DNA from: Paramacrobiotus metropolitanus
Lineage: Eukaryota > Tardigrada > Eutardigrada > Parachela > Macrobiotidae
Assembly (NCBI RefSeq): GCF_019649055.1
Contig: NW_026570262.1
Span: forward strand, 620,001 to 684,000
DNA length: 64,000 bases
Reading direction: 5' to 3'
This document shows, piece by piece, positions 1 to 64,000 of the stretch. Position numbers and translations under genes: made by a program. The notes under the pieces are model-generated. The model was not told the origin of the DNA, ran no database searches, and saw nothing but the letters and a program-made list of their open reading frames with translations. How positions within the stretch are numbered: the stretch's first letter is position 1; the number at the start of each line of letters is the position of its first letter.

Positions 1-1465
1 GGGTGTAGGTGGGTTGCTCATCGGGAATTCCGCTGCACATGCGGTCAACGACAACGAATCGGCGTCCCGGGCGTGGTTTCGAGTACACGTCAGCCCCATT
101 CAAAACAACCTGATCGCCCAGGTTAAATCGGTATCCTTCCGCTGGCGTCTAAGGCTGTATGGCTTGCAATACGTCGGCATGGTGCTGCTCCAGTGTGCCC
201 TGGATGTCGTTGAGGCGGCGGGCACAGGCTTCGTTGTCAGCGCTGCAGGCACTCGGGCGCGGTTTGACACTGATCTTGTGCTTTAGTTCCGACAATTCTG
301 CCGCCAATTGGGCTACCGGATTTTGCGGACATTTGGCCACCACATGACCTGTGTGTCCGCAGCAAAAACACGTCCGCGAGGAGCCTGCAGACGGAAATGG
401 GGCAGTGATCGGTCGGTGCCGTTTAGGAGAAATGGATGGCATAATGTCACCGTCCATGTCACCGTAGGCGGTCGTTGGACGAAGAAAGTTCCAGCGGGAA
501 GCATTTCTGGCGGCCGCTGCCTGATGGTCACGGCGTGATGGCTGGCCATATGACGGGGATCGTTCTCCCTCTTCGCCACCATAATCACTCGCGAACCGTA
601 TCGGCTGACGATCCATGGCGCTCGAATCAACGAGTGTTGATAAAATCGGGTAAGTATAAGGTAAACTTCGGAAAGTATACGGCGACAAACTGGAATTCGG
701 TAAACGTTTAGAAATTTGTGGACTACTGACTGCTGACTGCACTACTGGACGGTAACTGCAGTGTGCACGCAGTGCGGTAGACTGTCTGGCTTCTTTGTGC
801 TCGAATGCGATTGGCGCGGTGTTGGGTTGGGGATTTCCACTGGCCGGCACCTTTGATGTGCGGCATCCGTACAGCGGGAAATCGGCCTTCATAGCCAAAC
901 AAAGGATCGGTAGAGTCGAGATGGCACTTTTCAAAGGGTTTTCACTGGATGTGCTGGATGTGGATAATATCAAGGGAAATACGGAATTAACTGTAACGTT
1001 TTGAACTTGCTGACCAACGTTAATTTCGGGGCTTTCCAGAGATGGAACGGTTCCGGTAATAATGGACATCTTTTTCGGTTTTCGCTGGCGGCGGTTTCGT
1101 ACGGCGTGATCACTTGGGATTTGCTGGTGAATTTCGGCTGCAGGAATTTCGCTACATCCAAACGGTAAGATATCGGCCAATGGTAACGGCGGTGGTATCC
1201 CGTGGTCGTCATCACACTGTGGAGGTGATATCGGTGCGGCTTGTTCTGATGTTACCGGTAACGCATTCGGAATACCGTAATCCGGTTCTTCAGCGGTGGG
1301 AAACGGGCAGTCGATATTATACTCTTGGGGCGGTTGGCCATACCACAGCTGCGGCTTCTTTCTCTCGTAAAACGGTTTCAAACTGGCTCCGCTAACCTTT
1401 TGCATTCGTTCGTTGGTCTGAACATGGACAATCGAAAATAAATTTTCTTTTAACACGGCGGTTAT
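1..1465 (-). pseudogene. Integrase GPY/F tail plus C-terminal extension with a second zinc knuckle (E1)
   Basis: Same frame as the upstream pol, resuming after the two stops. It begins with the end of a GPY/F module (A-V-L-K-E-N-L-F-S-I, then L-K-P-F-Y-E-R at about 1375). About 430 low-complexity Ser/Pro-rich residues follow. A second CCHC knuckle (C-F-C-C-G-H-T-G-H-V-V-A-K-C) lies at about 305-365, with a charged helical stretch after it. A TAG at 149-151 interrupts; the same frame then continues to base 1 with a beta-rich stretch (N-L-G-D-Q-V-V-L, then R-F-V-V-V-D-R) like an SH3-type or chromatin-reader barrel. A zinc knuckle after integrase is unusual. It could instead be gag of another element joined here; the missing left flank decides. 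Confidence 0.6.
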
Positions 1466-1468
1466 TCA

Positions 1469-4015
1469 TTACGGCCCATGGTACTTCGGAAGTAGTTTTT
1501 TCGACAGCACCGGTGGTTTATGCCAAGATTCCAGTAAAACCAGGTCGTTTTCACGGTACAGTGCGGGGTTACATTTCCGGTCGTGACGGTCGCTGGACTT
1601 CTCGTGCATGGCGGAAATTCGGATTTTAGTCTCCTCGTAGATGTGAGCCATTCTATCCGCGAAACGCTGCACATGTTCGGAGTAAGTGGAAAACTTGGCT
1701 GGTGCAATGCCTTCGACAATGGCGTCCACTGGTAAACGGGCTTCACGGCCGAACATCAAGAAGAACGGTGTCCTCTTTGTCGTGGAATGGACGGTGGTGT
1801 TGTACGAAAACACGGCGGCAGTCACATAACTGAACCAATCTCGCTGGTTATCGGTGACATACTTGGCAAGTGCGGCAGATGGAAACGGCATTCTGGCTTC
1901 GATGTTGCCATGCGATTGGTGGTGATGTGTGGTCGTGAAGTGGCGTTTCACTCCAATTAGCTCGGTAGCGTCTCGGAGAGCGGCGGCGGTATAGTGGGTA
2001 CCAGGGTCACACATCAGCATCTTCGGTGGTCCATACGGCAAAATTACGCTTTCTTCGAGAAATCGGATGACCTCTTTGGCTGTGTTGCTGTACAGCGGCT
2101 TCGCGATCGTGAACTTGGAAAACAGGTCGGTGTATACGGCGACATACGTGAAACCGTCGTACGATTCGGGAAACGGTCCCAAAAAGTCAATGGATCCGGC
2201 GGATTGGACACTCTCAACGGGAACATGATCCAAATAACCGGTGGCGGCGTTTTTGTTCGGATTTCTCAGCTGGCAACGGGGAGACGGGCGAACGTAGTCA
2301 CGTACTTCCGACAGCATGGTTGGCCAGTAGAAGCGGCTGGACACTGTGTTCCAAGTAGGATCGAATCCAACGTGTCCGGCGCGAGGAACGTCATGCGCTT
2401 GGTGTAAAATACGGTCGACCGCTACTCTAGGAATGGCCAAACGGGATCGTACTGTTCCACGGCGGAATGTGCGGCGATACAGCAAGCCATCAATTAGCGA
2501 GTAGTGCTCGGTCAGGCGTAACTGTTCACGGGACAGTTTGGCCGGTGGATCGGACAACAACTGGACAACCTTGCCCAGTGTTTTATCGTCACGCTGCGCG
2601 GCGGCAAAGGCACTTCGGGTGAACTCAGCCTCGCCGACGGTCGTTTCCCCGGCTAGGTCAGCGTCGGCACTGACTTCGGCGACGGTCGCACCAACGGTGG
2701 GAATTTCGGCGACTAAGGTAAAGACATCGGCAAACAACGGTTCCAACATATAGGTATCGGCGTAGTTTGGTACATCGTACGGGTCTGACTCCGGCGCTTC
2801 GTCCAGTGGTGATCGGCTGATGGCGTCAGCGTCCGTATGCTGGTTTCCTTTGCGGTATATCACCTTGTACTGATACTTGGACAGCATGAAGGCCCATCGG
2901 TTGACTCGGGCGCTACCGGTGCCGGTACGGCTTGACGAGAGCATGGTCTCCAACGCTTTGTGGTCGGTAACGATGTCGAACTGGACATCTTCGAGGAGGT
3001 GTTTGAACTGGTCAACACCGTAAATTACGGCGAGGCACTCCAGTGCGGTAATCTCGTAATTCCGTTCGTAATGGTTGGTCTTTCGGCTAACGGCTCCGAT
3101 GATATGTCCGTCCTGTTTGAGGATGGCTCCAACGCCTTCCTTGGACGCGTCTGTCACCAGCTGCGGGCGCGGTCCGTCTCGGTCGAAATGAACCAGAACG
3201 GGTGCGGAGCTGAGAGCCGTTTTCAGGCATTCGAACGCAGTCCGCTGGTCATCGCCCCACTGGAACTTGAGTACTTTCTTGGTGAGACGGGTCAGCGGTT
3301 CGGCAATTGTGGAGAAATTTGGGATAAACGTCCGGTAAAAGGTTCCGATTCCAACGAATCGCTGGACGTCTTTCAAACATTTCGGAACCGGGAACTGGGC
3401 AATGGCGGAAATCTTCTTCGGATTCGGTCGGACACCGTCTGGAGACAGGATGTGGCCGAGAAACTCAACTTCCTGGAAAGCAAACCGGCATTTGGAAGGT
3501 TTCACGGTAAGGTTATACTTTTCCAGGAGTTCCAAGATGCGGTCAAGGCGGGCGCACAGGTCTTCGAACGTCGCGGCGAAGATGAGGATGTCGTCGATGT
3601 AGACGATGCAAGTTATCCACAGTTCGCCGGCGAGCACGGTGTTTATCATCCTCTGGAAAGTGGCTCCGGCGTTGCAGAGCCCAAAAGGCATCCGGACGAA
3701 CTCGTACAGTCCGTCCTGAGTGCAAAACGCGGTCTTATGGCGGTCCTTTTCGGCAACCGGAACTTGCCAATAGCCGGACATGCAATCGAGCGTAACGAAC
3801 CAAGCGGCTGGTCCAATGGCGTCGATTGCGTCGGCTATGCGGGGCATCGGGTATGCGTCCTTAACTGTCTGGGCGTTCAGTCCTTTGTAGTTAACGCAAA
3901 ATCGTTTGGTCATCTTTTCGTTTTCGAATTTGTCGACGAGGACGACCGGTGCAGCGTACGGTGAGGTGGAGTCATCTCGGCTACCTTCTCGCGAATGAAA
4001 GCACGGTTCGTCCAC
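1469..4015 (-). pseudogene. pol: Reverse transcriptase, RNase H and integrase of E1
   Basis: One open frame of about 848 codons. RT has S-T-S-P-Y-A-A-P-V-V-L-V, the M-P-F-G-L motif and the catalytic Y-I-D-D at about 3590-3601. RNase H shows T-D-A-S near 3140 and T-D-H-K-A-L-E near 2960. The integrase zinc site keeps H-H but has S-P-R-C where C-x-x-C is expected. The catalytic core keeps the three acidic residues (in I-D-F-L-G-P, C-D-P-G-T-H-Y and G-N-I-E). The frame is cut in the GPY/F module by adjacent TAA and TGA (1466-1471). RT copies the RNA and integrase inserts the cDNA; this copy should be inactive. Confidence 0.9.
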
Positions 4016-5264
4016 GAGGTTCGGTACGGCTGTTGGTGTACTGGCGGTGAGTCGCTGGTTTCAATGGTGTGTTCGGTGGCAGTGGTGCAACCAACGGGTC
4101 GGCCCAGTGACGGAAAAGCTCGGCAGCGGCGACGTAGTACTGCGAACAATCGGTCGCGCTGGCTGGTCGTCAGCCGTGGATTGATGATCATGTTCCTCCA
4201 AGGGAGTTGTTCCTCCAAGGCCGGAGAAACGGGCTCGTAGGCAGAGTCTGCCGCCGCTGGGTTGCTCTTCACACTGAATGAGAGGACCGGTGCGTCAGGG
4301 TTTTCCGTGTACAACTCCAAAGTTCCAAGCGGTGTGGATCCACGGAGGGTTATGTCACGGTCCCAGTAGTTCTTTGCGAACGTGTACGCGGTTCCATTGT
4401 GGACGGTTACGATGGCGTGTTCGAGAAGGATGTCGCCGCGGGAGAACGCGTCGTTGTGCTGCGGGTGGCCGGACGGCTCAAATGGCGTGCGGGAAGGAAT
4501 GAACACGTAGTCGCCATCGCAGGCGGTGACTGAAGGGAATGCCAACTCGATCGCGAGTCCGGACATGGCTGGCACTGTGACTTCCTCGGCAAGGACCACC
4601 GGAATCGAGACTGCCTGGATGCTGCTTGGGCTTGGCGCACCGTGTGCGGTTGGTGACCTTTGGGCGGATTCGGTTTCTGAAGGCACAGAAAAATCCTGTC
4701 GGCCAGTCGCAGTGCAATAGCTGGTTGAGCGTTCATGCAGGTCGGCTTGGTTGTCGGTTGGGAGTGCAGCTTGTTCCGGGACAATAATGCGGTCCTGGCA
4801 GCGAATTTGAAACGGTTTTCCCTCCATGAAGTCCATGCCCAATATGATTTCCGGCATCGCGTTGTCATCACGGAGGAAAATAGTGTGCCGGTACGGTTCA
4901 CCGAAAAGACTGACGGATATGTCGGCACATGTGGTCCCAACTGTCCGGGTATCTCCGTTGCAACCGGTCACACTAAACGACTGGTGAGGCTCGGGAAGAG
5001 GTTTCGGTATGGCCTGCAGATCGGAACAAAAAGAGGCTGGCATGATGGAACTGCTGGCGGCGGTGTCAAAAACAACTGGGCGTGACACTCCGTTTATGGT
5101 GACATACTGGCGTAACATCGTGGAAATCTTCGGCTTGCCATCATGCACAAACGCTTCATGAGACATCACTGGGACATCGAAGGTTGGCCCGGACGGTGGC
5201 GGTTCCGGTGTGGGATCGTTAGGAAATACGGCGTTGACGTGACCCACTGGCGTCGCCGCTAGTG
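3910..5264 (-). pseudogene. pro: Aspartic protease and linker of E1
   Basis: Open frame of about 450 residues entered by -1 shift from gag. The retropepsin active-site region reads F-D-T-A-A-S-S, and the flap/C-terminal motif I-L-G-M-D-F-M lies about 95 residues later, the normal spacing. The active-site triad normally reads D-T/S-G; here the glycine is alanine, so catalysis is doubtful. A linker of about 300 residues follows, ending in the Y-R-x-S motif that precedes RT in Gypsy elements. The frame is lost near 3990, where a short stretch expected before the RT appears deleted, joining to the next frame. Confidence 0.75.
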
Positions 5265-6861
5265 GTTTTTTGGCTGGTCATTCTTCAAGTACACCTTCTC
5301 CGTAACCGGTCCAAAATCCGCTGGTTTGGTTAAGCAGCGATCGCTGTGATGACCCGGAACACCGCAGAACCAGCACTTCGGTGGTTTTTGCTGGTACTGA
5401 CGTCGGTCCTGATCGCCGGTACGGGCTGGTTTTGGTGGCTGCGGTGGGCATGACGATGTTGGCTGCTCGGCCGGCTTGGGCTTCTCTGCCGGCGTCGACA
5501 CTGGTTCATTCGTGCGGGCCGTAAAAGTCGGTTTCGGTTTCCATGGCTGCTTCTGGTCTTCGATTCCGCGGTGGGTTTTGATCGGCGGCTCAACGTTTCG
5601 TCAATGGCCACGGCCCGGCGCATGCGAGTCTGGAAATCGTGGATGGTGGCCGGTGCAAAGCTCACAATACTGCGGTACAGTGGCTAGCTAGGCCGTTGGT
5701 CAGGAAACCGAAAACTTCCAACTCCGACATGTCCGGGTTGACGGCAAAGGTCAACACTTGAATGGCCTCGATGTACTGGTCTGGAGTCTCCGAACCGGTG
5801 TACTGGCGTTCCTGCAGAGCCAACCGGGCTTTCCACACGCGGTCCTGATCGTGGAAACGATCAATCAGGACCTTCTTCAGCTCGGTGTATGTCCGGTCCG
5901 GCTTCTGGGCATCGATGCGCATGAACACCTTCAACGCTTGACCCCCAAAATAGGATGGTATTGCTGCCAGCTTTGCGGTATCGGTCCACTGGTTAGCTTT
6001 GGCAGCGCGCTCGAACAGCACGAACCAATGCTGAATGGCCATATCGAAGTCATCAAACGTCGGCGGTTTCACAAACTACAGGTTAGACTTCAGTATGGGC
6101 TGATACGGTGTTTCGGTGATGTGGACTGGACGCGGTTCAGCGGCAGGTTGACGCAACGGCGGTGTTGGACTTGGCGTTTGCGGCGACTTCTTGCGGCGTT
6201 CCTTTTCGAACGCCTTGGCCAGGGTATCAGCAAGCTGTTCTGGGTCCAAAACCACAAAGTTCTGATTTGCCGTTGGTGACCGCTAGGGGCGGTTGGCACG
6301 GTATTCCGGAGACTGTCGGGAAACTACTGTTCCAGCAATCGGTGAGTTACTGCGGCTATCGGACAGACGGGAGTTCTCTGCGACCAGCTTCGCGTTCTGG
6401 ACCTGCAGCTGGGCGATGTAGCCGGACTGGTGCTGGAAAACACGTTCATCTTTCGTGGTAGGGGTACGACCATGGGCGGTTGGCAACACCGCAGAAATGG
6501 CGCTGCCTGCGGCTTTGATGGCGGACGAAAAGAAATTTCGGACGGTGGCCAATGATTTGCCGCTCTGCACAGACACGATTGAAGAGTCGGATGATCGGCG
6601 GGATTGTTGAGAATGCGCTCGCGGAGGTTCGGCGTGAATGTCAGCCATGGTAACGATAGCGTCGGGGTTCATCCTAGGACTGGAAACTGCACTTACTTGC
6701 TGGCCCGGTGTGTTCCGTGCGTGCTGATCTTGACGGCGAAAAGACTGTGGTTTTTTATCGGCCATGGACATGATAGACGAATGACGTGGATGGCTAATCG
6801 GTGCAGGTTCGAATCCGTAGCGGACGGGTTCCTTCTTGTTGCGCGTTGGCTTCGGCGACAT
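5259..6861 (-). pseudogene. gag: Gag polyprotein of E1 (interrupted)
   Basis: Starts at an ATG at 6861. The N-terminal part is Ser/Arg/Pro-rich and probably disordered. The capsid-like part (around 6072-5662) has the tryptophan-, phenylalanine- and arginine-spaced pattern of Ty3/Gypsy gag. The nucleocapsid part ends in a zinc knuckle, C-X2-C-X4-H-X4-C, at about 5330-5380, then a TAG at 5259-5261. The frame holds two internal TAG codons (6283-6285, 6076-6078) and two single-base-type frame changes (about 5680 and 5590), so it is not translatable as it stands. Gag normally forms the cytoplasmic particle and packages element RNA. Confidence 0.8.
5265..5271 (-). promoter_or_regulatory. Programmed -1 frameshift site A_AAA_AAC between gag and pro of E1
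   Basis: On the minus strand the gag frame reads CCA AAA AAC CAC TAG. The heptamer A AAA AAC has exactly the X XXY YYZ phase required for -1 slippage, and sits two codons before the gag stop. Slipping by -1 enters the frame that runs open into the protease segment. The same heptamer drives -1 shifts in several retroviruses. Downstream RNA is GC-rich, with only a short possible stem (GCGGCG with CGCCGT); I see no strong pseudoknot. Confidence 0.6.
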
Positions 6862-7198
6862 GGTTTCTGAACGCCGATGAATCGTGACCGTGATTGGCCC
6901 GAATCACTTCGAGCGGGGTAATTTTCAAATCCGATTGGTCGGTCGGCGCTCCGCCTCTTGACAAGTCCGTGGTAGACTGTATGTGAATGTAGGGAAAAGA
7001 CTTCGGAAAACTTTGCGGTACTGGCTCGGTGATTCCGTTGGTGGAAATGATGCCAGAAATAAATGGCAAAATTAAATATCGGTTCCAGGATAAAATTGGA
7101 AAGGAAGATGCGGAAGATTAAGTGCTTCGGATTATGGTTCCTTCTGTAGATTATTCCTCGTTGCGAGCTGGTAGGCTCAAGCAACGCGGTAACAACTA

Positions 7199-7216
7199 GA
7201 GGCTTGCGTTCCCCCA
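7199..7216 (-). other. Putative tRNA primer-binding site of E1
   Basis: Immediately after the LTR end the minus strand reads TGGGGGAACGCAAGCCTC. TGG at this position pairs with the CCA end of a primer tRNA, as in LTR elements generally. I cannot assign the tRNA. Confidence 0.45.
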
Positions 7217-7714
7217 TGTTACACGTGGTGGCGTGTATAACGGTCCCGTAATGGGAAGATTGGATGGAAAAGACAATCGGGAATAAAACTGCGTTTTATT
7301 CGTAAGAGAAAATACAACATCGGACGACAAAATTTGCACGATCGTAATGCACAGGAAAAATCGTAGAAAAATCCGGAAAAATCATAATCAGAATGATATC
7401 ATAATCGGGAAAGCACACTCGACTAAGCCGACGAGGAGAATCAAAACAGGGAAATGCGCACGATGCGTCATCTACTCTCAAAGAACTGAGTGAGTACAAT
7501 GTCTTGCAAGCGTCTGACGTGAGCACTCTAAATCGTTTGACCCTGGCGGTTTTGGATGGAGTGTGCAGCGTTATCGCTGTCGAATTCTATCGCCATTTTG
7601 CCGGTGTGGTTTACCAACCATAATCCGCGCCGACCGAGGCCCAAGCCTGAATCGTCTTCCTGGACGGCTGCCGAAGCCCCTCGGCATTTTGTTATGCAGT
7701 TTGTCGTCCCCACA
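7217..7714 (-). repeat. 5' LTR of E1
   Basis: Read on the minus strand, this 498-bp block starts TGTGGGGACG and ends GTAACA, giving the TG...CA ends expected of an LTR. It carries an AATAAA signal near its 3' end and is followed directly by a TGG-starting primer-binding site, after which the gag start codon lies about 350 bp downstream. The partner 3' LTR is outside the window, so the boundaries rest on end motifs and context and not on a pairwise match. Confidence 0.65.
7281..7301. terminator. Palindromic polyadenylation signal in E1 LTR
   Basis: A perfect 9-bp inverted repeat, GAATAAAAC / GTTTTATTC, with a 3-nt loop places an AATAAA hexamer on both strands. On the element strand this is the expected LTR polyadenylation signal (7295-7300). 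The opposite-strand copy could end transcripts coming from the other side. Confidence 0.5.
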
Positions 7715-10570
7715 AGTTTGAAAAATGTTTTTTTTCATATAATACAGATCCATGGGCTCTAGACTTAAAGTCTCAAACAGTTTAATTTTGTTATGGATCG
7801 GAATGTAAATTTTGGCCAGAACTGGAGCAGTTTAAAGGCGTTGCAACTAAGGAGACGTTTTTCAAGGATACTTTTAGTTATGGGTCACAGACTATCATTG
7901 AGTCAGTCTTATCTCTTTTTCATTTGTTGATTCGCTTCGCTGGTACTCTTGTATCTGTACTGCTGCGTTTGATAACATGACATCTTTTCAACAATGGTTT
8001 GGATTTCACTTGATTGTTTTCTTTATGTACAAATGTGACTTTACTGGTGGTTTCTCCACGTAGCAAAATTTGCCGGGTTCAACGGCTAGCAACAGAAGCC
8101 GCTTCGGCAGTGTGGCAAGGATACCCAGTGACGAATTTAGTAGGGAGGGGCTTGAGGGACCACGGCCCCCTTTCCTGCTAGCTCCGACGTCGAAAAATTC
8201 TGCAAAGGGGCAGACGCGAGAATACTTTGGTATGAGTTTTCTGGATACCAACGTAAAAATAGACGACCGGTGCCCCGCTTAAGCTGCCACGGTGTACCAT
8301 CCGTTAAAAATCACTGACCGGTCGCCTGAGTGTGGAGAAAAATTTCGGACGTATGTTGGGTAAAACCTTACGGTAAAATCGATTTATGACTTCGCGCAAG
8401 ACTTGCCATTTTCGGGATCTGTAATACCGGTACGTACCGTATACTTGCAAATTTGCCTAGGACTGTATGTTGGTAAGTGCTACGAACATGAATTTCATGA
8501 TACCGCTGGTATTTACAACAATTATATGTACTCACGTAAATTTTGAAGATATCTGGCTCTAAGTGTAATTTGCAAATGAAATGTAACTTGCATATTAAGG
8601 ATTAATTTGCATATTAAGAATAAACGATGCACAAAACCGTGTATCATGCGAAACATGACATAATACAGATACATAGCAGCCGCCGTTGCATGAGTAACAT
8701 GGCAATCCTAACAAGCAAATCATTAGTAACATCTATCTATCTATCTATCTATATAAAAGAATAAGAAGGTGCACGAAATCTGTGTGTGTCAGGGTCTAAG
8801 TCATAGACACGTTCAGCCACACTTGAATGTCTATGTACCGTTCGATAGCCCTGAATGTGTAGATTTGTACAAAGTTATCAGATTTCAGAAAAACGTAAAC
8901 AGTTTTGAGAAAAAATTCACAACTTTAACATGGAAAGTCTACTGGACGTCAAAAACCAGTTAACGGAGCGCAGCCAAGTAAATATGTAGCTGCCACCTTG
9001 CGCAGGTTGTGGGGCTCTACTGATTTTACCGTAACGGCGAAGAAGTACTGTACTTACGGCTGCAGCTTGCAACACATTATCCGGTTTGTAGTCGAGTTCG
9101 TTTTAATTGCGTTTAAACTGTTGAAGGTAAAAGGCACACGTTTAAAGTTTAAAGTTTGTCCTGTTGTGATTTCTACAAATTATTTACAACGTACTGTAAA
9201 AAAACTACACATAGTAATCTGACAGCTATTCCAGTTATGAAATTTGTGCAGTTGCTGCTGCTGGGCTGCGAAGTTTCGCAATGTACCTAAATCTGTGGAA
9301 ATTGCTACAAGCAAAAACTGAAAAAAAAACCGGGAAATTTTGTGTTTGTTATGTCTAGTTTTTGTAAACGTGGAAACTTCTTGCGGGCTATGCCGCCGTT
9401 CGGGTTTCAAACCTCATGTTACCAAATTTGATAGTTTCACAGGCAGGTGACACCGGCCGCCACGACACGAGCGGATTCCGTGGCACAGTAATAGCCCAAA
9501 TTCCGAATTCACACAAACTAACAATACATACAGTACACAGCAATCCCAAAATTGGCGAAAGTCGAAAACTGGATTTGCTTTTAGTGTTTTCGGAATTGCA
9601 CTTTCAAACCACAAGTAGACGTGAAAAACTGAAAGCCAAAACGTTTGCGACCACTTCGTTCACAAATTTTAAAACCTTTCGGTTGGTCTACGCTCACCCC
9701 GTGCGCTACATTGCGTGCTATTTACACGGTAAGCTACCTTTTCGGTTTTCGCCTTTCACCGTCCCTCATGGTCCGACGTGGGAAAACACTTTGCAGCGTA
9801 TTTTCTGCACAATAATTTTGCTATGTTTTAAAGACGTGCGCGTTATTGTAAACATATCTGAATTCCAGAAATTATTATTTTTATAAATTCCAGCAATAAA
9901 TTCCTCTGAATTTCGGAAATTATTCCCAATTCTATGTCCAGAAATTCACTGCACGACAACATAATGGTATTTCGTCCGACTGTTTAAAGTATGTAGCAGC
10001 ATGTTTCGGACATTTACGAAACATATACTTTAGAAATATCTTGAAAAATGAAAATGAATGTAAAGTACAGAAATATTTTAAACAAGCAAGTGTGATTAAA
10101 GCAAATGCAAATATCAGGCGAAGGAAATTTTGTCTTGGACCGTTGGGCAGCCAGTAACGCAATGAACGGAAGGAAAGGTAGTACGAGTACCGAATTCGAA
10201 AGTTTCAAAATTTTTTGTGTACAGAAATACGATACGATTGAAAGGCAATGAGAAGTGGTGAACGGAGTGGTCAAATTATTAATTATGTAGTTTTCAAATG
10301 TTTTAAACGGTGCAATCGCGCAAGTACTATTTTTGGTTGCTTGGCTGGCTGTTCATTATCACGACTGCTGATAAGTACGTAATTTTTACTATCGTGCTAA
10401 TTGTAATAACGAAAGTAAGTACAGTACTGTATTGTACGAGTAGGTCTCCATAGTTCGTGCAGTTATCAGCCGCTAATTTACTAGTACGAGTACTTCGCGC
10501 AAATTGCGCCGGGTCCACTAGTATAATACAGATACAGAAAATATTTTTGCCCGAACGGCTCGTCAACGCT
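7715..10570. other. Gene-poor intergenic DNA
   Basis: I see no convincing gene here. It holds AT-rich DNA, a short ATCT microsatellite (8731-8754) and, after it, a stretch to about 8990 that could be a small non-autonomous transposon. The open frames present do not show conserved motifs or codon structure. Confidence 0.5.
8731..8754 (+). repeat. ATCT microsatellite
   Basis: About five tandem ATCT units followed by ATAT and a TATAAAAG stretch. Such a motif is often found at the 5' end of Helitron-like elements, but I see no matching 3' hairpin and CTRR end, so I call only the microsatellite. Confidence 0.7.
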
Positions 10571-10575
10571 CGTCA

Positions 10576-10583
10576 TATAAAAA
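10576..10583 (+). promoter_or_regulatory. TATA box candidate upstream of the saposin-like gene
   Basis: TATAAAAA about 140 bp before the ATG at 10725, in an otherwise gene-free stretch. This would place transcription start near 10610. Confidence 0.4.
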
Positions 10584-10724
10584 GCTTGAGAGCAAGAGTG
10601 AGTCACCCTGCACCGGAAACAAGTGGAAAGCCCTTTAGATAAATATGATCTGCTTAATACCGTTGAGGATTGAGGTTGGTTTTGACTGAAGTTCGTAAAA
10701 CACGCAGAGGAGCAAAAATTCATT

Positions 10725-13700
10725 ATGAATTTTTGCCGCTCCTTGTTTATAATTTATACTTGTAGTGCTTTCGTGACACTTTTATATCTTGCTGGGACTG
10801 ATGCTATCCGTAAGAAACGGATAGTCGAGCACACGGCCGTTGGATACAATGGTAAGAATTTATTAAGCGAATTCGCTATTTTACTGAAATGATACCTGGT
10901 CTCCTAACACTGTGGTGCGTGAGTGGCTTTTTGCCCCCAAGGAGGGTCAGCAATGCCAGTCTTTGTTTTCTGTTTAAATTGTGAATCATTTTAAGGTGGT
11001 TTCTACCTGCGCAAGCTCATTGTTATCTGAATTGGCTATTGCCGAATAAATGTATATTTATACTACATAATAATGATGATACCATCATTCTCAATAAATT
11101 CGCTGTAAACATAAGCATTGATTTCGCTCTACCACAACCATTAACTTACCTGTAAATTTTTTAGAGTGTTCGGGATTTTTAAAACAACTGAGCGAAGGTG
11201 TACCACCCCAGGCAGAACTATTTTCTGCAAAAATTGAGGATCTCTGCAAGATGGCGGAAAATGCTACCATGCGCATATTTGTATGTTCTGTATCCCTCTA
11301 TTGTTACTGTACTGATCACTACAGTGATTTATCTTGCATCCCTCTTTTGTTACTGTACTGATCGCTACAGTGATTTTTTAGTGCCAGCATTTGAATGAAT
11401 CAGAAGAACAGTCGGTAGCCGACTCACTATCAAATCAAACGCCCTTGGAAGAGATCTGTAAAACCCTCCTCCAAAAGCACGAACGCCCCGAAAACTATTG
11501 TAAGTCATTAAAAATCACTGTTTTTGGTTTTATACCTGGAATTTTTGCAGTAAAACCGACTGTTAGCTTCGCCCTCCGCCTGAAAGTTCGTTGTATAGCT
11601 CTGTAAATGAATCAGTTCAAATTCCTTGCGCAAATTATGTATAAGCATAAAGCGTATAGGGGGGAAAAACCAATATACTCGGCTCGGTACATAAGCACCA
11701 TGTACATCCACAATGTAAAACACCAGCCGGCTGACATCAGAAGTACAAGGGATGGCCAGTATAGGGAATAACTAAGAGTCCGGACGAGGGATTGTCGTGA
11801 AATCAACAAGCAGGGTTTTCGTAAGGAAATTTCTGACCAGTGTTTCAAAGCTTGTATGTTTTAGTCCTATTTCTGCAAGGGAAATGTGTTAGTTACATAT
11901 ATATATAAATTACTAGGGAAGTGCACCGCTGCAGGCTAGCACTAAAAGACCGAAGCGAAGCCACAAAATTCCGTAAGGTCCATTCTGAACAAAGCCTTAT
12001 CCTGTATTACGAATTTTCGTACTATGTTAAATTCACATAATATTTCTAGTCAACATCAAGATCTGCTGCCTGTATTATGCAGTTAGAATGATTTGCCAAC
12101 AGCCTCAGTACGAAAGTTTACAGTAGAGCATTTTAGGGAAGATTGACGAAAATTCCACAGATAAAACAAGTCCACGTATAGAGCACAAGCAGAGAAAATT
12201 ATTAAGTTGTGTTAGTTCAAAAACAATAATTACTGTATTTCTTCATAAGAAATATACAAAAAAGCATACGAATTACTTAACTAAGGAGTACAACGAGTAC
12301 TTTTTACAATCATAAATCTTATTCCGTCCGTAAAAATACATATTGACCCTTCTGAGGGAAATATGTCGGTCTCTGGTACCAAATTTTGTACACAAAACAC
12401 TTCGTTGAACTTACAGTACTCCCAAACACTTTTTTGGTAGCAAAATTCTTACCTTCCAACTTTCCACCCGACATTCATTCATTATTGCTATGTACGTATA
12501 AGTCAACAGCACCTGGCCAAGCCAAACAAAAATTATGCTCGTTAAGGTAAGTACATTAGTAGCCTATTCCGGGCCCTAATAAACACGTTGCTGCTACAAT
12601 TATTAAGTAAAGAATTTACTCATTGACTCAGTTCGCATAAAAGGCACTAAATACGAGTAAAATAACTAAAGGAAAATAATCAATAAGCAAAATCAATACA
12701 TTACTACGATTTTCATAAAAGAAAAACAGGAAGAACTGCAATTGGACTGCCTGCAATGTAGAGGAAACCGGTTTTCCACGTTGACAAAATCCAACAAATT
12801 TCGAATTTTTACAATGCCGATTTGTTTTAGTAAATACACAGCAGTGAAAAACATACATGCTTTCACAAAATATAGGGGACAAAACCAGTCTACTCGAACC
12901 GTCTCCCTGCACTGCTGCGGTCACCCGACTGGAGTTTTACGTTGTGGCTAAACTTGGTGCTTATGTACCGCGCCCGATTTATCCATATTACAGTATATAT
13001 ATTGCCGTAACGTCACATTCCAGTTGGGTGACGGCAGCAGCGCCGTGAACCGGCTCCACGAAGACGGTTTCCCCCTATAATATAACCTTACACTACTTTG
13101 TATTCTGTTATAATATTATAGGCTTTCTGCTATTAGCCTATCACGTAGTGCGTGAGCAGCGTGACCGACGGACAAATTATTGCGTGACCGACAAAAACTC
13201 CTGTAATCTTGAACATAGAGGACCTTCGCTTCGCTTGGGTCGATAATTGAAATCGGCATTTTTTTGCTGCACCTGTCATCCAGCCGAAAATTTAACGAAA
13301 ACTGCTTAAACAGATCAAATACAAAATCGGCATTTTTTTGGGAAAGTTCAAAAAGTGCGATGGCGAATAACTCGTCCAGCGCATGCAGCCGGCCCAAAAC
13401 ATTTTTACTAAGGAAAGAAGAAGTAGTCTGCTAGATAAAACAGTAAAACATATTAAAAAAAGTCCACAAGGAAAAGAAATGCCACGAGATTCTACGTTTT
13501 ACGAGTTGGCGAGCAAATATATTTTGACATGACTTTGATTAGAACCATTTAAAACGAGCACGGTTAAATTTTTTCAAAAACGTTTTATGTCCTTAGTAGC
13601 CAATAAAATTGTCTATCTAATAAGTCTAAATAGTTTACGTGTGGGGAAAGCGGTTTGCGAGAAGCAAACTAAAAACGGAGCCCGCCATTTTGATCAGCCA

Positions 13701-14049
13701 CCCGGGACATTGCGCATTTTTTTAAATAAACATTAACAATGCGCTTTAGTTTATGAACGTATTTCGCGAGCGATTCTCGCCTTTGAAATTCTTGCTGATA
13801 AAGTAAAAACTGCTTAAGTTGGGTTTACTAGAAATAAGCCACTAATTTACTATGATTAATACTGTTTTATTTTTAGCCGAAAGCCGCAAGCCCAGTGGAA
13901 GCTTGCAAAATACCGTACCTGACGTACAGCATACTGAAACGGCCCAGGATGTACCTTGGATCTGGTTGCCGGTTGTAATAAGTATAATATTGACTGTATT
14001 AGTTCTTGGTGGTGTTGTGTTCATGCTTAAAAAGAGCCGTGATATTTAA
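10725..14049 (+). CDS. Single-pass membrane protein with a four-cysteine saposin-like ectodomain
   Basis: Four exons: 10725-10851, 11165-11280, 11382-11499 and 13877-14049. All introns are GT-AG and every phase fits (1, 0, 1), giving 177 residues. Residues 1-27 look like a signal peptide (hydrophobic 7-24). Cysteines at 44, 70, 82 and 107 have spacings of 25, 11 and 24, matching the inner four cysteines of saposin B domains (C2-C5) while the outer pair is absent. N-glycosylation sequons lie at 75, 86 and 99. A membrane helix (149-171) is followed by a short basic tail (K-K-S-R). I infer a type I surface or lysosomal protein, possibly lipid-binding. The saposin assignment rests on spacing only. 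Intron 3 (2.4 kb) holds MITE copies. A polyA signal lies 136 bp after the stop. Confidence 0.68.
11655..11740 (-). mobile_element. MITE family A, copy 1 (partial, inverted core)
   Basis: Starts with TATAGGGGGGAAAAAC and contains the family's core in reverse orientation relative to the copies at 12871 and 15059 (GGTACATAAGC, then TGTAAAACACCAGCCGG). The other terminus is missing or unrecognisable. Lies in intron 3 of the saposin-like gene. Confidence 0.6.
12871..13079 (+). mobile_element. MITE family A, copy 2 (complete)
   Basis: About 209 bp bounded by inverted termini TATAGGGGACAAAACC and GGTTTCCCCCTATA, with a shared core (GGAGTTTTACGTTGTGGCT, then CTTATGTACCGCGCC) and a second inner inverted pair (CGGTCACCCGACTGGAG with CTCCAGT-like TTCCAGTTGGGTGACGG). 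No coding capacity. Inserted in intron 3 of the saposin-like gene. Confidence 0.75.
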
Positions 14050-14184
14050 GATGTTTTGAAAAATCATACAACAAATACGAAAGAAATCTTGCCACATTTC
14101 TTATTATGGCATCATATGTACGCTATACTGCCTACACATGAGTCAATCGGCTCTGTATCAATTATAATTAGGTTTGTTTCATGA

Positions 14185-14190
14185 AATAAA
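14185..14190 (+). terminator. Polyadenylation signal of the saposin-like gene
   Basis: AATAAA 136 bp beyond the stop codon of the gene ending at 14049, in an AT-rich 3' UTR. Confidence 0.55.
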
Positions 14191-14423
14191 AGCATTACCA
14201 AGAATTCTAATCAGCGGAGCCGATTTTTATGACGCAACGTACCTATTTTCACAAATACGCCGGCCAAAATTCATTTCGGCCGTCGGCCAGCAGATTTAAG
14301 CAAAGAGGTTGATGCGAGCGCTGAGCAAGTCAGAATTTTGCAAAATAATTTTGTTACATAAAATCCAAACTGATAAAAAATCTCTATAATTATGCGGACA
14401 GAAATCGCGTACTGGCAGTAACT

Positions 14424-14715
14424 GTACGAGGAGGATTATAGTTGAGTCGGTAGCGCATAGCTGCTGTGAGTTAAACTGAACACCAGTTCCGTAAGCTGTT
14501 GACGTAACAGCCAACCGTGGATGGTTGCACAGACCAATAGCTGCGGTTGGTAAGTAAACACTGCAACCCCCCACGGCTGACTGTTGCTTAGTTGTTGGAA
14601 ATGCAACCATCCACGGTTGGCTCTTATGGCAACAGCTTACAGAAATGGTGTGCAACTGTGCAATTTAACTCGCAGCAGCTATGCGCTACCGACTCAACTA
14701 TAATCCTCCTCGTAC
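14424..14715. mobile_element. Foldback element with long terminal inverted repeats
   Basis: The left arm (about 14424-14540) begins GTACGAGGAGGATTATAG; the right arm (about 14597-14715) is its near-perfect reverse complement, ending CTATAATCCTCCTCGTAC. The arms are over 100 bp with a central spacer of about 55 bp. Both strands therefore translate to the same short peptide in an open frame, an artefact of the symmetry. No transposase. A MITE or foldback transposon is the best reading. Confidence 0.75.
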
Positions 14716-16779
14716 GCCTTATGAAAAGTCCAATTTTATCGTGCCCGGCGGCCCGCCAGCCCGACATACTGATTTACAACTTACCCCCATAAACTGACTT
14801 AGCCCTTTCCATCCATATTTGTAATAATGCTTCTACGCATTTATGTTCAGAATTCTTCCTTCTTGCAGTAAATATCAAGAACGAAAAGTAAATATCAAGA
14901 ACCTTACTACTTTCAAAAAATAATTAAAACATATAAATACTTTTATTCGGCATCTGCCAGCACTTGTGTCAATACGCGAGCGCACATTTCCACTAATTCA
15001 AATAATTAAATTTTTTTAAAAAATATTTAAAACTGTTTGTGACCAGTTGCCAAATATATATAGGGGGCAAAACTAAACGTGTTCCAGCGTTTCCGGCTGG
15101 AGTTTTACGTTGTGGCTGAACATGGCGCTTATGTACCGCGCCAGATTTAACCATATGTACTGCCGTAACGTCACACTCCAGGCGGGTGACGGCAGCAATG
15201 CAGGGGAACCGTGGAACAGGCTTAGTTTTGCCCCTTATACATACATGTATATCGAAACTTGTTTTTCCAGACGGGAAAAACATAAAAAATTGAGGAAAAC
15301 ATTTGGGTTCACAGCCTGGCAGTAAATGTAATCATGGCTACTACGCGCTGGAGTGGGCCAAGGATAAGGTTTTTTATGAGGAAAAGAATCCGAATTTCGA
15401 AATAGCAAGAAAGCGGAGAACCAGAAAATTTGATGACTTGTAGAAGCAAAATCATTATTTTGATATGTGAAAGTCGGAAACGACAAATGGTATAAGCATA
15501 GTATGAATCCAAATCGGCTTTATATAGAGGAGGGCCTAACATCCTTGACGGACAAACCGCTGGGGAGTTCCTGGGGCCACCAGGAAAAACTGATAGACTG
15601 TTTTTCCATCGGTTTTACGAAAGTTAACATCCGCCGCAGCTTACGCAGAGAAATGGCAGTTATAGTAGGGCGCTTTGTGTCACGGCTCAGTTTGGTGAAT
15701 TTCGCACAACAAGATTAAGGTACTAGGCTCTGTCACGTAAAAGCATCCGCACAATATTTGCCTGGTAACAGTTCTTGTCGATCCCACGATCGACCATGGC
15801 TCCGGTATGCAAGTCAACCCTCTGTAGACATCTGCTTGAACAAATTAATCAATTTCATTAAGTATGTATCTCTGCGGCCGCCACATGTACTCACTCAGAG
15901 AGAGTCGACGAATGTTCGTGTGCGTAGCCAAATTTTTAACTTTCTCACTGCAGTCGACGGTGCGATTTTAAATTATGTAATAGGCACTAACACTTTTTTG
16001 GAAATGCAATGTCTACGTGAAACTTCTGCTTGTTTTTACGGGCAAGCCAGCGCTGCGATCGATCATAAGATATCGACATATGTGTGTGACCGCAGCGGCA
16101 GCAAAAGTTCCTGCGTGCGGACCTTGGTAATTAAATTAGCTCGATGAATTCTATTGATTTATCCTTCACCTTGTCCTTGGCGCACTATGAAGACACATCG
16201 CTGGACGGCTATCCACAAAGCGTCAGACCAGAGAACAGGCATCCCTGCTGGGAAATGTCGGTTGCGCGCCAATGTCATACGTTGAGCGAGTAACGCAATG
16301 GAGAGATGACGCTGCAAAGTCTCGCGGTGACACGGAAGTATGTCGCATGTTTACAGGCGTAGTAAACAAGTTGTTTCCATGTGCCGGTTTTCTACCTATG
16401 CTCCCTCAGTTTTTGCTCTGCAATCGGTATCGATCTTCCTGAAATACTTGTACGCAAGGTACTATGCTGTATTATCAATCACCGCCATTGATAGGTATCA
16501 CATGACAATACGATTACTGGTTACATCGTTTTTTTCCCACTGCTTGAAACTTCCCTTGTCCAAGCACTCCTTCTATCGACCAGGAAACACATTATGTATC
16601 GCTAGTGATCTGTTTTATCCCAAGCTGTTGCGTGAAAACATATAACGTTTCTTTTCACTAAGCCATATTTACTCTAAGCTGCGGTAATTATTTAATTTTT
16701 TGAAACCATTTTAAAATGTGATTCCATTGAGATCTATATAACTTCGTGATTTTAGTATCCGTACACAACAGCCATCAAA
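14716..16779. other. Intergenic region without a supportable gene
   Basis: Apart from the MITE at 15059-15239 I see no conserved gene. One frame near 16340-16645 has a hydrophobic stretch followed by A-I-D-R-Y, reminiscent of a GPCR third helix, but the cysteine spacing is wrong and the start is unsupported. Confidence 0.4.
15059..15239 (+). mobile_element. MITE family A, copy 3 (complete)
   Basis: About 181 bp with termini TATAGGGGGCAAAACTAA and TTAGTTTTGCCCCTTATA. The core is nearly identical to that of the copy at 12871. No coding capacity. Confidence 0.75.
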
Positions 16780-17998
16780 CGAAAAGGCGGAAGCGCGGTG
16801 AGACTATTTCATATTTAAAAACAATTCGTTTCAGAGATTCAAACGTTGTCAGAAAGCTAAGTGATCCTTACGAAAACGAGAAGCATTATGTAAAAGAACC
16901 GCTAAGCAGGCACGTTTCCCCTTCAACAGCTCAAAACCCAGACAGAAATAGAAAGACATCAAATGTCAAATCAGCTTTGCATTAAATAGATCCAAAATAA
17001 ATTACTGACACTGACACGATTTCCGTCTTCTGTTGCCCGGGATCTGTTGGTGCTGGCAGCAGTATCAGGAAAGTAATTCCAAACAAGCTAGATGATGTTG
17101 TTATTCTGTACATGATTAATCACACGCGAAACGTCTCGTTTATCCCGTATATGGCCATTTTGCTCCAGGTGCACACCTGTACACTCCGCAGATCGACCTT
17201 GTCCCACGCTTTTGGGCTTCCGTCCGAGTGGAACCCGCTGAACCTACATAACGGGATAGACAGAATAATGTGGTAGACGCGCTTGCAAAAGCATCACAAT
17301 GCAATTGCTCAGTTGAAATTTTAGCAAAGCAGGATCGCATTAGTATCGGTACTACAGGATTGTCATTTCACGCACTTATCAACTACCGTTACAGGAACCT
17401 CTACGTGTTTCTGGTGACCTCGGCTTTTTTCTAAGCGAATCAAGATTAAGCACTCTCCTGACGCAAGGTGCGTTTAACCGCATCTCTTGCTGCTAACGAA
17501 CGGAAGCATGGAGCATTTCACACTTACAGAGAAGATGTTTAATGTTAACGATATCAGATATTAACAGCAAATAAGCAGTACCAAATGCTTTCCACAGTGT
17601 CCACAGGCAGCAAAAAAAGCAACGCTTATTCTCTCACAAATGCAAACCGTGGAACACGCCCTTGTGGGAAAACTTCTTCTACGAGTACACACACGACAAC
17701 GACACACACACACACACACTCACACACGACAACGTGGGGCCCAAAGGTCGCCGTTGCCGCTTTTTCTGTTATATCGTTACCCTGCCGAAAGCAAAACCCA
17801 GTGACACAGAAATACCAACTGGAGAATAAAGGAAGGCTATACTAATTCAGGGCTTTACTGCGTTTTCTCGCTTTTACGGAGACTTTGGTAAAACAGTTGT
17901 ACTTGTACTTGTGAAACAGTTGTGCTTGGTGACGCACACTAATTTTACTCGTGTGAATTTTTCCACCCGCAAACGAGATTTATACTGCAAATTAATAT

Positions 17999-20813
17999 TT
18001 ACAGCATTAGATAGTGGCGAATACTCCGCCAGTCCTCGGGATAGGCCAGGGTCCGCAGCCAACGCGCATGAATAGCCGTGACCTTTATTAGCATCTCCTC
18101 CGTGACCGGCGGAAAGTTGTCATTCAGAGCGCACATCACGCGACTGGTCATGCGCAACTTGCCTTCGCTACAGGCCAGAAGAAGCTTCGGAATGGTGATT
18201 TGCAGTTTATCGATGCTGATCATAAGTTCGCGCTACCACTCACAGGACACCATCCACATCCGCTCATGCTCTGGCAGGTAAATGTCGTTAAGTTGCGTAT
18301 GCCAGCCCACAAAGACTGAGAATATGTGTCGGCCGAAAAGGTCGAAAACTGTCCAGTTGCGTAGCAGGACGAAGTCGCACGTGTGCTTATACAGTGTCAT
18401 ATTCCACGCTGCCCCATGCTTTAAATGCAATCGTTTTTCCCCGAGTTCCCACATTGATGTGGCCTGAACATGGTCTTTGAGTACAAGCAGAGGCAACTTA
18501 ATTTTAATGGCATCGAACATCGCACCAATAATTTCAGAGTGATGATAGAGTGGCGGGAAACTTCTCAACAGGGTGAGGCTGATTGTTGTCGAGCTGATTG
18601 AGCGGCTGAGGAGACAGGCCGCTTTGAAGTAGTTATCGGTGTCCGCTTTGAGGGTGCAACAGCTTTCGAAAGAGATGCTGACATGCTCCTTCATGCTAGG
18701 ATGGCTAAGCAGCAATAGCCATAAGCCACACACCCTGTCAAGGCACACATGCAGACACTATTAAACGCCATTAAAAATCACAAAATCAGCAACAACAAGT
18801 CTGTAGATGATACTCGTAACTGGTTTATACTTTGAACTGAAGCTGCCACAATTTCAAACCTACGCGACTACTCTTCATTCGGGGTGTACAAACTGTTCGC
18901 GTACACTGCAAATTGCACAATTGGGAGGTGCAAATTCGATAATTACGTTAATCGGAACGTTCCCTTCTTCAGTTTGGTTTACAATTTTCGGTTAAATCGT
19001 GCTACGCGGTTAAATCGTGATACGCGACTTTAAAGATTCTCCGTACCGTTTTGCTTTCATTTGTGAGTGCAGATCCAAATGGGACAAGGCGTCGCTCAAC
19101 AGCGAAGGCGTCAAATGATGCAGCATCAATGCATCAACTCCGAGTTCTAAAAAACGAATACTACAATACTTCGATTATTCTCGTATTTTGCTCACTTTAC
19201 GTGTATGTTTTCATGTTTTGTTCACCGTCCGGCGCCAACCTCTATGTTGCGGTCCGGCGGGCTATATATCGCTGATCGCGCGACTAGCCTTTTGATTTGC
19301 TTATCACTGCTCTGTAATTACCAGGAAAATTGTTGAAAAAGAGAAATTGTTAAAATTTGTATAGGTGGAAGACTAGTTCTTCTGAAGAGCACCCGGTCCA
19401 GCACTCCAGCTTCCGTTGTTCCTTTTGGATTGTATGGAGTTGTATGATTTTATTCCTCACCTTATAAGTCATAAGTGAAGTTTTTACTATAAAAGGTACT
19501 TAATCGTTTCTACGAACTTTATTTTGTTAGAAAATTTAAACACCTGGCGAGCAAATATGAAACATTACACTTGAAGGATATGAGCAATTCGAATACTAAC
19601 TTCGCAGTACAGTATCTGAATTTCAAACTTAATCCGTACGATAAAGAAATGACCCGTATATGTTTAAGTATTAAAACGACGATGATTAGTCATCTCAAAG
19701 GGAATGGCTTAATCCAGCCGCGGCCCGAACCGCCTTCGAAAGGTGGTAGTCTCTCTGACAATTGTTGGAAGGTAATTTCCAAAAAGCGTAAACGCCGGGA
19801 CTTGAACCCATGCGCTCTGTGCAACAGAGGCTATGTCGTGCCACTGAGCCAGGCGCTATACAGACTGTAGGTTAGCAGGGATCGGGATTTTTTACGAACA
19901 ACGAGACGTGGTACTTTATCGCTTTAGTATCATGCTTCATTTTGCAACAGAGAGACACCACATGAAAGATACAGTAACATTATAACGAGTGACGTGTACG
20001 GATATCTTACTAACCGGGTTCGCAAGGGATATTTTCGCTCGCGCGAAATGCTAGCTTATGGACAGGCGGTAGATCACCCCGACCGGCTAGATGAGCTTCC
20101 AGAATTTTTAACAAGATCCCAGACCAGTACGTCGGTTCCGCGCCGTTGTCGCGACTGATGACGATAAACATGCAACGTTCAGATTCGATGCGTATATGAA
20201 ATCGGCAGCATTTCGCCATATAGTCGTGAGGTGGTTCCCGTTTAGCGTCAATGGCGTTATGAACGTGTTTGATGATGCGAAACTTATCGGAAGCATCGCT
20301 GAGAATGGCTTTCGCTTGGCCGAACGGGATGAAGTGCTTGGTATATAGCAAACCGCGGCCGTGGCAGGGTGGACTGGGCGGAAGTTCAGTGGCCACTTGG
20401 TCTTTGTGGACCACCTCGAAACGAGAACTACAGACGTCGGCTCTGATGCAAAACATTTCGCAATCCTCATTACCCCCCAAGATTCGGTTTATCATAACGG
20501 CTGGTCGGAAACGAAGCGGTCCGTTATCGTTATCACGTAGTGCCGCAAATATTGGAATGTTAACGCAACCTTGTCTGGAAAATATGGTGTCCGTGTAGGT
20601 TGGCACGGGCCAGATGTCTCTCATGGGCATCCAGCGAGCTTCGGCTGTTTTGGAGTCAAAGTGGATGAAAGCGTTGTCGCCTTCAATATCCTGAATGTAC
20701 CCTAGCCACCAAATGCCGTCGAGCATGCGGACAGCGACAGTGTTACGAAAGCTGATTTGGTTGGAATCCGCCAATAACGGATGATATGGCGGCATCGCTT
20801 CCATCGTATCCAT
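17999..20813 (-). pseudogene. Left copy of an unrecognised gene family (broken)
   Basis: The N-terminal exon runs from an ATG at 20813 (others at 20804 and 20795) to a TAG at 20010-20012 that straddles a good donor (TTA, then GTAAGAT). The C-terminal exon lies at 18750-17999. Compared with the right copy, this one lost the splice acceptor (TGGTAG became TGGCG) and has a TAG at 18233-18235 where the other has CAG (Trp-Gln-Pro became Trp-stop-Arg). The N-terminal part contains W-W-L-G-Y-I-Q and a beta-rich pattern like a Tudor/Agenet-type module (my inference). I do not recognise the family. Probably a pseudogene, although the N-terminal exon alone is open for 268 residues. Confidence 0.6.
19675..19925 (-). 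mobile_element. tRNA-derived SINE insertion
   Basis: On the minus strand 19862 to about 19790 reads like a tRNA: box A TGGCTCAGTGG, a CTCT/AGAG anticodon stem with a TGC (Ala-like) anticodon, and box B GGTTCAAGTCC. The acceptor stem does not pair well, so it is not a working tRNA gene; an unrelated body follows. The sister copy of the duplication has an empty site (TTTAAGTA, then TTATGCCTCATTTTGC, near 28550), and similar TTTAAGTAT / TTTAGTAT sequences flank this insert, like a worn target-site duplication. Confidence 0.6.
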
Positions 20814-21549
20814 AAAGAAAATAATAAAAAATGGAACGATAATGACACAAATGTAAGTTAAATGATACAAATCTTTAGGTCAACAAGGAATTAGTATGTA
20901 ACTTCACTGTCTCCACATTTAGTTGCATCCGTAGAGTGTATATGTGCAGCTGTAATCGCATTCTTATTTACGTCCATGAAACACGGTCCAAACTCCAAAG
21001 TCCCTAACTATTTTGATGGCAGGAGAGTAAAAAGAGACAATCTCTTTTTCGCAACAATGCTTATAACGGCATCTTGAATTATCAAAGCTCAAATCATCGT
21101 AAACTCGCCTTCAAGCATAGGGCAGTGCAAAATGCAGCCTGCGAATTGTCTGGTATTGAGGGTATGCACTTTTGGTATCCGTGTCTGACGTGAAACATTG
21201 GCGGTTGTCCAGCCACAGCGTACACCATCTTCTGGATACCATGAGCAGTACAGCGAAACGGTTTGAGTAATTTCACTAGTTACGGTTACACCCCTTCCAT
21301 TTCAAACTCGTCGGGAAAGAAGAGCGCACCTGTACCCATAAATTACACATGTATGTTAATTCAAGCACACTACATACATTCATTTAACAAACCACGTTTA
21401 CAGAAACTCTGAAACAGCGCGCGATACACAGGTTAAGATTCCAGACACATCACGTCAACTGCCGTAAAACTGCAGGAAGCCCAGTGCAGCTAATAATGCA
21501 TGTACTGCCAATGCCACACAGCCTTATTAGCAGCGCTTTACATAAAACA

Positions 21550-21646
21550 CAGTCAAGCCACAACGCAAACCATCAGCTGGCTGACATCAGGCTGTCATCA
21601 GCATGCAGTAGCCGGAAACGGTGGAACACGTTTAGTTTTGCCTATA
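21550..21646 (-). mobile_element. MITE family A, copy 4 (partial)
   Basis: Carries the family terminus in reverse orientation (GGAACACGTTTAGTTTTG, then CCTATA) and a shortened core (AAGCCACAACG). The other end is missing. Confidence 0.5.
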
Positions 21647-21944
21647 CAGTAAAGTAGGCGGCGCAGACCGGCGTAGAGCATTGCGGAATACGTAACATTA
21701 TCGTAGTGCAAAGGCCGTGAAAGCGAGTCGGGGCATTCTGTACTCTAACAGAAGGAAAGCGAACTGTTACTATTTGCATTGGTATCATCATGATTATGGT
21801 ATCTTTTCTTTCACAATTTTTTTCACAAATGATATTCCCAGTAGCAACCTGGCGATTCTCATCGCGATCGGATATAATGTAAGCCAGGTTTTTCTATTGT
21901 ACACGCTTATGAACTGGTATTTATCAAGATGAAGAATAATAATC

Positions 21945-22690
21945 TGAACAATAAACTTATTTTATATGGGTTATTTACAATCACCTTCGTAATCCGATAA
22001 TAAACCGCAACGATTTAATACTTTTTGAACCGCCAACATTTACACAACCAACCAACCAACCGAACCAGGAACAAAGCGCGCGGTGATATTAAATTAATCA
22101 CGAATATTGTAAAACAAGCAACACAATATTGAAACAAAACGCTCCCGTTAATCCCCGCTTCCATCACAGCATTCCTGTACAAATCAGCGACAATCCCGTG
22201 CATCCGCTTCCCGGACAATCCAGCATCACACAAGCCGAACGAAAAAAAACCAAAGCTTCGCAGCCAGCGCTGCAGATTAGAAAACCGAAAGAAACATGTA
22301 GAAAGATAAACAACAAAAATGGCGGTTTGGCCACACCCGTCGCAAGCCACACCGGGAATTCCGTGATCCAGTAATTTTTAAATCCACAACTGTGTGTGTT
22401 GCAGTTAACCATGGATCCATGTATCACACGAATCTTAGCAAAGTTCAGCATAGACCATCCACGAAAACGAAGGAATTAACAGGTAAAAATGAGGTAGTGT
22501 ATTATTCACCGGGTGACGGTATCACGTTGTCGGTTTGAGATGCGGCGCCGGTTTTGATCAGGCTGATCTGCAGCGTCTCCAGCGCCGTACTGATCTACAA
22601 GTACCAGATTCACGCAGTTAGCATTTTTTGGAAAAATCCGAGTTTGCTTTTGAAGTTATTCACTGTACTCGTATTATCTAGAAATCAGCT
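21945..22690 (-). repeat. Duplicated segment of the GRAMD1 3' end
   Basis: Collinear with 39535-40400, the 3' UTR, last exon and part of the last intron of GRAMD1. Shared landmarks are CCGCAACGATTTAATAC, CATCACAGCATTCCTG and GGAATTCCG. Identity is high by eye over several hundred bases. It is in the same orientation as the source gene, about 17.6 kb away. Confidence 0.85.
22502..22594 (-). pseudogene. Orphan copy of GRAMD1 terminal exon
   Basis: Exactly 93 nt with an intact acceptor (TTGTAG) and stop, as in the true last exon (40066-40158). It encodes 30 residues with five differences (Ser to Ile, Thr to Ala, Ile to Thr, and a Pro/Ser swap) and no frameshift. No other GRAMD1 exon accompanies it. 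Either a dead duplicate or a potential alternative last exon on the same strand. Confidence 0.8.
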
Positions 22691-24200
22691 TAATAATTTA
22701 TTTATTTAGAATTTAATATTTTGACTCTGACTGTTAGCGCGACAAACAACTGGAGTACGCTGCCGATTAATTACAGTACTTACTTATAGAAGTATGGATT
22801 CATCCATAATTTTGCGCTTGTGGTACTGTACGTAGGTGTACTAACTTTAAAGGATAATAATAGTCGATAGTACAATTTATGATTACAGTAATTTTGCCGA
22901 AACGATCGTAGTAGTATTTTTCACTTATACAGGTACTGCTTAGTCAAACCTGTTAATTCCAAAAATCGCATCGGGGCTTCCTTGTTTTCAAGGAAGTTTC
23001 CGTTTGTTTACTGGAGACGTCTGATCATGTCTGCACTCATGATCTACAGATATTGTTACATATCAGATATTGTATCAGATATTGTTAGTTGTTACGAGTA
23101 CGTACTGCGTATCGATATCGAAACAGAGAAGTTTAACACGCAATAGCCACCAAAATGAAAATTCGCAAGCGCGGTGACACTACTTCATAATAAATTCATT
23201 TGAGACATTTAAACGTTGTCAAAAGCTAAGTGATCCGTAGGAAAATAAGAAGCATTAAGTAAGGAACCGTTAAACAGGCACACAGGATGTTTCCACAGCT
23301 CAGAACCCAGAAAGAAAGACATCAATTGTCCAATCAGTGTTGCCTTTAAATACTGTAGACCGAAAATGAACCATTGGCACTTGGCAGCGATACGCGCAGA
23401 AAACTCCCCTCAAGGTTTCCGTTTCTTGTTACCCGGGATCTGCTGCTGCTGGTGCTATACTGGTAGCGATGCCGGGAAAAATCATTCCAAACAAGATCGA
23501 TAATGTTGCTACTCTGTGCATGTTTAATTACACTCGGAACATCTCGTTTATCCCGTATATGGCTAGTTTGCTCCATGTGGATACATCCACAACCCTCAGA
23601 TCAACCTCGTCCCACTCTTTTGGACTTCCATCCGAGTGAAACCCGCTGAACCTGTACAACGGAATATACAAAATAACGCGCTTGCAAACGAATCACAGTG
23701 CATTTGCTCAGCTGGGATTCCCACAGAACAGGATCGCATTTCATTTCATTAGTATTGCTACAAGATTGTCATTTCACGCAATTTTACACAAACCTTTACG
23801 TGCTTCTAGTGAACTGGCTTTTTTTTAACGAATTAAGGGTCTATTAACGTGAGATACACCGCACTTCTTACTGCTGTACGATTGAACAGACGCATAAAGC
23901 ATTTCATACTGAGATATTTAATGCTAACCATATAAAATATTAATAGAATAGTACCGAATGCATAGTACGTAGTACCGAATGCTTTCTGCAGTGCCTACAG
24001 ACAGTATGAAAGCAAGCGCTCATTCTCTCACAAATGTAAACCATGGAATAAGCCCTTGTGGGAGAACTTCTCTTGCGATAAGACACAGGGCAATATATTA
24101 ATGTGACGCCCAAAGGTCACCGCTGCTGCTTTTTCCTTGTTCTGTCGTCTCCCTGCCGAAAGCAAAGCCCATTGACACAGCTCACAGCTGCCGCAAGATC

Positions 24201-24282
24201 TCGCCTACTCATATGTGAGAAACTGTAGTGCGCTGAGAGAAGTTCTCTCGGCGCATACTGTTTCTCACATATGAGTAGGCGA
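24201..24282. repeat. 82-nt near-perfect hairpin
   Basis: TCGCCTACTCATATGTGAG pairs with CTCACATATGAGTAGGCGA and the pairing continues almost to the centre (about 39 bp, one mismatch, one bulge, one G-U). It lies just upstream of the non-LTR tail. It could be a tiny foldback element or a small-RNA precursor; the very small loop argues against a standard pre-miRNA. Confidence 0.7.
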
Positions 24283-24314
24283 TTTATCTTTCCTATTTAA
24301 CAATTTATTTAGCT

Positions 24315-24698
24315 TTGTCGCACATCGCGGCAACATCGAAGCAAGCGGGGGCAGCCGCGGCGCGGGCAGAGCAGGATAAAGTGGTGAAGTGTCGGGAACT
24401 CACCCGAGATTACTTGTTCCGTGCAGTAGGCGTCGAAACACTCGGACCAGTCGGACCGGACGCCTCTCGTTTGGTCACCGAAGTCGGGAAGATGATACAA
24501 CTGGAAACAGGCGAGGTACGGGCGACGGAGTATCTGCGCCAACGCATCAGCATAGAAATCCAACGCGGAAACGCGGCCTCCGTCATGGGAACAGCACCAG
24601 TATCGGCTAACTTAGACGAAATGTTCAGTGTGATTAGGCCGCCTATTTCTGTAGTCGGCCGAGGCTGTGCATTTAGTACAAATCTTTCGCTTTTATAG
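24315..24698 (+). pseudogene. Non-LTR-type retroelement C-terminal tail remnant
   Basis: Frame open for about 127 residues from a non-ATG triplet, so only a fragment. The peptide has V-E-T-L-G-P-V-G, then a helical stretch, then I-Q-R-G-N-A-A-S-V-M-G-T. I know this pattern from the region after reverse transcriptase in many invertebrate retroelement ORFs; no RT domain is present. It may begin after an AG at 24310-24312. A second, shorter copy lies at 30161-30258. 5' truncation is typical of such elements. Confidence 0.5.
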
Positions 24699-25180
24699 GA
24701 AACTTGTGACTGTATCGTTCCGCCAATCTGAATAGCCTACACTACAAGTCTAGTTGCTTATAAGTCGTAATTTGCATAGTTACGTATGACGCGGAAATTG
24801 TTGGTGATAATGATTAGCTGCTTCGTAATACAGAAATTATTTAACAAGAAAAGCCTTTGCAAAACCCTGGTACATAAACTAACATTCAGCAGCAACTCCA
24901 TACAGATACTGTACTATTGCTGTGATATTAAATGGATAGACAGTAGACTCAAAGGCCAAAGCACACAAGCAATAAATACTTACTACTGGGTAGAGTACGC
25001 TGGCATGCGTTCGGTTCGAGTATGGTCTTTCTGGTAGCAAGTTTACAACGATCAGTAATACCTGTACGCATGCAACTTTCAAGCAGATCCACACAATGTC
25101 ATAATAACATGTGTAGGCAGTAAAGTGCTTAGTTTAACGCCATGCGAGACCCCATCATTTAAAAATCATAAAGCTCTGAC

Positions 25181-25247
25181 AAATTTAATAAATGCGTCAC
25201 GCATTTATTAAATTTCACGCATTGCACACGCATTATGCGTGTGCAAT
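25181..25247. repeat. Two adjacent perfect palindromes
   Basis: First: a 16-bp perfect stem (AAATTTAATAAATGCG) with loop TCA, 25181-25215. Second: a 12-bp perfect stem (ATTGCACACGCA) with loop TTA, 25221-25247. Only five bases separate them. Confidence 0.85.
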
Positions 25248-25537
25248 TTTGCAGCAATATTCATGGACACCCGTTTTGTTACGAAAAGGCTGCGATTCTC
25301 GGCATTTCGTCACCGGGATAATGAACAGATATGAGGTACCAAAAAAACCTAAGAAGTTAAAGGAACCTAAGAAAACCCCCAAAAACTAAGAACATAATTA
25401 AGAAAAATCATGAACTAAAAATTACCGACAAAATTATGAAAACTGATTAAGGAAAGAAAAAACAAAAAAAAAGACAAAAACTAAGGAAACCTATTAATTT
25501 TAAGGTACTTGAAGGTCACGGGCCGCCGACGAAATCT

Positions 25538-25561
25538 GGCACTCCTAGTTGTAGGAGTGCC
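25538..25561. repeat. 10-bp perfect hairpin
   Basis: GGCACTCCTA, loop GTTG, TAGGAGTGCC. Followed by no T-run; function unknown. Confidence 0.7.
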
Positions 25562-25991
25562 GCATAATCTAGTCACTGTTTCATTCGTTCCGATCCGTAA
25601 AACGGCAATGCTTTCATAGTAAAAAATGAACTTTAAAAACAAACAAATAAGAAAGACTGAGTACTTTTTTGATAAGTCGGAAGTATCAAAGAAGTTTTCC
25701 TACATACACTGAGAGCCCTGGCAACTACCGCAGCTGCCGGAGGAGCCGCAGCTCCGGTAAGTATTTGAATATTTCGCATCTGCGGTACTATCAAGTCAGT
25801 TAACAACTCGTCTTGCAACAGCCCGAGAAAAGCCACGTAAAGAATAATTCGAAACCAGTGCTTCACTGGTGTTTTCGCCTTTTTACGGAGATGTTTGTGA
25901 AAGAGATGCACTGGGTACTGATGCACCCCAATTTTACTTGCATGAATCTTTCCACCAGCGAACAGAGTTTATACTTCTAAACTCTTATTAC

Positions 25992-28900
25992 TTACAGCAT
26001 TAGGTAGTGGCGAATGGTCCGCCAGTCCTCGGGATAGACCAGAGTCCGCAGCCACCGCGCATGAACAGCCGTGACCTTTATTAGCATCTCCTCCGTGACC
26101 AGCGGAAAGTTGTCATTCAGAGCGCACATCACGCGACTGGTCATGCGCAACTTGCCTTCGCTACAGGGAAGAAGGAGCTTCGGAATGGTAATTTGCAGTT
26201 TGTCTATGCTGGTCATATGTTCGGGCTGCCACTTGTAGGGTACCATCCACTTCTGCTCATGCTCTGGCAGGTAAACGCCGTCAGGTAGCGTGCTCTGGAT
26301 CACAAAGACTTTGAACATGTGTCGACCGAACAGATCGGATACTGTCCAGTTGCGTAGTACGACGGAGTCGCATGTATGCTTATACAGCGTCATATTCCAC
26401 GCTGCCCCATGCTTTAAATACGATCGTTTTTGTCCAAAACATTCTGGTGCGACCTCATTATGGTCTTTGAGTACCAGCAAAGGCAGCTTAATTTTAATGG
26501 CATCGAACATCGCGCCTATAAATTCAGAGTGAATGTAGATTGGCGGGAAGACTCTCAACAAAGTGAGACTGATGGTCGTTGAGCTGATTGAGCGGCTGAG
26601 GAGAGAGGCCGCTTTGAAGCAGTTATCGGTGTCCATTTTGAGGTTCCAGCAGCTTTCGAAAGAGATGCTGACATGCTCCTTCATCCTAGAATTGCTAAGC
26701 AGCAATTCCCATAAGGCACACACCCTATCAAGGCACACATACAGACACCCTCCGTTACTACCATAAAAAATCTCAGAAAAAGCAACAACAACTCAGTAGA
26801 TAATAACCGCTTATATTCCAATATAACATTCATCAGATACCGAGACGTTCTCATCAGCAATGGCGCCAGTTAGATTCACGTCGAAATTTAGTTTGACCTA
26901 GATTGCAGAAAGCAGAACCTCGTGGCTTTCCTTCCCATATTAACTATACATTCAAAGTTTTTCTGTTTTTTTATTTAAGAATGACGTCAGTCTGCAGGCA
27001 AACCTCCGACCCCTCCCATTCTTTCAAAGCATTTAAATACAAAATAAAATCTTTGTGTGCTAGTTTTGTTTCAACTGGACTTTGATAGTTGTTAGCATAG
27101 GTCATTCGAATGTAACTAATAGGCCAATCAAGCACTGACCAAGCGTACTTTGGTTAACTAGACCGCCATTCAGTTCAGCCACGCGATATTTGCAGTGCAT
27201 GAGAATAAGACGATATTGGCTGCTTTCTTTCCTGGACATCGTATAAATAAGCATTTATTTTGATAGAGACTAGAAGCGGGAATTTTGGTATGTAGCGGGA
27301 CGTCCTCTGCAGTTTATTTACAGTTTTCGACGTGCCCTCAGCGCAGCCGGTTAAATCGTGATTGGTGCCTCAAGGCTCAAGCTACAAACTGCTACTTCCG
27401 GAAGACCGATCATGATCCTTTGAAAGGCAGTCTCGTTATTCCTTTTCGAAAGATATACGCGATTTTTAAGATCCTCCGTACCGTTTTGCTTTCATTTGCG
27501 AGTGCAGATCCAAATGGGACAAGATGTCACTCACCAACGAAGGCGTCAAATGATTCGGCATCAATGCATCAACTCCGCCTTCTAAAAAAAGAGTAAGGAT
27601 TTCGCTTTTCTCATATTTCAGTCACTTTGAGTGTATGGTTTCATACTTCGGTCACCAGGTAGTCAAACTTTCTGACATATCGAAGTTCACAGAGATGATG
27701 AGAGATCATTAGTTTTCTCAAAAACGACTTCTCTTAATAAACCTGAAGCGCAAACATACAAATTTTCAGAAAAAAAAACACAGCAAACAAAACAAACTTA
27801 AACCGGGTGAGACGCAAAAACCTGGTCTTTTACTTCTACCAATTTCAACAAATAAATTTAAAATTAGTGTTGGCCGATTTTTCTTGATACTGCAGCTTTA
27901 AAAAAAATCAGCTGAAAACAAGTTGTGCGATCAGCAGCTACTTATGTGGTGCGCCACATGTGCGGTCGTACCACTGCCCGGTGACCGAATCTGAAACCAT
28001 ACACTCAAAGTGACCGAAATACGTGACAAAGCGAAGTACTACAGTAATTCGATTTTTTTCATATTTTGCTCACTTTATTTGTAGGTTTTCATAAGTCCAG
28101 TCTGTCCAGATATTTTGTTCAAGGGCAGTCCCGCACCAACCCATGTGGCGGGCTATACGAATAGCTGCTGATCGCGCGACTAGCCTTTTGATTTGCTTTT
28201 CACTGTTCCGTAATTATCAAAACAAGTCGAAACTATTGGAAAATTACAAATTGTTAAAATGTCTATACGTGGAAGACCAATTAATCTGGAGCGCACCCGG
28301 TCCAGTTCCTGTTATTCCTTTTTATTTTTTTATGGAAATTTATTGGCTTTGTTCTTCAACTTGCAAGTGAAGTTTTTACTATGAAAGGTAATCGTTTACA
28401 CAAACTTTATTTTGTCACGAAATTTTCAAACCTGGTGAGCAAATATGAAAACTTATACTTAAAGTAGCTAAAGACGGTTAAAATCGAAGTACCGTATATG
28501 AATTTTCAAACAGAGCCTCATGCAACCTAATCCGTATAACCCGTATAAATTTAAGTACTTATGCCTCATTTTGCACTACGGAGACACCGCCTGAAAGATA
28601 ACATCGTTAACGGCAGGCTACTAACCGGCTTCGTAAGATATGTTTGCACTCGCTTGAAGTACTAGTGCTGGCTTATGGATGGGCGGTAAATTATTCCGAC
28701 CGGCTAGATGAGTTTCCAGAATTTTTAGCAGGGTTTCAGACCAGTACGTCGATTCCGCGCCGTTGTCGCGACTGATAACGATAAACATGCAACGTTCAGA
28801 TTCGATGCGTAGATGAAATCGGCAGCAGTTTCTAATATATGTACGAGTTAATTCCATCCTAGCTTCAATGGCGTCGCGAACATGCTTGATGATGCGAAAC

Positions 28901-29412
28901 TTATCGGACGGGTCGCTAAGAACGGCTATCGCTTGGCCGAACGGGACGAAGTGCTTGGTATACAACAGACCCCAGCCTTGACGGGGTGGACTGGGCGGAA
29001 GCTCAGTGGCCACTTGGTCTTTGTGGACCACCTCGAAACGAGAACTACAACCGTCGGTTCTGATGCAAAACATTTCGCACTCCACATTACACGCCAAGAG
29101 TCGGTTTATCATAACGGCTGGTCGGAAGCGAAGCGGTCCTTTATCGTTATCACGCAGTGCCGCAAATATGGGAATGTTAATGTAACCTTCACTGGAAACC
29201 ACGGTGTCCCAGTAGGATGGCAGAGGCCAGACGTCTTTCATGGGCATCCAGCGAGCTTCGACCGTCTTACAGTCAAAATGGACGAAGGCGCGGTTGCCTT
29301 CTATATTCTGAATGTATCCCAGCCACCAAGTGTCGTCGAGGTTGCGGACAGCGACAGTGTTACGATAGCTGATTTGACTGGAATCCGTTAATAAAGGATG
29401 ATACCGCGACAT
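25992..29412 (-). CDS. Right copy of an unrecognised gene family (two-exon model, open)
   Basis: Exon 1 runs 29412-28622 and exon 2 runs 26757-25992. The intron has a GT donor (GTAGCC, weak) and a GGTAG acceptor, and phase 2 joins them in frame for 518 residues. The N-terminal half is soluble, with W-W-L-G-Y-I-Q-N-I-E-G and a run of beta-type motifs resembling a Tudor/Agenet-like fold; the C-terminal half is alpha/beta and ends in P-E-D-W-R-T-I-R-H-Y-L-M-L. An alternative is that exon 1 ends as its own 263-residue protein at the TAG (28621-28623). A possible 5' exon is hinted at by an acceptor-like CATGTAG just before the ATG. I do not recognise the family; both halves are conserved against the left copy, which suggests past selection. 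Confidence 0.5.
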
Positions 29413-30160
29413 TGCTTCCAGTTCATCCAGAGGGGCCTACATGAAAAAAAGACATTCACGCGATAATGAGAATTCACAAGTTATTAGGTGAAAGACAAAA
29501 TGTTTAGGGTCAACAAGGAACCAGTTTTCTACTCCAGTGGAATTGTGGAAACTCTTTTCCACATGCTTAGACATTCAGACTTGCAACTTGCAAGAGCGTA
29601 TATCAAGAACAATACGAATGCAATCTACGAGTATAATAACATTTTTCGGATTTCGGCTGCTACGGACATCGATTTGGGAGATTGGCGATCTTTTGGTCAT
29701 GCTGCAACCTAGCTCTGCAGTTGCGGGCAGAACGATCACGCAACTACGTACTCGATCGCCTATTTCACATTGATGGTATTGTATGCACAATAGTTTGATG
29801 TGCTTTTACGTACCTCTAACAATTGTAAGTATTTAAATTTCGCCGTATACCAAGATATTCATCTCACTCATACGTGTTTCCTGAAAATAATAATAGTCAG
29901 TACAGTACTAATACATACTTCTATATTTTAAGGCAACAATTTTTGCGGGGGACGCTTTCTTGTAAATTGCCGACTCATTTACGCGATATACGGTTATTTT
30001 GGAATTCGGATCGTTTTTTTGCTAGTATATCTACAGTATAACCACAAGCTGCACAAGTGGCTAAACTAAGATACAGATATATCATATAAGAGATCTAGAA
30101 TCATATCTATATATATTTTTCCTATACGCCATTACATGAGTCTATTCACTTGTAAAGCAT

Positions 30161-30258
30161 CGAGGAAATGCGGCATCGATCATGGGGAGAGCGACGACGG
30201 AGCGAATTTAGATCAAATTTTCTCTATGATTAGGCCGCCTCTGTCGGCTGATGCTTAA
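30161..30258 (+). pseudogene. Second non-LTR retroelement tail remnant
   Basis: Encodes R-G-N-A-A-S-I-M-G and, after a one-base frame change, N-L-D-Q-I-F-S-M-I-R-P-P before a TAA. It matches the end of the remnant at 24315-24698 (N-L-D-E-M-F-S-V-I-R-P-P). Confidence 0.5.
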
Positions 30259-30538
30259 TAAGTGACCTTTTCCAAAGCTATTTTTTATTGTCAAGTTTTT
30301 CTTATGAAATTGTATATTTATATTTAACACTGCTTGTGAGTAAAGCATCATTCTAATATAATGGTTTTAGTTTTATAACTACAGGTTTATTTCTTGGGAA
30401 ATAAGCCCGTCCCGCTCTCCAGTGTTAGAAAAAGATGTTTGTGTACCAAGGTTTATACTATTTAGTTTAGCCATAAGTTCTAACTTTCAGACTTTTATCG
30501 CGTACTGTACTTGTTTTCACGGTCATGGTACAATAAGA

Positions 30539-30847
30539 TTAAAAAGACACATTATACATGATGTATGATGATATTTTGATATCTTTTAAAGTACACCGAT
30601 GTAGGATACATCGTGGCAACATGTCAGATACCGAAAACAGATTCAGATCTTCTTCTCGGCGCACGTGGATTATATGCCAACAAAGCAGTCCGAACGAGCA
30701 GTTGATGTAGCAGTTGCACACAAAACACCGGGTTGGCTGATCAAGTCGCTCTGTCACCTGCGAATATTCAAAAGTAACGGATGCGTCTTTGACGTTTTCG
30801 CATTGCCGCCGGGATTTATAAAGACTTGGTGTGTTCGCTGGCTCCAT
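30539..30847 (-). pseudogene. SWIM-type zinc-finger fragment
   Basis: ATG-started frame of 102 residues. Residues around 41-60 read C-F-V-C-N-C, then C-W-H-I-I, fitting the SWIM pattern C-x-C...C-x-H found in ZSWIM proteins and at the end of MULE-type transposases. No transposase core is nearby. Probably a remnant of a DNA transposon or of a ZSWIM gene; a short exon of a real gene cannot be excluded. Confidence 0.4.
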
Positions 30848-31087
30848 TGCTCCACCGCTCTCAAAACCTCCGCGAAGGATTCATAACGATTTCCCACTTT
30901 AAGTTCTGACGCCATAACGGCTGAGAGTTGAGAATACTTGAATTATCAGAAAATGTAAAATGCCGATACGGTCAGATTTTGCATTTCGTGCACTAAAAGG
31001 TGACCTTCCGTAATTATTGGTTGCCATGTCGTGATAAACACGCTGATTCAAACTGTTTTTTGTTAGTTTTTTTTTGTGCGGGGAAAA

Positions 31088-31155
31088 ACTCTCGCGCGTA
31101 GTCAATACATAGCGCGAGATACAGTACTCTCGCGCGCAGCGCGGGAGGCTCTCGC
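31088..31155. promoter_or_regulatory. Cluster of CTCTCGCGCG motifs
   Basis: CTCTCGCGCG occurs three times and AGCGCGAGA once in about 70 bp. TCTCGCG-type elements are known in animal core promoters. No gene start is recognisable within reach, so function is open. Confidence 0.3.
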
Positions 31156-33562
31156 GCGTAGCAATTTCGTTGAAAGATTTCAAAATATTCAGCGTGGTAA
31201 ATGTTTATAATTATATCACTATTATCTGGCCTTCATTTTCCTATCTTAGGCATTACCGTATCGCCTCTTTTGCGATAAGGCTTAGTTTTAAGTTTTCAAC
31301 GTATTACATCATAATAGGAAGTACATTTAGACAGTATTGTACAATACTGTCCATAACCAACCGAACGTCGAAACGGCTACGCTTTTTATGATAACCGAAA
31401 TCTTTTACGCCGAAATGGAAAGACGCCGTGATAACCGACAGTTTTGAAAATAAAGGGTAGCGCTCCGGTCTGCCAATAAACAAATTGTTGCATTTACTGA
31501 TTTACAGTACTTATGGTTATCCGTTATTGTATACGATATACATAAATAAGTTGACTTACCAAGCACCCTTTTTGTGATTGTATGATAATGGTGAATTTAT
31601 TGTCTTCGTGCGACGGAGCAGTACGAGTACACATTTTGATTCTAGTAGTTATGTCTTTCGAAACCAACGTCACCACCTGAATTTATGGAGAAAGCAAGTA
31701 GTAAGAAACGGCTGACGGGCGGAATTTCTTCAAATCCGAAAATTTCCCAGATTCAGCGTAGCATGGCAAAAATGTTCGAACCCAAGAACGATTCTTAACC
31801 TAAAAGCTTCCCCTAACAACTCACCGTTGCGATACAGTAGCTGGTGCTTTTGCCCGTTGTAAAAAGACAAAATACGACAGCGAGAACATATAATTATGTA
31901 AACAATTATACGGTATAAATACCGCTCACAAAGCATTTCCATTAAAAAGTAAAAAAAGCCCTTCGCTGCATATAACAGTAGTGACAGAAACTTAATTTCC
32001 CTATTTCAACCTCAAGGCGCAGCCGTCGACAAGATCCTTTAGAGGGAGTTTATCGGGCTTGCAACAACTCTGTTTCTGCGTGCTTCTCCCTCCCCTTGAT
32101 ACGCACGTGCTAGACTGCTAGTACGGTAGTACTAGCACGCACGCAGCCACGCAGTATCTTCGCATAAACTGGTCGCCAGCTTGCTGCTGTCCCAGGTGGC
32201 AGCAGCTCACACTGGACCACTAACGGCTTACTACGACTAGACGGCACCCGCCCAGTGTAACCGTTACAGTCAATCGCCCAAGCTCCTGCTCACTGTTAGG
32301 GCAGCGGACAACCGCTCACGGTGGCATGGCAAGTCCAGTAAATTCGCTTCTTCCGTAACGGAAGTTCCGTTTGAATCACACCGCCAGCGCCCTACCAAAA
32401 CAAGCAACGACAACAAACTGGCCGGAAATTTGACCGTATAAGAGATAAAAAGTACAAAGTGCAATAAAATAATTAAGTAAAATAAATTTACATCAGCAAG
32501 GCGGAAAGAAATGCTAGTGGAAGTACCGTAATAAAAAAAAAGTTTAATAATAATCGGATTTAACGCCCAGGCGTTAAAATTAATAGGATTAACGCTGCAA
32601 GAGGCGTGCAACAACGGAAAAGCCCTCCCGTATACGTTCCTGGGTCACGTTGCCAATTTCTGAATCAGTTTGCATTGTTAAAAAAAATCGCAGCCCTCCC
32701 ATTCGGCCCTTATCTTTGGACACGCACAGCAGATGCGTTATTTGTCGATACGAGTGCAGCGTGATGTCCATGGACCATGGGTAAAAGTTTGTCTGTCGTT
32801 CGGCACGTAAACTACGAGTATTTCAATTCCACTAATTTCCAGCGGTATTGCACGCGCGCTCAGGGCAAATAATGTGGTTCACAACCACCGCTAGTTTACA
32901 GCAACCATGTTCAAATCTTGTTCCTTCGAAAAATGCCACATGCTGTAAGCCCACAAGTTGCCAGCTTTAAGAACACTGAGCAGTGCTGCTTCTTCAGTTA
33001 TAATTGATAAATTTTTTTCGCATCGTTATTGTTTGTTTTATTACGGCACAACTAAAGAACTCTACAAGGGATTTCAAGTCGGGCCAATCGAACAGTCACC
33101 TTTACGTCACCGTCACCACATACTTGTCGAGAAATTATGGGCGCATGAAGACAGCGAAAAATGCACATTTGTGGGTTGCGGCAGACTACCGCCGGCAGTC
33201 TACTGTACATACCACGGCGCGCCTCTAGCTAGCCACATTTTTTACACGTTACCTGAATTAGGCATGACTGGTGCACGTCAGATGTCTATTTATCCATAAT
33301 TAATATGTCTTTTTTGTTGTTTTACTCGTAATATACATACTTGAAATAATATTGGAACTATTAATTGGTATTGCATGAAATAATTATTATTGCGAAAACT
33401 GTAGTGTAGTGGCCATCAATCTGATGCCAATAATTATAGCGCTTTGCGTATAATATGTGCACTGCATGTATCTTTACGCCCTTAATTCCTCGACAAGCCC
33501 AGTTTATCAACTTGGTACATTTGTGAAATTTTTACTATGTTATTAGAACTTATTACTTATTA
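31156..33562. other. Intergenic DNA without a supportable gene
   Basis: Only AT-rich DNA and a 9-bp hairpin (TGCTAGTAC / GTACTAGCA, near 32118). The frame at 32958-33299 has no ATG start and no recognised motif. Confidence 0.4.
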
Positions 33563-33819
33563 GGCGCCATCCATAAATTACGTCACGCAAAAAATTGAAC
33601 ATTTTGATACCCCCTCCCCCTGTGTCACTAATGCTAACAAACCGAGATCCCCTCCCCTGAGCGCTACGTAACAAAATTAGAACCCCTCCATCGATATAGC
33701 ATGTTGACGTCATAATCGTAACAAATTTTAGAAGCCCCCCTCCCCCTTGAAACAAACAGTAACGCTTTCAGGACCTCCCCCCTCCCACTACTTGCGTGAC
33801 GTAATTTATGGATGGCGCC
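33563..33819. mobile_element. PIF/Harbinger-type MITE
   Basis: 257 bp with inverted termini GGCGCCATCCATAAATTACG / CGTAATTTATGGATGGCGCC extending to about 28 bp, flanked on both sides by TTA (33560-33562 and 33820-33822). A TWA target duplication is the hallmark of PIF/Harbinger. The interior is pyrimidine-rich (runs of CCCCTCC). No transposase is encoded. Confidence 0.85.
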
Positions 33820-34281
33820 TTACACCCTTTTTAAGAAAAATTTTGTCTGGTTGAGGTATGTACGTCAACCATGGCTTATCGCATGGCTTACCGCTCAGCG
33901 GGTGCAGTTTCCCAATTTTCCGCTTAGAGCGCCCTCTGGCCTGGCAACCAGCCGCATTCCGCCTCGCTCCAAGTGGACCGCCCAGTGCGCAGAGCATATG
34001 CTATTCCGCATCGATTGCAGAGTTGGCCGTCAGGCTCAGCATTTTGCAGACTAGACTCACCGCCTCAGCGCTCGCCGTCTCAGGCCCGTCTCGTGCGGCA
34101 CGAGTCGTGCCGTATCGTTCATGTCTCAGGCAGTCTGAGAAGTGTTTGTTTGGGTTTTCACGATTTCCTGGATATCCCTGGATAAATCATTTTCCACAGA
34201 TTTCGCGCTTATCTATTTGTCCTCTGTATCGAGCCACGTTATCATTGAATCTGTCTGACTCACAAATCAGTGCGCGGGATC

Positions 34282-37200
34282 ATGGAGCACGTTCCGGGCA
34301 AACGGCGATCATCGTCGGGAGAGCCAGGATCGCCGAAGAAAGCGAAGAGAGTGGAAGAAGAAACAGTATCTGTTTTTCGGCAGTATGACATTCTTTTAAA
34401 AATTGGTAAGAGGATTACCTTAACTGGGAGCCCGAATACCGAAGCAGCAGTGTTTGCCCAGCGAGGAACAGTGGAACACTATTTTTTTGTCGCTGAAAGG
34501 ATGTCCTAATCAGCTAATCTGGGGAATTTTTTTATTTTTTTTAGAAAGTGTTGCAATTATCACCTTCTCCAAACTCGAAGAACTGCTCGGAGCAGAGAAG
34601 CAGCTGACTGCCAAAAACCTGCTGGAAAGTTTGAAGGCAGGCGTGATCAACTGCTGGTCAGCTTTGGAATGGTTCATCGCAGCTGACAGCCTGGTTCGCC
34701 GACGAGTCTTAGGCACGGTGGTGGAGGTGCGCATGGCAGCCTCAGCCGGCAGCGAGCAGATGTTTAATTTAGGGTAAGTGGGAGTGTACTCGTTTTATTA
34801 TTTTTCATGATTGTGTGGTATTGGGTTGTTTTATATTGTTGTATTTTTTTCATATTTTTGTTGTGAATTTTTTATTTTTCAAGTATTGTTTTATTGTTGA
34901 TATTTTTATAATCACTTTTCAAATTAAGTATTGAAAGAATTTTGTGCGGTGTTTTTTTTTTTGTTTTTAGTATGATATATCGTTAGCGTTAAGTAATAAT
35001 ATACAGTATTTATCGGGCGGCTGAAGAAAATGGCCGTCTCCGTTTTACGTTTATTTCTCGCGAACGATTTGTCGCACCGTATCGTGTTGACAGTCGTTCG
35101 ACAGAGAATTTTACTTACTACCAAAATTTTAATTACTTGATGCTTGCGCCTGGTGCGCTGTACATTTAGCGCATTTCGTCACTTTTCGAAAAAATTTCAC
35201 TTTTATAACCTGATATTTTAGGCATTTTTGCTACAATTTTTTTGCTGCCTGGTAGAGTGAAATAGGAAATTAATGTCGGCTTAACTGAAATATGTAGCTA
35301 AGGCCTTGCTGTAGTAGAAACTAGTTTGGTGCAGATCAATACTTCTTGCATTAGAAAGGAATTGATTTTGAAACTCTACTTCCGTTTCACTAGAATTTCA
35401 TTTGCATGGCCTAAACTGACTCGTCTCCTGGCCGAACGCAATCACCGGAAAACCACAACTCTTAGCAGCAATAAAACAGGAAACAACTGCCCTACCAAAA
35501 ACTGTAATGCAAAATACTGCCATCTACTTAGCTGAGTAACAGCAATTTTTAATTTAGAAATAGGGAAATTTGAAATTTGGTTTCCGGGACATCCCCAAAC
35601 TCCACCTAATTTTTCAAAATAATTTACTGTTAAATTAGATCTTTATATAGGGCTAGTGTAACTTAACTTTTGTATGTAGTAAAGATTGCTCTTTCGAATA
35701 AAATCAATACGCTGCCAATCAGACATTAGATTGACTCAGTACACCGTGAAAAATCAGACGGCCATTTTGTTCAGCCACCCGGTAGTAAGTGGCTTTCCCT
35801 TGCATGGGTCAGGCCATCGTTAAAATGCGTTTATATCCAAGTCCATACTTTTTGTCTGGTAAAAGTTTTTATTGGGTTATTCACAATAACATAGGCTAAA
35901 TGCAGTTCTCAACATATAATAATGTGGTCGATCCACTGGAACGGTTAGTACATATTTACAAACCGTAAAATTAATGATATCAGTCATAGTACTATAATAA
36001 ACAGAAAAAATATTTATATGAAAATTGTAGATAGTATTTTTTAAATAGAAAAAGAAAGCATAAATATTTTTGCATCTTTCTGTAAAGGGTGTGGTATAAA
36101 GTGTTGAGACGCCTGTAGTATTTACACGGCTCGTCCAGGTGAAGCATGCGCGGCGAGTGTCCATACATTTTAAATTCTAATGTGCATGTCAAGAAAAGGA
36201 AGATTTATCGACTCAGTTAATAGTGCACTCCATGGCCGGCTTGGTTGTAATAGCATTAGAAAATTTAGTTGATATTTGTGCTGCTATGTTAATTCGTGTA
36301 CAGAGTAGTATGCGCGGACGTTGAAGATGCAGCATTTAATTTTTTGCGAAAATACGCTGGGCAAGACAAAAAAATTTCAAAAAAAAATTTTCAAAAATTT
36401 TTTAAGGAGACTGTGCCGTTGGTATTGAATCAAAATATTAATTTAAGGAGTGGTCTTAGGTCTGCTGTTGTATGAATAAATAGCCTGTTTATAGTATTTT
36501 CTGTTTTAGTTTTCAGTAGTATAATCTGCTAACTTTATTTTCCTGCATTTAAGCACATGACAGCGTCATATATTGACATCAACTTGAGCGAATTAAATAT
36601 CCTTTCTAATTACATAAGATAAAATTTAAAAAAAATGGACACCTGAATTTAAATAAATAATTAAATTTAAATAACTTGATTGGCGAAGCGCATTCTACTG
36701 CTTTTCTCAAGCAGCGTTTTCGTTCAGCTATTGCTAAAGGAAACGCTACGGCTGTTCTGATCACATAACCATTTAACTCTAGAGAGGGGTAGGAAGTTTG
36801 GTTGTTTTTTTAATGTTTAAAATTTTTGTTTTAACCATGAAGTAATTTGCAGCGCTTGTGATTATTTTTATTTCGGTAGCTACAAGGCGTCAATAAGTAA
36901 GTTGAGCCATAAATCTGAATATGTAAATTTTTTTTAGCGATATCCCGACCCGATACAAGGACGTGGGTGTGACTTTTACTGCAGTGGCACCGCTTCGCCC
37001 GAATGCCTCCGGATTGCCGTCAGACAGCGATACTGTTTCTGCCGCCACCCCATCCACGTCCCAGGGTATCGGGTTTTCAGTCGGCGCGATTCTTCAGGTA
37101 GATTCATTCTTCGTGCATGTGGCGAAATACATTCGAGTTTCGCCTGGTCCCGACTACGTTACCGCCTTGTGGCAGGTTACCAGATACGCAGATAAACATA

Positions 37201-38942
37201 ATTAGTAACAGCAGATATCGTGACGTTTCTGTAAGTTTTCGACAGAACAGATTTTTGGCACATTTGTAAATAATCATATAATTGAAAATTTTTCCCTGAC
37301 AGGTTTCTGTATTTTGTATGCGCATACACGAAGTATGAATCTACCTTATGAAACAGTGAAAGTATTAAAAATTTATGTCAAAATAAATTTCGGTTACTGA
37401 ATTTGTAATAATTATAAAAAACATAAATACTAAGTTGTATTGTTTGTAATTAGGGCCGGCGTCGTGAGAGTTTTAAAGTTGTCATCGGAGTGCTAGGCGA
37501 AACGCGCTACATTGTTGTCATCAACGGTAAGACAAATTCTGTTATAATATTTTCTTATTTTTTGATTACCTATATCTGTAACTCCCAGCAGGTATCCTGT
37601 TATGTATTTTTAATAATTAATAAATTTTGATAAGATATTCTTCTTAAATTTACTGTCATTCATAAATTGTTACGCGATCCTTTATTGATAATTTTTCATC
37701 ATCCACTAAACTGTCACGTTTCGCAGAATTGTAATGGTACGGTTTTGCATGCGTAGACTATGTTCCGGCGCCGGCGAAGATGGAAGTGCTGGTGTTGAAG
37801 CACGACGCCCAGCATGCCGCCCATAATGTGCAGCGCAACGGTGACGGCTCCGACGACGACGTGCAATTCATTGGTGCCTTTGGCCCGCAGCAGGCCGGCC
37901 AAAAGTCGGAGGAGACCAAGGACGCCGCCGATAAGAAGAGCAAGGACGCTGCGCAGGCCGCCATCGATAACACACTCCAGGCCAGCGACGCCAGCAACAC
38001 GAAGGTCAACCAGCAGCTGGATAAGGCCGAGGATGCCGTGCAGGACAACCGCAGCTTCCTGGAGCAGGCCAAGGAGGGCGCGGCGCACGCGGCCACCGTC
38101 GTGGGGGACAATGTGCAGTCGGCGGCTGCTGTCGTCGGTACGTCACATTAATTTCGTATTAATTTACAATACTTTGTAATAATTTTCCAAAGCAGTTAAC
38201 CGTGATGATTTTCTACATTTTTTTCCATCTGTTGCTTGCCCTTCATTAATTTTAATTTTCTAGTAGTTTCTTTATAATTCCTTAATAATTTCTAAATAGG
38301 TTCCGAGCTTCGAACTAATGCCCTAATATTTTCCTAAATATTTTTTATAATGCCTTAACATTTGTCGATTTTTTCGTCGCGGTTTCTTAATGAATTTTTA
38401 ACATTTTGATTTATTTCTGAATTCCTCTATAATAATTCATGAACTGCCGGATCTTGTTGTTGAATTCCCTTGGCCTGGTCCTGGTTACAGTCACTTGACA
38501 TAAATCAGTCCTGTGTCCATACTTCGGGATTTATTTTATTTTTTTAGATTTCGCATGCATTCGTTTTTTGTTACAGTTTTCGACTAGTTGTTTTTACTTA
38601 TTGCTTTCGTTTTTAAAAATTTCTTTGTAAGCCGGCTTGAACGAGCTAATCGTTAATGTGCGCTTGGTTTTTAACGAGCGATCGATTTCCGCCTTAAATT
38701 GACTACTAGCTGCCACGCAGTACAGGCATTCCGCCAGTATGCGCACAACTTAATTTCTATGGTTTTCTTTAGGCGGATACTCTGCCGCAGCGACTGGGGA
38801 CACCGCGCATCTCGCCATGGCCGCCTACGAGAAGGTGACGCCCGCGCTGGATCCCAATGCGCCCGCGACGACCGGCGACGGGGGGAATGTGCCGTACAAG
38901 AAGGAGGAGAAGACCGTCATCGAGCACAATGTCAACAAGTAG
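34282..38942 (+). CDS. Nuclear-signal protein with LEA-like alanine-rich C-terminus (six-exon model)
   Basis: Exons: 34282-34405, 34545-34773, 36938-37097, 37454-37526, 37757-38137 and 38773-38942. All are GT-AG with consistent phases (1, 2, 0, 1, 1), giving 378 residues. Residues 7-23 form a classical bipartite nuclear signal (K-R-R, nine residues, K-K-A-K-R). Residues 42-195 look globular; I do not recognise the fold. From about residue 225 the sequence is rich in Ala, Lys, Asp, Gln and Glu without proline (for example K-D-A-A-D-K-K-S-K-D-A-A), like group-3-type LEA helices, which typically fold on drying. An alternative is two genes: exon 4 could splice to 37727 and stop at once, and the LEA-like part could start at its own good-context ATG at 37780. 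A polyA signal lies at 39538. Confidence 0.6.
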
Positions 38943-39537
38943 ACGCGCACCCTGCATTTCCCTTTATTTATTCCTCTGAACTAATCATCTCGTCTCTCTC
39001 GCGCGGTCGCTGTACAATCAAACACGGTTCCAACTGATTAAGACTATTGTCTGTGCATTCCTGTTTATTTTTCGAATTTCGGTTCCCTTTTTTTGTATGA
39101 ATTTTCGTTGGTGTGGAGCAAACGTCATCGAGGATGTCGATTAGTTTTTTATGCGTGCCTTGTTCTTTCCTAAATCCTAAAAATTAATGATCTCTGAACA
39201 GTAATCTACAGCGTCTTTTGAGAGCGCCTTTTTTAATTCGTTTTTTTTGCTCACTGGTGTGGTAAAAGTTTATTATTTTTGTACTGGATACTGGTTTAGA
39301 GTGATTACTAGAGCATTAAAGATTGCTTCATTGGTGGATTTTAGTGGTACTATTTTTGGTGTGAGTTTTCGCAGCAAGTTTTATTAAAGATTGTAAAAAA
39401 ATAATCAGACAAGAAATTCCATATACATAGTATCTAGACTGCAAATTTGCATTTAAGTATTATTGTATTTTCTCAGTCGCAATCTCGTCGGCTTAGTGGT
39501 TTTACGTCGTACCAAACCAAATATGATTATTCCGAAC

Positions 39538-39543
39538 AATAAA
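39538..39543 (+). terminator. Polyadenylation signal of the LEA-like gene
   Basis: AATAAA about 600 bp after the stop at 38942, shortly before the 3' end of the convergent GRAMD1 gene. Confidence 0.35.
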
Positions 39544-40065
39544 TTATATGGCCTACAATCACATTCACAAACCTAATACGAAACCGCAACGATTTAATAC
39601 TCTCTGAATCGCGCACATTTACATTAACATAACCAGGAACAAAGCGCGGCGATATTAAATTAATCGCGAATATTGTAAAACACGCAACACAATATTGAAA
39701 CAAACGCTCCCGTAATCCCCGCCTCCATCACAGCATTCCTGTACAAATCAGCGAGAATCCTGCGCATCCGCTTCCCCCACGATTGCTGCATCACACAAGC
39801 CGAACGAAAAAAAAATCCACGCTGCGCAACCAGCGCTGCAGGTTAGAAAACCGGAAGAAACATGCAAAAAATAAACAGCAAAATCGGCATTTTAGCCACA
39901 CCGGGAATTCCGTAATCCAATAATAATCAGATCCACAACTGTGTTTGTGTCGGCGCAATTATCCATGAATCCATATATCACACGAAGCTTAGCGAGGTCC
40001 AGCGAAGCGCACCGTAGACAGCCCACGAAAAAGAAAGGAATAACAGGGGAAAATGGGGTAATGTA

Positions 40066-43000
40066 TTATTCACCGGAAGGAGGTATCACGTTGTCGATTT
40101 GAGATGCGGTGCCGGTTTTGATCAGGCTGCTCTGCAGCGTCTCCAGCGCCGTGCTAATCTACAATCATCAGATTCATGCTGTAAACAATTTCTTGAAAAA
40201 CTCCGGGTTTAATTTGAAATTACACTATTGAGAAATCAAACTTAGGTACAATCATGTATTCAGAATATTATTCACACATTACACTAAAATCTATCTATTT
40301 AGAAATCCTTATTCAGAAACTGTACCAATAATTTACTTCTCTGGAATTTAATTCTTAAATTATACTAATAATTTATTTATTGAAAATTTATAAATTAAAA
40401 ATTGTACTAGTACCTCGTAATTCGGAATTTACGAACCAACAAGATTTAATTAACAAGCACAGAAGTTACCAACTTTTATGTGCACAGCTACCGGGCCAGA
40501 CTCGTAGTGAAGGTTGATGTATTCCTGCTATATTTAATAACAACACAAGCAGCTTTAATTTTCAAACAAAAAATTAACTGCAATTAGCAAAATTATTAAT
40601 TATAATAACATCGTTATTAATATTTAACAGTCACTGTGTGCCAACTTATCACATCGTCTGTGTGCCCGCTGTAAAATTAAGCAATATGGTAGTGCAATGG
40701 CGATATAACCGTGCCCTCCAAAATGTCTCTATCATGGCTAAGGTTATATGATTCAGCAATACGGTCTGGTTGTAACAATAAACACATCAACTGGCACCTT
40801 TACTTTGACAATTTTTTAAAAAAAGGACATTCCCAGTAATAACCTGGTGATTTTTTTATAAACTTACAATTAATTCCGCTAAACATCAGTACTCCTACGC
40901 TATCCACAAAGCTTAACTGCTCACTTAAAATGCTCATCAAGTATTAAACCGAACTATAGATCAAATAAAGAATTTAAATTAATCATTTTTAACTGATTAC
41001 TCATAATATCAGGTTTTAATTCCAGTAAAATTTCTGAAAACTTTCTCTCGACACGACTAGGCTATCAAGGCATAATGCTTTTCGTGAACGAAATTAATTA
41101 CAGTATCAGACTGACTTAGGCGTGAAATATTACGAGTATCAGCTTTCACTACCATAACCGGATTTAATACTGTATTATTATTAAACAAAAGGGAATATTA
41201 CTGAACACACCTTGCGTAAGCCACTGAGAACACTGCCCAGTCCCTCATTGACATCCTTGAGCAAATGCGCGTTCCCCGTATCCGTCATGCTGGCGCGCAG
41301 TAATTCCATCCACTCCTGCTCGCCCACGCCCTCCCTAATCACGACAACACGCTTGTATTAATCGCCGCATCAACACAACAATGCTCGTATTTTTCGTCAG
41401 GTTTATTCCAATTTACCGCGGCGTCATCCGCTCAAATCCCGGCATCGGACCGGGTGGGCAGGCCGCGGGGGCTGGCGGCGGCAGGGGCGCGGACGGGGCG
41501 CTGTCCTGGCCTTCCCACACGCGCCAGTACAGCAGGGCGTTGATTAACAACAAGACAATAATGCTGCAAAAACAAAATAAAAATATGTCAAAAAAGAATT
41601 CGTTGAATTATCTAAGTCAGTGTACTACGACGCACTATTTTATCAGTCAATATTCCCAGTATTCGGTGTTTGTTAAGTTATCAAATTACTATTAGTAAGC
41701 TATCAGTGGACGAGTTTAACGCTTAAATACGGTATCATTATTAGCCATCACGCCAAACAAAGTTTTAGTGATGTGAAAAACTGTGAGATTATTTTTCCAT
41801 GAAAGCAGAAACGGCGCCCAGTCCCAGAAATTATGTCCCAGAAATTCCTTACCGCAAAAAAATCCTTATTTCTAATCTCAAGCTTTCGTTAAAGAAATCT
41901 CAATTTACAAAGTAAAATACAGTAGATAAAAAAATAAAACAACTTACAGTTACAGCGCTCTACTAGCACGTCGCAAATTTCCACACAGGCGTAAATATTT
42001 CTTACCCACACCCAGATGTTACTACGGCCCCTGCACTACGATCATCACTTTACAATGTCTTTTTCTCACAACAAGAGAGGGATCTCCAAGCCTCCAAGGC
42101 GACGTTAATAATCATTAATACAGTGGAAAATAAATTTTTTATTCCAGAAATATTCTGAATGTCGATAGAGAACACGGTATGGGCGGTGACTTACAGGTAG
42201 ACGAGCTTCTTGACTTTGCCGTACTCCAACTGCGTGACAAAGAACGTCCCGGCCGTTCCCTCCGGCAGGCCATCGGCCGCAACATGGTGGACACTCGCTA
42301 CGGCACCACCACCCCACATCAGAATTCATTTGGCAATTATTTTATTCTTTATTCCTTTATTTTATTATTATTCTTTATGATTTATTTATTTTATTAGTTG
42401 TAATAATGGTAATAAATCATCCCACTTACTGCGACTGCGGTGTCGCAGCAGCGAATGGGGACTGCCCGGCACCGCGCTGGCTGCCCCGCCCGCCGTCGTC
42501 TCCTCGCCTTCCCCGTGATGCGAACCGGTGCGGGAGCGACCCACCCGCAACGTGGCGTCCGAAGTCGAGCCGGGGATCTCCTCGTGGCCGGCGGTGGCCA
42601 GCTCAGCTTCGTACGTCACCAGACGACTTTCTGTAAACAGCAACAAAATCAACCACACGGTAAAAAAGCCGAGAATACATTCCCGGTGAACGTATCGGCT
42701 ACCGGTAACAGAAACCCACAAACGGTTACAAACACGGCTTCTTAACAATATGTAGTTAAAACACCGGTTTTCGGTTATCCGTTCTACAATAAAAATTAAA
42801 GGTGCAACATAAATCCGAAATTTCTAAAAAATCGCAAAAATATTTATTAGATTCGTAAATCGTGGTTTGCGCAGTAAATTAGTGTAAATCCTCACATCGG
42901 ACTGAGATTTTCAGTCGGCCACTACACTACAACATTTGTCAACATGCTATGCGTAACTGCTAAAAAAAATGTTGCTGCGACAGTTAACGCCTGAGATAAC

Positions 43001-46000
43001 GACAGTTATCGCCTTACGTACTGAGATCAGAGAAATAGTCGCGCAGCTGGTCCATCACGCCCTTCTCCAGCAGCGCCTTGACCGCCCAGTTGGCCTTGCG
43101 AAAGACGATTTCGGTTACGACACGCAAACGGCTGTTCTTGCTGTCCAGCTTATGCACCATGTAGTGCGTCACGACGGAAAAGCTACAAATACACAAGACT
43201 CGCAGGAAGAATGTAAAAATAATCACGTAAAATAAAATAATAATGCAGATAAATCCAGAAAACAATGTAGGAATAATCAGGTAGAAAAATCCAGAAAAAT
43301 CACCGGCCAATTTACCTATCGCTGTACGGAGCGCCGTGATTCTGGGCGACCGAGTCCACCAGATGCAGCCGGCCCGGAACTGATTCCTTGAGGAGCGTCT
43401 AACAAATTCAACGAAATGTTTGTTATGTCGCGCAATTACCTCAGAAGGATCGTTCGAATGATCTACCTGTCGTTCTTCCGTCCGAATGGTCTTCGGTCCG
43501 ACGGAGATGCAGTACTTCACATCTCGCACCTGGCAGTCATTGCTGGGATCCAGCACCCACTGGCCGAATTTCGTATCAAAAATCTTTCGTCGCAGGAACA
43601 TTTCCTGAAAAACGCACATTCATGATAACATAACATTTGATTCTCACAGTCACAAGGGTAATTAATGCCAGGTAAATGACATCCTAAGCAGTAAAGCGGC
43701 AACAAGTTCTATAGTTGACAGCAATCGTAGTGCAGCGGTTCAATAGAGGTCCCCGTGGTCTTAGCATTGGAAAAGAAGCAGAATTTTCAATATAGTCAAA
43801 ATCACGTTAACAAACTATATTGATGTATTTTTTTAATATTATTCTGTATTAGAGAAAGTGGAAAAACTATAGAAATGCATTTTACATGTGACAAAGATGA
43901 TAGAAATGTACATTCTACCGGCCCCTTCATACTACTTTAGTCCGCGTTATAATAAGCCAGCGCAGGTAGAAATAATAAAATAAATAATAAAATGATAGAA
44001 TAAACAGATAATAAAATGATAAAAGTAAAAACATCTAAAACAAATAAAAATAAATAAATGGCACTAAATAATAAAATGATAGAATTTAAAAAATTATTAA
44101 AAACAGCGAATATTACAGCTAATTCTCTCTTCCGCTATTTACCTTCAGCAGGGTGGATTCGGAAAACAGCACCAGGAACAGTTTATCAAACGGGACGTGG
44201 AATTCATGATCGATAAATCCCTGCGCCCCACTGGGCACCGGGGGAATGAACACCGGCTGCTGCTGGGCCTCCTCGCCCTCCGCCGACGCCCCACTACTCG
44301 AACTGCGGCTGGATCCGGACCCCACACTGCCGCTGCGGTTGCGCACCAGCTCCGGCGGGCCACACGGGCCCACACTGAACACCGGCCCGGCGTCCATCAT
44401 CTCCGTCTCCAGCTTCTTGTCGACGGCCCCGTTGGGCAGCGGGAACTCCCCGCCCCCGCCTTCCTGCTGGTGCTGGGCGGCCTGCGCTTCCGCCTCCGCG
44501 GCGCCGTTGACTGCCGAGATCAGCTCGGGCAGGGAGCGGAGGTAGGCCGGCTGCACGTAGTCCTCGTCGTCGCTGGTCAGGCCCAGGTCGTCGCCGTACT
44601 GGTAGTGGATGAACGACCACATTTCCGGCGGGCTCATCGGCTGCATCATTACACACCCATTTACATTTCCTAATTAATTTTCTCTTCTCTTTTTATGCTA
44701 ATCGATGGGCCTGTTATCAGTGGTTAGTGGATAAAAGAAAGCCGCCCAAGCGGTAAAAAAAACGGCAAGTTTATCACTACAAATTAATTTGCGTCTGCGC
44801 TTTTTTGCCTGGTGCGCTTCCCGTTTCCTCGCTTACAGCCAGTTTTCTATGATGCTAGTTGCTCTGCAAACTCTTCCAGTACAAATCTACAGGAAATCAG
44901 GCACGTCTGTTAAAAATCAGACAAAATCGATACTTAAGCTATTCAACAATTTTCTCGATCTTTGCAACCTGCTTTAAATGTGCGCAAAATTGTGATTCTC
45001 TATATTTTTTTATTGTGATTCTCCAGATTGTCATCGTACGGATAATGGATGAACGACCACATTTCCGATGGGCATCATGGTCTCATAGGGGCAGACAATG
45101 CACAGAACTCTTTTTACACAAAATTATATTTTTTTTAATTATATTCATTTCTGTTCTATTTTTAGGTCACTCGCTGGGTCTGTTATCAGTGAATGACAAT
45201 AAAGCGTAAAAAAACCTGAAAACTGTTAAGTATCACAACATTACTACTCGTAATTCGTGCCTGTGTTATGCTGTCTACACGCGGCATTCAACAATGCCTG
45301 GAACGGTTTAGTTTACAACCACACTACTACGAATCGCTCCCAGTACCAAGTACGTGATCTGGCACACTTTTTTTAAAATCAAAAGAAAACGATGAATTTA
45401 ATTTGTAGCAAACATATACGATACTTTCCGACATTTTTAAACTGTTTCATGCGCGCCAATTGTGTTTTATCTGATTTTTTATTATGCAGCGGATTTTGGC
45501 CTGATCGCGCTGGTCAGGCCCAGATCGTCGCCGTACTGGTGTGGATGAATGACCACATTTCCGGCGGGCTTATCGGCTGCAGACGATACACAAGGAATTT
45601 TGTACACATAAATTACATTTTTTATAATAATTATGTCATCTTTGTAGGCTAATGCTTGGGCCGGTTAGCAGTGAACAACAGAAAAAAGCAAGGAAAAAAA
45701 AGTAAAACTTATACCCCACTACTACTTTCAATACGGTGCCTCTACTATTGTACATATATATTGCCAAATGGGCCACATTTGAACAGACGATGGACTTATG
45801 AAAATTGCAGCCACTTTTCTACAATGTTATCCGTTATACGGACTTGTGCAGTACAAAAGTGTCAGATCTGCCAGTCAATTTTCTCTGGAATAAAAAAATT
45901 TATCCACTGAACGAAAAACTTCATTGCTGCAATTAAAAACACATTTAAAACTTTTGAACCTGTTTCCATGCGCGGCAAATTTGCACTGATTTTCTACTAT

Positions 46001-48417
46001 GCAGCGGATGCACTGCCATCAGAATTTATCGTAACACTATAAACAGTTAAAATCAGCTGGAAGTTTTCCAACAGGAAAACTTTCAGCTAAATTTTTAGCA
46101 AAGAGGCGGTGAAAAATGCTGTAACCTTGCCCATGACCAGATAATGTAACTTAACAGCGCCATTTAATACGTACCTGATTTTTCACGGCGCCCTGCCAGA
46201 TCCGGTACAGATTGGTGAAGGTTTTATCGCGCTGTCCGAAAGACGTAAAATAATACTGCTCCTGATCCGTTGCGTAGCTGATAGCGTTCGGAATGATCTT
46301 GGCGGTGCGCTCCTTGTTTAGCGCACGCACATTCTTCCACGACGTACAAATCTGTAACCATTAATACGTCTCTAGAATAAAGCCGCAATTTTAAATCGAT
46401 TTTATTCCATTTACAAATTATATATTATTATTTAATTATACCATTTTCTTTCTTAAAGAATGTAACGAAATTTATATACCACAGCTTATTTGCCTGAATC
46501 AGAAAATTTGAATACGATTAGTTATAAAGCAGATGCTTCACAAAAACCGCAATTAATTTAGAACTTTTCAAACCATTTATAGGTTATTTTGTACACAGAA
46601 AACTCCAGATAAATTTATTTCATATAGGACATTTATAGATTTTTTGTATAACTACAATTTATAAATTTTTCCACACATATTAAGAAAATAAAAAAAAATG
46701 GAAATACACATACGTTCGTTTCCCAAGCGATAATCTTGGCATAAAAGCAAATATGGTTCTGCGATGCATACAGGCGGCCCTGCACCAGAATATCACGCTG
46801 CAGTGCACAGGAATAATCTGCAAATAAAAATCACAAAATTCATCAGAAAAAGGTGCGGCGGGAATTACCCAATTAATTTCAAAATTAAATTTTCCCCATT
46901 TCCCACCGTCATTGTCAGGAAAACGAATTCGGGTAATTCTTCACCGACAATGATCAACAGAAAAAATTTATTTTTTATCAGTGTACCGATCAGTAGGCGT
47001 TCGCCTTCCGGAATGCTGGGGAACAGCCGACGGAACTCTTCGCTGCGTTGTTTGTACGTAGGATACAGCGACTAACACAGAAGAAAAAATACGCATTAGA
47101 AAATTATACCACGGGATAAGCGTATGAAGAATGCAAACCAACTGTGTAACATAACCAACTATATAAAATTTACGATCCTGCTGTACCTTTATGCATAACA
47201 ATAAAAAGTTACGTATTATCTTAAAAACTACTCGTACAAGTAGTACACGGATGAGGCGCAAGCTTAGGTAGCCGAAGGAACAACCTTGTGCCACTGTTCT
47301 ACAATGCCGCTACTAAACTTCTGACAGCCGATAGGAGTATCAAACCAACATATACATATCCAAACGTATAAAATATGTGTAAAATACACATAAAACGCGA
47401 AAAAAATATAAAATGTAATAGATATGTGAACAAAATGTAATAGGTATGTGTAAAAAAATATGTGTACGAATAAAATATGGAAAAATGTGCAACATTAATG
47501 ATAAAATTAAAAAAAGTGTACAAAAAAATGCATAAAATGTACCTGGTACCAGCGTTGCTGGCGCTTCTTATCGGAGCTCTTCCCGCTCTTCCCGGCCGAA
47601 CTAGCGATGGAACTGGCATCGGAGTTATGCCGCACCACCAAACTACTGGGCGTCTGCTGTTGCTTCTTCTCCCCACCGCCCGCCGTCCCATTACTCCCAC
47701 CCGACGACTTCTCCTTCCCCTCCTCCGAACTCTTGGTGGACGACGCACTGCCCAGACTGACCTCCTCGGCACTGGCGCCCTGCGGACTGATCAGGGGGGT
47801 CAGGGGGCGCTCCACACTGCCCTCGCGGCTATTTGCGCCGCTGGGCACCTCCTGACTGTTGTCGAAGCTCCCGGACTGCGAGGCGCCCTCCTCCTTCTTC
47901 TCGAACGCGATACTGACCGCCGAGGGGCTGGCGGTGGAGTAGGAGGCCACAAAATCTCCGATCTTCCCCGGGGAGTCCTTGTCGTTGCCCGGGGAGGGGC
48001 TGGGGGATTTGGCGCGGTCCGTGTCGCGGTGGCGGACGCGAGGCGGCGCCGTGGGGCTGGCCGGGACGCTAACGGGCGGGAGGTGGTACTGGTCGGGCGC
48101 CGAGAGGGCGATATCCGGGAGCGCGGGACTGGAGGCCCTCCTACACCGAAAAAACTTGAAAAAATGTGGATGGGAGGGGGTTACTGATTTTACCGAGCGT
48201 TCTGCGGGGAAGCCGAGAGCAGCGGGGACTTCCGGGGCTCCGGGAGGTCGAGCGGGGCCTCCTTCTCAGCGGGCACCCCCTCCACGGTGGTGTCCATCTT
48301 CGGGGGGTAGGTAATCACCGCCAGGGGGGAGGGCGGGGATTGTAAGCCAACCAGTAGGGGCAGGGTTTTCAACTGCAACGATAAACGCTGACTGATGCGT
48401 TTACTGATCTCCTCCAT
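40066..48417 (-). CDS. GRAMD1: GRAMD1/Aster-type sterol transfer protein
   Basis: Fourteen exons: 48417-48194, 48140-47543, 47071-46987, 46817-46714, 46351-46175, 44640-44143, 43604-43467, 43398-43316, 43182-43022, 42630-42430, 42297-42195, 41563-41417, 41334-41211 and 40158-40066. All GT-AG with phases that close exactly, giving 911 residues. Residues 1-274 are Ser/Pro-rich and disordered. The GRAM domain is at about 275-395 (D-Y-S-C-A-L-Q-R-D-I-L-V-Q-G-R-L-Y). A conserved L-G-L-T-S-D-D-E-D-Y-V follows at about 417. The VASt (ASTER) sterol-binding domain is at about 540-690 and a membrane anchor at about 788-806 (L-I-I-V-L-L-L-I-N-A-L-L-Y-W). Aster proteins sit in the ER, bind plasma-membrane lipid by GRAM and carry sterol in VASt. 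The family is usually about 660-740 residues; the extra length is in disordered parts. Confidence 0.93.
44565..46050 (-). repeat. Decayed tandem copies of the start of GRAMD1 exon 6 inside intron 5
   Basis: The first 60-80 bp of exon 6 and adjoining intron recur at about 45035-45090 and 45510-45590 (GATGAACGACCACATTTCC and GATGAATGACCACATTTCC), at steps of roughly 450 and 500 bp, each with the neighbouring intron (CTGTTATCAGTG-type) sequence. The copy at 45510 has a one-base deletion that breaks the frame; the copy at 45035 is more diverged. The real exon 6 (44640-44143) is intact. Confidence 0.75.
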
Positions 48418-49947
48418 GGCGCGTTAATTAACACCGGGGATCCCGCGCGTAATCAACAGCCCGCGGGATCATATCCCACGTCAATGGGGGGCGGGAAGTA
48501 AGACACTCAGGATTCAAGCAATCAATATAATGTGAGAAAATACAAGTACCACATTTCCGTGTTCAAACAAGGGGTAACTAAGCAGCAGAGTGGATTCGAA
48601 ATTTAATATGAAAAGTGGAGAAAATATGACTATGACATCAAAGTTTGCAGACAGGGGAATAGACTACGTGTGCCACACGGTACATGCCGGTGGTAAATAG
48701 TGATTTGGTGAATTTGAATTGGAGACTGATAAGGTTATCGCGGGTGTATGGCTGCTGCGCGATCAGGTGAGGGAACGGGGACGGCGCAGAAATTAAGCAA
48801 TCAATCCGGGTTAAAAGGCTGTTAAACTGTTTACCAGTTTGTGTAATTTCCTGTGCCCTGATAAAGCCGTCCAGGAAAATATCCGCGTAATCAACATAAC
48901 ACCAGTAAACAGTGTAATACTGCAATACCCGCAAAGAAATCCACAGAAAAGAAAAGGGACGAATAATCAAGAGCAAAAAGTTTAGGAAAAATTCCGGAAA
49001 ATAAAATGTTTGCTATATTTTCTGCCAGTAAAAACAATAAAATAACTTGTTAAAATATACAACTTAAATAAAACGAGAAATAAAATGCTAAATAAAATGT
49101 TAAACAAAATCTTTGATATTCTTTCTGCAAATAAAAGCGTTTTTGGCAATCGATAACGCATCGAAAAAAATCAAGGATAACAAAGATTTTTGCAGCATGT
49201 CAAAAGCCACGGGAAGTAAAAAAGGGGCTTTTCAAATCTGAATAAAAAAACAATATCTCACCACCGGAAGTCCGGTCACTTGAAACGATTTTTTCCGAAT
49301 TCCCTGTTTTTTTAAAATAATATTTTGCGCGTGAAATAATTCTTTATAATTAATTTTATTTCCAACCGAAAAACGACAGCAACCGTTAGCTGATAACGTG
49401 ATAAACACCGGAAGGAAACCCGTTAAATACGTAAAAGAAAGCGCGAAACGATGAGCCGATAATAAGCATGTAGACAGCGTCATTTGACAGGTTTCAGCAA
49501 CAGCCGCCGAAATGTAAACTGACACACCTTCGTCCACGATCGCGGGGCTTTTTCACGCCCACATACGGATTACTGCCAACATTGCCATCCCCCACCCGCT
49601 AACCACAGTCTCATCAGATTACACTGCTTTACAAGTTAATTATAAGTGCAACGCCAATCACAACAATTCGCGCGAAAAGAAAACTTTTATCTAGCAAATT
49701 CCCTTCAAAATTAAAAAAAATGATTAAAACAACTTGAATACGATAAAATATTTTAACCAGACGATCACATCTAACGTTTACAATTATTAAAATTCGCCGA
49801 CAAAAAAGATGCTTCAAATTAAACAAAATTTTAAAACGATGCTAACAATGTACCAGTAAAAATTTCACAAATTTATGAAGTTGATAAACTACTGTATGCG
49901 ATATTACTGAAACAGTTCCTACAAATTACAAAAGATCCCCTAAGTTT
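48418..49947. other. Region between GRAMD1 start and E2 LTR
   Basis: No gene recognised. It should hold the GRAMD1 promoter. A GC-rich inverted pair (GGGATCCCGCGCG near 48437 and CCCGCGGGATC near 48461) lies just upstream of the GRAMD1 start codon. Confidence 0.4.
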
Positions 49948-50398
49948 TGTTAGAGGCACGACAGCCTGCGTGATAGATACGCCACTTTGCGTATGCGTAT
50001 CACTGCACACATGCTGATTCGCCCTCTCTTGTACGTACGTGGGTGGCTGCACTGCACTCTCCGCCTATGCGGATACACCGCGGGCGCACTCACTGAGCAT
50101 ACTTGCTCTCTCGCTCCTCTCTCTCGCTGTATGACTCAGCGTATATTCGCTCGCGTTGGATACGAGTCCAGTCTGCGCACTCACATTCCATGTGTCTGGA
50201 CAGCGTGACGCCGTTGCCGCCAGCACATTTCTTTCTCTACAATTCATTACGCTCTAGAACTAGCTCGCAGCAACTTGACTTGCTGATTTCTGCCAGACAC
50301 TGGCCTTTGTTGTGTTTTTCCCCGCATTCACGCGGCATTCGCTCCACTTTATTTGTACAATAAAGTCACCTGTGAGCTCTCTGTGCTTGCCTGTCACA
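49948..50398 (+). repeat. 5' LTR of E2
   Basis: 451 bp starting TGTTAGAGGC and ending CTGTCACA, so TGT...ACA ends. AATAAA at 50359-50364 sits about 35 bp before the end, and a TGG-starting primer-binding site follows immediately. The 3' LTR is outside the window, so there is no pairwise confirmation. Confidence 0.7.
50359..50364 (+). terminator. Polyadenylation signal in E2 LTR
   Basis: AATAAA in the position expected at the R/U5 side of an LTR. Confidence 0.55.
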
Positions 50399-50416
50399 TG
50401 GTAAGCAGATCGTCTG
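50399..50416 (+). other. Putative tRNA primer-binding site of E2
   Basis: TGGTAAGCAGATCGTCTG directly abuts the LTR end; TGG pairs with tRNA CCA. The tRNA is not assigned. Confidence 0.5.
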
Positions 50417-51656
50417 GTTTTTCGGTTTATCGGATCCTTTGAGGAGACGGTAAAGGCATAACTTGCGGAGAACTCGAAGAACCCACGGTTGAAAACAGAT
50501 TGACTGCGAACGCAGCCTCTGCTTCAACCTGGTCTTTGCTGTCTAGCGACTGTGGTAGCAACAGGTTGATCGCAAAAGCGATCCCTGCCACCTTCGCTTG
50601 CCCTATCTTTTGGCTCTTCCACACAAGGAGAGCACTTTGGCTGACTGCCCCAGACGGACAAACGGGAACTCCCCCACCGCAACTGACGGACCAGGCTCAG
50701 AAGGAAGCCTGCAGCGCGCAAGGATCCTCTCAACAATCGGGGACCTTCTCCTTGAACGGAGACCCGCAACTTTAACGGCGGAATTCGACCTCCCAACGGC
50801 GGATCACCGACCTCCACGGACACCGTAACGAACCGGTAAAGTCCTGGTTACAGGTCGACACAGGTCGAATCTAGCTATAATTCTTAATTCTTAACGGCTG
50901 AAATTTATTTCTAAGAACTAGAAATAATTTTTCTACGGTAAAAAGTTAATTTTTGTCGGAGAAACCGACCTACAAAATTACTTTACCGACCTAACTGACC
51001 ACCCTGTGTAACGGAGCAGAGGTCGGTCATCTTCTTACTTTCTTGATTTGACGGATTTTCCACCGTCAGAAAAATTTCTGAGAATCTAGAAATTATTTCT
51101 AACGGCTTAAAAATTAAAATTTCGACCAGAAAACATCTCTGATCGACCTAAAAATAATTTTGTTTTTCCGCGAAAATAAGCGCGAAAATTCCCGAATTTC
51201 CTTGTGACGTCAGAACGCTCGATTTTCAGTACTTTGAAGCTAGCCAATCAGCGTGCAGGGGAAACTTCCCATACGCTTAACATAGGCGTGAATCATCATT
51301 TTTTAAATTTTGCACGCGGCTCGCATTCTGTGACGTAGGCAGCGAAGTGCAAGACCACTTAGCCCTGTGACGTCATACTGGTCAGCACAGTAGTATAGGA
51401 CGTACTCTACTGTAGTACCTTATCATACTGTACTGTACCATAGTACTGTATTGTAACGTTGTGTACTGAGTCACACACAGACACATCAACACAACAGCAA
51501 CAACAACAAGTCGGACCATCCTGACCCTCGGAAGTTCCTGAACCCAAAGACGTTCCTGATTTCATTGAACATCCCCACATAAGGGATTGTTCAATTTACT
51601 GTACAACAGTACAAGTTTCTCGTTGGTTCCACTTGAACCGACCTGACCCGACAACG
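50417..51656 (+). promoter_or_regulatory. Long leader of E2 with promoter-like motifs
   Basis: 1.24 kb between PBS and gag ATG, with no gene. Two perfect CRE palindromes TGACGTCA (51205-51212 and 51368-51375) and a CCAAT box (about 51243) cluster in 170 bp. The packaging signal would normally also lie in this stretch. Confidence 0.35.
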
Positions 51657-54600
51657 ATGTCGAACCCGAAGGAAAACGAATACGCCCGAAAGTTCAACAC
51701 GGACTATTCGCGGCGCCTGACCTCCAACGCGCCGTATGCACTACGGCACTCTGGCCAGGATAAAAGTCAGCCGTCATCAACGGACTCAACGAAGTCGGCC
51801 GAGGCAAGGGAGAAGCGCAACGAGCGGATCCTCCTCGCCGATTCCAACCCAACGTCCGATGACAGCTTCGAGGACGCCCACGACAAGACGTTCCTCGAGC
51901 CCCGAGCTGGCTTAGCAGCCCCGTCCCACCCGACCGGGGGGGAAATGGAGCATCTGCAGGCTGAGACCACATTGTCTCATGCCGAGGCGGAACACCCACA
52001 TGGTGTACCGACCTCTACGGACTCAATAGAAGGACTTCAACTGAGCTCACAGAAAGCTCAGGAGTCGGTAACGACTACGAAAGTCACCGACGCCGGACAC
52101 ACATCACCTAACCAGACGGATGACGTGAAGAGGTCGACATCGCCCAACTCGGGTAGAGCGACTTCACCGACCTCGAAGGTCGGAGAGAAGCAACCGATAA
52201 CGGAAATCGGTCAAGTCCAACCGACCACAGAAGTCGGTAGGGCTTCACCAACCTCTAAGGACGGTCAACGGAAACCGACCTCGGGGGTCGGTTATCCTCA
52301 ACCGGAGGTCGGACCTCATCTGACAACACAAGTCGGAATTGAGGTCGGAAGACTACAGCAATCACCAACCAAGGAAGTTGGCCAAGTCCAACCGACAACA
52401 GAAGTCGGGAGGATTTCGCCGACCAAGAAGAATGGAAGTCCACCGACCAAGGAGGTTGGTCAACAGAAGCCACCTACTGAGGTCGGACCTCACCCGACAA
52501 CACAAGTCGGAACTGAGGTCGGACTACTTCCACCGACCAAGGAGGTCGGTCAACAGAAGCCACCTGCTGAGGTCGGACCTCACCCGACAACACAAGTCGG
52601 AACTGAGGTCGGACTACTTCCACCGACCAAGGTCGGTCAACAAAGACAGACCATGGAGGTCGGACCTCGTCCGACAACACAAGTCGGAACCGAGGTCGAA
52701 CAACTCCCACCAACTCCAAGGATCGGACAACAGCAGGTCGGTAAAGTCCAACCGACCTCCCTGGAACGGAAGCCAGCGGATAACAGGTCGGATATGGACA
52801 TCCAGTGGCCTAAACTATCGGCCAAAACGGGAGAAACTGAGGCCCCGCCACGAAGCGGACCTCACCCGGCTGGATCACCAACCAACATACCGATGCCTAA
52901 CGAAAAGGCTATTTCACCGTTAAGTCGACCTTCGCCAACGGAAGGCAGGTCGACCCGAGTAACAGAAGCTCAACCGAAGGTGAAGTCGGACAAGTCGTCA
53001 ACAAGTCGACCTGTCGACTTACTGAAGAAGCAGTCGCCACCGATGTTCGAACTTGGCGACTCGGGTAGCGAAACGCCACCACCCATGGACGACGTTTTTG
53101 ACACAACAGTAATGTCACGTCCCAGTAGCAAGGATGGATTCTTCCGAACGCCGGTGGCACCCCACTTGGGTAACCATAGGTACCAAGCAAGTACGCTTGA
53201 GTACACAGCACGGAAGTGGATCGCATCCACACCTCCAGAAAAGATCGAAGACGTCGATCGACTCAGGAAACGATGCCAGGATCTGATAACTCAAATCGTC
53301 CTGGCCGACCAAATCGTTAACTCCACAGAAAGTCAGATGTCACGATCGGAGGACACCCATAAACTCGAACGGAGGCGATGGGAAAAAGAACTCGCTGACG
53401 CCAACAAAGGCATAGCCGCTCAACAGTGCCGGATAGAACATCTGGAGAGTCACCTCAAGAGGTCCGACAACCCATGTCGGTACGACTTCGAAGAGGTCGA
53501 GCGACTCAAGAGTACACTCGCGACATCTATGGAGTCAATCTTTGAATTGAAAAGACGGCTCCACGCTGTGGAAAAAGACATGGCTGACACACAAGCAGCC
53601 TTGGTCGAATCGGAACTGGCAGCAGGAAAATTCCACCAACAGCTTAATCAAGCCAACGAAGAGGCTGAAGTGTACCGGAAGGAGGTCGACCGATACATGG
53701 TCGAACTCAAGCAGGCCGACGACGAGGTCGACCGGCAAAGACACCGAATCGAACAACTCGAAAGGGAGATGGAAACTCTCCTGGTCAGGGCAGGACGACA
53801 GCTAATGGCTCACTACGGCCAGCAACCTGCCTCACCTGACCGAAGTAGAGCCATCACCGACCTGGAACAGGCGAACGCCCAACTGACCGACCAGGTCTAT
53901 GGACTCAACGATGTGCTGAAGGAGGAACAACGACTCCGAGCACAGCTGGAACACAGCCTGGCAGAAGCCCAAAAGGTGCACGAAGCGCAACAGAACCGCA
54001 TCGCACACTTGGAAGTCCGCGAAAACGACCTGTACAACTACGGTCTGGACGCGGATAAATATATCGATGACTTAAATCGATATATCGACGAAATGACCAC
54101 GTATACCGACGACTTGGATACGGAGGTACGCTGTCTCCAGGAGGAAACGAAACACTTGGAACAATCCAGGACGGAGCCTCCATCCTACAGGACTTCGATG
54201 GCAACGGACTTCCACTTTGAACCGTCGCAAACAGTCCGAGATATCCTGTGGGACATTAAACCTAAAGAGGAGAAGAAGGAACAGAACTTCTTCGTGGGCG
54301 TGGTGACAACTAACCCGCTCATCGGAACTCCTCCGCAGCAACAGCCTCTGCCCCACCGTCCAGAACCGGAACGGAATACGTCGACTGCGGCACCACATGT
54401 GCCAACGTCAAACGTGCCGACAACGACGACGGCCACGTCAGGTACCTACACTAGTACCACGTATGCAACACACACATCGATGCATGCGCCAGCGCCCACC
54501 ACGTCCCACCCGAATGGACCAGCGCCTAATCAATGGGGCGCAGGACGGCGACTAGGAGAGCGAACAAGCTCACATCCCAACATGGACGACTTCGGCCGCT

Positions 54601-56589
54601 TGACGATAAGCGACTCCGATTACCGGCGTGAACGAGCTAGGTCATACAATAACGACCTACCTCCAGGAGGACGAAGCGGACAACCGAATCCGGAACGCCC
54701 TCCCGCCGAGTACCCACAAGACTCGCAGAACGTGCCTCGGTTCCGACCAACAGAAGGTCGGGCACCACCGAGAAGGCCGTTCAGAAGTCAGCATGGAAGG
54801 GTGAACGACCTTCCACCGGGATTCTACCAACAGCCACAACGGCCACCACGAGCACCAGCTCCTCAGCCGGAACCGTACCCGGCCGGATACCCAGACCAAC
54901 AAGGTCGGGCATACCCAGACCAACAAGGTCGAGGATATCCACAACAACAGAATTATGGATATCCGGAGCAACAGAACCAGTATTACCCAGACCAACAAGG
55001 TCGGGGATACCATGCGGAACAAGGTTGGGAAGCAAACCCTCCCCCACCGCCTGCCATGGACGCCCAACAAGCGGCTAACCGGGCATTCCAGGAAACGATG
55101 ATCCGTGTGTGTGCCCGCGGACGTAAGCAGAAATTGCCGGAATACGACGGCGACCATAACAAACTCGAGGGATGGTTGAAACAAATCCGTCGATTCTACG
55201 CGGAAGCACAAGAATGGCATGAATCGGACCACACGTTCATGACAGACCTCATCGCACGACTCGAAGGCCAGGCCGCACAATGGCACAGGGACACCGCCGG
55301 CAGTGAACCAGCCGGAGGATGGCCAGTCAACCTTGGTTGGCTAAGTTCGAAGAACGGTTCGGCGACAAAAACAAGGAAATTAACGCCGTAACCGCCATGG
55401 CCAAACGAAAGTACCGCTTTGGACAAGAGACGCCAGAACAGTACTATGACGCCATGATGAACATCAAGTCCCGATGTGACACCATCACGGACCAGATGGC
55501 ACTTTTCCATCTGAAGGATAACATTCACGAACCCAAGCTACGAGAAGCCTTGGAGATTCGTATGCCGGCAACACCGGTAGAACTGCGTGACTACATACGC
55601 CAGTTCGTAAACGGAAAGGAGATGTACGACGTGGCGAAGGGATCACGGGATACCGACTATGCCCGGGTCCGAGCAACAACGCCGACACCAGCTCCTTTAC
55701 CGCAGGCACCAGTACAAACAGTGTACCAGCCATACATGATGCCGGGATACCAAAGTCCACCGGCAACATACGTGCAACCGACCACACCGATGACGCCACC
55801 AGCGCAAATGGCGCCGGTCCAGCAACCGACCTGGGCCGGAGTGGCGGCTGTCAACTTGGCAGCACCCCAACCAGCAGCCGGAGCCCCAGTAAACAACTAC
55901 GGAGGCCAAAGTCCTGGCTCTGGAAGTAACCAGAACAACGGAAGTTCTGGATACAACCAAAACCCAAACCAGGGATACTCCGCATACGGTCAGAGTCCAA
56001 CACAAGGATTCGGCGGCGGAGGCTACGGTCGCGGAAAAGGACGTGGCGGCGGAAATCGCGGCCGCGGTAACTTTAACCGCGGCGGAGGCGGAAACCAACA
56101 GGGTAACCGACCTTCCCAAGCACAACAAGGTGCTCGGCAGTTTACGACTTATGCGGATAAGATGGAACAACTGTTCCTTCAGTGGACGCTGGCGGACAGC
56201 TTTACTTGCCACTTCTGCAAGTTCGGGAACCATCCCCAGGCACGCTGCGCGTTCATCGGCACTCGGGTGCAGGACAACCCGAATCGCCGCTGGTATGAGG
56301 ATTGGCATACGCGATACCTGACGGGAGGACCGTTGGGTTCGGCCAACCCGAACTCGGCACAGATCGTGCCACCCCGCGCCAACGCCAACAAGGAGGAGGC
56401 TCGGGCGGTGCTGGTAACGGAAACCAGCAGGCCGGCTCAGGAAATGGGTCGGGCGGAAACCGCAGGAATAGCGGTGGAGGTCAACAGGGATCTCCGGAAC
56501 AGCGGCAAATGCTACCGCCACATCAGCCCTTTGGCTCGCCGTCACCCAACAATGGGCCGGCTCGGGGAAACTCCTCGGGAAACGCTTAA
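51657..56589 (+). CDS. gag: Giant Gag polyprotein of E2 (two frame lesions)
   Basis: ATG at 51657, TAA at 56587-56589, about 1,640 codons; typical Ty3/Gypsy gag is 300-500. Order: a low-complexity part with repeated E-V-G and P-T-T-E-V-G (about residues 150-390); a long coiled coil rich in Glu, Arg and Gln (about 530-850); a Pro/Gln/Tyr-rich linker with Y-P-D-Q-Q-G-R repeats; a capsid-like part (W-L-K-Q-I-R-R-F, then W-H-R-D, then F-E-E-R-F-G-D); an R-G-G-rich segment; and a zinc knuckle C-X2-C-X4-H-X4-C at about 56203-56250. The frame jumps by -1 near 55319 and again near 56375, where Gly/Asn/Gln-rich sequence continues in the next frame. These look like lesions or assembly errors, so the copy may not make full Gag. 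Confidence 0.85.
52441..52711 (+). repeat. 90-bp tandem repeat in E2 gag
   Basis: CACCGACCAAGG recurs at 52441, 52531 and 52621: three units of 90 bp (30 residues) encoding P-P-T-K-E-V-G and T-T-Q-V-G-T-E-V-G phrases. Diverged single phrases extend on both sides. Confidence 0.85.
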
Positions 56590-56643
56590 GGTCGATGAGC
56601 CCCGGTGACTCATTCGACCTGCGACATCCCACCGAACCACCGG
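56565..56643 (+). promoter_or_regulatory. Programmed -1 frameshift cassette: two GGGAAAC heptamers and H-type pseudoknot
   Basis: G_GGA_AAC occurs twice in the gag reading phase (56565-56571 and 56577-56583), the second two codons before the gag TAA. Slipping -1 at either enters the pol frame. Five bases later stem 1 pairs 56589-56599 with 56609-56620 (11 bp, one bulged T). Loop bases 56602-56607 (CCGGTG) pair with 56638-56643 (CACCGG), forming stem 2 of an H-type pseudoknot. GGGAAAC is a known retroviral slippery heptamer. The structure was found by eye and not folded. Confidence 0.8.
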
Positions 56644-59600
56644 ACAAGGATAACCCTACTAACCAACTTCACTTTAACCGGAGAGAATCGCCCATACCCA
56701 CAACAGAAGGGGAAGTCATCCAACGGATGGATGCCTTGGTCAGACAACTAGGTCTGGACCATAACAGCACGGAAGAAGAATTCGCCAACGCATTAATGGC
56801 TTCAACAGATGAAGCCACAACGGCCAGAACAATGGCAGAACGACTCGGAATTTTTGTTAACAATGGCAAATTCGAGATCCGGACCGGAACGCAACGAATG
56901 CCCGACTCACCCGACCCAACGCATCAACTTGGCGCTGGAACGTCAGAGGCCGGAACGCAGGGATTGCCCGGAACGGCCGACCCAATACCTCAACTTGGCA
57001 TTGGAACGTCGGAGGTCGGAACGCAAGAAATGCCCGACCTACGCAGCACGAACAATGTGACTGCGCCGCCCGCCACAGAAAGTGACGCAGGACGGACCGG
57101 CCACGGAAGTTGGACCGGACTGCCGGTGAGAAGAAACCCAACCGAGCAGCCCAGACAAGGGCCAAGACGCGGAGGACCGGGACGCCGATTCACGCAAAGG
57201 GGCAACAGAAACTTCCCCAATGTATCATCCGGACGCGCAACGGATAGATACGCTGCAACAATGGCAGCTATCGACCTCACCGAAGAATCGGAAGGAGAAG
57301 TCGAAATATGGGAAACAGTCCCTCTGGAAGCACAGGCACCCGCTCACTGGCTGCAGCAGGAGTCGGACCTCTCCCAGCAACAACCTCAACCGGCTAGAAC
57401 AGTAGCCGGATCTCGGACGTTCGTCAACCTTGACTACATATGGTCGCAAGTGAGGCCAACAGAAACCTCGATAGAAGAACGGATACGAGAACAAACACGA
57501 CGGTTCGAAACTCCCACCGACGTGCTGGAGGACGGAGTAGCTAACCGACCTCAGGTACATGAAGTGGTCGTAACCGAAGTGGGACCAATCCAAGGCACGC
57601 TGACGCCAACAGAAGGCGGATCAGTCTCCTTAATTCCCGTCACACCGACTGTACGGGAAGTGACCTTCGAAAAAGGGACTCACAAGAAACCGAAGACGGT
57701 CAGAGCCTGGACACACGCAATCCAGATCGGACCGACGCCCACTATGGCGATGCTCGACACAGGAGCAGAGACTTCGCTGATCGAACAACGATTCTGCGAA
57801 CAAAACGACCTGCCAATGCAACCTCTTGGCCATTACACTCGGATACTTGGCGTAGGCGGACAAGTTGCCTTCACCGTAACTCACTGTTGCACCGTACCGG
57901 TAACGCTGCAGGGATTTACGAGCCATCACACTTTCCACGTTCAACCGAACAACGCGGATATCCCAGTGTTACTTGGATGTGATTACCTTCATTCCAAGTT
58001 CACCTTCGTGCTAACGCCCATTCCTAACCCGGAACGACCTGGAGGAATGACGGTAGTGCAGTCTATCCCGATACCAGAGGCATCGGGCACGGTAACAACT
58101 GAAGCAAGGATAAGTCGGCTTGATCACCCGTCAAACCCTTTGCCCAACATTTGCCGTGACTGCCGGGATACCAACCGGACTCTGATCGAGGAGATGCAAC
58201 TGCACAACGCCATCGAAGCGTACGAAGAAAGGATACGAACTGGAAAACTACGTCCGAAGAAACGCATACTGAAGACGGCAGTAAAGTCTATCCCGATACC
58301 AGAGGCATCCGCAACGGAAGCGGATGCCATCTTAGAAGTCCAACAAAAGTACCGGACTTGGTTTACGGGAATACAACACTTTCTCGACCGACGGACGTTG
58401 GAGATGATGGCCACTCTCCAACAGAACGGAGCGGTGACCACGGACCAGATACAGGAAGCACAACGGACATGCGAACCTGTATTGGCCCTCGCCGAAGACA
58501 TCGACGATGAAGCTTGGGAATGGGAAGACGAACGAGTCCCAATCCATCGGCAGTACATGGAATACGGACTTCCAGTACCACGCCCTCTGGAGATACCCTG
58601 CCAAGAACTAGGCGGAGCACTCTTCAGTTACATGCGACAAGTACAGTTGTACGGAGAATCGACTACAACTGCGTTTTGGAAACGGTACGGCGAGGACACC
58701 TCAATAACAAGGACGATCCCCGACCCGTTACCGCCAATCACGGAACACTTTCCGAAGGAAGTCAAATTCGTCAATGACCTGAAGAAGCCAACTGAGCACA
58801 CGCAAATTGGCGAAATTGACCGACCTGATCGCTGCATAATTTGCAACGATAATATTGATGGAGTCGTCCGGACGCTGAAGACTCACCATGACCTGACTTG
58901 GATTGACGGCAGACCGTCGTCACCGGCCCCTCCGCAACCAGAACGGAAGGTAAACTCAAGCCGGAAGACCAAGTCGGTAGCTAACCAATGGCTGAGCAAC
59001 ATAAGCTCACAGCCATCCGACCTGGAGAATCAGGAAGGAGAGAGTCGACCGACCCAACCAAAGGAAACGGCCGACCAGGGTGCACCGACCACGGAAGTCG
59101 GAGAAGGTAGCGTGCCACCGACCACAGAAGTCGGACACGACAACACACCTGACGCTAACCCTCAAGACGAGCAAGAATCCGAAGAATATAACTCGGACGC
59201 TTCGGACGTACAAAGTTCGAGTGACTCACCGGACACAGACTCCGACAACCAACCTTCGGAAGAATCCGAAGAGGAGGATGATGATGAGGAATTCGACCCG
59301 TCAGTACGAAACTGCAGGTCAGATAAACCGCGGAATGACGACTCGGACGACTCATCCGGAGAGGACGAAGAACCGACCTACGACGTCCGGCTGACAAAAG
59401 CCTTGCGGTCCATCATCCACACTGAATTCATAGTCGACCCTCCCCCGGAACAAACCGGACAGGAAAAGCCAGTCGATGTCGAACAACAAGCGGAACTCGA
59501 ACAACTTCAAATTTTACGGGAATTTGGAGGAGGCCAACCGGAGGAACACGACCTCCGACCTCCAACCATAGTAACCCAGCAGCTGTCAACCGAACAACCG

Positions 59601-62600
59601 ACCTCGGTTAACTTAACTGACCAACAGAAGTCGGAGCAACCGCGCCCACAGAAGGTCCGGATTGCAAAAGTTAACTCGATTACGGAGTTGAACTTGGGCA
59701 ACAAGCACCCACAAGTCCATCATCTAGCACTGGACCCGTTCATCGACTCGAAGCCGCTAGACCGACAGGTGGTCTTTAACAGCGAGCGAGTCTCTCTCCC
59801 ACCTTACTCAACGTGCTCTATCAAGGTACGGACAGCCAGACCAATGGACCCGATGAGACCCATCTACTTCTACACCTTACGGCGGAAGCACCGACCTATC
59901 CGACCGATAGAAGCAAAAATTGAGATCCGACCTCAGATAGACACGGCCTGGATAAACATCCAGAACATGACTCACCTACCGCGAATATTGAAGAAAGGCA
60001 TAAAACTTGGCCATATGCAATACAGCGACATGTTCGAACCGGATATCGACAACCAGTACGTCGAATGGGAACTCCCACTTGGAATTGCCAAGACTTGGCC
60101 ACCCAAGCCGGAACCAAAGCCATCGCCGAAATTTGAAATTTTCGAGGCGACAGGAGTTAGAGCTCAACGGAAAGTGAAACTCCTACCGCGGGCGATAACC
60201 CAAGTACACGTTATAATGGACGTTGCAGTAGCCACCGGACAGAAACTCATGTACCTTGGTGGATCCGACCCCCAACGAGACGGAGTCGAAATGATGGATG
60301 GCGTAACTAAACATGATGGGAGACGATTTACCATCATGGTAGCCAACCACACTCACCGTGAGGTCACCTTACGAAAAGGTGCCCCCATGGGTCGAGTCGA
60401 ACCGTTCCAAATGATGACGGACGACCAGAGAGTTGAAGAAGCAAGAATACGGTCAGCCCAGGTAGAGGAAGAAGACGCGGAATCCCAGGAAGAGCGACGA
60501 AGAATCATCGACTCCATGAACTTCGGTAAGAACTTAACCGATGAGCAACTTGCCCAACTTAAGGCAGTCGCCTGGGAATACCGGACCGTCTTCCCAACCT
60601 CAAAGAAACCATATGGAGATGTCAAAGGTGTAACACACACCATCGACGTCCAAGGTGCACAGCCGATTAAGATGAACCCCACCAGAACAAGCTGGAAAGG
60701 AAGGGAGTTCATCCAAAAACATGTGCAGGAAATGCTCGATCAAGGAGTTATTGAACCTTCATCGGCTGCATGGAGCTTCCCCGTCGTCTTAGCCGCGAAA
60801 CGGAACGGAGACGGCACGGTTGGAACTCGTTTCTGCATCAACTACATAAAGTTGAATGCAGTAACAAAGAAGAATAACTACCCGTTACCGAACCCGGACG
60901 AGTTACTGGACCAGTGCGCCGGAATGGAGTACTACGGTAAGGTAGACTGTCAGTCCGGATTCTGGCAAATCCCCATGGACGAAAACTCCAAGGACTACAC
61001 AACCTTCGTAACACCGGAGGGAATGTGGAGATTTAACCGTATGCCATTTGGAGTCTGCAACGGACCAGCGACCTTCCAGATGCATATGGATAAGATAACG
61101 GCATCAGCCCGGAAGAAAGGCGTGTTTGCATACATTGACGACATCATCTTCTTCGGCAAAACTTTCGAAGATTTTGTCGAGGCTTTCCGAGCGACCCTCG
61201 AATGCCTCAGAGATGCCGGATTCACCATTAAGCCCTCCAAATGCGAGGTCGGAACGGATAAAATGCTGTTCCTCGGACACGTCCTTAGCAAAGACGGAGT
61301 CCAAACCGACGATGAAAAAGTAGCAGCCATAGCTCAACATGATTACCCAAGGACAGAACGCCAACTGAGGTCGTTCCTGGGATTGGCTAACTACTACCGT
61401 AAGTTCATCCGAGGATACGCCCAGAAGACATCGAAGATGTACGAGCTCCTACGGAAGGACCAAAACATCAAAAAGGATTGGACGGAGGCCCACACGGCCG
61501 AGTTCAACGAAATCAAAAAGGCGTTAACAGAAGCGCCCGTACTGGCGAAGTTCGACCCGGCAAAAGAGACCGTCATTGAATGTGACGCAAGCGGAGCCGG
61601 ACTTGGCGCGGTGTTATCCCAGGACGGACATCCGATCGCCTACGCCAGCAGAGTCTTACACGGACCTGAACTCAACTATGGAGTCACAGAATGGGAATGT
61701 TTGGCCGTGGTATGGGCAGTGCAAAAATTCAAGCACTACATCGACCATGGACCTTTCACCGTACAAACGGATCATCGGGCATTGCAGAACCTGCTTAGAT
61801 GCGAGTCAAACCGACCTGGCATCAACCCTCGGCTAACACGATGGGCACTGGCTTTACAAGGACGGGACATAACCATCAAATACAAGCCAGGAGTATTCTG
61901 CGACAATGCGGACGCCTTGTCGAGGTGGCCACTCGAACGGAGTGACGACAAAGATCCACATGAAGAGTTGGATCAGGTGCCTAACTTCGAAGACTTTAAG
62001 GACGAAATTAAAGTCTGCACCGTACGGACCTTACGACGTCTGAAGGACAAAGCATACAAGAAGAAGAAGAGGGATGAGAAGGAACCACCGGAAATTCCAC
62101 TTCCACCACCTCTTCCCGGATGTAACGTCATTTCAGACTGGGATGACCTAAGTACCACAGAAGTACGGGTCGTCAACGTACCAGCTCCGAAGACGTCGGA
62201 CCTCAACATATTGGAACCGACCATCCGGACCGCAAATACGGCGGAAGAGACGGACGAGTTGAGCCCACATGGCGATATACTCGTACCGCCCGTGTCAACA
62301 AACGCGGAATTGCGCAAAGCACAGTTGCGAGACCCGCACTTACGGAAAATCATCGATGAACTGGAGAACCTGGATAAACTCGACTACAAGTCGAAGTACA
62401 CCGAGCATTACCAAATGGCTCAGGGACTCCTATATCGATTGAAGACAATTAACGACAAGCTGGAAAGATGCTTCGTCGTACCTCTCTTCATGCGAACGAA
62501 CATCATACGCTCGCTACATGATGGGAAAACCGGAAACCACTTCGGACGTGATAAAACAATGGAAGCATTGAAGTTGCGCTACTACTGGGAACGGATGTCA

Positions 62601-64000
62601 ACCGATGTGTTTGAATACATTCGGAAATGCCGACAGTGCATTTTGGCCAACAAGGTCCGACGTCCCCCACCGGGTAAACTCCAGAAGATGGAGGTTGGTG
62701 AAGCTTGGTATCGTATCTACGCGGACTTCAAGGGACCTTTACCTCGAACGCAGACGAAAGGATACCAATACATCGCAGTGGTAACCGACCAGCTGACGAA
62801 GTTCACCATCGCCCGGGCAACCAAAACAAACACCGCGAAGGAATTTGAAAAGTTCTTTGTGGAAGATGTCCTGCTGAAGTACGGAATGCCGACCTTCATC
62901 CACTCGGACCGAGGGACGCACTTTACGGCGAAAACATTCGCTAAAGTTGCGAGGATTTTCGGCATCCAACATACGCTTGGAACAGCCTATCATCCGGAAG
63001 GCCAAGGACAAGTCGAACGGCAAATGCAGACGATATGGGACGGAATACGAAAGTTCTGCAATATAAAGGACGGACACCGTTGGCACAGAGCCTTACCATA
63101 TGTCGTCTGCGGGATGAACAGAGCAGTCCATGCCTCGACCAAATTCTCACCTTACCACATGCTGTATGGTCGGGAAATGACCATGCCACAGGACTTAGTG
63201 GCCGGAACAAACGCACCGGAACAGTATACGGATAAGGAACATTACATCAGGCGGATAAAGGAACGACTTCAGATGGCTCACGAAATTGCGCGCATCAACA
63301 TTGATGAAGCCTTTGAACGGAGCGCCGAAGTTTATAATAAGAAGAAGTCATCACCGACCTTCAAACCACGGGATAAGGTAACGGTGGAATTCCCAACTAA
63401 GGACCCCGCCAGGATGGAACGATACGACGGAGAGTGGACGGTCATCAGCTACGTTGGCCCGAACAACCTACTACTCCGAAGTGAGGACGGACGGGAAGAC
63501 ACCGTAGCCGTCGACCGAGTGAAACATTTTCCAGCCGACGCACGTCGACCAGTAACTCGGTCATCTGGTCAAAAGAAGCCGGATAACGACCTGGGAACCG
63601 ACCCCACGGAAGGGAAGGCAACCAGTAAGTCGACTAAACAGCCCGAAGTAACCATCGAACAATCGCAGAAATTGGACTTAACCGACCAACCCGAAGTAAC
63701 GGTTAAGAAAAGAGGTCGAGGTCGACCTCGGAAGAAACCGCCGATGGACTTCGAGACACCAGCCCTGCAGGAATTGCAGAAGCAAAATGTGATACCGGAT
63801 GAACCAGCTGAACCAACCTTGGAGAAACCAAAGGAGTCGGACAACAAGTCCGAAGAACCAGTTCAGCCATCCAACCAACCTACGGAAGAATCCAAGAGGT
63901 CGGTGACTAAACCGGCAAGGAAGAAGAAGTCGGATAAGACGACCGACCAGGCGGCACCGACCACAGAAGGCGAAGTAGCCGACCCGGCAATCGCACCGAC
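56583..64000 (+). CDS. pol: Pol polyprotein of E2 (open to window end)
   Basis: Uninterrupted frame of about 2,470 codons, entered by -1 shift, continuing past the window. Residues 1-390 are low-complexity with a 22-residue repeat (G-T-Q-x-M-P-D). Protease D-T-G-A-E lies at 57756. A segment of about 950 residues follows (58000-60600) with a duplicated S-I-P-I-P-E-A-S, a C-x-x-C...H-H motif (58836) and a very acidic stretch. RT has Y-I-D-D at 61131. RNase H has E-C-D-A-S at about 61577. Integrase has an intact H-H-C-C site (62510-62650) and D, D, E at about 62725, 62907 and 63016. The C-terminal tail carries an AT-hook (R-G-R-G-R-P-R-K-K, about 63709-63735). All catalytic residues I can check are present. 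Confidence 0.92.

What the first reader, a model, noticed from the sequence alone, without database searches (positions are those of the whole stretch)
56565..56643. Doubled slippery heptamer with a textbook pseudoknot at the E2 gag-pol junction
Two in-phase G_GGA_AAC sites 12 nt apart, a 5-nt spacer, an 11-bp stem 1 and a 6-bp stem 2. The -1 frame opens exactly into a 2,470-codon pol. A single heptamer is normal; two tandem ones in the same phase could raise or buffer the frameshift rate. Phase, spacing and pairing are seen directly; efficiency is inference.
Basis: partly seen in the sequence, partly recalled or inferred. Interest (0 to 1): 0.75.

Follow-up and report, generated by a model that had tools for sequence, protein, structure and literature searches.

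The report
Ordinary gag-pol frameshift signal, one site
A retrotransposon in a water-bear (tardigrade) genome carries a standard-looking signal that makes ribosomes slip back one base to read its second gene; the apparent duplicate slip site is a trait of one sub-lineage and is probably not used.

Summary
The sequence features are real. GGGAAAC lies at 56565 and 56577, and an H-type pseudoknot (stem 1 of 11 bp with one bulge, stem 2 of 6 bp) can form 5 nt after the second. Of 740 slippery heptamers scanned on both strands, only 56577 has such a structure at the right distance. The host is the tardigrade Paramacrobiotus metropolitanus; the stem motif has 172 places at up to 3 mismatches. I read 135 junctions. 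The second heptamer is intact in 115 of 135. An in-phase upstream heptamer occurs in 23 of 35 copies found with a pattern containing it, but in 0 of 73 and 0 of 27 found otherwise; in 52 of the 73 a pol-frame stop lies within 12 nt upstream of the second site. So 56577 is probably the working site and the doubling is incidental. Against this, 21 of the 40 closest copies keep both, and 7 only the upstream one. In the window copy the long gag ORF is not in the slip frame. Stem positions are conserved but show no covariation beyond shuffles. Verdict: a new member of a well-known kind. Frameshifting was not measured.

The parts
56577..56583 (+). GGGAAAC, read G_GGA_AAC in the family's gag frame: the likely slip site
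   Evidence: intact in 115 of 135 copies read; 5 nt before stem 1
56565..56571 (+). upstream GGGAAAC, same phase; probably incidental (Gly-Asn codons of gag in this sub-lineage)
   Evidence: in phase in 23 of 35, 0 of 73 and 0 of 27 copies of the three sets; 17 nt before stem 1
56584..56588 (+). spacer of 5 nt
   Evidence: sequence; one search finds spacer 5
56589..56599 (+). stem 1, 5' arm
56600..56601 (+). loop 1 (2 nt), variable among copies
56602..56607 (+). stem 2, 5' arm
56609..56620 (+). stem 1, 3' arm, with one bulged base (56613)
56621..56637 (+). loop 3 (17 nt), variable among copies
56638..56643 (+). stem 2, 3' arm
56587..56589 (+). TAA that ends the slip (donor) frame
   Evidence: a donor-frame stop at this place or 9 nt further on is found in most copies
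56472..63998 (+). pol frame (protease, RT, RNase H, integrase), open to the window end
55307..56608 (+). last gag ORF of this copy; not in the slip frame where it meets the heptamers
   Evidence: no Pfam match
51525..55391 (+). upstream long ORF (1,288 codons stop to stop); in the C201 copy this stretch and gag form one frame
   Evidence: weak coiled-coil matches below Pfam's cut-offs

Best explanation
This is the programmed -1 ribosomal frameshift signal of a Ty3/gypsy-like retrotransposon family of the tardigrade Paramacrobiotus metropolitanus. Ribosomes translating gag pause at the pseudoknot 56589-56643; some slip back one base on G_GGA_AAC at 56577 and continue into pol as a Gag-Pol fusion, the rest stop at the second codon after the heptamer (TAA) or, in other sub-lineages, at the fifth (TGA). 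The upstream GGGAAAC at 56565 belongs to Gly-Asn codons of gag in one sub-lineage and adds little or nothing. The window copy probably makes no full-length Gag-Pol by this route because its gag frame is broken. Shown: sequence, phases, pairing potential, conservation. Inferred: pausing, slippage, product ratio.
For: Only 1 of 740 heptamers has this pseudoknot at the right distance, 0 of 2000 shuffles. Site 2 intact in 33/35, 65/73 and 17/27 copies of the three sets (115/135). 30 of 32 copies with gag open in the slip frame have site 2 intact, 8 of 32 have an in-phase upstream heptamer. In set A (34 copies, L028 left out) the third base of the Gly codon differs in 10 at site 1 and in 0 at site 2. 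Paired third positions of the pol frame vary less than unpaired ones: 0.22 against 0.81 bits, permutation p 0.0066, 34 haplotypes of sets A and C. In the C201 copy gag is one frame of about 1,660 codons ending at the TAA, with pol at -1.
Against: Frameshifting was not measured. Covariation gives no support: 1 of 17 pairs with one double change, reached by 50 of 500 shuffles. 20 of 135 copies lack site 2. In this very copy the long gag ORF does not read the slip frame. Of the 40 copies closest to the window's junction, 7 keep only an upstream GGGAAAC (phase not checked) and 21 keep both.
Confidence: 0.87

Rival explanations
1. Both heptamers work: in the young E2 sub-lineage the upstream GGGAAAC is a second slip site that raises or buffers frameshifting.
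For: Same phase and no pol-frame stop between the two in the window copy. Both are present in 21 of the 40 copies closest to the window's junction.
Against: 17 nt from stem 1. No in-phase upstream heptamer in 73 and 27 copies not chosen by that pattern; 52 of 73 have a pol-frame stop within 12 nt upstream of site 2. Third base free at site 1, fixed at site 2 within set A. 24 of 32 open-gag copies lack it.
Confidence: 0.05
2. Pol is made by termination and re-initiation: the gag stop lies next to, or overlaps, the pol-frame ATG at 56595, and the RNA structure helps re-initiation.
For: TAA at 56587 and ATG at 56595 are 6 bp apart here; in copies with the TGA stop it overlaps the ATG (sequence).
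Against: It does not explain the conserved heptamer and 5-nt spacing. The A of the ATG is G in 4 of 58 copies of sets A and C examined.
Confidence: 0.05
3. The +1 relation of the 433-codon gag ORF and pol in this copy is the true organisation (a +1 shift).
For: Frames of the window copy.
Against: In 32 of 95 long loci gag is open in the -1 donor frame. The phase steps in the window, C242 and C141 copies lie at different places and are not all of the same sign, as expected of decay or assembly errors.
Confidence: 0.01

Closest known systems
PEG10 (mammalian gene derived from a Ty3/gypsy element), -1 frameshift signal
   Same: GGGAAAC heptamer, spacer of 5 nt, pseudoknot behind it (PMC2800197, two passages)
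   Different: A domesticated single gene in mammals; here a multicopy element with its own sequence. Stem lengths of PEG10's pseudoknot were not seen and not compared.
Retroviral GGGAAAC-pseudoknot signals (CAEV, FIV, MPMV, SRV-1, JSRV, HERV-K10)
   Same: GGGAAAC with an H-type pseudoknot. The table row of CAEV reads 4, 10, 7, 1, 15, 0 (PMC3835772, table passage; column heads not seen, read by me as spacer, stem 1, stem 2 and loops), close to 5, 11, 6, 2, 17, 1 here.
   Different: Retroviruses of vertebrates; several of them have stem 1 of 6-7 bp and a spacer of 6-7 nt by the same table.
Animal LTR retrotransposons with pol at -1
   Different: No paper on such a signal in a tardigrade element appeared in the listings; the library lacks most subscription journals.

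Membership tests
Programmed -1 ribosomal frameshift signal | Slippery heptamer X_XXY_YYZ in the phase of the upstream frame | tested here: met
   Met for the family: 30 of 32 open-gag copies have GGGAAAC in phase. Not met by the long gag ORF of the window copy itself.
Programmed -1 ribosomal frameshift signal | Downstream reading frame at -1, overlapping the end of the upstream one | tested here: met
Programmed -1 ribosomal frameshift signal | Pseudoknot or stem-loop 5-9 nt downstream | tested here: met
   By pairing scan and shuffles and conservation of paired third positions; no pseudoknot energy program was at hand
Programmed -1 ribosomal frameshift signal | Compensatory changes in the stems | tested here: inconclusive
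   One double change in 71 haplotypes, 50 of 500 shuffles do as well
Programmed -1 ribosomal frameshift signal | Measured frameshifting | not testable with these tools
   needs a reporter, peptide or profiling data
Functional tandem slip sites | Both heptamers conserved among copies | tested here: not met
   Upstream site in phase in 0 of 73 and 0 of 27 copies, 23 of 35 where selected for; both present in 21 of the 40 closest copies
Ty3/gypsy-like LTR retrotransposon | Pol order protease, RT, RNase H, integrase | tested here: met
   Pfam matches above cut-off in that order
Ty3/gypsy-like LTR retrotransposon | Long terminal repeats | not tested
   The 3' end lies beyond the window; a repeat search of 46000-64000 found internal repeats only
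Ty3/gypsy-like LTR retrotransposon | Recognisable Gag domain | tested here: inconclusive
   No Pfam match for the 429-aa ORF, weak coiled-coil matches below cut-off for the 1,252-aa ORF
PEG10/sushi lineage | RT phylogeny within that lineage | not tested
   no tree was built

The most novel reading that the evidence does not exclude
In the young E2 sub-lineage the extra in-phase GGGAAAC 12 nt upstream is a recently gained auxiliary slip site that changes the Gag-Pol output of an unusually large element (gag about 1,660 codons in one copy, pol at least 2,468).
Probability: 0.05. Interest if true: 0.5.

Novelty: new member of a known kind. Interest (0 to 1): 0.28.

Why it matters
It adds a tardigrade retrotransposon family with many copies to the known GGGAAAC-pseudoknot frameshift signals, and offers a natural panel of junctions with and without the upstream heptamer on which slip-site and spacing rules could be tested. 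It also shows how comparison of copies within one genome sorts a striking motif in one copy into a conserved and an incidental half.

Tried and rejected
Rejected: a +1 shift at this junction (the relation seen in the window copy is not that of the 32 open-gag loci). A second programmed shift between the 1,288-codon ORF and the gag ORF: no heptamer of the form XXXYYYZ in 55251-55450 of the window or in 54900-55140 of C242, and the C201 copy has no frame break there. An Rfam family: no match up to E 1 in 48000-64000. Covariation from a second, related family (protein P0122, 225 matches): three loci read; they share a GGGAAAC, but it lies in pol coding behind a donor-frame stop, and their gag-pol junctions stayed unclear. 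A heptamer in the overlap of the two E1 ORFs: none in 3850-4080 of the minus strand.

Rows dropped or set aside: pattern hit L025 is not an element copy and was dropped, leaving 35 in set A. Seven of the 100 listed exact-stem places were not fetched and 20 were already in set A, leaving 73 in set B. L028 was left out of the count; L033 needed its anchor moved by one base. In one search, 4 of the 62 copies of sets A and C (L033, L111, L118, L119) were left out of the per-site table.

One script timed out without output and one had a syntax error. Alignment A1 held a misplaced row and was not used. The script box had no pseudoknot energy routine.

Full report
WHAT IS THERE. The window lies in contig C42 of a 170-Mb genome. 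The best match of the E2 RT-integrase piece is an annotated protein of Paramacrobiotus metropolitanus (66% identity) on a contig of 4,484,719 bases, which is the length of contig C1 here; so I take the genome to be that tardigrade's (lineage). E2 is a Ty3/gypsy-like element: pol carries protease, RT, RNase H and integrase in that order (that this order marks Ty3/gypsy is recalled). The two GGGAAAC heptamers are at 56565 and 56577 in one phase. Behind the second, after 5 nt, an H-type pseudoknot can form: stem 1 56589-56599/56609-56620 (11 bp, one bulged base), loop 1 of 2 nt, stem 2 56602-56607/56638-56643 (6 bp), one base between the stems, loop 3 of 17 nt.

CHANCE. GGGAAAC alone is not rare (13 in the window, 9.89 expected). 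The combination is: of 371 plus-strand and 369 minus-strand heptamers only 56577 has stem 1 >=11 and stem 2 >=6 at 4-9 nt, and 0 of 2000 dinucleotide shuffles of 56584-56660 form it. With looser stems (>=8, >=5) 9 and 16 heptamers qualify, and stem pairs of the strict size occur at 17 plus-strand positions of the window regardless of a heptamer. The first heptamer, 17 nt from stem 1, does not qualify.

FRAMES IN THIS COPY. The gag ORF 55307-56608 has codon starts at 2 mod 3, pol at 0 mod 3, and the frame that reads G_GGA_AAC at 1 mod 3; the last has stops at 56296 and 56587 and none between. So here the long gag ORF and pol stand in a +1 relation. Other copies show the family's plan: in 32 of 95 long loci the slip frame is open to the edge of the locus (at least 1,289 nt upstream of site 2), and in the C201 copy it is open from -4973 to the stop at +22, about 1,660 codons. 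The window, C242 and C141 copies have phase steps at different places and not all of the same sign. The gag of the window copy is therefore broken, by decay or by assembly error, and intact copies exist.

WHICH HEPTAMER MATTERS. I read 135 copies in three sets. Set A (35, one false hit dropped) was found with a pattern holding both heptamers, up to 2 mismatches. Set B (73) comes from the 100 listed exact matches to a stem pattern without the heptamers (20 of the 100 were already in set A and 7 were not fetched). Set C (27) comes from DNA similarity searches. Site 2 is GGGAAAC in 33/35, 65/73 and 17/27, 115 of 135 in all. An in-phase upstream GGGAAAC is found in 23/35, 0/73 and 0/27. In set A, where both sites faced the same search pattern, the third base of the Gly codon differs in 10 of 34 copies at site 1 and in none at site 2; L033 has another change at site 1 and L026 another at site 2. 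In set B 52 of 73 have a pol-frame stop within 12 nt upstream of site 2, and 15 of the 32 open-gag copies have one at -9 (rows); in those a slip upstream of the stop cannot reach pol. Among the 32 open-gag copies site 2 is intact in 30 and an in-phase upstream heptamer is present in 8.

RESULTS AGAINST. In the 40 copies closest to the window's own junction (without one fragment) site 2 is intact in 31, an upstream GGGAAAC in any phase is present in 28, both in 21, and only the upstream one in 7. So the doubled motif is common in this young sub-lineage, and a role there is not excluded.

COPIES WITHOUT SITE 2. Of the 20 copies lacking site 2, 12 lie within 15 kb of a contig end, against 29 of the 115 that have it (Fisher p 0.003). 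Several show short losses in runs of G. Assembly error is a likely cause for part of them; no reads were at hand.

CONSERVATION AND COVARIATION. In 71 distinct haplotypes 98.0% of 1,207 pair cells are standard pairs, but only one pair, in one copy (L113, G-C to A-U), changed on both sides, and 50 of 500 shuffles do as well. The stems vary too little for covariation to speak, and 37 of the 71 haplotypes are represented by set-B copies, chosen for an exact stem. A test without those: in the 34 haplotypes of sets A and C the 11 paired third positions of the pol frame have a mean entropy of 0.22 bits and the 7 unpaired ones 0.81, permutation p 0.0066. With so few positions this is moderate support for selection on the RNA beyond the protein.

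MECHANISM. Best supported: pausing at the pseudoknot, a -1 slip on G_GGA_AAC at 56577 and a Gag-Pol fusion, with termination a few codons on for the rest. Donor-frame stops sit at +10 (TAA) or +19 (TGA) from site 2 in nearly all copies. The pause, the slip and the rate are inferred. Re-initiation at the ATG 56595 is kept as a rival because stop and start are close; it does not explain the conserved heptamer.

COMPARISON. The signal is of a well-known kind. PEG10 has the same heptamer and a 5-nt spacer before a pseudoknot (PMC2800197, two passages). CAEV, FIV, MPMV, SRV-1, JSRV and HERV-K10 have GGGAAAC with pseudoknots (PMC3835772, table passages). A review says that 28 of 51 animal LTR elements surveyed in 2003 have pol at -1 (PMC5009743, passage). 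The listings show no paper on frameshifting in a tardigrade retrotransposon by title or abstract; a 2024 paper on tardigrade transposon curation (PMC11071193) was listed and not read. Searches for tandem, 'two slippery' or 'second slippery' sites listed 0, 1 and 3 papers; none is about a doubled site in a retroelement by title or the start of its abstract, and the 'two slippery' passage of PMC3835772 concerns two alternative heptamers in different flaviviruses.

VERDICT.

Noticed in passing
L028, L057, L073, L094, L105, L106, L114, L117, L118, L131, L132, L134: Copies that lack the second heptamer lie near contig ends more often than the others (12 of 20 against 29 of 115 within 15 kb), several with short losses in G runs: possibly assembly errors.
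   Followed up: partly
L013 and L139 (contig C201): One copy has a single open gag frame of about 1,660 codons stop to stop, large for a Gag; no Gag domain is recognised by Pfam in the window's ORFs.
   Followed up: partly
window 58005-60825 (pol residues about 471-1410): Between the protease and RT matches of pol lie about 945 residues without a Pfam match, rich in E, P, T and D.
   Followed up: no
window 149-5247, minus strand: A second Ty3/gypsy-like element, 32% identical to E2 over RT to integrase; its protease and RT ORFs overlap in different frames, and the overlap holds no slippery heptamer.
   Followed up: partly
window 52193-52705: Repeats of about 90 nt (four copies, 66-98% identical to the reference copy) inside the upstream long ORF of E2.
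   Followed up: no
L140, L141, L142: A related large family (225 matches to the N-terminal piece of one pol) keeps GGGAAAC at a like place in the three loci read, but with a donor-frame stop 17 nt upstream.
   Followed up: partly
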